64,000 nucleotides of DNA from the NCBI GenBank assembly GCA_015179125.1, contig WHVA01000412.1, positions 1-64,000 of the forward strand, read 5' to 3'. The notes below the pieces were generated by a model. It was not told the origin of the DNA and did no database searches. It saw only the letters and a list, made by a program, of their open reading frames with translations. How positions within the stretch are numbered: position 1 is the first letter of the stretch; each line of letters opens with the position of its first letter. A program made the translations under genes and the position numbers. Origin of the DNA: Gautieria morchelliformis. Lineage: Eukaryota > Basidiomycota > Agaricomycetes > Gomphales > Gomphaceae. Below, piece by piece: positions 1 through 64,000 of the stretch.

Positions 1-94
1 GTCTGTATATGTCACAAAATAGATATTGATACATGTCCCTGATTTGCTAAAAGTTAATAAGTAGTAACAGCCTCTGCTTGCTTCACTTTGAGGC

Positions 95-525
95 CCTTGG
101 GGATATGCTACACATGCTATACTTGAGGGGCATGCTACACACACTATGCATGGGGACACGCATGTTTCTGCGTGGGGACATGCATGTTATGTGTGGAGAC
201 ATGCCGCTATGCTTGGGGACATGCATGCTATGTGTGGAGACACATGTTATGCATGGGGACACACACCGCATGCTTGGGGACATGCATGCTATGCATGGTG
301 ACACACATGTTATGCTTGGAGACACACATTTTATGCATGGGGGACATGCACCCTATGCTTGGGGACATGCATGCCACATGTGGGACACACTATCCTTGGG
401 GGACAGACAGGCTATGCATGGGGACACACATGCTATGCGTGGAGACACGCATGTTATGCGTGGGACAAGCATGCTATCCATGGGGACATGCACGCTATGC
501 TTGGGGACACGCATGTTATGCGTGG
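95..525. repeat. 21-bp minisatellite, array 1
   Basis: Tandem units of about 21 bp of the form GGGGACACGCATGCTATGCTT with variants. Because 21 is a multiple of three, all frames stay open over long stretches and translate to Asp-Thr-His-rich heptads; these are artefacts of the repeat, not genes. It is shorter than the related array at 3058-4045. Confidence 0.9.
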
Positions 526-1591
526 TAAGCAATTCCAGTGCAAGCAAAAGTAACTAGGATAAATGGAGTAAGTAACTAATACAAACAAGAGGAACTACAA
601 GGGGGTGCCGGGTAGAACTAAGAACAATCAATAGGCAAAAGAACAAGGGGAATGTGGGTCTAATTGTTTGTTACGTATTGGAATTCCCAGAGGTCGGAAC
701 TGGAAAGGACAACGGCTTCAACTTATGTGTTGCGCCCCTGATGAACTACCGTCCTAAGTATTTCGGGATTGACTTGCGGATATCGGAGAAGGCAGAAGTC
801 AGGAACAGAGTACTGAGAATCGAGGGTTGAGGGTTGGAGAACAAAGGTCGGAAGAGGTGGAAGAGGCGGAGGACAGAGGGTTGAGAGCGGAAGGAGACAA
901 GACTAGCAAAACTCACTGTGCTAAGAACAGGAGACAGTGCGAAGGGAATCACATATCGAAGTTGATTATCTGATTGCAGGAACGGAGACACACATGAGGG
1001 GGGTTTATACAAAGAGCTGAAGCAACAGGTAATGGTATGGTACTAAGCAAATTCTGGAGAGTGCAGGAATCAGATAGACATACGGGGCAAGTAACTAATG
1101 CGGAACAATGGGATGACAAGGGGGGTGCAGGGTATGGTAAGTAAAATGGCAAAGAACAAGGCGAGTAAGTACAATAGGCCTTGGAAGAAACGGAATTACG
1201 GAAATGGTATCTTGCTGTATTCAGGGTCGAGTATGGGGGCCAGTATCTGGAGGTGGCCAGGGGTACTGAAATCACAAGGGTCGAGGTAGAGGGTTGCAGA
1301 TGGTGCGGATGTTGTGGAATAGAGTCGGAGGTGGTGCGGAGGATATGCGGATATGGCGGAGATGGTTGAGCGGAACAGTCGTAACATTGATAGTGGAACA
1401 AATGGATCTCCTGATGCTCTGGACTTGCTATGCTAAGGGTCAAGTAGGGAAGGCCGGTGAATAGAGTCAAAAGGGGAAGTATGTGAATAGTAAAGAACAA
1501 AGGGATCAAAAGGTCAAAGTGTGGACATTGCGGAATAGAGCCAGAGGAGGCATGGAGGTACCAGAGTTGGTCGAGCAGCATGGTCATAACA
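526..1591 (-). repeat. Old solo LTR (family A-prime, 5'-truncated), split by a younger LTR
   Basis: 526-668 and 1387-1591 align with consecutive parts of the solo LTR at 4072-4702 (shared stretches around 'aagcaattccagtgcaag' and 'gcggaacaaatgg'). It is interrupted exactly at 669-1386 by a family A LTR. The part of the LTR preceding 526 is missing where the minisatellite abuts it. Present at the same place in both Helitron copies, so it predates their duplication. Confidence 0.7.
669..1386 (-). repeat. Decayed solo LTR of Gypsy family A
   Basis: Begins TGTTACGTATT and ends GTAACA, and aligns along its length with the LTRs of element A2 and the solo LTR at 54414, though visibly more diverged. 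It splits the older LTR; flanks are TTGTT on the left and TTGAT on the right, consistent with a 5-bp target duplication in which one base has changed. No internal element sequence remains. Confidence 0.75.
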
Positions 1592-1701
1592 TTACCTACC
1601 TTCAATCAATAAGATGTGTTTTACTTATCCCAAGTTTGATTTACCCAAGGCGTTTGACCTTGCTGATGCGTTTGACCTTACCGAGGCGTTTGACTTGCAC
1701 C

Positions 1702-1729
1702 CCCGCGCGAAGCGCGGGTACCCACCTAG
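1702..1729 (+). other. Helitron 3' terminus: hairpin plus CTAG
   Basis: Stem CCCGCGC / GCGCGGG with loop GAA (1702-1718), spacer of 7 bases, then CTAG. A short GC hairpin a few bases before CTRR is the defining 3' end of Helitrons. The next bases, TC at 1730-1731, fit a Helitron 5' end, so two copies abut directly. Confidence 0.7.
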
Positions 1730-1799
1730 TCTAAGAGTTAAACGCGCTCAGTGGGTTGTGGGCGCTGCTGACCAATGCTTGGTCATCAGTTTGTCAGCG

Positions 1800-1993
1800 G
1801 AGCGCGCGAGCGGCGCAGCCGCGAGCCAAGAACGCTGCGCAGCATGGTCACGTGACCGTTTGCGTTCCAAATTAGGTCAGCGGCGAGCGGCGCAGCCGCG
1901 AGAGAACGCTGCGCAGTGGTCACGTGACCCGTTCGCGACCAGAGCGCGCATACACGAGTGTGGTCCGTGCACGACACGCGCGCACGGTATAAA
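1800..1993 (+). promoter_or_regulatory. Promoter-like block with two E-box palindromes and TATA box
   Basis: Two copies of the 12-bp palindrome GGTCACGTGACC (1846-1857 and 1918-1929) sit inside a directly repeated GC-rich segment (roughly 1806-1857 and 1884-1929), each copy also holding the small palindrome GCGGCGCAGCCGC. A TATAAA box follows at 1988-1993. CACGTG is the core bHLH site in fungi. The layout resembles a core promoter reading rightward into 2030-2260; no clear protein start follows. Confidence 0.5.
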
Positions 1994-2035
1994 GGCCGAA
2001 CGGTAAGGACATAACGCCAGGAACCTGCCCAACCG

Positions 2036-2190
2036 GCGATTCCTCTGTCTGCTGTCCGCTATGTGCTCTGTGCCCTGTGCTCTGTGCTCTGTGCTCTGCG
2101 CTGTCTGCTCTGTGCTCTGTCCGCTGTCTGCTCTGTGCTCTGTCTGATCTGGGTGCTGTCTGCTGTCAACTCTGTCTGCTGTCTCCTCCT
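2036..2190 (+). repeat. Pyrimidine-rich TCTGTGCTC-type microrepeat (possible leader)
   Basis: Repeats of CTGTGCTCTGT/CTGTCTGC type just downstream of the TATA box. Such CT-rich tracts are common at fungal transcription starts. A GTAAGT, usable as a splice donor, follows near 2255-2260, so a non-coding transcript is possible; this is inference. Confidence 0.5.
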
Positions 2191-2319
2191 TTAGCTGGCT
2201 GGCTGTCTATGGCTTTGGTTGGCTGACTATCTATTGGCTTGGCTGGCTATCTATTGGTAAGTAATATCTCTTTTTTAATGCATTCCAATGTATTTTATTT
2301 GATTTGTGTTTATAATTTT

Positions 2320-3030
2320 ATTGGTTTTTTTTTTTTATCATATTGCATTCACATGTGCTTTATATTTTTGTTATTTTTTTCGAAAATAGATTTAAATAAA
2401 ATCCAAAGACTGCTGAAAAAAAAGTATTTTAATATCAATATTTTTCAGGTTTTTTTCGAAAATAGACATCAATAATTTCCCTCTAAAATTAATGACAATA
2501 GATTCTGCTTTTAAATGTGGTTTGTTTTATTGTTTTATTTACTGTAAAGCTGCTTACCAGCCACTCCTCTCTGGCTATACTGGTGGCTGGCTTACTATGG
2601 CTTTGGCTGGGCTCTGGGTTTCTCTGTCAGTCTCTGGGCTTCTCTGGCTTTGGCTGGGCATTAATAACAGCTTCTGCTTCAATGTACTGTACTTTTTTGA
2701 CATTTTTTCGCAAATAGATATCAATAAATTATCCTGACTTTGTGAAAATTGACAACAGCTCCAGGTTAAATGTACAGTGCATTTTCTTGACATTTTTCGA
2801 AAAATAGATAATCCTAACTTTGCTAAAATTAATAACAGCTTCAGCTTACATGTACTGGACATTTTCTTGACATTTTTTCGAAAAATAGATAATCCTAAAA
2901 ATTAATGGCAGGAGCTGCTTAAATATAGATTCCTTGACTATTTTATTTATGTCTGTATATGTCACAAAATAGATATTGATACATGTCCCTGAGCTTGCTA
3001 AAAGTTAATAAGTAGTAACAGCCTCTGCTT
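2320..3030. repeat. Imperfect about 85-bp tandem repeats (TTCGAAAAATAGATA core)
   Basis: The core TTTTTTCGAAAAATAGATA recurs near 2380, 2457, 2709, 2798 and 2879, and as a degenerate form near 2967, spaced about 80-90 bp or multiples. Cores are followed by variants of CTAAAATTAATAACAGCTTCTGC. A GGCT-rich insertion at about 2550-2665 echoes 2195-2255. The same tail opens the window at 1-94. Short ORFs here are T-rich and not convincing. Function unknown. Confidence 0.6.
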
Positions 3031-3057
3031 GCTTCACTTTGAGGCCCTTGGGGATAT

Positions 3058-4045
3058 GCTACACATGCCATTGGGACATGCTATGCATGCTATACTTGAG
3101 GGGCATGCTACACACACTATGCATGGGGACACGCATATGCGTGGAGACATGCATGGGATGCGACACACACGCTATGCTTGGGGACACGCATGCTATGTGT
3201 GGAGACACTCATGGTATGCATGGAGACACTCATGTTATGCGTGGGGACACGCACACTATGCTTGGGGACATGCACGCTATGCATGGAGACATGCATGTTA
3301 TGCGTGGGGACACGCACGCTATGCTTGGGGACACGCACATTATGCTTGGGGACACCCATGTTATGCGTGGAGACACACACACTATACTTGGGGACACTCA
3401 TGTTATGCATGGAGACACGCATGTTATGCATGGGGACACACATGCTATGCATGGGGATGTGCACACTATATGTGGGGACACACTATGCTTGGGGGACATG
3501 GTACAAACAAGGGACACACTACAGGGGAAAACACTACAAACAAGGGACATTCTACACAAGCTATACTTGGGGGACACGCTACAAACAAAGGCCATGCTAT
3601 GCACACTATACTTGGGGGACATGTTATGCATTGGGGACACACTTTGCACACTATACTTGAGGGAGACGCTACACACACTACATGTAGGGACATGCTACAC
3701 ATGTGGACACGCTATGCATGGGGGACACACATGCTATAATTTAGGGACACGCTATGTTTGGGCACATGCTACAAACCAGGGACATGCTACACACAGAATA
3801 CTTGAGGGACATGTTATGCATGTGGGACATGCCATGCACACTGTACTGCATGTGGGGACACACTACATATGGAGACATGCTACATGTGGAGACACACTAC
3901 GCACACTATGCTTTGGGACACACTATGTGTGGGGACATGCCACATGTGAGGATGCAATACGTGTGAGGACAGATAAAGTGTGATGACACACTACAGGCAA
4001 GGACACACTACATGTGAGGTAGGGGACATGAGACATGGGAGAAAT
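3058..4045. repeat. 21-bp minisatellite, array 2
   Basis: About 1 kb of the same unit family as 95-525, regular in the first half (for example five exact 21-bp steps within 3307-3411) and more degenerate after about 3480, where CTACAAACAAGGGACA variants appear. ORFs of up to 314 codons in several frames on both strands are by-products of a stop-free unit whose length divides by three. Confidence 0.9.
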
Positions 4046-4071
4046 GTGTAGAGTCATTACCTGTTATGTAT

Positions 4072-4702
4072 CAGGTTTGGATCTAAAAGGACTGCAGCTC
4101 CAACTTATATGTTGCACCCCCAACTATCATCCTAAGTATTTTGGAGATCTGAGATTGGAAGTTGGAAGAGGTTGAGTATTGTAACTGAAGTAGTAAGGGT
4201 TCAAGAATTGAGTTAAGTTGGATATGAGAAATCAAGTTGGAAGACGGAGGTCAGAGAGACAGAGGCCTTGCAGGTCTAAGAACCGGAGACAGTGTAAAGG
4301 GAGTGACATATCAAAGTCGATTATCTGATTGCTAAACAGAGGCACACATGACTGGGTTTTATACAAAGAGCTGAGACAACATGTCAGAAGGTAGAGGTAA
4401 GCAATTCCAGTGCAAGTAACTAGAATAAAAGTACCTAATGCGAAACAAGAGGAACTACAAGGGGGTGCAGTGTAGAACTAAGAACAATAGGCAAAAGACC
4501 AAGGGTCTAATTGGTAGCGGAACAAATGGAACTCCTGACGCTCTGGACTTGCTGTGCTGAGGGTCAAGTATGGAATGCTGGTGAAAAGAGTCATTAGGGG
4601 AAATATGTGAAGAACAAGGGGATCACAAGGTTGAAGTGCAGACATTGTGGAATAGAGTCAGAGGTGCGGGGGTACCGGAGTTGGTTGAGCATGGTCATAA
4701 CA
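4072..4702 (-). repeat. Old solo LTR (family A-prime) with perfect 5-bp target duplication
   Basis: Starts TGTTATGTATC and ends GTCATAACA; flanked by TTACC on both sides (4067-4071 and 4703-4707). It is distantly similar to the family A LTR, for example in the segment around 'ggttgcacccccaa'. It sits within the Helitron tail, and the same insertion is in copy 1. Confidence 0.75.
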
Positions 4703-5272
4703 TTACCTACCTTGATGTGTTATTTAGAGTTACTTTCAATCAATAAGAAGGGTTTTACTTATCTGAATGAAATTTTCTTATCCGAATGTGTTTGACTTAT
4801 CCCAAGTTTGATTCACCCAATGCGTTTGACCTTACCGATGCATTTGACTTGCACCCCCATGCAAAGTGTGGGTACCCACCTAGGGAATTGATAGCGGAAC
4901 AAATGGAACTCCTGATGCTCCGGAATTGCTATGTTAAGGGTTAAGTAAGGAAGGCTGGTGAATAGAGTCATAAGGGGAAGTATGTGAATAGGAAAGAACA
5001 AGGAGATCAAAAGGTCAAAGTGTGGACATTGCGGAATAGAGTCAGAGGAGGTGCAGAGGTACCAGAGTTGGTCAAGCAGCATGGTCATAACATTACCTAC
5101 CTCAATGTGTTACTTAGAGCTACTTTTAATCAATAAGATGCATTTTACTTATCTGAATGTGTTTGACTTATCCCAAGTTTGATTTACCCAAGGTGTTTGA
5201 CTTTGCTGATGTGTTTGACCTTACCGAGGCATTTGACTTGCACCCCCGCGCGAAGCGCGGGTATCCACCTAG
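4513..5272 (+). repeat. Tandem duplication of the Helitron 3' end (two terminators)
   Basis: 4513-4883 and 4884-5272 are two versions of one segment: the right part of the old LTR followed by the Helitron tail. The first ends in a degenerate hairpin (CCCATGC/GTGTGGG with wobble pairs) plus CTAG at 4880-4883; the second ends in the perfect hairpin plus CTAG at 5269-5272. Copy 1 has only one terminator. Confidence 0.65.
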
Positions 5273-5857
5273 TAGTAGTATTTATAAGGAGAATAATAGA
5301 TGTTATTAGATGATTCTGTATATATTTAAACATCTCAAAGATATATATACATATGAGAGAGTATTAGACTGCAAGATAGAGTAACAGATACTTGGAGAGA
5401 TACTTGTAACAGATATGAGTAGGAGTATTAGTATGACTAGTTATAATGAGAGAGTATTAGACTACCATATGGAGTAATAGTAGTTGTCTAGATATTTGTA
5501 ATATATATGAATAGTTATAATGATATAGTGTATATTAAAAGTGGGTAGAAAAATAAGAAGAGGCGTAAAAATAAGAATCGGTGTTCTCGTCGGCGGAGCC
5601 CTGCTCGGGGAGGGACAAACGTAAATTTATTTATATCCCAACAATAAGATTGGCATGTACTTTTGTCCTGTTCTTTTCTATAATTTGAGAATAAAATGGG
5701 TGAAGCTACAGGTAATAAAAAGTTGTGAGCATCCGCCTAAGGTCCAAAACCTCAAGAGTCAGCCGTGAACTAGATTCGGCACACGAGCATCTCAACAGCG
5801 TGAGTCGCCTCTGCTATCCTAATTGTTTGGATTGGTAATTTGCTCCCATAGTTCAAA
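5273..5857. other. AT-rich stretch without a recognisable gene
   Basis: Low-complexity AT-rich DNA with two near copies of 'gagagagtattagact' (about 5353 and 5449), then a short GC-rich patch near 5590-5620. No ORF, hairpin terminus or RNA gene could be supported. Confidence 0.5.
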
Positions 5858-7664
5858 ATGCCTGCGTTTGTTGGCCAGCCAGCAAAACAGGTTGGAGAAC
5901 CTGTGGGCAGCGGTCTCTTCACAGATACATACAAGTGCTTAGACACTGTTTTTCTGCCTGCCATCATGAGCTTGATATTCTACACTGATAAGTTAACTCA
6001 CAGATATTCATTAGATCCCCATCATTTGGCACGCATCGCTCCCAGCTGCCATGAAAGAATACGATGGTGCAAAGGCATCGTTCGAGAAAAGGATGGCAGC
6101 CTGGGAGAGCAGGCATGGGGCTACATATTGAGCACAAGTTGTCAGTCGAACTCAGGTGTCGCAGGTGGACTTAACCCAGGCAATGGACATAATGCTGACA
6201 CAAGGTATGTGTTCATTAGCTTGTTTGATATGTGGGTTGGACTTCCCAGCCTATAGTGTCTCAGGCTGCTACTGCCTCCCATAGGTCCAAGAAGGTAGCA
6301 GAAACTCCAAAGCCTCCAGAGCTTCGTATGAATCTGGGCGAGGATTGCATCTTTCTGAAACTTGCAACTGAAACCAAGATTTATATGCAATATGAGATCA
6401 CGAACCAGGAAATCAATTGCGCCAAGGTATTGATGAGCAAGTATCTGATGGAGTATAGAGAGGTATGTCACAAATTTTCTACTTTATTGAGCCATTTATT
6501 CAACTATTCCAATTTGAGTTGTACGGCCCAGAGAAAATGAAACCCAACCATCACTATATTGTTCACCTGCCAGCCCAGATCAGGGATTATGGTCCCATTT
6601 ACAGCTTCTGGTGTTTTCTTGGTGAAAGACTCAACAATATTCTCAAAAGTTTCAAGTCTAACAATTGGGGTGGAGGACAGCTGGAGGTGAGCATGATACA
6701 GGAATGGGGACAAGATGTGCAGTTGCACAAAACAGTGTGTGGTCTCATGTGGATCATTCTCTTGTGATTATTGACCGTGAGGGCAATCACACAGATGAGA
6801 TTGGTTTCCGAGTCAAAACAATGGAAGAAAGCATGATCTCTGAGCACATACTCAAGCGGCCAGCAGACAGTTGCAGGACTGTGGAGGCCCTCGCAGCGGC
6901 CCGGGAGGAAGCATTGATAGATCGTGAGTATAGTTGAATCTCTTGCATTCAGACACCTGTCTGTGACAGGTTCTTGTGGTTCAAGGCTCATGCGAGGACC
7001 TGTTGTTGAACATCTGAAGTTCATTCCAGCAGCTGCTCACCAAGTAGTCACCACCTACTATAATGGAATAGCACAGGCAACTCAAAATCCCCATGTATGG
7101 CTGACACTCAATCCTCGGCACCCTTGCATGCTGCTTACCTCTCATCAGCTGTCACATACCATCAGTATGTTGTCTGCAATGGATGCTGTTTCACCGCAAC
7201 ATATCCCACTACTTGGAATTCAGCACTTATCAAGGCTCACGTACAGGGAACCTGGCATTACGGCAAGATATTGAGCATTTTTGAGCACACACAGGCCAGG
7301 CACTCATCTACATTATTTGCCGAATGTGTGTGGTTTCATACTCTGGACACAGTGCCCATACCAGAGGACACATGGGCTGACTTGTATGCTTTCCTTCCTA
7401 CTGCACTAAATCACACCTCTGACATATTTTCTCAAGCCCAGAACTCAACATCAAGTTCCATCAATTCAGTACATATGTGACATTCAATCCTCTTCGCTCC
7501 GCCATCCCATTCAATGCCATCCATTGCCACATTGCAAGAGGGACACTAGCTCGATCAGAACCGCTGCAATGGTTTACCGTCTCCCTTGATAAGGTATGTA
7601 TCGAGCCCTGCATTTCATGACTGCTTGTGTCACTCTGCTGCCCCAGATGAGCCCTATCCTCCAT
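5858..7664 (+). pseudogene. CACTA-like transposase, decayed C-terminal part
   Basis: Scattered in-frame pieces on the plus strand read like the C-terminal half of basidiomycete CACTA/TNP2-like transposases. The clearest is 6490-6700, with YGPEKMKPNHH, DYGPIYSFWCF, GERLNNILKS and a GGGQLEVSM motif, matching the pN-H, GPvY-fW-fER-N and GGELE motifs of that family. Downstream, 7024-7480 and a piece before 7664 (PLQWFTVSLDKV) fit the tail of the same protein. Frames change several times and typical GT/AG introns are not enough to link them, so it is a relic. The catalytic N-terminal part is not visible; 5858-6256 could belong to it or be unrelated. Confidence 0.55.
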
Positions 7665-7885
7665 TAGAAATCATAATTGAGTGTATTACAGCTGGATGAC
7701 ACTGAAAAAAATCAAAAGGATACGTCTGATACACAGCATGAATAACAACATTGCGGCCCTCCAACCTGGATGAATCATTTGTAAAGATGACGATCTTTGA
7801 CCTTGTATCACAAGGGCACTGCAGAACTTGACCAAATAGTGGTATTCTGAATGCTATGTAGTGACAGTGTAAGGTTAAGATGCAA

Positions 7886-7994
7886 TGGGAACCGCTGGCT
7901 GGTTCCCACGCATAAACTATACAGTGGGTCCCTAAGGGGCCCACTGGGATTATGTAATAACTAGAATACATGTATGATATATAGGTTATTTACA
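7886..7994 (-). repeat. Short LTR (about 109 bp) of a small LTR element, with two hairpins
   Basis: Reads TGTAAATAACC to GGTTCCCA on the minus strand and is preceded there by a polypurine run (complement of 7995-8007), as expected for a 3' LTR. It holds two palindromes: GGGAACC/GGTTCCC, and CAGTGGGTCCC TAA GGGGCCCACTG. A second copy with the same ends lies at 52230-52327. Confidence 0.55.
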
Positions 7995-8028
7995 CCCTCC
8001 CCCTCTATAGACAACTATAGGGGACCAA

Positions 8029-8522
8029 CTACGACTCATAGAGGTCATCCATGATGGAATCCTCTAGAGTTGCCGATATGATGACATCGTCGTCGTATGG
8101 GGCCGGTGGAGCACGTGACTCCTCCGGGGGCACCTCCGCATCAACAGTGGTGATTGGGTGAGGCTGGTCGGCCTCACCACTAGCGGCGGTATCCGCTTGG
8201 GTGATGAGGCCAGCATCCTCGCGGAGCATGGCCTCAACAGCCGGGTCCTCAGTCTGAGGAGGGGGCCAGAAGCGTGCCAGCTCCTGGTCGAGCTGAGCGT
8301 GAGTGAGGGGTCGCGGCACCGTGGCCCTCACATGGCTGGTCTTGAGGACCTTTTGTTGGCCCTTGCGGGCGGCGGCACTGAATGCCGCACTGGTGATGCT
8401 GCGCTGAACATAGTGTTCAATGCATGCCACTCGGTCGCGAGTGACCCCCGCGTAGCGGGCCAACCATCTCACGATCTCGGCGAGCGGGATGTCGGGGCCA
8501 GATCGGCCCCCCACGGGGTATG
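8029..8522 (-). CDS. C-terminal part of an unknown protein, just upstream of a polypurine tract
   Basis: An open frame enters from the truncated LTR at 8523 and ends about 20 bases before the polypurine tract of the short LTR, so it is probably the last coding segment of that LTR element. It has about 163 residues: a helical part with ARYAGVTRDRV and QKVLKTSHVRATV, then an acidic, Pro-rich tail ending DDLYES. I recognise no domain. The N-terminal part is cut off by the LTR at 8523. Could equally be a host fragment. Confidence 0.4.
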
Positions 8523-8904
8523 TGTAAGGGCAACCCTGGCTGGTTGTGGAGATCACACTACTACACAACTGACAAGGGGAAATCCAAAGTCTGTATAAAT
8601 GAACAGAGTATACAAGAGAGGGGATTCTCACCTGACAAGGGGAAATCCAAAGAGAAAGGTCTAAGGACCCCCAATGTCAGCGAGCCCGTATTATACTACG
8701 CTGCGCAGCCAGGGACAACACTTGGCACCCGCCATCAACCCTGCATCACCCTGACCCTTGATCGACCCTTGATGCCACCTATTATGCGAGTCGCTTGATT
8801 TCTGACACTGTTCTGAGAGCGGAAGTCGGAAATTGGAGTGGAACTGGAAAAGTGAACAGAACCGGTGGAAGTTCTCCCAGAAGCGGAATCATTTCCGAAA
8901 GCGG
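8523..8904 (-). repeat. Truncated solo LTR of Gypsy family B
   Basis: The complement ends CCCTTACA and aligns with the LTRs at 21732, 45634 and 51378; the LTR start (TGTCAGGGGACACC on the minus strand) is missing, the copy being cut at 8904. ORFs starting inside it (for example at 8833) are LTR read-through. Confidence 0.8.
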
Positions 8905-9186
8905 CTTGGGACTTGCATCGCGAGTCCCGTGCACTGTCTCAGTAAAGTCCCGTTTGATCTGCTTGGCACAGTCTCATGCCAAACTCCGCTCCTTTTCTCT
9001 CCCTACACCCTCGTTTCATTGCTATATCTCCTTCCTCTAATTTCCAACTTTACATGCCTCAAACCTCTCGATATTCTCTTGATTGTTCTCGAAGAAACAC
9101 CAAAAAATAACCTGTGCATCGATATAACCTCTCAGTCTCATGTTCGCTCACCTTCCCATCTGGATCACTCTCGCATTCCTACTTCC

Positions 9187-10227
9187 ATGTCTTCTTTCCC
9201 GGAAATCTCTTCTAGTGACTTCTCTCTCCGCTGCATCGATGGTAAACTTATCCAGGGCCCCGTCGATGCTCCCGAATTCCAATTCCAATTCACCTCCAAC
9301 TTCGATTTCTATCATCCTTGCTCCATCGACTTCATCTGGCTCGATCCTCCCATTAACCTCCACGCAACGCTCCGTTCTGACCTCGCAAGTTGCTATTGGG
9401 AGACTCTGAAGATGAAGTGCCGTTATATACTGGCAGCCGCTCACGAATGGAAGGGGGACTTTGACAAAGGTCCTTTGCCTCAGTACATCCCTAACTCGTT
9501 ACTCTCTGAAATTGGCATGATTCATCCTCCCTTCCCTCCTCTCGATCAGCTCACTTACAATTTCTTCCTGCTGCCCGAGGACCCTGCCGAGATTCGTAGG
9601 CATGTCAAGATATGGCAGGAGAACTCCCGCCAATTGTCTGCGTGGATCGAGAAAGCCAAGGAGCGGAGTGCCAAGGTCCCTGGGTGCTCGTGGAGCTGGC
9701 CTACCTCTCCTTTCACCCCCTTTCCTATTGAAGACCACTCTAGTTCTACTTCTATCGACGACGGGTGGAGGTCTAATCACTGTGAGCTGGACACTATATT
9801 CGTGGAAAGTCCTAGCACGAGTGGTGAGTCCTCTACACCGCGTATATGCGCGAATTTCAACTGTTCCGCTCCAGCCCACGCAGCTCGTGCTTTCAGTGTT
9901 GACTCTCAGTCCAACTCTTCCAAGAGGACGAGAGCCCCTTCACCGGCTCATTCTCAGCGTGATAGAGATGACTCCAACAAGAGGCAGCTTATCTTGTGGC
10001 AACCGTCGGTTGCTCAGCTACTCGAAAGGTATGAGGCACTGTCGCACGGCGAAGTGGTATCTGGTTCCTCCTCGCGCATTACCCTTCCCCCTCCATACTC
10101 TCCATGCGATTCTTCTCTCCCTCTCTCGCCTTCTACGACCGACCCGCGTCTCCCTGCCGCTTCCAAGTCTCGCGATGACGCCGTCCCTACCAGGAGGATC
10201 ACCAGGTCCCAGAACTTGAAGAAGTAG
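9187..10227 (+). CDS. Unknown 346-aa protein preceding a polypurine tract
   Basis: Uninterrupted frame; the ATG at 9187 is preferred over 8833 because the upstream part is LTR sequence. The N-terminal half is rich in aromatic residues (residues about 20-110, including FDFYHPCSIDFIWLDPP and HEWKGDFDKGPLPQYIP). The middle has a short helical stretch, and the C-terminal half is Ser/Pro-rich and basic, ending TRRITRSQNLKK. I recognise no domain, signal peptide or membrane segment. The position just before a polypurine tract and LTR suggests an element-borne gene; a host gene captured next to an LTR is the alternative. Confidence 0.5.
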   Translation: MSSFPEISSSDFSLRCIDGKLIQGPVDAPEFQFQFTSNFDFYHPCSIDFIWLDPPINLHATLRSDLASCYWETLKMKCRYILAAAHEWKGDFDKGPLPQYIPNSLLSEIGMIHPPFPPLDQLTYNFFLLPEDPAEIRRHVKIWQENSRQLSAWIEKAKERSAKVPGCSWSWPTSPFTPFPIEDHSSSTSIDDGWRSNHCELDTIFVESPSTSGESSTPRICANFNCSAPAHAARAFSVDSQSNSSKRTRAPSPAHSQRDRDDSNKRQLILWQPSVAQLLERYEALSHGEVVSGSSSRITLPPPYSPCDSSLPLSPSTTDPRLPAASKSRDDAVPTRRITRSQNLKK

Positions 10228-10259
10228 GGGTAGTTCGGGACGTTTGAAGGGGGGATACG

Positions 10260-11410
10260 TGTATGGGAACCGCTGTTCAACCAGCACACTACATGGTCTC
10301 GGTTCTAGCTGTTCAACCAGCTCTCAAATGTCTCTTTATTGTAAATTTGTAGTCTGCATCAAAGGCCTTTAAAAACAACCAATTATCGCCCATAAAAATG
10401 TCTACTGTCCTCATAAGGCCTATTCAAACATCCCTCTAATTATCTATGAATTTTACCTATTTTTCCGAGGCTGTCTCCACTCAAACTCACTTATTTCTGT
10501 GCAGCAGAGTTGTGGATACACATGTCCCCACAACTCTGTTTCGGACTTCCGATTTCAAACTCCGACCGGACGCTCGCGTCACTCGCGGCTTGTGCACCCG
10601 CGGTCACCCACAAATCCAGTCAGGTGGCTCCTTCAGACTCAGCCTCTGAGTTTGAAAAGCCTAGTCATTTGCTTGTACAGCCTCAATGACTCAACTGACT
10701 CATGCACACCTTGGTGAGTCACATGATCATGACTCACCCAAGCTGTCATGAATCACCTGGGCCCTATTAATGACTCATTCCTGACAAATCAAGCCCTGAT
10801 TGGTGGAAAACCTAGTGGAGTCACCAGTAGGAGTCATTTCTAGTCACTGTGAGTCATTATGAGTCAGACAGAACCTTCCTACACATTCCGAAAGCTTCTT
10901 CGTGACTCATTCCCCCATTCCATTAATAGATAGAAGGTCCTACCACTTAGTTAAGCGCCTGTACAATACGATATAAAAGGAGGCCCTTTTTGCCTGCCTT
11001 TCATCAGCCAATCTACCCATCTTCTATCCTACACGTGACCTCGTGTGACTTGCATCTTACTAAGCTGCTAATCCCAGCTAGGGTTATTCACTTACTTTAG
11101 TGTCTAATTCCTTGTTAAGTAGTTACTTTACTGCTTAGCCACTTGGACTAATCCTCCGGGTGTAATTCTACAGAGTGAGTCTGTCAATTGAAAGTCTTGC
11201 CATTCGCACTCCAATACCCGAGACGATCTAGTCAGTTGATTTTCCTGATTAGAGACTTTCACAAGTCGCTTTGTTCACAAAACTCGTCCCTCGTTTTATT
11301 GCTGTGCACTGGTAGATTATCAGGGCAGTCCATTTATAAACTCGCCTGCTAAGTACATTCCTTTATATTTTGGAATACGCTTGGACCCCGATAGTGTCCT
11401 TGAACCTACA
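10260..11410 (+). repeat. Probable long LTR of element E with TGASTCA cluster
   Basis: Starts TGTATGGGAACC after a G-rich purine run and may end GAACCTACA at 11410, about 1.15 kb. Between 10685 and 10912 there are eight TGACTCA/TGAGTCA heptamers, the binding site of Gcn4/AP-1-type bZIP proteins. A TATAAAA box at about 10972 and a CT-rich stretch follow. The end is provisional because no second copy is in the window. Confidence 0.4.
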
Positions 11411-11544
11411 GTCTTTTAGTTTATTGTTCAGTGCTGCTAAGAAACACATTGCCTTCCATCCGTATTAACTTGGACTAGTTCTTACGTGGATTGCAACCAA
11501 GGTACAAATATTAAATTATTTCCGGAGTTGTGCTGCAGCATTGT

Positions 11545-12801
11545 TTAATATTCTTTGAGTCTCGTAAACGACACGTTCTGATAGATTGAAGTGTTTAGCA
11601 ATAACACCAAAGTCTTGAAGGGTTCCAAAACAGCCGCTACATACGCCAGCGTCGCCAGCATAGCTTTCTGACTGCCTAGCAGGTCTCGCAGTGACTTTGA
11701 CCTGCGACCCAGTTTCCTTCTCAGGGCTATTCTCGCGTGCTCGTGAGCCCTGCAGTCGAATAAGTAGTGATGGATCGACTCCTCGGCCCCGGTGCAGGCC
11801 GGGCAGATAGGTGTCGGTGCCCTCTTGATATGGTAGAGGTGTTTGTTGAGCGGGATGTGTGTCGTGCGCAGCTGTGTGATGAGGCTGGTTTGTGCTCTCG
11901 TCAGTCCAGCTGTGTCCCTGGTGAAGGTTTTAGATGGGAGGCTGTGATCTATCGGTGCTAGGCGGGTGCGTTGCGGTGACGTAGCCCATTTCGCTCTCCA
12001 TAAGTCCCATACGTTTGATCTGAAATATTGGCGCGCAGCGGTGACGCTGCGTGGTAGGGGCCCCTCACTAAGAACGACTGGCAGCTCACTTGTCTGGCTG
12101 CTACCATCCTTAGCTGCTTTCCTCGCCTCTGCATACGCCTCCTCATTGCCACGCACATCGTCATGGCCTGAGATCCAGGCAATTTTTAGGCTGGTCTTTC
12201 GGTGTCTGGTCGGGGCCGCAAGTCTGTTGGCTAGTTGGTGCATGTGACTGAGGATTTGTTGGGCTGGCCGGGGCTTGACATATCCAAGGGATTGGATCAC
12301 TGCTTGATTGTCCAGCAGGACTGTGGCCTTGCCAATGCCCCTTTCGCGCGACAGGAGTTCCAGTGCAAGGGCCACTCCCGCAGTTTCTGCCTCATATGTC
12401 GTGTGTTCGGTCAGTGGGCACAGGCGGTACCTTAACGTCTTGGTGCGTCTATCTCCTCTGTACATGACCGGCACCGCCCCCGCGATATTGTCGGCCCCTG
12501 ACCCATCCGTGTATACTTTCACGTCGGACTCGTCCACTAGATTGGCCTCCTTTGATTCGTCCCTCGACTCTGCAATCTCGGTGGTGAAGAGGGGGGTTTG
12601 GTTGGGCGTCTGTAGTGCCGGCGTAATCGTCTCGAAGTCGCCTGGTTTCAAGCTGAAGGTGTGCAGTAGGTGATGGATGGGTGAAGGGTGGCGGCGGACG
12701 AGTCTGTGGGCGCAGGTCTTGACAGGCTTGGCTAGTGGGTGGGTCGCGGGTAGTGTGACCATACGAGTGGCAGCCCTGTAGCAGACATAGAGCATAAGCA
12801 A
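11545..12801 (-). pseudogene. LINE RNase H and C-terminal zinc-knuckle region
   Basis: RNase H motifs are VKVYTDGSGAD (first Asp), TYEAETAGVALALEL (Glu), LLDNQAVIQSL (Asp) and WISGHDDVRGNEEAY. Further on, HIPLNKHLYHI, CPACTGAEESIHHYLFDC gives the CCHC-type knuckle found at the end of Tad/I-clade LINE proteins. The last residues continue into the 3' repeat. The ATG at its start is not a real initiation site but the point where the frame becomes open. Confidence 0.85.
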
Positions 12802-13930
12802 TTCGATCGGTAGTCCTTTGCACTGATGTCAGCCTGCGTGCCACCCCTACCGATCCAGTTGCTTTCTTCCTCCCCGCTTGTCGCTGAACTGGGGTGAACC
12901 AGACATCGGCTGCGTAGGTGAGCTTCGGTATTGCTACGGCTGTGTATAGCTGGCGCATATATTTGGCTTGTACACCTGTGGAGGGCTTAGAGAGTCTGCG
13001 GAATAAGAGTGTCCACTTAACCGCTTTAGCTATTGCCTTCCCAGCCTGCATCTTCCATAGCAGCTCCCCATCCAGGAACACCCCTAGGAACTTATGCAAT
13101 CCCTGCGGCTGGATGGTGACCCCTTCATACTCGAAGCTAGGCTTGGCATCAGGTGTGGTTTTGCCAGGACTGTTGGGGTCAGGAGTCCTGCGCCGTGAGA
13201 AGCATACTATGGCGAACTTGCTTTTCTGGAATCTGGAATGGTGGGTCTCCATCCACTCTTTCGCGCCCCCCGGTTTCAGTAGCATCTCCTTCAGGCTGGC
13301 ATAGGCTTCATCATAAGTGTCTCCCTCTGCATACAGGTTGGCGTCGTCCACGAAGGTGACTGCTAGTTGACCCTTTGCTGTCGCCACCTCTACGAGGTCT
13401 GCGTTGTAGAACAGGTACATTATCATCGAAAGGGGGTCCCCTTGGCCAATGCCATTGTCGATGGGGATCCAATCCGACAGATAGCCATCGAACTTGAGGC
13501 GTGTTTTCCGATCTGTCAGCATCCTCTCCACAAATTGGACATACTCTTCTGGTATTCTCCGCTTCCGCATGTTGTGGAGGAGACGGTCAGTGACTGCGTT
13601 GGGGAACGCACCTTCAATGTCCAAGAACAACATTGCTGCGACCTTCTTGCGGCGCCACGCCCCTTTGATTTTGTTGATGACCAGGTGCAGTGAGTTCGTG
13701 GTTGTCCTGCCAGGCCTTCCTCCAAAGTGGTTGGCTGGGAGGAGGTGATGTTTCTCAGCTAGGTGCACCACATCTTCCATCACAATTGCCGTTAGCAGCT
13801 TCCCCGTCGTGTTGTATAGCGCAATGGGGCGGTAGGACTTTGGCGTGTCGTAGTTGGCTTTTCCCGGTTTCCTGAGGACCACCTTCACCCAGGATTTCCA
13901 TCTGGCGCTGTACGTCCCCAGTGTGAACAC
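12800..13930 (-). pseudogene. LINE reverse transcriptase domain (5'-truncated)
   Basis: The minus-strand frame opens at 13930 with RT finger/palm motifs: SYRPIALYNTTGKL, HFGGRPGRTTTNSLH, AMLFLDIEGAFPNAV (first catalytic Asp), NGIGQGDPLSMIMYL and the catalytic box FVDDANLYAEG, followed by the thumb region GVTIQPQGLHKFLGV. The endonuclease and RT N-terminus are absent. Near 12795 the frame shifts and the protein continues in the RNase H frame; beyond that the first frame is spurious. Confidence 0.85.
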
Positions 13931-13982
13931 GGCCCTGTAGATCCATAGAAGGTGTCCGTCAATCAGGTCTACCGATTCTTTG

Positions 13983-14177
13983 TGCTAAGAAACGTATTGC
14001 CTTCCATCCATATTAACTTGGACTAGTTTTTACGCGGATTGCAACCAAGGTACAAATATTAAATTATTTCCGGAGTTGTGCTGCAGCATTGTTTAATATT
14101 GTTTGAGTCTTGTAAACGACACGTTCTTATAGATTGAAGTGTTAGCAATAACACCAAAGTCTTGAAGGGTTCCAAAA
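13983..14177 (-). repeat. Extra copy of the LINE 3' end, fused to Plavaka pseudogene
   Basis: About 195 bp nearly identical to 11433-11629. It joins the Plavaka coding sequence directly at 14177/14178, and the long LINE copy follows without a gap at 13982. The simplest reading is a severely truncated LINE insertion followed by a second LINE insertion at its 3' end. Confidence 0.8.
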
Positions 14178-16618
14178 CAATAGGCCCGAATCATTTTAAC
14201 ATAATGGATGAGAGAGTGTTGCCTTGGAAGGTTGAAACCCTCAGCATGAACACCACTTGTCTGAAAGACTTCACGGTGGCGATGAAACCGTTGAAGGGCA
14301 TTGTCCAAGGCTGCAAGGCTGTGTGTATCGTGTGTGTCACGTCAAGCTATGTAGCAGAAGTCCAGGAAGGCATGCATCGCTTTCACCATCTCATCTGGCA
14401 CATGGCCTTCAATTGCTGGTAAGTAGACCTGTGCGTGAAGTTGTTAAACATAATTATATATTAATATAAATGAGATGGGCACCTTCATGAGCGCCTTTGA
14501 ATCATCACCAGTCCATTGCTTGAAGTTCCTGCCTTCAGGAAACCGTCTAAGCCCTGCAAAAGACAGAGCTAGCGCTATGCTAGAAAAATAATTCAGGAAT
14601 TATAACTAATATACAGGCAGAGGCAAATTTACCGCCTATCAATGTCATCAAGTATCTTCTGTGCTTCTGATGCCGAGTGTTCAACCTTGATGTAGTCATT
14701 CACCCACGTAACGAGGTGGTCCTTGAACACACCCTTGATCAGGTGGTGTAATATGTCAGATGAAAGGAGTTCGTTGATATTGGCACGGGGAAAACCATTG
14801 GTAAACGGCTAAAATGAATAACACTTAGAGATGTTTAAAATTTCAGTGGTGGTAAACAAAAACACAGACAACAATATCCCCAACCAGTCCATATTCATCC
14901 CATAGCATACCAAGCTCAAACTCTTCAACTAGCAGGTCAGTGTGTGCCTGAGAGCGGCGCACATGATGACCGGTGTCGAGGTATTTGGCAGGTGCAGTAC
15001 ATCTGAAATAACGTGTCAGCGAAGTGTCCCGTCAGCATAAAAGAATACATACTCTGCACACCAGCCTTGCACAATGCAGGCGAGCAGTGCCTGTTCTGGA
15101 TAGTCTGCAATGTAAGGGCCAAGCCCATAAATAACCTTCCTGAAGTGGTCGTCTGGAAATCGAATGACCTCAGGACTTGTCATGCCAGGTTTGAGAGGTT
15201 CGAGTATTTTGGCCAGTGATGAATGCAGGAGTTGACAGCGAAATTTATGAAAGGCAGCATCATCGCGAAATTCATGAGTCGCTAAATGAAATACAGATGT
15301 GTCAGCAAATAATAATATGGTTAGATATAAAACTTACTTTTAGGGATTGCAAGGAAAGCAAGAAGCACAACACCATTGCGATGTGCTCATCAGATATTAT
15401 TGTGTATATTGCCGATGGAGAGATAAACGGGCCAATACTCATTATGTCCAGTAGCTACAGATATAGTAGTTTTGTCACTGCCAAGTATTATTGGGCAAAA
15501 GACTGAGCTGTGGGTTTGGGGATCATCAGCTATAATGTCCTAATCGATGATGAGCATGATTTTTAAAATCCGAGACGATGGTGATGACTTACTGCCTGAC
15601 TCCAGGCCCAATTCCCAGACATAAAATCCCGAAACCGATGTGTATTATCAGTAGTACGCTCTTGAAAGGGTGTGTAATCGAAGTTGAATTTGAAATCAGG
15701 GTTAGACACAAGATTATGGACCAGAATACGTGGGTCACGGAACCAGACATCATAATCTGCTTCCATCCAAGATGGGACATTGTCTTCACGTATTTCTCCA
15801 TTATACTGCAAACTGAATGATTCCCAGGAAATATCGCCAAGAGGTGTGGAGTCGATCATGTCATACATGTGCCTGACTTTTGAAAATGGTGGTTTGTCAT
15901 TGTGGATAGCAAGGGATGCTGCCCAGAGGCTAAGAATGAAGTTAATATCCCCGGCTGACATCTGGTTGCGACGATACAGGAAGTCAGCAACTTCAAATTC
16001 GAGGCGATTAGCATATGGTGTCCAGTCATCAGGTCCCTGGCCTGAACCACGTGGAGGTAGTGTATCAGGTGGTATAGCATCACCGTTCATTGCAGATCTG
16101 CCCTACAAAAAATAATTAACATTAATGTATATTTAAAGGAGTACTGAGCAACTTGACATACCCTTGAGCTTGGCGTGATAAGCACGAGTAATACGAGGAA
16201 GGTCAGGAGTGTACTGGTCCTTTGCGTTGCCTCCAGGTGATGAGTTTATGTTCAACTCTTCGCCGGAGGCTACATATGACCCGGGTGGTGTATGATCCAA
16301 AACAAAACAAGGATATTCAACATCCATGTTGTCTGAAGCGAGTACCAGCATAGGTTCAAAGGGAATTGGTCTGGGAGGTTGCTTGGGAGGTGACTGATGA
16401 GAAGCTGAATCCTGAGATGGGGATGATGAAGGCGATGGTGGCAAGGAATGGTTGGATCCATGGATTTCAAGCCCATCCACTGGGTGTTTTGCTCGTATGT
16501 GTTTGGTACATCCACCTTTGCTGTGGAAGTGTCGAGGACAGTATTGGCAAGCAAGGGTAGGAGGTGGAGAACCAAGTGTATGAGCATGAGGAACTTGCAA
16601 ATTAGGGTTTGGCAGCAT
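14178..16618 (-). pseudogene. Plavaka-type transposase (CACTA superfamily), interrupted
   Basis: The ATG at 16618 opens a first exon with a C2H2 zinc finger (CQYCPRHFHSKGGCTKHIRAKH). A 60-base intron with GTATGT and TAG ends precedes exon 2 (about 16100-15563), holding GDINFILSLW and NWAWSQA. Later pieces carry PIILGSDKTTISVATGH, EYWPVYLSIGNIHNN, VVLLAFLAIPK, FPDDHFRKVIYGLGPYIADYP and, near the end, HREVFQTSGVHAEGF and LPRQHSLIHYVKMIRA. This order is that of basidiomycete Plavaka transposases. Two adjacent TGA codons (around 15395) sit where the family has Arg-Arg after GNxHN, consistent with CGA to TGA decay. The C-terminus is lost at the LINE junction. Confidence 0.85.
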
Positions 16619-16877
16619 TGCTGTAAAGTAGGATGGTAGAAGAAGGAGAGCGCAGAAGAAAGCACCACAAGTGGAGAAATTCAGTGAAAACAGGTGGAGG
16701 GCCGGGATAGTGTGGTAAAGTCCGAACTTGTAAATTCTGCCAAAGTCCGAAGTCATACATTCCTATTATTACCATGATTCTGCTGGCAAATATTTTTGCA
16801 CACACCTCATTAAACACACACTTCCTCACGTCTCCCAGCCTATCACAATACCTGATCTCACTGTAGCTTAACATTAG
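16619..16877. promoter_or_regulatory. Short divergent intergenic region
   Basis: 259 bp between two head-to-head reading frames (Plavaka transposase leftward, unknown ORF rightward). No TATA box is obvious; a shared bidirectional promoter is inferred only from the arrangement. Confidence 0.35.
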
Positions 16878-18055
16878 ATGGAAACTCGGGCGAGTAACAA
16901 AACAGCTCACCCTGGAAGAGTCGCCAAAGCCTCACCACGTCAAACCACAGCCACGGTACAAGAGGAGCATACAGCTAAAGCTGAGGCTAAAGCAGCTCTT
17001 ACAGAGGCGAAGAAAAAAAGCATCAAGCATGCAGCCAAGTTTGAATGCGATGACATTGCGAACAAGCACATCATGGATGTTACTCCCCGTCCACCCTTTA
17101 CTCCAAAGCCTCGGCCACTTAGTAACCGCAAAGCCAATCATACCTCTCAATCCGACCTTAACCCCATCGAAGAGTCGAGTGACGTCGAGATGACAGATGA
17201 CTGTGACCAGAGCGTGTTCATACCTCCCAACTCTGAAGGTTCCATAGTTGGCGACTCAGAGGTTGAAAGTGCCGCGGTGCCATCTCCTGCCAAGAAGAGG
17301 AAGGCTGAAACTAGAAAGGGGCTCTGCTGAAAGCAGCCACAACAAAGAAGAGGGCTATAGCAGAGACGGAAGGCAAGAAGGCCACGGTGAAGTCAGCAAG
17401 CAAGAAGAAAATCAATGAGATCAACATCGCTGCAAAGGCAATAGAAGGGAAGGACTTGCCTGGGAACAAATATGCCAATATGGTAAAGTCAATGCTGAGT
17501 TATGGAGGAAAAGCAGGTGGAGAGCCAGCTATCAAGGTGCCATCATTGCACCAGGGCATTGCAGTTGGGAAGAAGAAGGTGCAGAAGGAGGTCAGCTTAT
17601 CGTTCGAGCAGGAGGCGGCTACTGATCCCCGGGCTGATCAGCGTTCGAAACAAAACAAGACCGATGACTTGGCTGCAAAAAGGTAAGATACTCTCACCCT
17701 ATACTCCCATGCTACCATTGTCAACACTAGACCAATCAACCCTGTTTTATTGGACACTCAGCAACTCATCTCCAAAAAAAGAGGAAGTACGGCCAGGCAA
17801 TCAATGATTGGGCCTCAATGATTCCCAGCCATGCTAAGCCTACCTCACAAGCTCCTAGCCATAGCACAACACATACTAAATCCACTTCTGGCCGCTCTGT
17901 CATCCCATCGCTTACCAACAGTACTAGCCACTCATCTGCCCCCTCTGTGCTTACAAAAAATATCAGAATCGTCAGTCAGGAGGCACTGGGTTCGGTCAAG
18001 GTAAAAGCCAAACCAGTGCTTGAAACGATCGCTATAAATTCTGACAGTGGTCTCT
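16878..18055 (+). CDS. Unknown Lys/Ser-rich protein divergent from Plavaka, cut by an LTR
   Basis: The ATG at 16878 starts a frame rich in Lys, Ala and Glu (KAEAKAALTEAKKKSIKHAA), followed by acidic Ser-rich sequence (SSDVEMTDDCDQS) and a basic, NLS-like SPAKKRKAETRKG near residues 135-148. Compatible pieces continue at 17387-17686 (KYANMVKSMLSYGGKAGGE) and 17760-18055 (KYGQAINDWASMIPS, SVLTKNIRIVSQEA), probably with an intron starting GTAAGA near 17684. A frame change near 17330 points to an intron or decay. The end is removed by the LTR at 18056. No known domain; it may be the second gene of the Plavaka transposon. Confidence 0.45.
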
Positions 18056-18742
18056 TGTTACGACCATTCATTTCCGACTTCCGACCCTCAGTTCCGCAAC
18101 TCCTTCCGCCCCTCCGATAGTTCCGCCACACGTTCCGCCCCTCCGACATTTCCGACATTTCGCCCTTGTACATTTCCCTTGTTCTTTCGACTCTATTACT
18201 CGGACCCACCGGACCCGTCTCATCGTTCATCAAAACCATATATCCGGTCATCCTTGTAGTTCGTTGTCAGATATGTTTTCCCGACCCCTTGTTCTTTGCC
18301 ATTGTTCTACCTTACCCTGAACCCCCTTGTAGTCCCATTGTTCCCAATTAGTTAGTTCCCACACATTGTACTCGACTTCCGCTTCTTCCGGAATTTGCTT
18401 AGTACAAACCATTACTTGTTGTTCTGCGCTTTGTATAAAACCCCCTCATGTATGTCTGTTATTCTGCAATCAGATAATCACCTTCGATACTTGATTTCCT
18501 TCGCTCCATCTCCTGTTCTTAGCACAGCGAGTCTAGCAAGATCTCAGTCTCTCTCAACCTTCCGTCTTCCGCCTTCCGCCTCAGTTCCGACTCAAGTTCC
18601 GACCAAACCTCTGACTCAGTTCTTTCTGACTTCCGACTCAGTTCCGAAATACTTAGGACGATAGTTCATTGGGGGCGCAACCTATAAGTTGAAGCCGCTG
18701 TCCTTTCCAGTTCCGACTTAGTGGAAATCTCGATACGTAACA
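18056..18742 (+). repeat. 5' LTR of element A1
   Basis: 687 bp, TGTTACGACC to GATACGTAACA. It is full of the word TTCCG on the plus strand (complement CGGAA). The 5 bases before it are TCTCT; the other side cannot be tested because the 3' end of the element is lost. Confidence 0.9.
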
Positions 18743-18775
18743 GTATTATCTGATTCCCACCCGATAACTATCACT

Positions 18776-20209
18776 ATGCCTCCTCGTACCACAGCTACTT
18801 CAGCTCGAGCAGGAGCTGTCGAAGCTCTCTCTTATTTTGGCAGTCTTAGATCCGCAGCACCAAGGCACGCGGAACCCTCCAGCAGCTCTCGTACCGACGA
18901 TGAGCTTTCCGATGCTTTTCCGCAACGATTCGAAGAAGTTCCCGACGCTAATCCTGACGAAAATCCCGACTATGACGGGAATTCGACGAGTAGCAGCGGC
19001 GAACAAACAGCAGCGTCATTCCGACGCCCAGCTCCACCACCACCACCTCCACCAGGACCACCTCCAGGCGGCCCTCATGGCGGCCCACCCGGCGGTCCCC
19101 CAGGCGGTCCTCCCGGCGGTCCTCCACCTCCAATTCCACCTCAGATTCCCGCCAACCCAGTTCCGCCCGCGCCAGTTCCGGATCTTGCACAAGCCATCGC
19201 CATGCTAGCCGGACAGCTCCAGCGCCCGGCCCAAGCACCACCACGCCCCAAGACAAAAGTCCGCGAACCAGATCAGTTCGACGGTTCCGACCCCAAGAAG
19301 CTCCAGCCATTTCTGGTTCAGCTTCAACTCAATTTCCGTGATCGTCCCGACGCCTTTCCCGACGACGAACGAAAGGTCAATTATGCCCTTTCCTATCTCC
19401 GAGGCACGGCGCTCGACTATTTCGAACCCGCCCTCATGGATCCGTTCGCTCTCGTCGACTGGGCCGACGATTACCCCAATTTCATTTCCGAACTCCGCAG
19501 CAACTTCGGACCATTTGATATGGAAGCCGATGCGGAAAATGAACTCGATAAGCTTCGCATGAAAGACACTCATAAGATAGCTAAATATATCGTCACGTTT
19601 CAGCAGCTTGCTCCTCGAGTCCAATGGGGAGAAGCAGCACTCCGACGCCAGTTTTACATGGGCTTGCCATCCCGCATCAAGGATGAAATTGCTCGCGTCG
19701 GAAAACCCGCCACCCTTACCGACCTCCGCAACCTCGCCCAATCCATCGATTCGCGCTACTGGGAAAGACACTCCGAGATTGCTCGTGAAACTTCCGCCCA
19801 GAGCAAGAACGACAAGTCTTCCGACAAGAAGTCTGATAAAGACAAGAAGAAGACTAATTCCGGAAACACCAACTCCGGAAACAACAACAACAACAACAGC
19901 TCCGGATCCAACTCCGGCAACCGGAACAACAACAACTCCACCCCTCGCAACAACCAGGCCTCTGGTTCTAACACCAACGCCTGGAAGAGCACCCCGGATC
20001 TTTCCAACAAACTTGGGAAGGACGGAAAACTAACCCCTGTAGAATGCCAGCGTCGCATGGACAACAACCTTTGCCTCTTCTGTGGCAAAGGAGGTCACGT
20101 CGCTCGCGACTGCACTCGCGCTTCCGCCTCCGCTGCTAAGGCCAAGGGCCGCGCAGCAAAGACGGAAGAGAAATCCGAAGCGGTTCCCGCTGCGGATTCA
20201 AAAAAATAG
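18776..20209 (+). CDS. Gag protein of element A1
   Basis: Open frame of 477 aa. Residues about 85-125 form a Pro/Gly-rich stretch (PPPPPPPGPPPGGPHGG). The capsid-like core of retrotransposon gag runs from about residue 160 to 320 (FDGSDPKKLQPFLVQLQLNF, DYFEPALMD). An Asn/Ser-rich linker follows, then a CCHC zinc knuckle CLFCGKGGHVARDC near residue 430. The frame is open throughout in this copy. Confidence 0.9.
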   Translation: MPPRTTATSARAGAVEALSYFGSLRSAAPRHAEPSSSSRTDDELSDAFPQRFEEVPDANPDENPDYDGNSTSSSGEQTAASFRRPAPPPPPPPGPPPGGPHGGPPGGPPGGPPGGPPPPIPPQIPANPVPPAPVPDLAQAIAMLAGQLQRPAQAPPRPKTKVREPDQFDGSDPKKLQPFLVQLQLNFRDRPDAFPDDERKVNYALSYLRGTALDYFEPALMDPFALVDWADDYPNFISELRSNFGPFDMEADAENELDKLRMKDTHKIAKYIVTFQQLAPRVQWGEAALRRQFYMGLPSRIKDEIARVGKPATLTDLRNLAQSIDSRYWERHSEIARETSAQSKNDKSSDKKSDKDKKKTNSGNTNSGNNNNNNSSGSNSGNRNNNNSTPRNNQASGSNTNAWKSTPDLSNKLGKDGKLTPVECQRRMDNNLCLFCGKGGHVARDCTRASASAAKAKGRAAKTEEKSEAVPAADSKK

Positions 20210-23200
20210 TCAGCAGTCCTCCGGCCTCCGCACGAGCTGAGGGCTGTGTTGACCCCATTCGTGCGACAAACGAGGTTAAACTCAACGCATCCGCTCTTTC
20301 GTCCTCCGACTCTCTCTCTGTTCCGCTCACTTCCGACACCATTTCCGCACCCCCGTTTACAGCACTGATCGACTCCGGTTCGACTCATTGTTTCCTCGAC
20401 TCCGACTTTGTTTTGAAACATAAACTTCCGACCCGCAACATTCCGACTATTCCGCTCCACCTTTTCGATGGGTCTTCCAACACGGGAATTTCCCAAGTTG
20501 TGGATCTGTCTATCCGTTTCGCTACTGGGGACAACCATGAAGTTACGTTTTACGTTACTCCGCTAGATGCTAGCTGTTCCGTTGTACTAGGACACAATTG
20601 GCTCACCCGATATAATCCGTCGATTAACTGGGTATTGGGTCAAATACAGTTCCGTACCCCGGATCAACTTCCATCTATTCCGACGTCTTCTGCAAAGATG
20701 GCTCAGGCCTCTTCTGCAACTCCGCTTGTGGATTCAGTTCCGCACTCCGGTCCCGCTTTAGCACCTCCGCCCCTCGAAGCTCCTCGAATTGCGCTCGTTT
20801 CCGCCACCGCTTTCCGCGTATTGCAACGGCAAGATGATACGACCGTTTTCCAGCTTCACCTCTCCGATTCGGTTTCAGTCAAGGCTCGTTCCGCCTCGAC
20901 TTCCGCTCCGGTCGACATGATCTCAGTTCCGGAAGAATATCGTGACTTCCCGGACGTGTTCAATAAGGCCAAAGCCGACAAACCTGCTGAACATCGACCT
21001 TATGACTTGAAGATAGATTTGGAAGAAGGAGCATCTCCGTCCCTTGGACCAATCTACTCTCTTTCGCAAAGTGAACTCCTAACTCTCCGAGAGTTCGTCG
21101 ATGAACATCTAAACATGAGCTTCATCCGCCCTTCGCTGTCTCCGCACGGCGCTCCGGTCCTCTTCGTCAAGAAGAAGGATGGATCTCTCCACCTCTGCGT
21201 CGATTTCCGCGGACTCAATGCCCTCACTAAAAAGGACAAATATCCGCTTCCGCGCATTTCCGACTTACTCGACACCCCCCGCAGGGCGAAGATCTACACC
21301 AAAATTGACCTCCGGCACGCTTATCACCTTGTCCGCATCCGGGAAGGTGACGAGTGGAAAACCACCTTCCGCACCCGCTACGGTGCTTTTGAGTGGACTG
21401 TCATGCCTTTTGGTCTAACCAATGCTCCCGCCGCTTTTCAGCGATTCATGAACGACGTATTTTCCGACCTCCTCGACGTATGCGTCCTAGTCTACATTGA
21501 CGACATCCTCATCTATTCCGACACACCGGAAAAACATCGGGAACATGTCCGCGAAGTACTCCGCCGTCTACGCAAACACCATCTCTACGCAAAAGCAGAG
21601 AAATGCGAATGGCATCGCGACACGGTAGAATACCTCGGCTACATCCTCTCTCCAACAGGTCTTTACCATGGCAGAGGACAAGGTCAAGGCAATTCAAGAA
21701 TGGCCGGAACCCCGACGTGTTAAGGATGTACTGTCAGGGGACACCCTGTTTTCCATTTCCAGTTCCGACACAACATCCAGTTCCGACACCACACCCAGTT
21801 CCGACTCCATTTCCGACTCCGGTTCCGGTTCCGATTCCATCTCCGCATCCGCTTTCGGGAACAATTCCGCTTCTGGGAGAACTTCCACCAGTTCCGTTCG
21901 CCTTGCCAGTTCCACTCCAATTTCCGACTTCCGCCCCGGAACAGTGTCGGAAATCAAGCGACTCGCATAATAGGTGGCATCAAGGGTCGATCAAGGGTCA
22001 GGGGGATGCAGGGTTGATGGCGGGTGCCAAGCGTTGTCCCTGGCTGCGCAGCGTAGTATAATACGGGCTCGCTGACATTGGGGGTCCTTAGACTTTTCTC
22101 TTTGGATTTCCCCTTGTCAGGTGAGAACCCCCTCTCTTGTATGCTCTGTTCATTTATACATACTTTGGATTTCCCCTTGTCAGTTGTGTGGTAGTGTGAT
22201 CTCCACGACTAGCCAGGGTTGCCCTTACATGTACAGTCTTTCCTTGGCTTCGCCAACTTTTACCGGCGTTTCATTTATAATTTTTCCGATATTACTGTTC
22301 CGCTCACGCGTCTCACCAGGAAGGGTGCCCCATGGAATTTCACTCCGGAATGCCGTTCCGCATTTGAAGCTCTCAAATCGGCCTTCACCACGGCTCCCAT
22401 ACTCGGTTTCTGGATTCCTGATACCCACCTTGTACTCGAAACCGACGCTTCCGACTACGCGCTAGCCGCCATTCTTTCCATCATTTCACCCGACGACGGA
22501 GAAATTCATCCGATCGCCTTTCATTCCCGCACCTTTTCCGCCCCGGAACTCAACTACGACGTCCACGATAAGGAACTACTTGCGATTTTCGAAGCCTTCA
22601 AAATCTGGAGACACTACCTCGAGGGTCCAACTTATCCGATCGACGTTGTAATGGATCATAAGAACCTTGAGTATTTTGCAACCACTAAGATTTTGACTCG
22701 CCGTCAAGTCCGCTGGTCTGAATATCTCTCACAGTTCAACATGGTAATCCGTTTCCGCCCCGGAAAGCTCGGAGCAAAACCCGACGCACTCACTAGACGT
22801 TGGGACGTCTACCCAAAAGAGGGAAGTAGCGACTATGCCAGCGTTAATCCGCACAACTTCCGCCCAGTATTCTCCACTGAGCAACTGGCATCGTCCCTGC
22901 GTGCCACAGCATTGCAGTTTCCGCTACTCCGCGCCTCAATTATTATGGACACCGAGTCTCTCCATTCCGACATCCGTTCCGCACTCCGTTCCGACCCCAT
23001 CTCCGCAGCCCACCTCGATGACCCCACCAGTCCTGGATGGTCCCTCAATTCTGACGGATTTCTCCGGTACAAGTCCCGGATTTATGTTCCGGATAACAAT
23101 GATCTACGACTTCGCGTACTCCAGCAAAGCCACGACCATCTGCTCTCAGGACACCAAGGCCAAAACAAAACCCTCGACATAATCCGACATACCTATACTT

Positions 23201-24003
23201 GGCCTCTTCTCCGCACAATGGTCCAAGACTACTGCAAGTCATGCACCACCTGTATGCGAGCCAAGCCTCAACGTCACAAACCCTACGGCCTCCTGAAGCA
23301 ACTTCCGATCCCAGAACAACCGTGGAATTCGATATCCATGGATTTCATTGAGAAACTTCCTAAGTCATCTGGCTATGATACCATTCTAGTAATCGTTGAC
23401 CGCCTTACAAAGCAGTCCATCTTTATTCCAACATACGACACCATCACTTCCGCCCAACTCGCCCAACTCTTCGTGCTCCACGTCTTTTCCAAGCACGGAA
23501 TCCCTTCCCATGTCACTTCCGACCGTGGTTCCGAATTCGTGTCCTCCTTTTTCCGCACACTCGGCAAGGCTCTCGACATGAAACTCCACTTCACTTCCGG
23601 TTATCATTCCGAAGGAGACGGACAAACGGAACGTACTAATCAGACCCTTGAGCAGTATCTCCGCGTCTATTGCAACTACCAACATAGCAATTGGTCCGAC
23701 CTTCTTCTGCTCGCAGAATTTGCCTACAACAATGTGCCTTCCGCTACCACCGGAATTTCACCCTTTTACGCCAACAAGGGCTACCACCTGAATCTCGCCA
23801 TCCACCCTGAACGCGACCTCGCCTCTGCAAGAGCCCGAGATTTCGTTGTGGAACTTGACGACCTTCACCAGCACCTCCAAGAGAACATTACAGCTGCCCA
23901 GAAGAGATACCAAACTTCCGCCGATCGGAAACGCCTTCCGCAACCGGCATTCGAGATAGGCGACAAAGTCTTTGTCAAAGCTGAAAACTTCCGTACCACT
24001 CGT
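20210..24003 (+). pseudogene. Pol region of element A1 (protease, RT, RNase H, integrase)
   Basis: Order of parts: aspartic protease (LIDSGSTHCFLDSDF, about 20365), reverse transcriptase with [10 protein letters not shown] (about 21494), RNase H ([16 protein letters not shown] and HDKELLAIFEAF), integrase with an HHCC zinc-binding segment (CKSCTTCMRAK), and a DDE core including MDFIEKLPKSSGYD and [16 protein letters not shown]. The family reads pol as a polyprotein. Broken: the 3' part is missing and a solo LTR is inserted. Confidence 0.9.
21732..22229 (+). repeat. Solo LTR of family B inserted in A1 pol (TSD TGTAC)
   Basis: 498 bp, TGTCAGGGGACACC to GGTTGCCCTTACA, flanked by TGTAC on both sides (21727-21731 and 22230-22234), a perfect 5-bp target duplication. 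It proves that family B was active after A1 inserted. Confidence 0.95.
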
Positions 24004-24194
24004 CAGTGCCTCAGGTGCCCTTAACCTGCCAATGGTGCCCCACAAGGGGACTATTTCAGATGTCCCACCACGCTTGTACCGCGGCTGCTGCCATGGGGCT
24101 CTCCTGAATTTATCGGCATCTGATTCTTCAGCCATAGCGCTCATGGAGTTGTTTTGGTCTCCCTGCCTGAAAATATCAGTATTCTTGTCACTCA
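24004..24194 (-). other. Unassigned junction sequence
   Basis: Lies between the cut end of A1 and the family B fragment. The minus strand has an open stretch (KFRRAPWQQPRYKRGG is part of it) continuing in from the protease piece; I cannot assign it to a family. Confidence 0.4.
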
Positions 24195-25125
24195 TTGGGG
24201 CTTCCATCCACATTGAACACCGGGATTGCACGTTGCAACTTCCGCGTAGCCAGTCGGTTCCGTTCCACATAATCCTGGTCCATAAACTGACCAGTGAGAT
24301 CGGGGACAGAATCGTGCTCGCCTTCGTCCATTTCCACATCTAAGTCATCTTTATCCTCTTCATCCTCTTCATCCTCCCCAGCATCAAGCAATCAACAAGG
24401 GCGGGTCCGGATTTGACTTACACCATATCTGTCGTCTGGATCTCCACCTTAATGACTAGTGACTTGGGGCCAGGGGTGGCAGCAACAACATAGCACTTCG
24501 GGAGGCGCCTCTCCCAAGGGCGGATGTGGGATGGATGGGGTGTCGGATTTGGTTTTTGTGTGACTTTATCCGGTGAGTCTGTACGAAGTGAGGGGTGTGG
24601 GGGCTTTTCATTCTCTACTTCAAGACAGGCAAACCGGTTATGTACAGGCAGCAGGGGCACACATCTCACCCGCTGCGCGTCACAAAATCCGACGCATCTT
24701 CCACTTCCGATGCACCATGTTCCGCATTTTCGGAAATTCCTTCCGCAGTGGGCACTACGCTTATGTCTGCGAGTGCGAGGAACTCTGGAACGAGCTCAAG
24801 CTTCTCCTCTGTGGTCATAAGCCGGATGTCAAAGGCTTGGGGGCACTCGCGGGCATAGTGGCCTGGTTGTCGGCATCGGAAGCAGGTGATGGCTCCCTGG
24901 CCTTTTCCACGCATGCGGTCAACATCCATCGAGGCGGGGCCACTCTTCGAGGGAGGGGGGCTAGGGTTCCTAATAGGAGCAGGCGGAGCAACCATCAGAA
25001 ATACCTTCCGTGTGGGAACGAATGCACTTCCGGGTTTTGGCACGAGTGGAGCAGGACGAGCGGAACTGCGTGTCATGTTCCGGTTTGTCTCCACAAAGGC
25101 CTCGTTTGCTTCCCTGTTTCAGGAC
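24195..25125 (-). mobile_element. Gypsy family B fragment (gag end and protease start)
   Basis: Parallel in sequence to 46995-47850 of element B, on the opposite strand: a CCHC knuckle CFRCRQPGHYARECP, then LEVENEKPP, WERRLPKCYVVAATP and a protease segment with DQDYVERNRL. Both ends are cut, by element C on the right and at about 24195 on the left. Fossil with more than one break. Replaced in the middle by a run of acidic codons (EDEEDEEDKDD) relative to B. Confidence 0.85.
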
Positions 25126-25687
25126 TGTTGCGATACAATCCGTCGTAAGGTTGACCGAGGTCGGGAGCAAAACCCGAGGTAAGGTCCGAGGTTCTGGGGC
25201 GAGGTTTGGATGGGGAAGTCGGAGAGGGACTTGGCTTCAGCTTATGTGCTGCGCTGACCCTATGCATGAGTCCCAATTTCGGAGGCAAACGAATAAGAGG
25301 CGAGGTTTGGCTTAAGAGGCGAGGCTTAGAAACTAGCTAGGGATCGAAGGGATACGATAGTTGATTTTCAGATAGAGGAGTAGGAATGCATACAAGGGGG
25401 GTTATATACGAGCGAGGGTACGAGTCAGGGGCGAACATATTAGTGGAGGTCAGGGTGAGGTCAGGGGGCCGAGGTCAGGGCGAGGTAATATATGAATGAT
25501 GCGTGATGGAGCGGAATCAGTAACTAAGGGATTACGGTCATGGGTTCAAGGTCGGATATGAGCTCAAGCTCGGGCTTGGGCTCGGGCGCGGATAAGGATC
25601 ATATGTACTCGGGCATGAATATCACAAGGCTCGGGCTCGGAAGAAGGTTTTACCGGTAAGTAACCGGCCAAAGGCCGGGTTCTTACA
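25126..25687 (-). repeat. 3' LTR of element C
   Basis: 562 bp, with ends TGTTGCGATAC and GGTTCTTACA on the plus strand. It contains nine CGAGG words on the plus strand and none noticed in the reverse orientation. Confidence 0.9.
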
Positions 25688-25859
25688 GTATCCCCTCCTT
25701 ATGGCCGAGACCCTCGAGGCCGTAATATGAACAAGGTTCGCCTATCCTCGAATCTAGATCCCGGCCAGATGTTAAGTAGCCGGAAGGCGAAGCTTAAATT
25801 GTAGCCGAGGTTAGATAAAAGGGTGGGTAGGAGGCAGCGAACCCAAGTGCCAACGAATA

Positions 25860-27038
25860 TGGTGTGCCCTCAAGCCCTCTTCAACTCAGCCGTCGACGAG
25901 GACAGCGCGAACAATGCGTTCGACCAGACATTGCTGTCTGCGGAGAACGGAGCCTCGGGCGAGGTTATGCCCGAGGATTGACCCGAGGTTGGCACATTGC
26001 CAGTTGATGAGACGGGGGCCATTGACATGCGGCAGCCGTGGCAGGAAGGGCCGAATGGAAAAAAGGCGAGTACTGTTGTTGGCTGGTCATGGACGCTGCT
26101 GATTTATACAGTATAAGCGCATCTTGTTTTCGTACCACCCAACCGACTTGTCCCTATACAGGTACAAGCTCACCGACGGGGGACCTCGTGAGTGGCAACT
26201 CGCGACCAAGGCCGAGGCGAGGTGCGTGCGCTGCGAAGAGCGCAACTATACGTGCCTTCGGGCCATTAGCCTCGACTTCGGCCTCGCCGACCAGGGTGCC
26301 TGCATGTGGTGTAGGACACGTTCCTTGGGCTGTAGTATAGCCCAAGGTCGTCGCAGAAAGGCGACCCCAGGAAAAGGTCAGGCGAGTGCCGTGGGCAAGA
26401 AGCGAGCGAGGAGCGAGGATACCGAGGATGGACCGAGGCCGAGGAAAGAGGCCAAGGTTCGGGACGAGGTTGCAGAGGACGACGACTCAAGCGACTGGGT
26501 CGAGAGGAACCTCGAGACGAGGGTGGAGCGGATGGAAGCGAGGTTGAGCGAGGAGAAGGGTAAGGGGTCAGAGGGAACAAGGCATAGTGAGGGAAAGGAA
26601 GCCGAGGTGGAGGAAACCGAGGTGGAAGGTCGGAGGGTGAAGAAGGACAAGAAGACGAAAAGGTCGGAGCGAAGTGCAGAGATGAGGGAGTTGATAGCAG
26701 CGGTGAGGGATGTGGGACAGAAGGTGGGCGAGGTTGGGGAGAGGGTGTGCGAGTTGTTGGGGGAGTTTAGAGCGGCGAATGACAGGATGAACAGGGCAGA
26801 TGTGGAGTTCATGAGGATAAGGAGGAGGCGGAATTATTTGAAACGGATGCAGGGGGCGAGGGACTTGGCGGATCATGAGGGACATGGGGGTCTGGTGGAG
26901 CGAAGTAGCAGTAGTAATGAGGAGGAGTCAGGCGAGGGTAGCGAGGAGAGCGAGGGAGAGGATATGAAGATGTTGAGTAAACTACTAAGGGAAAAATGGA
27001 ATTTCTTGGATTTTATTGATTTTGTTGTTCGGTTGTGA
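25860..27038 (+). CDS. Convergent antisense gene of element C, Zn2Cys6-like protein
   Basis: Plus-strand coding region opposite to gag-pol, between the 3' LTR and the pol stop (about 27095). The long open part is 26124-27038 (304 codons). Cysteines near residues 33-77 follow CX2CX6C (CVRCEERNYTC), 15 residues, CX2CX6C (CMWCRTRSLGC), the half-spacings of fungal Zn(II)2Cys6 clusters, with a somewhat long loop. Then come a Lys/Arg-rich part, a Glu/Lys-rich predicted coiled coil (RMEARLSEEKGKG; ELIAAVRDVGQKVGEVGERV) and an acidic Ser-rich tail (SSSSNEEESGEGSEE). Role unknown; DNA binding is inferred. The beginning (25860-26123) is uncertain. The counterpart in A2 is at 34060-35283. Confidence 0.6.
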
Positions 27039-27094
27039 GGGGATTTTGTTATCTAGCTACTGGGTTCATGGGGGTTAAACAAGGAAACGATCAT

Positions 27095-30000
27095 AGAGCC
27101 GTCAAAGGTCCCGGTTTGCCCGGATAAGACTCGTGGAAGTCAGTGACCAGCTCTGAGGCATTATCAAGCTCGGAAGCGAGGATCCACAGGTTTCTTCGTG
27201 GTACCTTCGTAACCAGTCCACCTGACAAGATAGAGTAACTTGCAGCTCTTGCGTCTATTATCGATCTTCGAGTGGAGGATTTCAGAAACCTCGAACTCGG
27301 GTTGCCGTCGATAACGACTGGGGGCGGAGGCGGCTGGACTCGGTTCGGGATGGTGTTGGGCAGGCTGGTTCGAGCATAGATACGTGGAATACTGGATGGA
27401 CTGAATGCATGTGTTCTGGAAGTCGAAGGGTGAAGGAGTGAGTACCCGCTTGGGAAATGATCTCAAAAGGACCCAAGAACTTCTCGGCGAGCTTCTTGGT
27501 AGGCCGAGTTGTTCGGAAGTACTGTGCCTTTACAAAGGCGAGGGATCCGATTTGGAAATCAGGAGCGGGTTGCGGCGAACATCGGCCGAGGCTTGGTAGG
27601 TCTTCTGAGCCTCGAGGATGGCGCGGCGAAGTTCTTGGTGAAGCTCGTCCAGGTCAACCACGAAGTCTCGAGCCCGTGCCGAGGCGAGGTCGCGCTCGGG
27701 GTGAACTGCGAGGTTCGGATGGTAACCCTTATTAGCAAAGAATGGGAGATGCCGGTGGTTGCGCTAGGCGCATTGTTGTAGGCGAACTCAGCTAGGGGAA
27801 GGAGCGAGGCCCAATTGGACTGCTGATAGTTGCAATATATCCTGAGGTACTGTTCCAAGGTCTGGTTAGCGCGCTCGGTTTGACCGTCACCCTCGGGATG
27901 ATATCCCGAGGTGAAATGCAACCGCATGTCCAAGGCTTTCCCTAGGAACGCCAGAAGTGCGAGACGAACTCGGAACCCCTGTCCGAGGTGACGTGCGAGG
28001 GAATCCATGCTTGGAAAAGACATGAAGGACGAAGAGATGAGCGAGTTCTTGCGAGGTTATCTTGTCTGTGGTTGGAATGAAGATAACCTGCTTAGTGAAG
28101 CGGTCAACAATCACTAGGATGGAGGTGAACTCGGATGAAGGGGGAAGCTGCTCAATGAAATCCATAGAGATGGAATTCCAAGGCTTCTCGGAATGGGGAG
28201 TTGTTTGAGAGACCATAGGGCTTGTGACGTTGCGGCTTGCTTCGCATACAAGTGGTGCAAGTCTTGCAATACTCTTTGACAAAGGATCTAATCCCTGGCC
28301 AAGTGTAATCTCGTCGGATCAACTCCAAGGTCTTGTTGACCCCGAAGTGTCCCGAGAGAATGTGGTCGTGCTTGTATTGCAGGATGCGAAGTCGAAGGTC
28401 TTGGGCCGCTGGAACATAGGTTCGGTTGTCAAGCTTGAGAAGCCCTCGGGGTCTGTGGTCCACCTCGGGTCATTAACCAAGCCGAGGTGCGACTTGGCTA
28501 TGGGGTCCGAGGGGAGGTTTGCTAGTATGTCAGCTCGGATCTGCTCGGTATCAAGCAGTGAAGCGGCTCGGAGTACGACGGGAGCGAGGTTAGTAGCTCT
28601 AAGGGACGATGCCAGCTGGTGTTGGGTAAACACTGGCCGTAGGTTCTGTGGGTTTATGGTGGCATAGTCGCTATTCCCCTCTTTAAGGTAGACGTCCCAT
28701 CGTCTAGTGAGAGAGTCAGGCTTCGTTCCGAGGCGACCAGGTCGGAAACGTATGGCGAGGTTGAATTGGGAAAGGTATTCTGACCACCGAGCTTGTCGAC
28801 GGGTCAAGAGCTTCATTGTTGAAAAGTATTCGAGGTTCTTGTGGTCGGTGATAACGTCGACAGGGTCGCCAGAGCCCTCGAGGTAGTGTCGCCAGCGTTG
28901 AAAAGCTTCAAAAATGCTAGGAGCTCCTTGTCATGAACATCGTAGTTGAGCTCAGTAGAGGTGAATGTGCGGGAGTGGAAAGGGACGGGATGAAGTTCGC
29001 CTTCCGAGGTTCGCAGTGATAAGATTGCCGCTAAGGCATAATCTGAAGCATCAGTCTCTACGATTAGTGGAAGGTCAGGAATCCAGTGGGTAAGGATAGG
29101 AGCGGTAGTGAACGCCTCTTCAACAGGTTGAAGGCCTGCCGACAATCCTCGGAAAAGTTCCAAGGGGTACCCTTGCGGGTGAGTCGGGTGAGAGGAATGG
29201 TGATGTCGGAGTAGTTGTGAATGAAACGTCGGTAGAAGTTGGCGAAGCCGAGGAAGGATTGGATGTCGCGAACTTTGCGAGGTTCAGGCCAGTCTTGAAT
29301 GACCTTTACCTTGTCGTCCGCCATAGTGAGGCCCTCGGGAGAGAGTATGTAGCCGAGGAATTCAACCGAGTCGCGATGAAACTCGCATTTATCTTCTTTG
29401 GCGAAGAGGTTGTTGAGTCGCAGTCGTCGCAAGACTTCCTTGACATGTTCAACATGTTTGGAGGGGTCACTGGAGTAGATTAGAATGTCATCCAAGTATA
29501 CCACCACACAAACGTCCAAAAGGTCGGCGAAAATCTCGTTCATGAATCTCTGGAAAGCAGCAGGGCCATTAGTGAGACCAAATGGCATAACCAACCATTC
29601 AAAAGACCCATAGCGAGTCCTGAAGGCGGTTTTCCATTCGTCACCCTCGGCCACCCGTACGAGGTGGTAAGCGTGACGAAGGTCAATCTTCGTATAGATG
29701 CGAGCATTCTTTGGAGCATCAAGTAAGTCAGCAATCAATGGCAATGGATACCGATCTTTTTTGAGATCTTGTTTAAACCTCGGAAGTCGACACACAACCG
29801 AAGTGAGCCATCTTTTTTGCGAACAAACAATACCGGTGCACCATGAGGCGAGCGTGAAGGTCGGATGAAACCGATGTTCAAGTGCTCGTCGATGAACTCG
29901 CGAAGTGCTTTGAGTTCGGAAGCCGAGAGAGAGTAGATGGGACCGATAGGCGGCGAGGTCCCTTCTTCGAGGTTGATTTTGATATCGTGGGGTCGGTGGG

Positions 30001-30712
30001 GAGCTAGAGTGTCAGCGCGTGCTTTGCTGAACACATCTGCAAATTCGTGATATACTTCGGGAACATGTTTCTTAACGTTCTCAGAAAGCTCGGAGGAACT
30101 TCTCCCGATGTTGCCCCTCTGGCGAGGAGCTCAGGCGAAGCCAGATTGAGCTGAAACACTTCGGACCCTTCCAATCTAGATGCACGCATGAAAGCGGGTG
30201 CATTGATTAGGGAAACGAGCGGTGCTTGCAACTTCGGAGGCGAGTTCGGAGCAGGTCGAGGCGGGGCGAAGATGCCGTAGGCGAGGTCGAAGTCGTAGCC
30301 GAAGCTGAGCGGCTGACGTCGCCGTGGTCGCTGGAGTCGTAGTTAGGTCGATGGTCTTGAAAGTAATACTGCCCAATACCCAGTCAATCGACGGATTGTA
30401 GCGGGTGAGCCAGTTGTGGCCAAGTACCATCGAGCAACTCGAGTCGAGCGAGGTTACGTAGAAGGTAACCCATTGTTGTTCGCCAGTCGGAAAGCAAATG
30501 CAGAGGTCTAGAGCTTGGGTAATGGTAGTGTTAGTACTACCGTCAAATAGTTTCAAGGGTATAGGAGAGACAGGATAAGCAGGCATAGAGTACTTCTGGA
30601 CAAATCTGGATTCAATAAAACAATCTGAGGACCCGCAGTCAACTAATGCAACAAAAGCGACGTTGGGGAGCGAAGGCGAGGTTAGATCTACATTAAGGGA
30701 ATCTTTGGACAA
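27095..30712 (-). pseudogene. Pol region of element C (protease to chromodomain)
   Basis: On the minus strand, in order: protease with LVDCGSSDCFIESRF (about 30640); RT with [13 protein letters not shown] (about 29500); RNase H with [16 protein letters not shown] (about 29060) and [12 protein letters not shown]; integrase with CKTCTTCMRSKPQRH (about 28260), SMDFIEQLPPSSEF and [16 protein letters not shown]; then a chromodomain (FEVSEILHSKIDNRR, LYLVRWTGYEGT; about 27290-27200). The chromodomain places it with the chromoviruses. Broken, several breaks. Confidence 0.9.
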
Positions 30713-31980
30713 TGAATGAGAAGCGGGCTGAGTCTGAGCACACGGGTGAGGTTACCGCAATCCTCGGATCGTGTGGTTCCGAGGTTGCTACCTATTTTTT
30801 CACCTCCGTAATGGAGGCCGAAGTCCCCTCGTTAGGGGTCTTCGCTGCCCGACCTTTAGAACCGCTACCGCTGGTAGACTTGTTCTTCGGGCAGTCCTTG
30901 ACGATGTGGCCTTTGGTGCCGCAAAGCAGACAAAGGCCTTGGTCGACCCGACGTTGGCGCTCCTCGGGAAGTAGTTTGCCATCCTTCCCGAGCTTGCTCG
31001 AAATGTCGGGCTGGCTCTTGTTGTTCGAAGAGTTGTTGTTGGAACCCTTGCCATGTTGTTAGTCTTGTTGCGGTTCTTATTGTTATTGGAACCGCTGGAA
31101 GACTGGTTGTTGTTAGTGGCATTGCTGCTGGACTGATTAGCAGTGGGTGCAGCTGGGAGTTATGACCATTGATCATGGCGTCATATTCCTTACGCTCCCA
31201 GTAACGGCTGTCGCATTCCAGCGCGAAGTTCCTAAGCTCGGCGAGGCTGCGGAATCGAGGGAAGTGAAGTAAGTCGTCCTTGATTCTTTTGGCCAAGCCC
31301 TTGTAGGCGAAGTGTCGGAGGGCCGCATCGTTCCACTGAGTCCGAGTCGAAGCTCGGGCGAAGTCGATAAAGAATCGCGCGGCCTTGTGGTGCTCTTTCA
31401 TGACGATCTTCTCGAGGTCGATCTCGGCTTGGGCGGCGTTGTCGTATGGGCCGAAGTTGAGCTCGAGTTCGGCCTTGAAGCTGTCCCAGTCCTCGAGCCA
31501 GTCTGGCTCGGGCTGGACTTCGCCGAGGATCGCCGGCTCGAAGTACTGTAGAGCTGAGCCCGACAGGTAAGAAATAGCATACTGCACCTTCGAGGCCCCA
31601 GTCTTGAAAGCTGTGGGACGATCTCGAAAGTTGAGCACGCATTGAAGGAAGAAGGTGCGAAGCTTGGCCTGGTCAGTACCGTCATAACTATCCGGTTCCT
31701 TGACCTTGGCTCGTGCTTCAGACTCGCGAGGTTTCGCGAGCTTGATGAACACTCGACGCATAAGCTCGTTGTCCTCGAGGTCACCGAGGTCCTCGGGTGG
31801 CAGGTTGGGGAGGTCCTCATCATTGTCAGAACTTCCTGAGCCATCACCTGGATCACCTGAAGGGTCACCGGGGTTAGCCTACCTTTGCCTTTGTTACTAG
31901 GCTCGGTGGGGTCAGCCAGGGGTATCCCCGGGACGGTGGTGAGTCGTCGGGGGCTTCTGAGAAACGTCGTTGTTCTGATA
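30712..31980 (-). pseudogene. Gag region of element C
   Basis: Capsid-like core with YDGTDQAKLRTFFLQCVLNF and YFEPAILGEVQPEPDWLED, a C-terminal Ser/Asn-rich linker, and a zinc knuckle at about 30930-30880 on the minus strand. It is similar in plan to the A gag but clearly a different family. Broken. Confidence 0.85.
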
Positions 31981-32012
31981 TACCCCGAAGGGTGTAAGCA
32001 GTCTGAAAATAC

Positions 32013-32572
32013 TGTTACGATACGATCCGTCGTAAGGTTGACCGAGGTCGGGAGCGAACCCGAGGTAAGGTCCGAGGTTACGGGGCGAGGTTTGGATGGG
32101 GAAGTCGGAGAGGGACTTGGCTTCAGCTTATGTGCTGTGCCGACCCTACGCACGAGTCCCAACTTCGGAGGCAAACGAATAAGAGGTGAGGTTTGGTTTA
32201 AGAGGCGAGGCTTAGAAACTAGCTAATGATCGAAGGGGTACAATAGTTGATTTTCAGACTGAGGAGTAGGAATGCATACAAGGGGGTTATATATGGGTGA
32301 GGGTACGAGTCAGGGGCGAACATATTAGTGGAGGTCAGGACGAGGTCAGGAGGCCGAGGTCAGGGCGAGGGAATATACGAATGATGCGTGATGGAGCGGA
32401 ATCAGTAACTAAGGGGATACGGGCATGGGATCAAGGTCGGATATGAACTCCAGCTCGGGCTTGGGCTCGGGCGCGGATAAGGATCATATGTACTCGGGCA
32501 CGAATATCACAAGGCTCGGGCTCGGAAGAAGGTTCTACCAGTAAGTAACCGGCCAAAGGCCGGGTTCTTACA
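32013..32572 (-). repeat. 5' LTR of element C
   Basis: 560 bp, ends TGTTACGATAC and GGTTCTTACA on the plus strand; matches 25126-25687 along its whole length. The sequence beyond it (32573) belongs to a different Gypsy RT fragment. Confidence 0.9.
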
Positions 32573-33244
32573 TCTGGGCACCGTGCATCTACTGGATGCA
32601 GGATCAGGGCCTTACAGGCCAACGCCTTAATGCTTTGCCAGCATTTGTCTAGTAGTGGAGTCCATTCGAATGGGCGGTTATTACGCACACAGCCTGATAG
32701 CGGGGTGGTATATGCGCTAACATCTGGCATGTAGTGTGCCAGATACTGTACCAGCCCGAGGAAACGCTGGACGTTGTTGAACGTCCGTGGCCTATGCCAC
32801 TCGCGGATGCATTGCATCTTATCCTCGTTGGCATGTACCCTCGGCCATCGATGATGTGGCCGAGACACTCCATTCGGATGGAATAGAGGTCCACCTTTTT
32901 CTTGCTCAGAAAAAGGTGATTCTTCTTCAGTCTGTCAAAGACGATGTAGAGGTGCTCTTCGTGCTCTTGTATTGAGAGCGAGAATATGAAGATGTCATCC
33001 GTGTATACATGCACGAAGCGACCTATGCAGTTGCAGAAAATGGCTGTCATCAGCCATTGGAATGTTGATGGGGCGTTACAGTCTCCCATCTGTATCACCT
33101 GGCTCCGGATCGTGGCAAAGGCAGTCTTTGCTATGTGGTCCGGATGGATCCGGATCTGCTCGTATGCCGACATATGAGGTTGATACCGACAGCGAGCCAT
33201 GTCGCTGCGGATGATATCCTGATCCAGGAAGGGTGTGACGTCCT
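32573..33244 (-). mobile_element. Reverse transcriptase fragment of another Gypsy family (D)
   Basis: Minus-strand RT palm and thumb of a Gypsy family distinct from A, B and C: DVTPFLDQDIIRSDMARC, AYEQIRIHPDHIAKTAF, FVHVYTDDIFIFS, MECLGHIIDG, VQRFLGLVQYLAHYMPD. Cut on both sides by the LTRs of C (32572) and A2 (33245). Fossil fragment with at least one break. Confidence 0.85.
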
Positions 33245-33937
33245 TGTTACGTATCGAGATTTCCACTAAGTCGGAACTGGAAAGGACAGCGGCTTCAACT
33301 TATAGGTTGCGCCCCCAATGAACTATCGTCCTAGGTATTTCGGAAATGAGCCGGAAGTCGGAAAGTGCTGGACCAGAGGTTTGGTCGGAACTTGAGTCGG
33401 AACTGAGGCGGAAGGCGGAAGACGGAAGGCTGAGAGAGAGACTGAGATCTTGCTAGACTCGCTGTGCTAAGAACAGGAGATGGAGCGAAGGAAATCAAGT
33501 ATCGAAGGTGATTATCTGATTGCAGAATAACAGACATACATGAGGGGGGTTTTATACAAAGTGCAGAGCAACAAGTAATGGTGTTGTACTAAACAAATTC
33601 CGGAGGAAGCGGAAGTCGAGTACAATGTGTGGGAACTAACTAATTGGGAACAATGGGACTACAAGGGGGGTTCAGGGTAAGGTAGAACAATGGCAAAGAA
33701 CAAGGGGTCGGGAAAATATATCTGACAACGAACTACAAGGGTGACCGGATATATGGTTTTGATGAATGGCGAGGTAGATCCGGTGGGTCCGAGTAATAGA
33801 GTCGAAAGAACAAGGGAAATGTACAAGTGGCGGAATGGCGGAAATGTCGGAGGGGCGGAACGTGTGGCGGAACTATTGGAGAGGCGGAATGTATGGCGGA
33901 ACTGAGGGTCGGAAGTCGGAAATGAACGGTCGTAACA
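33245..33937 (-). repeat. 3' LTR of element A2
   Basis: 693 bp, TGTTACGTATC to GGTCGTAACA on the plus strand. By hand count it has 18 CGGAA on the plus strand against 1 TTCCG. Confidence 0.92.
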
Positions 33938-34059
33938 GTATCTCCCTTCTAAGGTCGAGCCCCGCGAGACCACAAGTCGGAATCACGTGACCTATGAACA
34001 AACGCGTCGGAGTTTGAAATATAGGCTGAAAGACAAACACGTCTTCTCTCTATTCCATC
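33938..34059 (+). promoter_or_regulatory. Probable promoter of the antisense gene of A2
   Basis: Between the LTR and the first ATG (34060) lie a CACGTG E-box (about 33974), an A/T-rich TATA-like ATATAG (about 34020) and a CT-rich stretch just before the ATG. This is a compact fungal-type promoter arrangement reading away from the LTR. Inferred from motifs only. Confidence 0.4.
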
Positions 34060-35283
34060 ATGAGTGCCCCAGTAGATTTCTCTAAGATGTCCAGCGCGGA
34101 GATGAAACAGCACTTCGCTGATATGCTCGCGCAAAAGGAAATGGCCGAGAAACGCGAGGCTGAGGAAGCTGCGCGAAAGAGAAAGAACGTCGGGAGAAGG
34201 AGCGGAAGGAGCAGGAGAGGAAAGAGCGCGAACGCCGCGAGGAGGAGGAGCGCGTCCGTGAAGAGAAACGGAAACGGAACGCGGCACGGAAGGCTGCTGC
34301 GGACAAGGCTGCTGCAGAGAAAGCGGCTGCGGAGAAAGCGGAAAGGGATCAGGTGAGTCGGAAATGTCCGGCGGAAATGATCTTAAAATTAACTAGAGTT
34401 CTTCCAGAATCATGTTCAGGACGAGTCAGAGTCAGACTCGGAAGGTTCGGCGGAAAGTACACCGACTCCGGAAGGAAAAGGGAAGCAAAAGGAGATTGCG
34501 ACCCCGGTGAACCTTGTGGCGGAACGGAAAACTCGAGCGGACGCATTCCAGAAGGCTCGAAAGGAGAAGTTGAGTCGGATGTTAGAACTCCGTGAACTGG
34601 GGCCGGAGAATCCCGCGACTAAGAAGCGGAAAACTCGGGACGGCGATGAGGAAAAGGCCCCTTGTGACCCATGCGAGTCTAAGGGGGTGGATTGCACGTG
34701 GTCGAGCAATCCACGGGAAACGTCGTGCGACCAGTGCCGTGACAGGAAAAGGCGCTGCGTCGTGGACGGGTGCGCTTCGAGGCTGGAGCGAAAGAAACAG
34801 AAGGTTGAGGAGTCAAATCCGAAGGCGGAACCGGGACCGAGCGGAGGGAGGGCCGAGGAATCCTTTCCGGTGACCGGAAAGTCGGCACAGGCGGTGTTGA
34901 ACCGGTTCACCATGGCTTCTCCGCTCCTCGACATCGCCGGGTCGCTGAGGGCCATGCGGGAACGCAACGCGAAATCCGGGATATCATGATCGATATGGCC
35001 GAGGTTCAACAGCATCAGGTTCTGTCGATTCAGAACCAGATGACTGTTATGTCCACAGTGCTACAGCAGTTGACGCGGGAAATGAGGTGGCGGAATGATT
35101 TGGTCGGGACCGAATGGATGCGCGGCTGCGGGAGCAGGGAGTTGGGGCGGAACGGGTTCGAGCGGTGGGGCGGAAACGAGGGAAAGGGTGGAAATGGAGT
35201 TGGTGAGTGTCGAGGTAGGGGAGGCGGAAAAAGAGCCGGAAGCGGAAAAAGAGGTCGAGGCGGAGACAATGGGGGAGGAGTAG
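34060..35283 (+). CDS. Convergent antisense gene of element A2, Zn2Cys6-like protein
   Basis: Plus-strand coding region opposite to gag-pol. The start ATGAGTGCCCCAG at 34060 leads into a Lys/Arg/Glu-rich helical segment (KMSSAEMKQHFADMLAQK). A second open stretch (34507-34989) has cysteines CDPCESKGVDC, 10 residues, CDQCRDRKRRC, that is CX2CX6CX10CX2CX6C, within the range of fungal Zn(II)2Cys6 clusters, including the CxxCRxRKxxC form. It continues with hydrophilic, Gln-rich then acidic sequence. It ends about 130 bases before the pol stop (35413). The frames are not continuous; I have not joined them. The same position and layout occur in element C. Confidence 0.6.
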
Positions 35284-35412
35284 GTGTATCAAGGACTTAT
35301 AGATAATTTCTTGAAGTGTCGGAAAATAGAGTAACGGGAAATTAATCGGATTTTGACAAATGACTTGAGAACTGTAAGAATCAATGGGCGTCGGAAATGA
35401 GGTCGGAAATGA

Positions 35413-38400
35413 CTAGGGCGTGGAAATGGGGCCAGGCTTGTCAGGATATGACTTGTGGAAATCAGAGACGAGGTCAGAGGCGTGGTCAAGTTCCGTGGCG
35501 GAAATCCACGAAGTCTCTTCGTCAGTGTTTTCATAGCCTGCCCACTTGACTAGGTACTGGAGTTGGCAGCGGTATCTTCTGTCGAGCTTGGAGTTGAGAA
35601 TTTCCGAAATCTCATATTCCGGTTCTCCGTCGATGAGACTGGCGGAGGCGGAGGTTGTTCTCGATTCGGAATTGTATTCGGAACTGCGGGTTCAAGCATG
35701 GAGACATGGAATACCGGATGTACTGCGCGCATATTGTCAGGAAGTTGAGGGTGAAAGAACGACTGCCGGCCTTAGCGATGATCTCGTAAGGACCGAGGTA
35801 TTTCTCAGAGAGCTTCTTCGAGGGGCGAGTGGTGCGGAAGTTTTCCGCTTTGACAAAGGCTTTGTCGCCTATCTCGAATGCCGGTTGCGGAAGGCGTTTC
35901 CGATCGGCGGAAGTTTGGTATCTCTTCTGGGCAGCGGTAATGTTCTCTCGGAGGTGCTGGTGAAGGTCGTCAAGTTCCACAACGAAATCTCGGGCTCTTG
36001 CAGAGGCGAGGTCGCGTTCAGGGTGGATGGCGAGATTCGGGTGGTAGCCCTTGTTGGCATAAAAGGGTGAAATTCCGGTGGTAGCGGAAGGCGCGTTGTT
36101 GTAGGCAAATTCCGCGAGCGGAAGAAGGTCGGACCAATTGCTATGTTGGTAGTTGCAATAGACGCGGAGATACTGCTCAAGGGTCTGATTAGTACGTTCC
36201 GTTTGTCCGTCTCCTTCGGGGTGATAACCGGAAGTGAAGTGGAGTTTCATGTCGAGAGCCTTGCCGAGTGTGCGGAAAAAGGAGGACACGAATTCGGATC
36301 CACGGTCGGAAGTGACATGGGAAGGGATTCCGTGCTTGGAAAAGACGTGGAGCACAAAGAGCTGTGCGAGCTGGGCGGAAGTTATGGTGTCGTAGGTCGG
36401 AATAAAGATGGACTGCTTTGTAAGGCGGTCAACGATCACTAGAATGGTATCATAGCCGGATGACTTAGGAAGTTTCTCAATGAAATCCATGGATATCGAA
36501 TTCCACGGTTGTTCCGGGATCGGAAGTTGCTTCAGGAGGCCGTAGGGTTTGTGACGTTGAGGCTTGGCTCGCATACAGGTGGTGCATGACTTGCAGTAGT
36601 CTTGGACCATCGTGCGGAGGAGAGGCCAAGTATAGGTACGTCGGATTATGTCGAGGGTCTTGTTCTGGCCTTGGTGTCCTGAGAGCGGATGATCGTGGCT
36701 TTGCTGGAGCACGCGAAGTCGTAGATCGTTGGTGTCCGGAACGTAAATCCGGGACTTGTACCGGAGAAATCCGTCGGAATCGAGGGACCATCCAGGACTG
36801 GTGGGGTCATCGAGGTGGGTTGCGGAGGTGGGGTCGGAACGGAGTGCGGAACGGATGTCGGAATGGAGAGACTCGGTGTCCATAATAATTGAGGCGCGGA
36901 GTAGCGGAAACTGCAATGCTGTGGCACGCAGGGACGATGCCAGTTGCTCAGTGGAGAATACTGGGCGGAAATTGTGCGGATTAACGCTGGCATAGTCGCT
37001 ACTTCCCTCTTTTGGGTAGACGTCCCAACGTCTAGTGAGCGCGTCGGGTTTTGCTCCGAGCTTTCCGGGGCGGAAACGGATCACCATGTTGAACTGTGAG
37101 AGGTATTCAGACCAGCGGACTTGACGGCGAGTCAAAATCTTAGTGGTTGCAAAATACTCAAGGTTCTTATGATCCGTTACAACGTCGATCGGATAAGTTG
37201 GACCTTCGAGGTAATGTCTCCAGATTTTGAAGGCTTCGAAAATCGCAAGTAGTTCCTTATCGTGGACGTCGTAGTTGAGTTCCGGGGCGGAAAAGGTGCG
37301 GGAATGAAAGGCGATCGGATGAATTTCTCCGTCGTCGGGTGAAATGATGGAAAGAATGGCGGCTAGCGCGTAGTCAGAAGCGTCGGTTTCGAGTACAAGT
37401 TGGGCATCAGGAATCCAGAAACCGAGTATGGGAGCCGTGGTGAAGGCCGATTTGAGGCTTCAAATGCGGAACGGCATTCCGGTGTGAAATTCCATGGGGC
37501 ACCCTTCCTGGTGAGACGCGTGAGCGGAACAGTAATGTCGGAAAAATTATAAATGAAACGCCGGTAAAAGTTGGCGAAGCCAAGGAAAGACTGCACATCC
37601 TTAACACGTCGGGGTTCCGGCCATTCTTGAATTGCCTTGACCTTGTCCTCTGCCATGGTAAGACCTGTTGGAGAGAGGATGTAGCCGAGGTATTCGACCG
37701 TGTCGCGATGCCATTCGCATTTCTCTGCTTTTGCGTAGAGATGGTGTTTGCGTAGGCGGCGGAGTACTTCGCGGACATGTTCCCGATGTTTTTCCGGTGT
37801 GTCGGAATAGATGAGGATGTCGTCAATGTAGACTAGAACGCATACGTCGAGGAGGTCGGAAAATACGTCGTTCATGAATCGCTGAAAAGCGGCGGGAGCG
37901 TTGGTTAGACCAAAAGGCATGACAGTCCACTCAAAGGCACCGTAGCGGGTGCGGAAGGTGGTTTTCCACTCGTCACCTTCCCGGATGCGGACAAGGTGAT
38001 AAGCGTGCCGGAGGTCAATTTTGGTGTAGATCTTCGCCCTGCGGGGAGTGTCGAGTAATCGGAAATGCGCGGAAGCGGATATTTGTCCTTTTTAGTGAGG
38101 GCATTGAGTCCGCGGAAATCGACGCAGAGGCGGAGAGATCCATCCTTCTTCTTGACGAAGAGGACCGGAGCGCCGTGCGGAGACAGCGAAGGGCGGATAA
38201 AGCCCATGTTGAGATGTTCATCGACGAACTCTCGGAGAGTTAGGAGTTCACTTTGCGAAAGAGAGTAGATCGGTCCAAGGGGCGGAGATGCTCCTTCTTC
38301 CAATCTATCTTCAAGTCGTAAGGTCGATGTTCAGCAGGTTTGTCGGCTTTGGCCTTATTGAACACGTCCGGGAAGTCACGATATTCTTCCGGAACTGAGC

Positions 38401-39000
38401 TCATGTCGACCGGAGCGGAAGTCGAGGCGGAACGAGCCTTGACTGAAGCCGAATCGGAGAGGTGAAGCTGGAAGACGGTCGTATCATCTTGCCGTTGCAA
38501 TACGCGGAAAGCGGTGGCGGAAACGAGCGCAATTCGAGGGGCTTCGAGGGGCGGAGGTGCTAAAGCGGGACCGGAGTGCGGAACTGAATCCACGAGCGGA
38601 GTTGCAGAAGAGGCCTGAGCCATCTTTGCAGAAGACGTCGGAATAGACGGAAGTTGATCCGGGGTACGGAACTGTATTTGACCCAATGCCCAGTTAATCG
38701 ACGGATTATATCGGGTGAGCCAATTGTGTCCTAGTACAACGGAACAGCTAGCATCTAGCGGAGTAACGTAAAACGTAACTTCATGGTTGTCCCCAGTAGC
38801 GAAACGGATAGACAGATCCACAACTTGGGAAATTCCCGTGTTGGAAGACCCGTCGAAAAGGCGGAGCGGAATAGTCGGAATGTTGCGGGTCGGAAGTTTA
38901 TGTTTCAAAACAAAGTCGGAATCGAGGAAACAATGAGTCGAACCGGAGTCGACCAATGCTGTAAACGGGGGTGCGGAAATGGTGTCGGAAGTGAGCGGAA
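35413..39000 (-). pseudogene. Pol region of element A2 (protease to chromodomain)
   Basis: Minus-strand order: protease with MVDSGSTHCFLDSDF (about 38950); RT with [13 protein letters not shown] (about 37820) and [22 protein letters not shown] region; RNase H (about 37400-37100); integrase with CKSCTTCMRAKPQRH (about 36590), SMDFIEKLPKSSGYD and [16 protein letters not shown] (about 36200); chromodomain close to 35640-35480, then a short tail with stop at about 35413. Broken, several breaks. Confidence 0.9.
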
Positions 39001-39079
39001 CAGAGAGGAGTCGGAGGACGAAAGAGCGGATGCGTTGAGTTTAACCTCGTTTGTCGCACGAATGGGGTCAACACAGCCC

Positions 39080-40536
39080 TCAGCTCGTGCGGAGGCCGGA
39101 GGACTGCTGACTATTTTTTTGAATCCGCAGCGGGAACCGCTTCGGATTTCTCTTCCGTCTTTGCTGCGCGGCCTTGGCCTTAGCAGCGGAGGCGGAAGCG
39201 CGAGTGCAGTCGCGAGCGACGTGACCTCCTTTGCCGCAGAAGAGGCAAAGGTTGTTGTCCATGCGACGCTGGCGTTCTACAGGGGTTAGTTTTCCGTCTT
39301 TCCCAAGTTTGTCGGAAAGATCCGGGGTGCTCTTCCGGGCATTGGTGTTAGAACCAGAGGCCTGGTTGTTCCGAGGGGTGTTGTTGTTGTTCCGGTTGCC
39401 GGAGTTGGATCCGGAACTGTTGTTGTTGTTGTTTCCGGAGTTGGTGTTTCCGGAATTGGTCTTCTTCTTGTCTTTATCAGACTTCTTGTCGGAAGACTTG
39501 TCGTTCTTGCTCTGGGCGGAGGTTTCACGAGCAATCTCGGAGTGTCTTTCCCAGTAGCGCGAATCGATGGATTGGGCGAGGTTGCGGAGGTCGGTAAGGG
39601 TGGCGGGTTTTCCGACGCGGGCAATTTCATCCTTGATGCGGGATGGCAAGCCCATGTAAAACTGGCGTCGGAGTGCGGCTTCTCCCCATTGGACTCGAGG
39701 AGCGAGCTGCTGAAACGTGACGATATATTTAGCTATCTTATGAGTGTCTTTCATGCGAAGCTTATCGAGTTCGTTTTCCGCATCGGCTTCCATGTCAAAT
39801 GGTCCGAAGTTGCTGCGGAGTTCGGAAATGAAATTGGGGTAATCGTCGGCCCAGTCGACGAGAGCGAACGGATCCATGAGGGCGGGTTCGAAATAGTCGA
39901 GCGCCGTGCCTCGGAGATAGGAAAGGGCATAATTGACCTTTCGTTCGTCGTCGGGAAAGGCGTCGGGACGATCACGGAAATTGAGTTGAAGCTGAACCAG
40001 AAATGGCTGGAGCTTCTTGGGGTCGGAACCGTCGAACTGATCTGGTTCGCGGACCTTGTCTTGGGGCGTGGTGGTGCTTGGGCCGGGCGCTGGAGTTGTC
40101 CGGCTAGCATGGCGATGGCTTGTGCAAGATCCGGAACTGGCGCGGGCGGAACTGGGTTGGCGGGAATCTGAGGTGGAATTGGAGGTGGAGGACCGCCGGG
40201 AGGACCGCCTGGGGGACCGCCGGGTGGGCCGCCATGAGGGCCGCCTGGAGGTGGTCCTGGTGGAGGTGGTGGTGGTGGAGCTGGGCGTCGGAATGACGCT
40301 GCTGTTTGTTCGCCGCTGCTACTCGTTGAATTCCCGTCGTAGTCGGGATTTTCGTCGGGATTAGCGTCGGGAACTTCTTCGAATCGTTGCGGAAAAGCAT
40401 CGGAAAGCTCATCGTCGGCACGAGAGCTGCTGGTGGGTTCCGCGTGCCTTGGTGCTGCGGATCTAAGATTGCCAAAATAAGAGAGAGCTTCGACAGCTCC
40501 TGCTCGAGCTGAAGTAGCTGTGGTACGAGGAGGCAT
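39080..40536 (-). pseudogene. Gag region of element A2
   Basis: Nearly the same protein as the A1 gag: start MPPRTTATSARAGAVEAL, proline/glycine-rich linker, capsid-like core, Asn/Ser-rich linker and zinc knuckle CLFCGKGGHVARDC. Not open from end to end in this copy. Confidence 0.9.
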
Positions 40537-40569
40537 AGTGATAGTTATCGGGTGGGAATCAGATAATAC

Positions 40570-41252
40570 TGTTACGTATCGAGATTTCCACTAAGTCGGA
40601 ACTGGAAAGGACAGCGGCTTCAACTTATAGGTTGCACCCCCAATGAACTATCGTCCTAGGTATTTCGGAAATGAGCCGGAAGTCGGAAAGTACTGGACCA
40701 GAGGTTTGGTCGGAACTTGAGTCGGAACTGAGGCGGAAAGCGGAAGACGGAGAGACTGAGATCTTGCTAGACTCGCTGTGCTAAGAACAGGAGATGGAGC
40801 GAAGGAAATCAAGTATCGAAGGTGATTATCTGATTGCAGAATAACAGACATACATGAGGGGGGTTTTATACAAAGCGCAGAGCAACAAGTAATGGTGTTG
40901 TACTAAGCAAATTCCGGAGGAAGCGGAAGTCGAGTACAATGTGTGGGAACTAACTAATTGGGAACAATGGGACTACAAGGGGGGTTCAGGGTAAGGTAGA
41001 ACAAATGGCAAAGAACAAGGGGTCGGGAAAACATATCTGACAACGAACTACAAGGGTGACCGGATATATGGTTTTGATGGATGGCGAGGTGGGTCCGGTG
41101 GGTCCGAGTAATAGAGTCGAAAGAACAAGGGAAATGTACAAGGGGCGGAATGTCGGAAATGTCGGAGGGGCGGAACGTTGCGCGGAACTATTGGAGGGGC
41201 GGAAGGAGTGGCGGAACTGAGGGTCGGAAGTCGGAAATGAACGGTCGTAACA
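40570..41252 (-). repeat. 5' LTR of element A2
   Basis: 683 bp, TGTTACGTATC to GGTCGTAACA on the plus strand; matches 33245-33937 with small insertions and deletions. Rich in CGGAA like its partner. Confidence 0.92.
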
Positions 41253-41790
41253 GCCCTGTGTGAAGTGACCATGCGCAAATCATACTATTCACCTTCAGTG
41301 AGAGAAGTTCCTGTTGATCCACTGTGAGGCCTTCAGTGTTTGAGAACATGCTCAGTGCATTTTGGAATAGAAAGTTACCAAGTGAAATGGGCCATTTGCA
41401 TGCCCATTGAATGATTGGATTGGAAGAGCAGCCACAGATCCAAATTTGGATCATTGAACCATCCAAACTCGAACATGTTGAGCCAATACAAGTTTAGCAA
41501 CCTATATATACATGTCACATTCAATGAGAACTTACAAAGTAGAACCATCTGTCACTGCAACAAGCAAATGGTATTCATGGATTCATCATAAGTGTGCAAG
41601 TGACTTGTATTGGGTCTTCCACCTAATACATTCTGCTATTGGCTTGTTCTTAAATCAACAGTTGGAAAATGCCATTTGGTGCACCTGTCAGAAAAATATT
41701 GTTATGAGTATACACATCAAATATATGGCTAAACACCCATGCACTGGAGACATGGTCAAAATTCCTGACTTTGGAAATCTACTGGAAATC
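41253..41790. other. Unassigned, possible relic coding sequence
   Basis: Open stretches exist on both strands (minus 41466 leftward; plus 41512-41805, with WYSWIHHKCASDLYW), but none matches a family I recognise and reading is not continuous. Probably a decayed transposon interior. Confidence 0.35.
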
Positions 41791-41792
41791 CT

Positions 41793-42021
41793 TCAAAAAT
41801 TGTAAAATTATCACCTCAAAATATTCAAGAAACTCTCAGGAAACATTGAATTTCCTCCTCTATTAAACTAAATATTTAATAAAATTTCCTCAGTTTGGAA
41901 ATTCTATGAAAATTCTGGTTTCCTGAATATTTGGCAGGGAAACTTTGTAGAAATCAGTGTTTCTATAGAAGTTCCTAATGGGAAATTCAATGTTTCCTGA
42001 ACATTCCTTGACAATTTTTAA
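41793..42021. mobile_element. MITE-like palindromic element
   Basis: A perfect 20-bp inverted repeat (TCAGGAAACATTGAATTTCC at 41836-41855 and its complement at 41981-42000), with outer arms TCAAAAATTGT (41793-41803) and ACAATTTTTAA (42011-42021, one mismatch). AT-rich, about 230 bp, no coding potential. Its ability to fold into a long hairpin fits a foldback MITE; target duplication not identified. Confidence 0.5.
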
Positions 42022-42331
42022 GTCATATGGACATCCTTTGGTTCGCTTCTGGGTCTGAACTCGAATGCCGTGTTAGGTAAACGAGGATCCCCGTACATAT
42101 CGTGACTGATATGACTATACCGTACTACCATTGCCACTGTAACGCCTTGCTCCTGTTGCGTTTCTTGCGCTGTGTGTGACGGACGCACCGTGGTTTTCTC
42201 CTAGATGCTTGACATCGACCCAAAGGTACGACTATATTGTTTTACGCTACTTCCTCCTTCAGCATTGACCGTTGCCTGTCGCCGTGAGGTCTCTAATTGA
42301 CTTTTAGCCTCGGAAATCCCTACCTCCGAAT
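42022..42331. other. Intergenic, no gene seen
   Basis: Ordinary-composition sequence downstream of the DUF6533 gene; it would hold that gene's 3' UTR and terminator. No distinct signal recognised. Confidence 0.4.
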
Positions 42332-43835
42332 TCAACCGAAGGAGTTATGTCGCGCCTGAGCGGATACAGAAGAGGCTTCCGGCACACTGCACGATCCTGA
42401 ATCGGCATCAGCGACAGCGGTGTCGCCCGCGCTGTTTGAGGGAGGGCTAGTCCCTTCTCGCGGCGGCGCAGACGGAATATAAATCGGCTGAGCGTGATCG
42501 TTGACATTGGCCATGATATGCTAGTAGTAGTTGTGAGCTTCAAGATTCGTGGTGTGTCAGTATTTTATCTGGTTTCTCACCAGAGTCCCAGAAGGTAAAG
42601 TTCACTTCTGGATACTGAAACAAACAAGCTAACGGCGCGGAGGCCTGGAGGATGATGTCAATGATTTCCTATTTCGTGGAATTCTTTCACAAACCAGCCA
42701 GGATCTGGGCTGCCATGTTAGTTTTATCTTTCCAGTTCCGCTTTAATGCTTTACAGACCAGAAACACAACAACACCGTCCCGATATAATGCCACAGTGAA
42801 GGCAGTCTGTTGGGTCCGAGGTCGTGCGCATGCATTCCAGCCCGCGAAAGACAACACCAGACCGTCGAAGAGCATCTACCAGAAGAGTTTTAGCCACAAT
42901 CCATGACACCTGCGACCCAGTCAAGGTCCATTCTCAGGTTGGAAACCCACCCCCGGAACCCATACTCCGACAGCCGTTTGATGTATGCCATCAACAGCAA
43001 CGGAGAAGAGGCATGTGCTGATAGATGGGACAACGTTGGTGCTTGCTGCAGCAAGCATTGGCACATCCGAGCCATGCCAATCAAGTAACTCAACATACCA
43101 ACAAGTTTCGTTGCACCGATGGCGAAAAATATACCCGCGGCTGAAAATGTACTGAAAAACGAGAAAAGGAGAATGCCCAATATGAGACGCTGGCGCCCCC
43201 AGAGAACAGATACTCGTAGCATAACGAGACCATCCGCGATGCCCATTGAAAAGATTGTCAGAGCAGCCGTCATAGCAATGGCTTGTTTACAGCTGAATTG
43301 AGCTCAACATTAGTTTTGAATGAGGGAGTCGGGGATAGACGGACTGCTGGAAGTCAAATTGTCAGACACATGCTGAGTGAAATTTTCTGCACAACTTACG
43401 TTGCGTTCCAAAGGACGTGAGATACCCGCCAACACTACACCATGTCAGTCCGGAACTAGTACACACGCCAGGTGGACGCTCACTATGATTGATAATGGTA
43501 AGACCCGCAACCGCGGAATAGCGATACAAGAGGAAAACAAATCGCGGTAAACTTCCGGGTGTCTTCTGCCCCCAAATAAACTCGATCTCCTGCATAAACG
43601 AGTTCATAGATGGCCGTTAATATTAAGAGTCTTACGAACCTGAGGTAGAGAGGCCAGGTGTTCCAAGAGTAGGACGATATATACTGAAGCTACAGTCCTG
43701 AGCTGAGCGCTCCACGTGACTGCACAAATTTCCATGACCATGCCACGCACCTAGTACATAGCGACCGGTATAAAGGTCCCAAAATGATGGCACTGACAGA
43801 TCAACGGTGGGTGACATGCGTTCTCGTGTAGACAA
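42332..43835 (-). CDS. DUF6533 domain-containing membrane protein
   Basis: Host gene of at least six small exons on the minus strand. After a start at 43835 or 43817, exon pieces give VASVYIVLLLEHLASLPQ, then EIEFIWGQKTPGSLPRFVFL LYRYSAV (43562-43480), the DUF6533 signature of a membrane helix, a (T/L)xxEIxxIW motif and an RY motif. Further exons read TAALTIFSMGIADGLVMLRV, SVLWGRQRLILGILLFSFF and ALYRDGVVVFLVCKAL, matching the LRvyaLyg and RDG motifs of the family. A Pro/Ser-rich tail (42514-42332) ends the protein. Introns are about 50-110 bases with GT-AG ends; one proposed intron (31 bases) is suspiciously short and phases do not all agree, so it could be decaying. Several transmembrane helices; function of the family unknown. 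Confidence 0.6.
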
Positions 43836-44327
43836 GCGGCGAACAGAGAAAGTAGAGTAAAGACCAAGAATACGGGGAACACTTATAGTCAGGGCTGTCT
43901 GTGTAGTGGGAGCTCGGCTAGCTTTACCGTAACCGATGGAAGTGGCTATACTGATTGATGTATAACACTCAGATCATGTCATGATATAGCGCTCACTGAT
44001 GCCAACATAGACAGCCCTATTTCAACCGAAAGTATGAGAAGCTGCTGGCATGCGAATTCCCTGCGTGACAATCCGCCGCTAATCCTCTCGGAATCGAAGA
44101 GGGAGAATCGTCTCGGATTGGGGACTAGAATCATCACCTCGATTCAAACCGACTCAAACCCTGTGCAACAGGCGCCGTGAGGCGCTCTATTTATATTTTA
44201 CTGATATGTCGACCTGCATCAGGAAAAAGGCATGGTGATACACACTCCTACGCAGCCCTATGTAGGCTATGTGTAGAAAGTAGATGGTAGTAGAGGATAA
44301 AGAAGATGATATTCGACTAGCGAGGTC
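43836..44327. other. Intergenic region upstream of the DUF6533 gene
   Basis: Would hold the promoter of the DUF6533 gene; no convincing TATA box or other gene seen. Confidence 0.4.
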
Positions 44328-44660
44328 TCAGAAAAATGTACAGCGACTGTAGCTACTACGGTAAGTAAGGGATTCGGTAGGAGCTTGAAATGGGGAACCA
44401 CGAGTGACCACCAGGTGACTAATGGTTGAGCCATGGTAGTTCAGACCCCCCCGAGTTTTTTTTACGTAGGTGATCTCGGCATCACCGTGATCAATGAGCT
44501 CCCGGCGCCAATGCCCCTCGACGCGGAAGTGTTTGGTGCGGGGGTGATGGGAAACGTCCTGGAGATTTGAGATCATCTGCATGTTATCGCAATAGATATG
44601 GATCGGCCCGGCACAGGGCAGGCCTATGGAAAGCCGGACTGACCAGCTTCATTTTTAGCC
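44328..44660 (-). mobile_element. Ty1/Copia RNase H fragment
   Basis: Minus-strand reading gives IYCDNMQMISNLQDVSHHP followed by RTKHFRVEGHWRRELID and AEITYV, the Copia RNase H signature (DNxxA, RTKHI, R-E). It is short, isolated and cut on both sides. Fossil. Confidence 0.8.
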
Positions 44661-44734
44661 GCCGCACCACTGTGTCGGTCACGATTTATCAGATCGGTCG
44701 GCATGAACCCTTAGACCCCAGACATCATAATAAA

Positions 44735-44935
44735 CACAGTCTTGGGGTGAAATAAAGGTGTACGATGAATAAAAATTTGACCACGTGCTACTCCGGTATA
44801 GACCAAAAAAGATCGCTAAGTGAAGTTACTGTACACAGTCTTGGGGTGAAATAAAGGTGTACGATGAATAAAAATTTGATCATGTGCTACTCCGGTATAG
44901 GCCAAAAAAGATCGCGAAGTGAAGTTAAAACTGTA
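44735..44935. repeat. 99-bp tandem repeat, two copies
   Basis: Starts at 44735 and 44834 with CACAGTCTTGGGGTGAAATA and are nearly identical. Followed by shortened echoes (AAGTGAAATTAAAACTGTA) and an A-rich tract to about 45080. No coding sense. Confidence 0.8.
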
Positions 44936-45142
44936 CGCTAAGTGAAATTAAAACTGTAAGTGAAAAAAAATAAAAATAAAAAATAAAAATACAAATAATA
45001 GGTCCTGTTACATTATAAGCCATCACAAAAAATATGGCTAAGTGAAATTCAGTGTGCAGTGAAAAAAAAATCCCTGGTCATGTGCTACTGCAGATCTACA
45101 CCAGTGTCTTCTTCAAATGGCTCTGAGGCAAACTGTCCAAAG

Positions 45143-45633
45143 TCAGTGCAAAAGTGATTGCACTTGTGTTGGCCTGGAAATGATTGCAAACCGAGTGGCC
45201 TTGATAGAAATTGTACGGGTCCGACCCTTGAGTATCAGACCCAAGTGGCCTTGATAGAAATTGTAGTTGACCAGGCGGGTCCGACCCTTGAGTATCGGAC
45301 CCGAGTGGCCTTGATAGAAATTGTAGTTGACCAGGCGGGTCCGACCCTTGAGTATCAGACCCAAGTGGCCTTGATAGAAATTGTAGTCACTTCCAGCAGA
45401 AACATGTCCGCAGGTTTCGGCATCTGAAGGGTCATCAGTACCAGAAGTGCCAGCTGGAAGCAGCATTGGGTCATCATTCCAGCCCCCCATGTAGTAAAAG
45501 CCATCCTCCGCGACTTTTCCATCTCCATGAGTGAGTTCATGAAGTCCTGGAGCCAGTTCCAAAGCAGGGCCCATGGAACCTACGATGGCATCCTCCAAGG
45601 CAGTAGGTGGGGTCAGGTTACAAACCTCATGCA
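45143..45633 (-). CDS. Unknown protein fragment with a 20-aa tandem repeat tail
   Basis: Minus-strand frame entering from the LTR of element B at 45633 (the part inside the LTR is spurious). The first about 80 residues look like ordinary protein sequence (PPTALEDAIVGSMGPALE, YYMGGWNDDPMLLPAGTSG). The end consists of repeats of a 20-residue unit YNFYQGHLGLILKGRTRLVN derived from the 60-bp repeat. The start is lost at the LTR. Not recognised. Confidence 0.4.
45191..45390. repeat. 60-bp tandem repeat
   Basis: Units 45241-45300 and 45301-45360 are almost identical; partial units lie on both sides (the left one about 10 bases short). Each contains GTGGCCTTGATAGAAATTGT and GGGTCCGACCCTTGAGTATC. 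Because 60 divides by three it extends the minus-strand frame as 20-aa repeats. Confidence 0.9.
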
Positions 45634-46096
45634 TGTCAGGGGACACCCTGTTTTCCACTTCCAGTTCCGACTCCATTTCCGACTCCGCTTCCGGTTCCGA
45701 TTCCATCTCCGCCTCCGCTTTCGGAAATGATTCCACTTCTGGGAGAACTTCCACCAGTTCTGTTCGCCTTTCCAGTTCCACTCCAATTTCCGACTTCCAC
45801 TCTCGGAACAGTGTCGGAAATCAAGCGACTCACATAACAGGTGGCATCAAGGGTCGATCAAGGGTCAGGGAGGTGCAGGGTTGATGGCGGGTGCCAAGTG
45901 TTGTCCCTGGCTGCGCAGCGTAGTATAATACGGGCTCGCTGACATTGGGGGTCCTTAGACTTTTCTCTTTGGATTTCCCATTGTCAGGTGAGAATCCCCT
46001 CTCTTGTATACTCTGCTCATTTATACATACTTTGGATTTCCCCTTGTCAGTTGTGTGGTAGTGTGATCTCCACAACCAGCCAGGGTTACCCTTACA
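45634..46096 (+). repeat. 5' LTR of element B
   Basis: 463 bp, TGTCAGGGGACACC to GGTTACCCTTACA. Slightly shorter than its partner in the TTCCG-rich first part. Confidence 0.92.
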
Positions 46097-46211
46097 GCAG
46101 AAAAGTCTCTCCCCTAGAAGACCGGCAGTCGTACTGCGCGTTGCATTCGCCATAGGTGCGTTCGGAATCGGAGACAGCGACTCGGAGATCGCAACCTCTT
46201 CCACACACACA

Positions 46212-48226
46212 GTGTACGACAGCCCCTCTTCTTACGTCGAGCTCCAAACCCCGGAAATCCCGTCCCATATTTCTCCTTCCGACATGGATCCGGATGATCG
46301 TCTTTGGAATATGGAGGAGGAACTGACGCGGAACCGGATGAAGACCGACGCGATTGAAACAGCCTTACAAGCGATTTTGGCTAAGTTAGATATTCCACAA
46401 AGTAGTGGAAATGAAATGCTGGATGATCCGGATTTCGGAAAAGCTGAAGTAGCGGAAGAGAGGGTCTCCGCAAAGTTAGCAAAGGTCAAACCCGCAACTC
46501 TGGCGGACTTTGACTGAGATCGGGAGAAGGGACGCGCATTCTTCAACACATGCAGCATCTACTTCGCAATTGTCGGAGACCTCTTTCCGAACGACCAGGC
46601 TCGGATTCACTGGGCATTGTCCTTTTTCAAGTCGGACCGCGCAGCCCGTTTTGCAAACAAGGTTATCCGACATGAAGCAAAGGGCAAGGGGAACTACTTC
46701 CGGGACTGGGACGCCTTCGAGAAAACATTTTCCGACCAGTTCTGCCTGAAAAACGAGCAGCTCACAGCCCTTACGAAGCTCGAGGGGACCAGCTGGTACC
46801 AGGCCAAGGATCCGGTCGATGACTACATTGATCGCTTCCAGGAGCTCATCGACCTTGCGGAGTATGACGACGACAAGACGATCGTCATCAAATTCCGATG
46901 AGGACTTGATCCGACACTCCAGAACCAAGTTGCGCTGCTTGGGGATGGAGCTCCGGATTTTGATGACCCGGAAGGGTGGTACCAAGCTGCGCAGAGGGTG
47001 TCCCGGAACAGGGAAGCAAACGAGGGCTTTGTGGAGACAAACCGGAACATGACACGCAGTTCCGCTCGTCCTACTCCACCTGTGCCGAAACCCGGAAGCA
47101 CATTCATTCCCACACGGAAAATATTTCCGACGGTTGCTCCGCCTGCTCCTGTTAGGAACCCTAGCCCCCCTCCCTCGAAGAGTGGCCCTGCCCCTATGGA
47201 TGTTGACCGCATGCACGGAAAAGGCCGCGGAACTATCACCTGCTTCCGATGTCGACAACCAGGCCACTATGCTCGCGAGTGCCCCCAAGCCTTTGACATC
47301 CGGCTTATGACCACAGAGGAGAAACTCGAGCTCCTTCCAGAGTTCCTCGCACTTGCAGACATAAGCGGAGTGCCCACTGCGGAAGGAATTTCCGAAAATG
47401 CGGAGCATGGTCCACCGGAAGCGGAGGATGCGTCGGATTTTGTGACGCGCAGCGAGTGAGATGTGTGCCCCTGCTGCCTGTACATAACAGGTTTGCCTGT
47501 CTTGAAGTAGAGAATGAAAAGCCCCCACTCCCCTCACTTCATACAGACCCACCAGATAAAGTCACACAAAAACCAAATCCGACACCCCGTCCATCCCGCA
47601 TCCGCCCTTGGGAGAAACGCCTTCCGAAGCGCTATGTTGTCGCTGCCACCCCTGGCCCCAAGTCACTAGTCATTACGGTGGAGATCCAGACGACAGATAC
47701 GGCGGAAGTCAAATCCGGACCCGCCCTTGTCGATTGCGGGGCCGCTGGTCAGTTTATAGACCGGGACTATGTGGAACGGAACCGACTGACCATGCGGAGG
47801 TTGCAACGTGCAATCCCGGTGTTCAATGTGGATGGAAGCCCCAATGAGGCAGGGTCCATCACGGAGATAGTAGACACAATTCTCCGCTACGATGGGCACT
47901 CGGAACGCACTTCCTTTGCAGTCACCAGCCTGGGGAAGCAAGACATCATCCTCGGGTTTACCTGGCTTCAGGAGCACAACACGGAGATCAATTGGCAGAC
48001 TCGGAAGGTACTGATGAGTCGATGTCCAGCCAAGTGTCACATGTGCCGGTCGGAAGTGCAGAAGGAACGCCAGGAGCAGCGGAAGACCGAACGGCTCATA
48101 CAGACATGTCGTTCTGGCCCCCATCCACTGCTTGCAGAAGAAGACTCGGAAGCTGAATTTGAACCGTATCCCACTTCCAATTCCAATTCCAATTCCGACT
48201 CCAACGTCATCCGACTCGGCCCGTAA
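46212..48226 (+). pseudogene. Gag and protease region of element B
   Basis: Gag: N-terminal acidic part with LTRNRMKTDAIETALQ, a capsid-like core (ALSFFKSDRAARFANKV, YFRDWDAFEKTFSDQFC, DDYIDRFQELIDLAEY) and a CCHC knuckle CFRCRQPGHYARECP (about 47244). Protease: ALVDCGAAGQFIDRDY (about 47730), VFNVDGSPN and IILGFTWLQEHN. Broken. Confidence 0.88.
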
Positions 48227-48250
48227 GACACTCTGGCGGAAGGGGAGCGC

Positions 48251-51200
48251 TTGCTGTACGTAAACCTTCTGCCGGAAGCGGAACACATCCACCCCACCGG
48301 AAATATTTCGCAACGCCTTGCTGAAACCTCCAAGAGGCATGATAGAGTGGAGGCGGAAATTCCAGAGTACCTGCGGGAGTTCGAGGATGTCTTTTCCAAG
48401 GAGTCGTTTGATGCCCTGCCTGCACGGAAGCTGTGGGACCACGCCATTGAGTTGGAGCCTGGGTCAAAGCCCACCAACTGCAAAGTCTACCCGCTGTCAC
48501 CCAAGGAGCAGGTAGAGCTCGATGCATTCCTTGCGGAAAACCTCCGCACAGGGAGGATCCTCCCCTCCAAGTCATCCATGGCATCTCCGGTGTTCTTCAT
48601 CAAGAAGAAGGACCGCTCGCTCAGACTTGTGCAGGATTACCGAGCCTTGAATGTGATCGCGATCAAGAACCGGCACCCCATTCCACTCATTTCCGAACTA
48701 ATCACACAACTCCGTGGGGCAAGGTACTTCACTAAGCTGGATGTCCGCTGGGGCTTCAATAATGTTCGGATCCGAGAGGGAGATGAGTGGAAGGCCGCAT
48801 TCCGCACCAACCGAGGACTCTTTGAGCCGCAGGTCATGTTCTTCGGCCTCACTAACAGTTCCGCCACATTCCAGACGATGCTGAATGACATTTTCCGTGA
48901 GATGATAGCAGAAGGGGTTGTCTGCGTCTACCTCAATGACATCCTGATCTTCACAAAAACAATGTCCGAACATCGGGAAGTCGTGCGGAGAGTCTTGGAA
49001 CAGCTCCGGGAATACAACCTGTGTCTCAAGCCGGAAAAGTGCGAATTTGAGCGGACGCGGATGGAGTATCTTGGGGTGATTGTGTCGGAAGGAAAGGTAG
49101 AAATGGACCCAGTCAAAGTTTCCGGTGTGTCGGATTGGCCTGTGCCGCGGAACAAGAAGGAGGTCCAGTCCTTCATTGGGTTTGTCAATTTCTACCGGCG
49201 GTTCATCAAGGACTTCTCCTGCCACGCCCATGCCCTCCTTGACCTCACCAAGAAGGAGGTTGGATGGCAGTGGGGAGAGCCGGAACAGGCCTCCTTTGAC
49301 AAACTCAAGGAGCTGATCACTTCTGCCCCGGTCCTGATCTTTCCCGACGACTCTCACCCTTACCGAGTCGAGGCAGATTCTTCCGACACAGCTACCAGAG
49401 CGGTCTTGTCACAACAGTCACCGGAAGATGGTGGGGGGTGGCATCCGATTGCCTTCTTCTCTAAGAGCCTGAGTCCGGTTGAGCGGAACTATGAGATCCA
49501 TGACAAGGAGATGCTGGCAATCATCCGAGCACTGGAGGAGTGGCGACATTGCCTCGAGGGTGCTCTATGCCCATTTGAGATCTGGACAGACCACAAGAAC
49601 CTTGAGTATTTCCGCACGTCTAAGAAGTTGAACCGACGACAAGCACGGTGTTCCCTACACCTGTCCCAGTTCGACTTCATGCTCCACCACCGCCCCGGCT
49701 GCACCATGGGCAAGCCTGATGCCCTATCCCGCCGCGCGGATCATGGAAGCGGAAGTGGAGACAACGTGGATATGACACTGCTCCGCCCAAGTCTCTTTGC
49801 AATCCGTGCCCTAGAGGGAGTGACTGCAGTTGGGGTGGAAGCGGAAATGCTCCGGGATATCCGGAGGCAGTACCGGAATGGAGAAAAGGAGGAGTCGGTG
49901 GTGAAGGCAGTGGAGGAACTTTGGAAAGGGCACGCACGATCCGTATGGGCAGCGGAATGGTCGAAACGTGATGGACTGCTCCACTTCAGAGGCAAGGTCT
50001 ACGTTCCAGGTGGTGCGGACCTCCGCCACCGCATCGTGTCCCAGCACCATGACACACGGGTCGCTGGGCATGCTGGCAGGTGGAAGACACTGGAGTTGGT
50101 GGCTCGGAATTACTGGTGGCCCCAGATGTCCCGCTACATTGGACAGTACGTGAAGACATGTGACCTTGGTCTCTGAACCAAAGCACAACGACATCCGCCC
50201 GTCGGAGAACTTGTTCCACTCCCGATTCCCGAATCCTGCTGGGACACCATCAGTGTCGACTTCATCGTTGAACTCCTAGAGTCTCATGGCTACGACGCGA
50301 TCATGAACGTCGTGGATTCGGTAAGCAAGGTGTCCCACTTCATTCCGATGCACACGACGATCACAGCCCTCGGAGCGGCCCGCCTGTTCCTTGCACATGT
50401 CTGGAAGTTGCATGGGCTCCCGAAGCAAGTTGTTTCCGACCGAGGTCCGCAGTTTGTCGCGGAACTGACTCGGGAGCTCTACCACCTGCTCGGCATAAAG
50501 CTGGCTACCACCACAGCATACCATCCGCAGGGTGACGGACAGGCGGAACAGGTCAATCAGGAGTTGGAGCAATATCTCCGCCTCTTTGTCAATGAGAGGC
50601 AGGATGACTGGGATGAGTTACTTCCACTGGCGGAATTCCAATACAACAACCATGTACATTCCGCCACACAACAGACTCCCTTCATGCTTGACTCCGGACG
50701 ACACCCGTGGATGGGCTTCGAACCATGCCAGGCTGAGTCCTGACTCGACACGGTCAATGAGTTCCGAGACCGCATGGACTCCACCCTTTCGGAAGCCAAG
50801 TCGGCCCTTGCAAAGGCCAAGGATGACATGGCAAGGTACTACAACCAACGCCAGGTTCCCACCCCAGAGTACCAAGTTGGAGACAAGGTGTATCTAGATG
50901 CAAGTGACATCCGCACCACACGCCCCTCGCAGAAGCTTGCCCACCGCTACCTTGGGCCCTTCACAGTGACGCGGAGGGTTGGACGGAATGCATACCGCCT
51001 CCGACTTCCGATGTCCATGTCCCGCCTCCACCCCGTCTTCAACGTGGTGAAGTTACTCCCTATGCTTGAGGACCCAATTCCAGGTCGGAAGGCTCGTCCG
51101 CCACCTCCGCCGGAAATTGTAGATGGGGAAGAGCACTATGTGGTGGAACGGATCCTGGACAGCCGGTTTGTGCGAGGACGACTCCAATTCCTCGTGAAAT

Positions 51201-51340
51201 GGGAAGGGTATTGGTACGAGGAAAATTCGTGGGTCCCAGAGCCAGATGTTTCTGCTCCAGACAAACTCCGTGAGTTCTATAGGACACACCCCGGTGCCCC
51301 TCGCTGGATCCGCTCGTTGGCATTTCAATCCCTCATGTCC
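48251..51340 (+). pseudogene. RT, RNase H, integrase and chromodomain of element B
   Basis: RT: SLRLVQDYRALNVIAIKN, VCVYLNDILIFTK (the catalytic box), FIGFVNFYRRFIKDFS. RNase H: YRVEADSSDTATRAVL and YEIHDKEMLAIIRALEEW. Integrase: zinc-binding part near 50090-50165, then VSDRGPQFVAEL and GDGQAEQVNQELEQYL. Chromodomain: YVVERILDSRF, LQFLVKWEGYWYEENSWVP (about 51138-51240). Broken. Confidence 0.9.
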
Positions 51341-51377
51341 CGTGCTTCGAGGACGCAGCACGCTAGAGGGGGGGTGA

Positions 51378-51862
51378 TGTCAGGGGACACCCTGTTTTCC
51401 ACTTCCAGTTCCGACACCACACCCAGTTCCGACTCCATTTCCGACTCCGGTTCCGGTTCCGATTCCATCTCCGCCTCCGCTTTCGGAAATGATTCCGCTT
51501 CTGGGAGAACTTCCACCAGTTCTGTTCGCCTTTCCAGTTCCACTCCAATTTCCGACTTCCACTCTCGGAACAGTGTCGGAAATCAAGCGACTCACGTAAC
51601 AGGTGGCATCAAGGGTCGATCAAGGGTCAGGGAGATGCAGGGTTGATGGCGGGTGCCAAGTGTTGTCCCTGGCTGCGCAGCGTAGTATAATACGGGCTCG
51701 CTGACATTGGGGGTCCTTAGACTTTTCTCTTCGGATTTCCCCTTGTCAGGTGAGACTCCCCTCTCTTGTATAGTTTGTTCACTTATACATACTTTGGATT
51801 TTCCCTTGTCAGTCAGTTGTGTGGTAGTGTGATCTCCACAGCCAGCTAGGGTTGCCCTTACA
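51378..51862 (+). repeat. 3' LTR of element B
   Basis: 485 bp, TGTCAGGGGACACC to GGGTTGCCCTTACA, preceded by a purine tract. The first third is a run of TTCCGACTCC-like words. Confidence 0.92.
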
Positions 51863-52229
51863 GCCTTCCCTGACTGTCATTAAAGGTATTGGAGCCAGAT
51901 GTTCGAGATGCTCCCGACTCTGGAATGCTGGTACACCGGCACGGCATTGGCACAGCGGCAGCTCGAAGATATTAGTAATACAAGGTCTTCACATTTAGTA
52001 AACCGATGGATCTCGAGTAGATAAAATATTATATTTACATTCCTTCATTCTACAGGTTATGGGCCCTGGCCATAACTGAAGTGTGACAGACTAAAACATA
52101 CCCTAACTGCATACAAGTGCACTCCACACTCTAAATCAATTAAATACCAATCAACATGTCAATGAGCAACAATACGTACAAGATCGACCCCCTAAACTAT
52201 GTGGCATGGTGCCGGCAGCTTGAGGTTAT
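51863..52229 (+). mobile_element. Copia fragment: LTR end, leader and gag start
   Basis: An LTR-like end (TTCTACA, 52054) is followed by GGTTATGGGCCC, close to the GGTTATTGGGCC that follows the LTR of the Copia element at the window end (minus strand), so it is probably a primer binding site. An ATG at 52156 then gives MSMSNNTYKIDPLNYVAWCR, the NYxxW start of Copia gag. Cut by element B on the left and by the hairpin LTR on the right. Confidence 0.6.
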
Positions 52230-52327
52230 TGGGAACTGCCAGACAGTTCCCATGCACGAACTGTACAGTGGGTCCCTAAGGGGCCCACTGGCATTAGCTG
52301 AGCTACTATGTACATAGGTTATTTACA
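52230..52327 (-). repeat. Second copy of the short hairpin LTR
   Basis: 98 bp with the same ends (TGGGAAC; TTATTTACA) as 7886-7994. The first hairpin is GGGAACTG/CAGTTCCC where the other copy has GGGAACC/GGTTCCC; the second hairpin, CAGTGGGTCCC TAA GGGGCCCACTG, is unchanged. No clear target duplication. Confidence 0.55.
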
Positions 52328-52611
52328 GTTGGATCTCCAAGACCATGTGCACACATGGCTCATGTTGATCTCAGCGACTGCTAAATCTCCAGTTTTGTCT
52401 AGGATCAGGCAGTTATGCTCATGTTGTACATCCTCAGTAAAATTAGGTGTTAACAGCTCTTCACCACTCTGATTATGTCTTGTAGAAACACCACGTCTAG
52501 GTAGGTGTGGCAGCCACTCTTGGTCTGTGTTTTTCTTCCTGCTGATTCGGATACCCATGAGTTCTTGGAAAATTCTTCGTACAATGTTCTGTGACAAGGT
52601 GAGATTGTATA
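52328..52611 (-). pseudogene. Unknown protein fragment
   Basis: Minus-strand frame with YNLTLSQNIVRRIFQELMG, WLPHLPRRGVSTRHNQ and HNCLILDKTGDLAVAEINM. It looks like real protein sequence, but I cannot name the family. Cut by the LTR-like block at 52612 and by the hairpin LTR at 52327. Confidence 0.4.
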
Positions 52612-53641
52612 TGTCATGATTGTCAAGATTGGTTTTTGGGCGTTAATATCGTGTATTAGTGAACACAGCGAATGCCCAAATAACTTGTGTGAATAAGTAT
52701 GCCGTTCGGCGAATAGGTGAACCGATAAATGTTCACAAGATAAGAGGGTTGCCCAAACAGGGCTCGCCCTATCTACAGTCATAGCGAAATAGTCCGTGGC
52801 ACTTGACGATGTAACATGCAAGGTGTCATGGAAGGGCTGTATAAGTAGCGACAATCCCTTCGCCGGCGAAGGTGCTCTTTCAGAGCCCTTCGCCAACAGC
52901 ACAGAAAATAGTTCGAAGGCTAAGGTAACGAAGATGAAGTATGAGAACTCACCAGTGATGCCTAAGTCCTCTTCTGGTCGAAGATAGAAATCTCCAGGAG
53001 AAGGCTCAAGGTGATGATCACAGCGAGGTCAAGTTTGCCCAAGATGAACGACGTATGATAATTGAACTGGGGAATATACATGCGAATGCAAACTACTTAT
53101 ATCGAATGCTCGTGAGGTATCAGTGAATAGGAAAGAGGCTGTCACGAGTCAGGGTTGGATAGGGGTGTGCAGTCGTGATACAATATAGATGAAATAAACA
53201 TACAATAGAGTGAGAGAAGAGGGAGAACATGAAATGACAGAGAGTAAAGGTGGCGAAGTCACCTATGTACGAAATCATGTCTTGGGGCCCGCATATACAC
53301 TGCCCTGCATGGGTTCTTCATCTACTGGGTTGATCCCACATGACCTACAGGTAGGACGTCCCGCGAATGCACCCTGCTCATATGAACACCAAAAGGGGGT
53401 TGGATTGAGAAGCTGATGGAGCTACTGATGAGCCATCATGCCAGGTAGGGATGTCGATCGTGATTTGATGGTGTGCCTGCTGGCGAATGATGCGAACAGC
53501 GAATGACTGTTCGGTGAAGGAACGGAGATGACATAGGGGAGGAGTGGTCAAGGTGGAGGGCGAAGCCGAGCGAACATGGGGGAGGAGTGGCGAAAGGGGA
53601 AATGGGAATAACAAGGTGCAGGAAATACACAAGTCATGACA
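52612..53641. repeat. LTR-like block (TGTCATGA ... TCATGACA), GCGAA-rich
   Basis: About 1.03 kb bounded by an 8-bp perfect inverted terminus TGTCATGA/TCATGACA, as LTRs usually are. It contains 13 GCGAA words on the plus strand and 2 in reverse, plus a 16-bp palindrome CCTTCGCCGGCGAAGG (about 52857-52872). Flanks GTATA and ATCCG do not match, and no partner copy is present, so the identity is provisional. Confidence 0.4.
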
Positions 53642-53735
53642 ATCCGATCATAGGAACACCATTGTATCATGTTTGAATACACAACTAATAACTTACTTAG
53701 TCGTTATCTGGTTCAATGCACGTGAGGGTCGGTCT

Positions 53736-54170
53736 CTACTCAAGTAGGTAACCAATAAGTATATGCTCGCCGACCTCAAACAATACTGACCTGGTGATTT
53801 GTGCACTATAATTTCCAGCACCACGGTCATTCTCAGGTGGCGCAGAAGCAGCTAGTGACAGTAAGGCAAGACCAAGGTGAGTCAAATCTGTTATTGGAAT
53901 ACGAGAATAATGAGAACTCAGGGTGTTAGAGCATGCCAGCTTCTTGGTAGCACGTGCATCATCCCCTGCATCAAGCGAATGTTTTTTGTTGTTAATACCG
54001 TGAATAAGCTCATGCGGGCCAACTATCCCATCATCACTCTCTGGCTCAATTGTCAAACCCTCAACTTACTGCCATAATGCTTCTCGAGTCTCAAGAGCCA
54101 TCGCATTACGCAACTTCGAATTCATCAGAGTTGGCGGTGGGTTCAAATATGGGTCTCTCGGGTCGTGGTG
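53736..54170 (-). pseudogene. Unknown protein fragment
   Basis: Minus-strand pieces with NSKLRNAMALETREALW (about 54120) and, at 54056-53736, PHELIHGINNKKHSLDAGD and SHYSRIPITDLTHLGLALL. Acidic and hydrophilic, no recognised domain. It may be the upstream part of the gene piece at 52328-52611, separated by the LTR-like block. Confidence 0.35.
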
Positions 54171-54413
54171 AACAGCCCGCATGTTTTCAGGGTGTGGGGA
54201 AGGCAGTGGAACGGCTCTAAGGTAGGAAAGAAAATTCTATGGGGCAGTGTGGATGTGATGTAGCTATGACGCATCGCGTTGAGGTGCTACCTATTAGAGT
54301 AATGGAACTACTTTTATCTCCACCGATCTGCCTGGTTTTGAGGGGCTCAAGTCTAATCAGATTAAGCCTACTAGTGAGGCTTAAACATGGATGTAGGTAA
54401 TAGCATCGCAACT

Positions 54414-55071
54414 TGTTACGTATCGAGATTTCCACTAAGTCGGAACTGGAAAGGACAGCAGCTTCAACTTGTAGGTTGCACCCCCGATGAACTATCGTCC
54501 TAGGTATTTCGGAAATGGGTCGGAAGTCGGAAAATACTGAATCAAAGGTTGGTCGGAACTTGAGTCGGAACTGAGGCCGAAGGCGGAAGACGGAAGGAGA
54601 GACTGAGATCTTGCTAGACTCGCTGTACTAAGAACAGGAGATGGAGCGAAGGAAATCAAGTATCGAAGGCGATTATCTGATTGAAGAATAAGAGACATAC
54701 ATGACAGGCTTTTATACAAAGAGCTGAGGCAACAGGTAATGGTGTGGTACTAAGCAAAATTCTGGGGGAAGCGGAAGTCGAGTAAACAATGTGTGGGAAC
54801 TAACTATTGGGAACAATGGGACTACAAGGGGGGTTCAGGGTAAGGTAGAACAATGGCAAAGAACAAGGGGTCGGGAAAACATATCTGACAATGAAACACA
54901 AGGAGGACCGGATGTATGATTTTGATGAACGGTGAGGTGGGTCTGGTGGGTCCGAGTAATAGAGTCGAAAGAACAAGGAAAATGTACAAGGGGTGGAATG
55001 TCGGAAATATCGGAGGGGCAGAATGTTTTGCGGAACTGAGGGTCGGAAGTCGGAAATAAACGGTCGTAACA
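54414..55071 (-). repeat. Solo LTR of Gypsy family A (TSD CAACT)
   Basis: 658 bp, TGTTACGTATC to GGTCGTAACA on the plus strand, flanked by CAACT at 54409-54413 and 55072-55076, a perfect 5-bp target duplication. It results from LTR-LTR recombination. Confidence 0.95.
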
Positions 55072-55076
55072 CAACT

Positions 55077-55449
55077 ACACGATATGTGCAGGCACAATTT
55101 GACAAGTTAATAAAAACTTGTGCTCAAAGGACATCAGGAAAACGCCGAAAACCTGGCAGCCGAGGCCTAAAATACATCACCCAACAGGCGCTACTGCTGG
55201 TCATGTAAATCGGGCCTTCCTATGTAGTCTGCGTAGGCCGACATATATTGAGGCTACCTGTGTAGGCCACATAGGCCGATGTACTAAAGCCATGCAGCAT
55301 TGTAGCCTACATGTCAATCACTCAAACGAGCCTCTGATAACTTGAGTGTATGGTGAGATATGTGAGTTCACTTGTTACAACACAGCTAGCATCCTCTAAC
55401 ACATGCTGCCGTTGCACAGGTGTTGTTGTGCATACAGGATGATACACAT
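55077..55449. other. Sequence with repeated TAGGCC motifs, no gene
   Basis: 55210-55320 carries several GTAGGCC/CATAGGCC words; related words recur at about 56960-57000 on the other side of the tRNA-synthetase fragment, in roughly inverted order. No coding sequence seen. Confidence 0.35.
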
Positions 55450-56060
55450 ATATTTTGTACTCCACAGTACGGGCTTTCTTTTCTGACAGACATGATGGGG
55501 TTGACACAAGACTGGCACAGATAGGGGAGGAAATCACTTCACTTGTCAGTTTTCTGCAGCAAGTATATGGAACATTCTGGTTCAAATTCCAGCTCGAGTT
55601 GTCCACCCGTCCCGAAAATTATCTAGGAGAAATAGAGACGTGGAATGTTGCAGAGAAGGATGCTATCAGCTATACCATTGTTGTTGTCTTATGGATGTCT
55701 TTTCTCTTCTTCAGCAACTCTCAGAAGCCCTTAAGAAGTTTCATCTTGGCAAATGGGAGCTCAAAGAAGGTGACGGCGCATTTTACGGGCCAAAGATTGA
55801 CATTAAAATTCGGGATGCTCTTTGACGTTCATCCCAATGGGCAACGATTCAGTTGGATTTCCCGCTTCCTGTCAAGTTCAAACTTAAGTATGCAGTGCCG
55901 AGGACCACGATGCAGTGGATCACCCTCCTAATTGCCCTGTTATAATTCATTGCACAATACTTGGTAGTTTGGAGCATTTTGTTGGTATTGTGACAGAGCA
56001 TTTTTTTGGGCAAGTGGTGGGTGTCCTACACCTAGGTGTGGAAGTACAATGTTATTTTTG
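55450..56060 (+). pseudogene. Threonyl-tRNA synthetase gene fragment
   Basis: About 180 residues of the class II catalytic core: [45 protein letters not shown], then (after an intron-like gap ending TTCTTCAG near 55717) [20 protein letters not shown] and [16 protein letters not shown]. Past an in-frame stop and a frame change come WATIQLDFPLPVKF and ILGSLEHFVGIVTEHF. These are the [16 protein letters not shown] and ATIQLDFQLP motifs of ThrRS. The gap starts GGATGC where a GT donor is expected. N-terminal domains, motif 2 and the anticodon-binding domain are absent. A captured or duplicated gene piece, not the working gene. Confidence 0.85.
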
Positions 56061-57392
56061 CAATGTGCCCTGCTGCACCGTTTTCTTGTAAGTTATTTCA
56101 AGCTCCGATGTTTCGAGGCTGCACGTGACCTGAAGCATTGTTTCGGTATACAACCAAACACGACCTTCTGTCCATACCACCACCAACGTGCCTTGGGTCC
56201 TCGAGCTGCAGACACACTGTATACTTTTCTGATATTTCTTTATGACTCCCTATGGATGCTAATATGTTCTGGTAAAATTTTATGTTCACTCCATCATTTC
56301 TTCCCCTGCACCGCATGCTTCGTTTGAGCTCGTCAGCACTTGACAAGTGTCAAATTTAGAATGGCATAAACATCTTCAACTAAACTGCTCTGTGATTGTT
56401 GGACTGTCACCCATGGCTGATCCAATCTTTCACTTGACCACACATTGTCGCGGAGTGCCGTTGTCAATGCGGGTGAGGCTCCTACTCTCCACAGTGCAGG
56501 TAATCCTTTGTGGAGGACTCTTTCCATGAGGTGTATGTGCACCAGCTCAATGGCCATCCAGCCTGGCGATGCTTTAGCATGAAATCTGCTCAGAGTCTCT
56601 GTCGCCTCAAGAGAATCGGTATGGTAACGGCAGGTAAGTCCCCACGGTATCTTTTAACCACAATACAATGTTAACATGTGCTGTCATGCCTGCCTTGTGA
56701 TCATGCAAGACAGCCCAAGCCCGAACTTCAATCTGACAAAGTTGACGCTGGCCGTGCAGCCCATTGAAGAATGACGATTGAGAATGGTTGAGGTCCCATT
56801 TGCTAATTTATTCGCTAGCAGGTCATAGTACGCGTACAGTATAAATGAGATATATTGATTCCAAATAAGCTTGAATTGAAGAAATACAGCAGACAGCCTA
56901 TGGCACAACTACCTCGCCGCTACATCAACCTACAGCGCTCAATGTACTCTTGTGTGTTCACTACGTAGGCCTACAAGACAGCTATATGGGCCTACAGTAC
57001 CACCGTCGAACTACGGTATGCTACATAAACGGCCAAACATAGCCTTTTTCCTGATGGAGGCGGGTCGGTCAGGCTGTGATGAGCCCACGTGTTATGATGC
57101 TGAATACCTATATTGTTTGGACCTACGAACGAGGACTAACATCTATGAAGCTAAACTGAACGCAAGTCACGCCATATTCGTATCGGCTCATGATCCGAGT
57201 ACCCCGACCGACTGATCACAGGTCGAGCACCCACTATAACCCCGCTAGATCTCATCTACTCGTGAGAATTCCCACCGCGATTACCAACCCTTAAATTGGG
57301 GTGGGAAAAGTCGAACTAACAACTTCAATTATGTAATCCATCACAATAGATCCTTCGTACTAGTTGTGACTCGCGGGCCTAATTTCATCTTC
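56061..57392. other. No recognisable gene
   Basis: Short frames on both strands without family resemblance; TAGGCC words near 56965-56995. The part next to 57393 would contain the 3' UTR of the GST gene. Possibly a decayed transposon that carries the ThrRS fragment. Confidence 0.4.
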
Positions 57393-58356
57393 TTAGTGTA
57401 CGCTCCTCCACTTTGCACACTGGTCTCTCAGTCGCTCCCATCTTCCACCATCCCAGGTGCGCACTCTCTGCCATTCCTCGGGACAAAGAAGGAAGTGCGT
57501 TTCCAGGAACGCGGCAATGACAAGGTCGGAGAATGTCAGATGCATGCCCATGACGAGCGTATTCCCCTCCTTTCCGTTCTTATCCAGCAATGCTGCGAGC
57601 GCGCCGAACGCTAGATGCTGAGGGGTAAGACCACAGGCTAACGAATCGCAAATAAGCCACAAGCCATTTTCTAATTCATCCCACACCCCATTCCACTTCT
57701 CGGAGCCTTTAGGGCAGACTTCTTCAAGTTTCCCACCGAGCATCGGTTCGCGGGTGAGTCTCCAATACCTTTTAGTGACAGTCAAGGAAGGCCATCCCAA
57801 TCTTTCTACGACAATACCACTCACGGACGACTGCCCTCATTCAAGTGCTTGAACATCTCCGGCAGCCCCATGGGGACGATTACCATTAGGACATTCTTAA
57901 AGAAGTGGTCATAGAACAGCTGCTGCAAGGCCTTCGTCCCAGGAGGAAACAGGGCGCCCGTGGATGGCGTTGGGTAGGTCTCGTCGAGATATTCGGCGAT
58001 GTGGAAGGACTCTGAAACGATTGTAGGGCCGCTGGAAGGGGCAGTGCGGGATGGATCTACAATCACGGGAAGGGTATATAAAGGGCTCCCATCAGGTTTC
58101 TTCCCTGTCGGCGCAGCGCCTATACCGCGCATGGTGGGCTCTATTTCGGGATATTCAAGCCAGACGGTCTTGTAGGGTACTCCTTTGTAGTTGAGCGCAT
58201 ACCTGGTTGAATTGAGTTGTAAGTTGCACTGACCCCAATTGACCCGGACTGCTCGCTCGTTGGGACTTACCTCGCCTTCCACATGTTGGGACTCCATGCT
58301 TTGCAATTAAAGTCTGAAGGCACATCATATAACGTGATGAGGCTGTCGGAAGACAT
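57393..58356 (-). CDS. Glutathione S-transferase (GST N- and C-terminal domains)
   Basis: Three exons on the minus strand: 58356-58271, 58202-57825 and 57768-57393, giving 279 residues. Introns of 68 and 56 bases have GTAAGT...CAG and GTGAGT...AAG ends, and phases agree. Start MSSDSLITLYDVPSDFNCKA fits the thioredoxin-fold N-terminal domain (beta-alpha-beta, then YKGVPYKTVWLEYPEI and a PVIVDPS cis-Pro segment with SESFHIAEYLDETYP). The C-terminal helical domain includes YWRLTREPMLGGKLEEVCP, FSDLVIAAFLE and EEWQRVRTWDGGRW. It is of the basidiomycete GST group related to UstS. Cytosolic glutathione conjugation or peroxide/lignin-product handling is usual; substrate unknown. It appears intact. 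Confidence 0.85.
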
Positions 58357-58982
58357 TGTTACAGTGTCGGGTTGGGGTTGCGCAGACTTACTTATAAGAA
58401 AGAGCTCCTAAGCGACGCGGCGTATGAGCGCGTGCCACGCTGTCTTACAGTAATCAAACGACTGACACGCACATCGAGGCACAGATCACACTACAAAAAG
58501 CGCTGGATTTACAAGCTGAAATGAAGTACTATTCAATAGCAAAAGGAGTCAGCGCACAGCTGCGGCACAGTTACAGCATAGAACGTACTAATCTCCATGA
58601 TATATCTACTTGGAGGATCCAGTGGACAGCCTTGGCTAGCATGCACTGGTGACTAGCTTACGCGTCCCAGCAGCTTATGTAAGTAACTACTGGCATGATC
58701 TGACATACCGACATATTTGGCTCCCACGTCCGTCCAGAAGTCCCACAGAGAAGCGACCGTATCCACATGGACCCACATCGGCAAAAATTGTCAAAATATG
58801 GTAAAGACCGACGGGGCTTGCAATTCATGTTTGTGGTGCTTTTTCAGGAACTGCCATGAAAGTAAAAGCATGAAACACTCTAATGAACTTGTTCGTCAAA
58901 CCGGAGTTGGGGGCTGGTGCACTAGTAGCGTTGTTGCGGGCCTCCCGAGATCGTCTACGAACTGCTTCGGATAGATTCGACC
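58357..58982. promoter_or_regulatory. Region upstream of the GST gene
   Basis: Contains an ACTTATAAG-type TATA candidate at about 58388-58396 (reading leftward to the GST start) and then unremarkable sequence up to the Copia LTR. No other gene seen. Confidence 0.35.
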
Positions 58983-59363
58983 TGTAAGATTAGATGATCT
59001 GTAATAAGAGTCTCAGTGTTTGAACGCGAGAGCGTAGCCAAACGACGGTGTATATTCACCTGTAATAAGAGTCTATGATATACAGGTGAGTTAAAGAAAA
59101 ATAGATACTAAGTATTGTGTCTCACCTCAGTGTTTGAACGCGAGAGCGTAGCCAAACGACTGAGGAGAGCGATCTAATGGCGTTCTACTTATACTGTAAG
59201 AGGCCATTGTTCTAAACTAAAAGGGACAACAAAAGGATCAAGAGAACAATAGGCACAATGGGTGGTCCACTCGCATATACCCTGCGACCAAGTACAATGT
59301 GCGGCTGTCACGTGTTTGCATTATGCCCACGGTCACGTGCCCGCAGTACCCGCAGCTCCAACA
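58983..59363 (-). repeat. 3' LTR of the Copia element, with internal duplication
   Basis: 381 bp, TGTTGGAGCTG to ATCTTACA on the minus strand. The segment CAGTGTTTGAACGCGAGAGC with following GTAGCCAAACGAC occurs twice (about 59012 and 59126), and ACCTGTAATAAGAGTCT-type words also repeat, so about 110 bp is duplicated within the LTR. Confidence 0.85.
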
Positions 59364-59370
59364 CTCCCCC

Positions 59371-62300
59371 TCAAACCGTCGACAGCCCGAGTTCGACCGC
59401 GAAGTGTTTCACCTTTGTGGACGGTAACGCTTTGGTAAGTGCATCCGCTATCATGTCTCCTGTAGGGCAGTACACCAGGCGCAGGGCGCCTTGTTCGACG
59501 TTCCAACGGATGAAGTGAAAACGGATGTCGATATGTTTGGTACGTGCGTGATATTGATGATCTTTTGCGAGAGCGATCGCTGATTGGTTGTCAGAAAACA
59601 ACGTGGTAGGTGCCATTTCCGTGTTGAAGAGTTGTTGGATCAGGGATCGGAGCCATTTTATTTCTTTTGCTGCGTGAGCGGCGGCCACGTATTCGCTTTC
59701 TGTTGTGGATAGCGAGACAATCTGCTGACGCTTTGCGCTCCAGGAAACGGCTCCCCCGTGAATAATAAACACGTACCCAGATATAGCATGCCTGTCTCGG
59801 GCCATGCTACCATCGGCATCTGCGTATCCCGTGAGCTCGGTCATCGTATGCCCGTAAGTCAACCAAAATTCCTTCGTTCCTTTTAAATACTGAAATATTC
59901 GTTTCACTGCGTTCCAGTGTGTAGAACCGAACTTTGTGGAATGGCGCGATACGGACTGGACGGCGAAGGCGATGTCAGGGCGTGTACCGAGTGCTGCGTA
60001 CATCAGCGAGCCAACGGCTTCTCTGTAGGGTACGTCGCGCATTCGTGCCCATTCGGCCGTGGTTTTCGGTATCAGTGTCATTGAGAGAAGTAGGCTATGC
60101 TCCATTGGTGTGGATGCCGGCTTTAGGTCATCGAAGTTGTAGCGGCGGATGATGGAGTCGATGTAGGCACGTTGGGAGAGGTGTATGGTATGTCGTTCTC
60201 TATCACGCTTGACTTCTATACCTAACAGCCAATGCAGTTCGCCAAGGTCGGTAATTTCAACATGGTTTGAAATCCCCTTTTTGAACTGGTTCACAAGGGC
60301 TGGCGTTGTTGCGGCTATCGTGCAGTCGTCCACGTGGACCAGGACAATTACAGTGGCCAAGTTGGTGTGTCGATAGAACACGGCCTGATCTACGTCGCAG
60401 CGAGAGAACATCAGTTTGGTGAGCATTATATCTACGAGCTTCTGGTACCAGCGCCGTCCTGACTGTTTTAGTCCGTAGAGCGTTTTCCGCAAGCTGCAGA
60501 CCTTTCCAGGGGAGTTCGGTGTGTGATACCCAGGAGGCTGGGACATGTAGATCGTCTCGTTCTCGGTAAGTTCCCCATTCAAGTATGCGCCCTTGATGTC
60601 AATTTGATGCAGTTCCATGTCCTTTGCTGCAGCTAGCGCGAGCACGGTTCGAATCGATGCCAGTTTGGCAACTGGGGCGAAGGTATCGAAGTAATCAACT
60701 CCAGGTACTTGTGAAAAACCTTGCGCGGCGAGACGAGCTTTATATCTTACTACATTTCCAGCAGCGTCTTTCTTTGCCCGGAATACCCATTTAGAGCCCA
60801 CGATGTTAGCATTAGTTGGCGCTTCAGTGGGTTCCCAGGTTCCAGCGTGGCGGAGAAGTGCTAACTCATCTTGAATTGCCTTTTCCCATAGGTGCCAGTC
60901 GGGGCGTCGCTTTGCTTCAGCTAGGGAGTGAGGTTCGAGAGCCTCGGTTTCACTGGTTTGAGCCACCAGTGCGTATTCTTCAGCATCTTCAGCTAACATC
61001 ATCCAGTCGGCTGATCCCTCCCCCTCAAGGACTTCAGTGGTTTGATCGATTGAAGTGGGCAGTTGTATGCCTGTAGCGATAGCGGGATCAGACGAACGGT
61101 GGGAGGAGGTGCCGTGGCCTTCAAGAATGTCGCGAACGCGCTGACTTGGCTTGCGGATTCTTTTCGCAGGTGTCTCAACCTCGGAATCAGACGGGCTGGT
61201 GTCGGGAACTGGAGGTACTAATGGGGTAGTAGGTTTAGGGATTCCTGAGGGTAAGTCAGTTTTCGTTTCGACCACTTGCAAATCCTCCCCCTCGAGACGA
61301 GAAGCTGACGGATCGTAATAGACATTTCGTTCCACGGTGACCATCTGCTTGTCAGGCCAGTATATACGAACGCCTTTACTGCGATCGTCAATGCCTAACC
61401 AGCGCCCTTCAGTTACATGCCCGCCTAGTTTGTCTCCACTCTCGGTGCGTACCCATACTTTCTCGCCCCACTCGCGTACATTTTGGAGGTCTGGTTTCTT
61501 TCCGAAAGCAGCTTCAAAGGGGGTCATGCCTTCGACAGACTTAGTAAGTGTCCGATTCATCAGCCAAACCACATGACGTGCAGCTTCTCCCCACAGAAAC
61601 TTTGGCAGACCACTCGCATGCAGCAGGGCACGTATACGCTCTACGATGGTGCGATTGCGTCGTTCTGCGACCCCATTGTGCTGAGGGGTATCATGAACGG
61701 CATTTAATAAATTCAATTATGCCTGAATTTTTTTTTATTTTTTTTTAATCTTTTAAACTCTTTTAAACTTATAAAAGCAGTGTAAGGGTAAGTTTTTGCT
61801 CAGTACCCTTTGACTTTAGGTAAAGCTCAAAATCCTTTCCAAGATACTCTCCACCGCAGTCTGAGTGTAGGGTCTTTATGCTAGCATTGAGCTGCGTGCT
61901 ACACCATGTAGCGTAGTCTTTGTAGGCACCCAGGGCTTCGTCTTTCGTGCGCAGAAGGTAAAGGTGAGTTAAGCGTGTCATGTCATCTGTAAAGGTGACA
62001 TAGTAACACTTTCCGGCCTTCGTGGCAACCGGAGCTGGTCCCCACAGGTCACTGTGTACTTCGTCACCGAAGTTCGAGGCACGTTTGCCTTCTCGCATTT
62101 TAGGTACAGACTTGCGAGTCGCCTTGGCATAAATACAGGACTCGCAAAAGAGGGTGTCTGCTTGAGGTGATGTATCCAGTTTTATTCCAGTTACAAATCC
62201 TTTTGCAACTAATCTTTTGGCAGCTTCGGGTGAAATGTGTCCCAAACGACGATGGAGTTGTTCCAAGGTAAGTGTTTCTGCCGCTGCATTTGCTGTATCA

Positions 62301-63922
62301 GGCTCATGCGTAACTCGATAAAGGCCGCGTCCTGATTTTGGGACTTCGCCTACTTGCTCTCCGTTTCGCCCATGGATTATGCATTTGCCGTCTGCAAATG
62401 TTACAGCAAAACCGGCCTCATCGAGCCGTCCAACGGACACGAGTGTGTACCCCACGTCGGGTGAGTACAGGACCTCGGAGAGCTTCAGTTTGGAGACATC
62501 GACGCCATTTGGTACGTCGATTATCATTTCACCCATTCCTACAGCGTTAAAACTTTGTCTGTTAGCAGCCTGGAATGACTTGGGTGAAATTTTGACGAAG
62601 TTTTGGACCGTGTCACGATAGGGTGTTATGTGTCGTGTACATCCCGAGTCATACACTTCGATGCAGGGTGAGTTTGCAGTAGTTTCGTTGACTTCAACGC
62701 AAACTGCATGGGCATCTTCCAGCTCATTGCCGATGAAGTCCGGGTCATCACTGACAAGCGAAAAAGTATCGCTCTCGTCAGTTCCAGGTGACCTTTCTAC
62801 TTCATATTCGCTGTCTGACTCGTCGCTGATCTCGGAAAACCAGTCGAGGTCGTTTGCCCCTTCGTCATCATCGTCTGTATCGGACTCACAGTTTGACAGT
62901 AGCTTGGGTAGCTCATTTTCGTCAAGGTTCTCAAAGCGATCATCTGCCCCTTCATCTCCATCGTCTGTGTCGGACTCACAATTTGACAGGAGTTCGGGTA
63001 GTTCGTTTTCGTCAAGGTCCGCAAAGAACGCAGCTTCATCCTCATCATCGGATTCAACAGCTGCATTTGCAGAACCTCCACCTCGAGTTGAGGCTTGTTT
63101 TTTGTTATCTGTTGCTTTGGCAGGCTTAGGACACTTGTTCCTATAGTGTCCCTTGTCGCCACAGTTCCAACAAGTTCCCTTCGGTTTGTGCTCTGACTTC
63201 TTTCCCTTCGAGTTTGCTGACACGAACATTGCTTCATCTTTTTCATTTCCTTTTCCACTCGTATGTCCTGAACGACGAGATCTCTGGGCTGCATGACGCT
63301 CATATTCCTCGGAGACTAATGTTATGAGTTCGTCGGGATCTATGGTCTTCGTGGAGCTGTACAACCTTGCGCCGGCTAGCAGGTTTGATGCGAAGGCTGA
63401 GAGGTGAGGTGGGAGGGACTTAATGATAGTGGCACGGTAATCCTGTACTTCAATGTCCATGCCGAAGGTCGCTAACTCCTCTCTTTTGACACGAAGTCCA
63501 TCGAGAAATTCACGAACGTTGCCTTTGTCAGGGCATCTGGAATCCATGAACTGGGTACGCAGGTCTGCTTGAGCGAAAGCCCCTTTCGACGAGTACTCCT
63601 TTACAATGAGATCCCATCGGTCTTTTAGGGACGATTTGCTATGGACGCGTATGAGTGTGGAGTCAGGAATTCGGTGAGTTAGGAGAGCTTTTGCGGTTCG
63701 GTCCTCTTTGACCCATTTTGCGAGGGCATCTTCTTCACCAGCAGCTGGTGGAGTGCTAACTGTCGGTTGGGTAATCGTACCGTCAAAATACCCCCATAAG
63801 CCTTTTGCTTCGACAGCATCCTGGAAGCGCATCGAGAACGCTATCCAATTCAGGCCGTTCGTCATGAGTTTGGGAACCGAGGAGGGGAGAAGGTCGGTGG
63901 TGGTCAGGACAGTGGTAGTCAT
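59371..63922 (-). pseudogene. Gag-pol polyprotein of the Copia element
   Basis: The frame begins at 63922 (MTTTVLTTTDLLPSS). Gag with LNWIAFSMRFQDAVEAKGLW, zinc knuckle CWNCGDKGHYRNKCP, an acidic spacer with a repeated LDENELP-LLSNCESDTDD unit, protease YDSGCTRHI, GAG-pre-integrase LHRRLGHISPEAAKRL, integrase (DLWGPAPVATKAGKCYYV, HSDCGGEY, NGVAERRNRTIVERIRALL), RT (KWVFRAKKDAAGNVVRYKAR, QIDIKGAYLNGEL, LVHVDDCTIA) and RNase H (YADADGSMARDRHAISGY, DNQSAIALAKDHQYHARTKH). The family makes one polyprotein. Broken about once in this copy. Confidence 0.92.
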
Positions 63923-63977
63923 GGTTTTGAAGGGAGCTTAAGGGGAACTAGTGATTTGGTGCGGGGGCCCAATAACC

Positions 63978-64000
63978 TGTAAGATTAGATGATCTGTAAT
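63978..64000 (-). repeat. 5' LTR of the Copia element (first 23 bases visible)
   Basis: The plus-strand sequence TGTAAGATTAGATGATCTGT is identical to the start of 58983-59363. The remainder is outside the window. Confidence 0.85.

Follow-up and report, generated by a model that had tools for sequence, protein, structure and literature searches.

A conserved convergent gene for a Zn2Cys6-like protein in a CGGAA-rich chromodomain Gypsy family of Gautieria morchelliformis

We analysed a 64,000-nucleotide stretch of Gautieria morchelliformis DNA (the window) together with further copies of the elements within it, and found that a chromodomain Ty3/Gypsy element, A2, carries a real, conserved gene for a Zn2Cys6-like protein that lies between pol and the 3' LTR and converges with pol, as proposed in an earlier note. 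A2 is saturated with the 5-mer CGGAA, and a second Gypsy family, B, combines a similarly placed gene with a motif of its own. We hypothesize that the gene acts as a functional component of the element and that its protein reads the family motif, acting against silencing as VANC proteins of Arabidopsis VANDAL elements do; judged from the sequences, the case for this combined reading is evenly balanced.

The element and its convergent gene were laid out as follows:
33245-41252, minus strand: A2, chromodomain Ty3/Gypsy element
33245-33937, minus strand: 3' LTR, ends TGTTAC...GTAACA, with 18 CGGAA on the plus strand
34060-35283, plus strand: convergent gene, two exons, between A2 pol and 3' LTR, bounds from copy comparison
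34060-34352, plus strand: exon 1, ATG at 34060 (MSAPVDFSKM...), lysine/glutamate-rich, one frameshift in A2
34353-34407, plus strand: intron of 55 nt, GTGAGT...TTCCAG, holding two CGGAA
34408-35283, plus strand: exon 2, stop codon 35281-35283, two frameshifts in A2
34663-34758, plus strand: Zn2Cys6-like cluster CX2CX6CX10CX2CX6C, CDPCESKGVDCTWSSNPRETSCDQCRDRKRRC
34885-35136 (approximate), plus strand: long predicted helix, taken for a coiled coil (L009 exon-2 model, residues 160-243)
35413-40590, minus strand: gag-pol, split over several frames, with Pfam gag, RT and integrase in pieces
35413-35637, minus strand: chromodomain at the C-terminal end of pol, pol stop codon 35413-35415
40570-41252, minus strand: 5' LTR, 95.7% identical to the 3' LTR by blastn and 97.4% in ungapped columns

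The 5-bp flanks of A2, GTCCT (33240-33244) and GCCCT at the opposite end, are alike at 4 of 5 bases. LTRs, gag, RT and integrase (Pfam) and a C-terminal chromodomain bear out its earlier description as chromovirus-like, a class assigned from domain content (Pfam, tblastn and inspection by eye). The chromodomain was called by eye and from tblastn matches (38-40%) to the ends of elements B and C.

The frame at 34507-34989, from which the gene had been proposed, is coding on the plus strand but represents only part of a gene spanning 34060-35283. Since this gene ends at 35283 and the pol stop codon occupies 35413-35415, the two face each other end to end without overlap, as described, across a 129-bp gap. 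The upstream E-box also noted earlier is a CACGTG at 33984-33989 (plus strand), and a CACGTG was found upstream in 39 of 41 copies. Among these 41 copies the GTGAGT donor was present throughout (41/41) and the exact TTCCAG acceptor in 35. Compared with other copies, the A2 gene has three frameshifts in total; an open protein of 371-396 aa was retained in 32 of the 41 fetched copies, and at least 150 gene copies were scored. The dN/dS ratio was 0.07-0.36 in 104 of 105 pairs, mostly 0.1-0.3, showing the purifying selection that the earlier note had asked about. All six cluster cysteines were invariant across 12 aligned copies, as was a seventh just after the cluster; the neutral decay and cysteine loss that would have spoken against the gene were not what we observed.

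The cysteine pattern reported earlier, including its CxxCRxRKxxC half, was recovered in the cluster of the A2 gene, and when the whole window was scanned strictly in six frames, the pattern appeared only here, in the element B counterpart (26223) and within low-complexity repeat sequence (2053, 2062). Fungal Zn(II)2Cys6 domains (PF00172) have the spacing CX2CX6CX5-12CX2CX6-8C, with basic residues in the first half of the cluster, and in fungal regulators of this class the cluster is followed by a coiled coil and CG-containing sites are bound. The X10 loop of A falls inside this range, as had been stated. The profile check suggested in the earlier note gave a Pfam Zn_clus match in three A sequences (17.2, 16.2 and 14.9 bits), each under the 21-bit cut-off, and net charge was -2 in the first half and +3 in the second, placing the basic half second. 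Because of the sub-cut-off score and the position of the basic half, we term the protein Zn2Cys6-like. Its predicted structure aligned weakly to the Zn2Cys6 domains of PPR1, HAP1, GAL4 and others, with which it also shares the six-cysteine spacing, a following predicted coiled coil and a CG-containing candidate site, although, unlike these regulators, it is encoded by a retrotransposon. We infer a DNA-binding protein that would coordinate zinc; the cluster followed by a long coiled coil suggests that it is probably a dimer or oligomer. Protein searches with the A core and with the cluster part of B, under E-value limits of 0.1 and 10, returned no homologue, and a sequence search of solved structures at E up to 10 gave no match. 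The sole protein-search match was an N-terminal fragment of a predicted Gautieria morchelliformis protein (89% over 7% of the query), obtained with an A query whose low-complexity exon 1 probably exhausted the search words.

The abundance of CGGAA that the earlier note had remarked on was pronounced: A2 contains 151 sites against 28.8 expected (z of 26 against dinucleotide shuffles), with a strong strand bias (122 on the plus strand, 29 on the minus). CGGAA is the dominant motif of element A, being the most over-represented 5-mer in the LTR (18 against 1.7 expected), the gene region and gag-pol alike. In pol it exceeded shuffles that preserve protein and codon use, though not neighbour-codon bias, and the excess extended through gag-pol. 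Codon usage as its source was ruled out by these synonymous shuffles together with a phase test. Protection of the motif CpGs after insertion was tested for and none was seen.

Two further Gypsy elements in the window bear on the motif:
25171-32572, minus strand: Gypsy element B, LTRs at about 25171-25687 and 32057-32572, motif CGAGG(T)
26106-27038 (5' end provisional), plus strand: convergent gene of B, an open frame with a six-cysteine cluster from 26223 and then a predicted long helix
45634-51716, plus strand: Gypsy element C, chromodomain-like end, CGGAA-rich on both strands

The B cluster is similar in layout to that of A, with an X15 loop (cysteines at 10 and 26) outside the Zn(II)2Cys6 range and a net charge of 0 in the first half and +2 in the second; the B protein gave no match to Pfam Zn_clus. 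The dense motif of family B is CGAGG, different from the CGGAA of A. Family B and its motif did not figure in the earlier note. A convergent gene was looked for in element C and none was found, yet CGGAA occurs there 52 and 35 times on the two strands, and similar CGGAA-bearing C copies are abundant. RT identity was 72.5% between A and B, 45.8% between C and A, and 44.7% between C and B. The cysteine-pattern scan revealed no third gene-bearing family in the window. The two related gene-bearing families (n = 2) differ in motif and each has its own protein, and this second pairing of gene and motif makes the motif more than coincidence.

In the mechanism that we propose, the Zn2Cys6-like protein of each family would recognise its short motif, CGGAA in A and CGAGG(T) in B. 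The A motif may have been built up in the LTRs, intron, accessory gene and gag-pol by synonymous change and by local tandem expansion, each accounting for part. The protein would locate copies of its own family through motif density, and bound copies would be kept open, or re-opened, so that they can be transcribed in the face of host silencing, for instance by CpG methylation.

Recognition of the motif could also serve other ends. A protein that bound CGGAA in the LTR and drove gag-pol and its own gene, much like a retroviral transactivator, would leave all other sites as by-products; the enriched LTR directly upstream of the convergent gene and the retained CACGTG fit such a self-activator, but an LTR-only activator has no need of the gag-pol excess over synonymous shuffles, and we consider it unlikely. 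Anatomy and motif are equally compatible with a repressor that coats and limits its own family, and other retrotransposons, such as Ty1, are known to have proteins for copy-number control. However, selection for hundreds of sites in hundreds of copies is hard to see for a repressor, and the abundant motif-bearing C copies suggest that the motif aids spread; we regard this explanation as improbable.

Other explanations separate the motif from the gene. CGGAA might be a signal older than the gene, read by integrase, by gag or by a host factor, or used to package RNA; the gene would then be a conserved accessory of unrelated function. The strand bias in A would suit such a signal, as would the presence of CGGAA in gene-less C, whose RT is more distant from A and B than these are from each other. 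Enrichment of C on both strands is nonetheless unlike an RNA signal, and B, the nearer relative of A, differs in motif together with a diverged cluster, so that we find this reading rather doubtful. Unselected tandem growth by slippage or mutation, to which local arrays in two copies (L048, L044) point, appears very improbable: the sites lie dispersed (in the pol of L034 the median gap is 34 bp), exceed synonymous shuffles and contain a decay-prone CpG, and between most LTR pairs CGGAA is kept better than other CG 5-mers. The host genome has 17 canonical Zn_clus matches, from which a gene could have been captured as a passenger. Copy number and the like arrangement in a second family led us to reject a captured passenger, and dN/dS and frame controls a chance or decayed frame; with intron and splice sites kept, and neutral divergence between copies tested for and not seen, a captured gene or chance frame is scarcely credible.

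VANDALs are DNA transposons. In the available parts of two VANC reports, an element-encoded protein accompanies a dense, short, family-specific motif that differs between related families and grows in tandem, and the unrelated AT9TSD1 carries VANC6 motifs, as C carries those of A (PMC5735166, PMC10398659). The VANC motifs are longer (YAGTATTAY, AGTTGT(C/A)C) and lie in non-coding DNA, and the VANC system has experimental proof (PMC5735166, PMC10398659). The A system differs further in its Zn2Cys6-like protein, its LTR retrotransposon setting and a motif that, from the gag-pol excess, also occupies coding DNA.

For plants and Boty, genes lying antisense at the position between pol and the 3' LTR are described with function unassigned (PMC7264820, in the section available). 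In Boty-like elements of Botrytis this gene is brtn (Zhao et al. 2011, cited in PMC8365987 and PMC4227169; PMC7264820, each in part), which resembles the A gene in being antisense, in lying between pol and the 3' LTR, and in belonging to a fungal element with a chromodomain gag-pol; neither a zinc cluster nor a motif is described in the relevant passages (PMC8365987, PMC7264820, PMC4227169, PMC5987419). Its host is an ascomycete, and we liken it to the A gene by place and orientation. The plant aORF-3R genes, as presented in extracts of PMC7264820 and PMC11963269, include Grande gene23, RIRE2 and Retand TRP28, and share with the A gene their place and orientation, being conserved in most copies; the family A gene likewise lies between pol and the 3' LTR on the opposite strand, in many copies and under selection. 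Like the A gene, TRP28 has predicted DNA binding and family-specific tandem repeats nearby, but Retand is of a non-chromovirus plant lineage, TRP28 has no zinc cluster, and those extracts describe no element-wide short motif (PMC7264820, PMC11963269). TET/JBP dioxygenases of fungal DNA transposons, Agaricomycetes included, are likewise a proposed element-encoded escape from silencing, although they are enzymes rather than sequence-specific binders (PMC12730594, in the portion available).

The novelty claimed earlier therefore stands in part. Antisense genes at this place were already known in fungi (brtn, Boty), while neither an antisense gene of Zn2Cys6-like type nor a motif saturating an LTR element was found for fungi, and no antisense genes paired with family-specific motifs were found, in the open-licence PMC literature searched, some of it available as excerpts. 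New here are CGGAA saturation beyond codon constraint, a further family in which another convergent gene goes with another motif, and a gene-less CGGAA carrier, C.

More tentatively, and with somewhat less than even confidence, we suggest that fungal LTR elements may use a self-recognition code, in which each family has its own Zn2Cys6-like factor and has reshaped its entire sequence, reading frames included, around more than 100 of the factor's 5-bp sites, such that only its own kind is opened, while gene-less elements such as C copy the motif and profit from it. VANC-style anti-silencing would then have been invented independently in a second kingdom, with a fungal regulator fold. An antisense gene is now paired with a candidate target, and two families have different predicted sites. 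If the reading is true, self-recognition anti-silencing arose outside plants and outside DNA transposons, it can remodel synonymous sites over an entire element, and it is open to parasitism by gene-less elements. Such families would also be a source of small DNA readers for 5-bp sites.

The convergent six-cysteine gene that the earlier note had placed before the 3' LTR of A2, the family A chromodomain Ty3/Gypsy element of the window, is present on the plus strand between pol and that LTR, in two exons. Pieces of the A2 gag-pol matched Retrotrans_gag, RVT_1, integrase and Tf2-type SH3 models in a profile search, and pol ends in a chromodomain with its stop at 35413-35415. The window copy of the gene has three frameshifts and A2 pol is broken; A2 is therefore a dead copy. 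The features concerned are:

25171-32572, minus strand: element B; RT piece 72.5% identical to A
27312-27097: decayed chromodomain-like stretch, end of element B pol
33245-41252, minus strand: element A2, Gypsy, LTR to LTR
33245-33937 and 40570-41252: A2 LTRs, both TGTTAC...GTAACA; flanks GTCCT at one end, GCCCT at the other
34060-34352 and 34408-35283, plus strand: exons of the A2 convergent gene, with a 55-nt intron; structure by comparison with other copies
45634-51716: element C, Gypsy; chromodomain-like end near 51301, LTR near 51360

A second A copy (window 18056-24002, plus strand) lacks the pol end, convergent gene and 3' LTR, and is interrupted by about 0.5 kb resembling the LTR of C.

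We searched the host genome (122 Mb, 1113 contigs) for further copies. With the window A protein as query, 150 matches were scored among 584 candidates, and 134 of the 150 were without an internal stop; L051, from a more distant subfamily, gave 135 scored of 748 candidates. Both exons were open in 32 of 41 separate fetched copies, giving a protein of 371-396 aa; this sample is biased towards intactness as 30 of the 41 were best matches, and two of the 32 (L044 and L048) have altered last residues. All 41 had the intron donor GTGAGT and 35 had an exact TTCCAG acceptor; in 39, CACGTG lay upstream of the gene. The sole protein-database match of the A gene was a Gautieria morchelliformis predicted protein (P0002, JB92DRAFT_3134898) whose start resembles exon 1 before it departs into unrelated residues; a chimeric gene model or exonisation of an insertion may account for it.

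Exon 2 was collected from 50 loci; removal of five (early frame end or contig end) and addition of L051 gave 46 sequences, 36 of them unique. Among 15 hand-picked sequences (all 105 pairs, Nei-Gojobori), dN/dS was 0.07-0.36 in 104 pairs and 0.52 in the remaining one. A frame control on six pairs gave 0.08-0.21 for the true frame, and 1.03-3.35 for frames +1, +2, -0 and -2. Frame -1, in which the variable positions mirror the true frame's, gave 0.19-0.41. For pol of the same elements, dN/dS was 0.15-0.67 in 15 pairs, five of which, involving copy L043, appear inflated; the gene lay below pol in 14 pairs and equalled it in one. All six cysteines and a seventh were kept in 12 exon-2 proteins. An open frame, dN/dS below 1 and conserved cysteines, which the earlier note had proposed to check in other family A copies, were all seen, the open frame in 32 of the 41 fetched copies. 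Synonymous divergence of the gene exceeded that of pol in several pairs of the same copies (for example L034/L044, 0.32 vs 0.14); this hints that elements recombine or that synonymous positions of pol are constrained.

The element is also rich in CGGAA, as had been noticed, with 151 occurrences vs 28.8 expected across A2 (z 26.1; strands merged here and in the other whole-element counts). Against dinucleotide shuffles the motif topped every A compartment, with 18 for 1.7 expected in the LTR, 25 for 5.4 in the gene region and 62 for 10.4 in gag-pol, and was in excess in the copy at 18056-24002 (104 vs 19.8) and in C (87 vs 14.8). There was no CGGAA excess in B as a whole (z -0.2), where CGAGG was enriched instead (103 vs 23.6, z 16.9), nor a CGAGG excess across A2 (z 0.9). 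The top 5-mer reached z 3.9-5.3 in four of five other blocks of the window and z 9.0 (GCGAA) in 51800-54300. The tandem-repeat stretch 1-4000, excluded from the whole-element test, had a top z of 12.6 in the compartment test; 21-bp tandem repeats lie at 174-388 and 3120-3523. Dense GCGAA (13 vs 1.2 expected) is borne by a dispersed 1.03-kb repeat at 52612-53641, perhaps a solo LTR, or a non-autonomous element bearing a third motif; among 40 places scored of 4216 candidates, 39 others were near full length at 91-93% identity, hardly ever two per contig.

The excess extends into coding DNA. Against synonymous codon shuffles, which preserve protein and codon use, the open pol of copy L034 had 48 TTCCG vs 15.1 (maximum of 200 shuffles, 23) and 16 CGGAA vs 5.2. 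Across five open A pol frames, there were two phases in which TTCCG beat every one of 300 shuffles and a third in which it equalled the maximum; CGGAA beat them all in one phase in four of the five frames, the exception being L048. For C pol, CGGAA beat the shuffles in one phase and tied in two, and TTCCG did not pass. Exon-2 CGGAA exceeded all 500 shuffles in four of seven A-gene sequences, with one tie, and did not in L029 and L050; the L050 gene is cut off from its pol. Among strand-merged 5-mers, CGGAA ranked first in A and C, CCGAG first and CGAGG second in B pol/gag pieces, and CGAGG first in the B gene. Two arrays were also seen: a long (CGGAAGGCGGAAGA)n array in LTR-like sequence of L048 (gene-oriented, starting at about 6880 and reaching 7300 or beyond, with the motif roughly every 7 bp), and a 12-bp array of CGGAA units in the otherwise open L044 pol (G000:C2:271307-271551).

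The plus strand of B encodes, between pol and LTR, a protein in which 15 residues separate two CX2CX6C halves; a long helix (133-219) is predicted after this cluster, itself modelled at pLDDT about 40. Genome-wide, 142 scored of 525 candidates gave 153 matches; most of those listed carry an internal stop, usually one TAA, which is presumably the normal family B stop and falls short of where the window's frame ends. Motif triples exceeded their reversed patterns genome-wide (CGGAA with gaps of up to 8 bp, 9846 vs 387; CGAGGT, 887 vs 340). A same-strand CGAGGT triple lay at most 2 kb upstream of 8/9 B genes vs 0/28 A genes listed on contigs C1-C154, which shows family specificity, though partly expected from common LTR descent.

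Element C bears CGGAA on both strands, with no room for a convergent gene between its chromodomain-like end and LTR; its RT is 45.8% identical to A, further than B is. C is abundant (150 scored of 4029 candidates, nearly all 94-96% identical). Either C free-rides on the A protein, much as AT9TSD1 bears VANC6 motifs in Arabidopsis (PMC5735166), or the motif predates the gene.

CGGAA contains a CpG, and 62 of 174 LTR-LTR differences within single insertions (15 pairs) were CpG transitions, which account for almost every difference in L044 and L046 but for few in A2, L032 and L037; copies therefore seem methylated. The CpG observed/expected ratio was 1.22 for A2, 0.99 for B and 0.82 for C, compared with values of 0.58, 0.63 and 0.92 for three stretches elsewhere. 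Protection of motif CpGs after insertion was not found in 13 pairs (decay 31/230 vs 31/281 for other CpGs). Between LTRs of different copies or subfamilies, the motif was retained in 307/394 cases vs 1550/2303 for other CG 5-mers (both directions counted), and more often in 10 of 13 pairs, which are non-independent. Together, equal decay after insertion and better retention between copies suggest selection on the motif in the active lineage.

The simplest account is an element-encoded putative DNA reader whose own family is saturated with its sites. It resembles VANC, the Arabidopsis VANDAL anti-silencing proteins, in logic (an element-encoded factor with its own motif), brtn of Boty and plant aORF-3R in the place of the gene, and Zn2Cys6 regulators in domain; this combination was not found in the searched literature, so far as its accessible text goes. 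A promoter activator would gain nothing from sites throughout, whereas a factor holding kilobases open against spreading methylation would benefit from them. Coding DNA may thus be saturated because such a kilobase-wide opening factor would profit from scattered sites.
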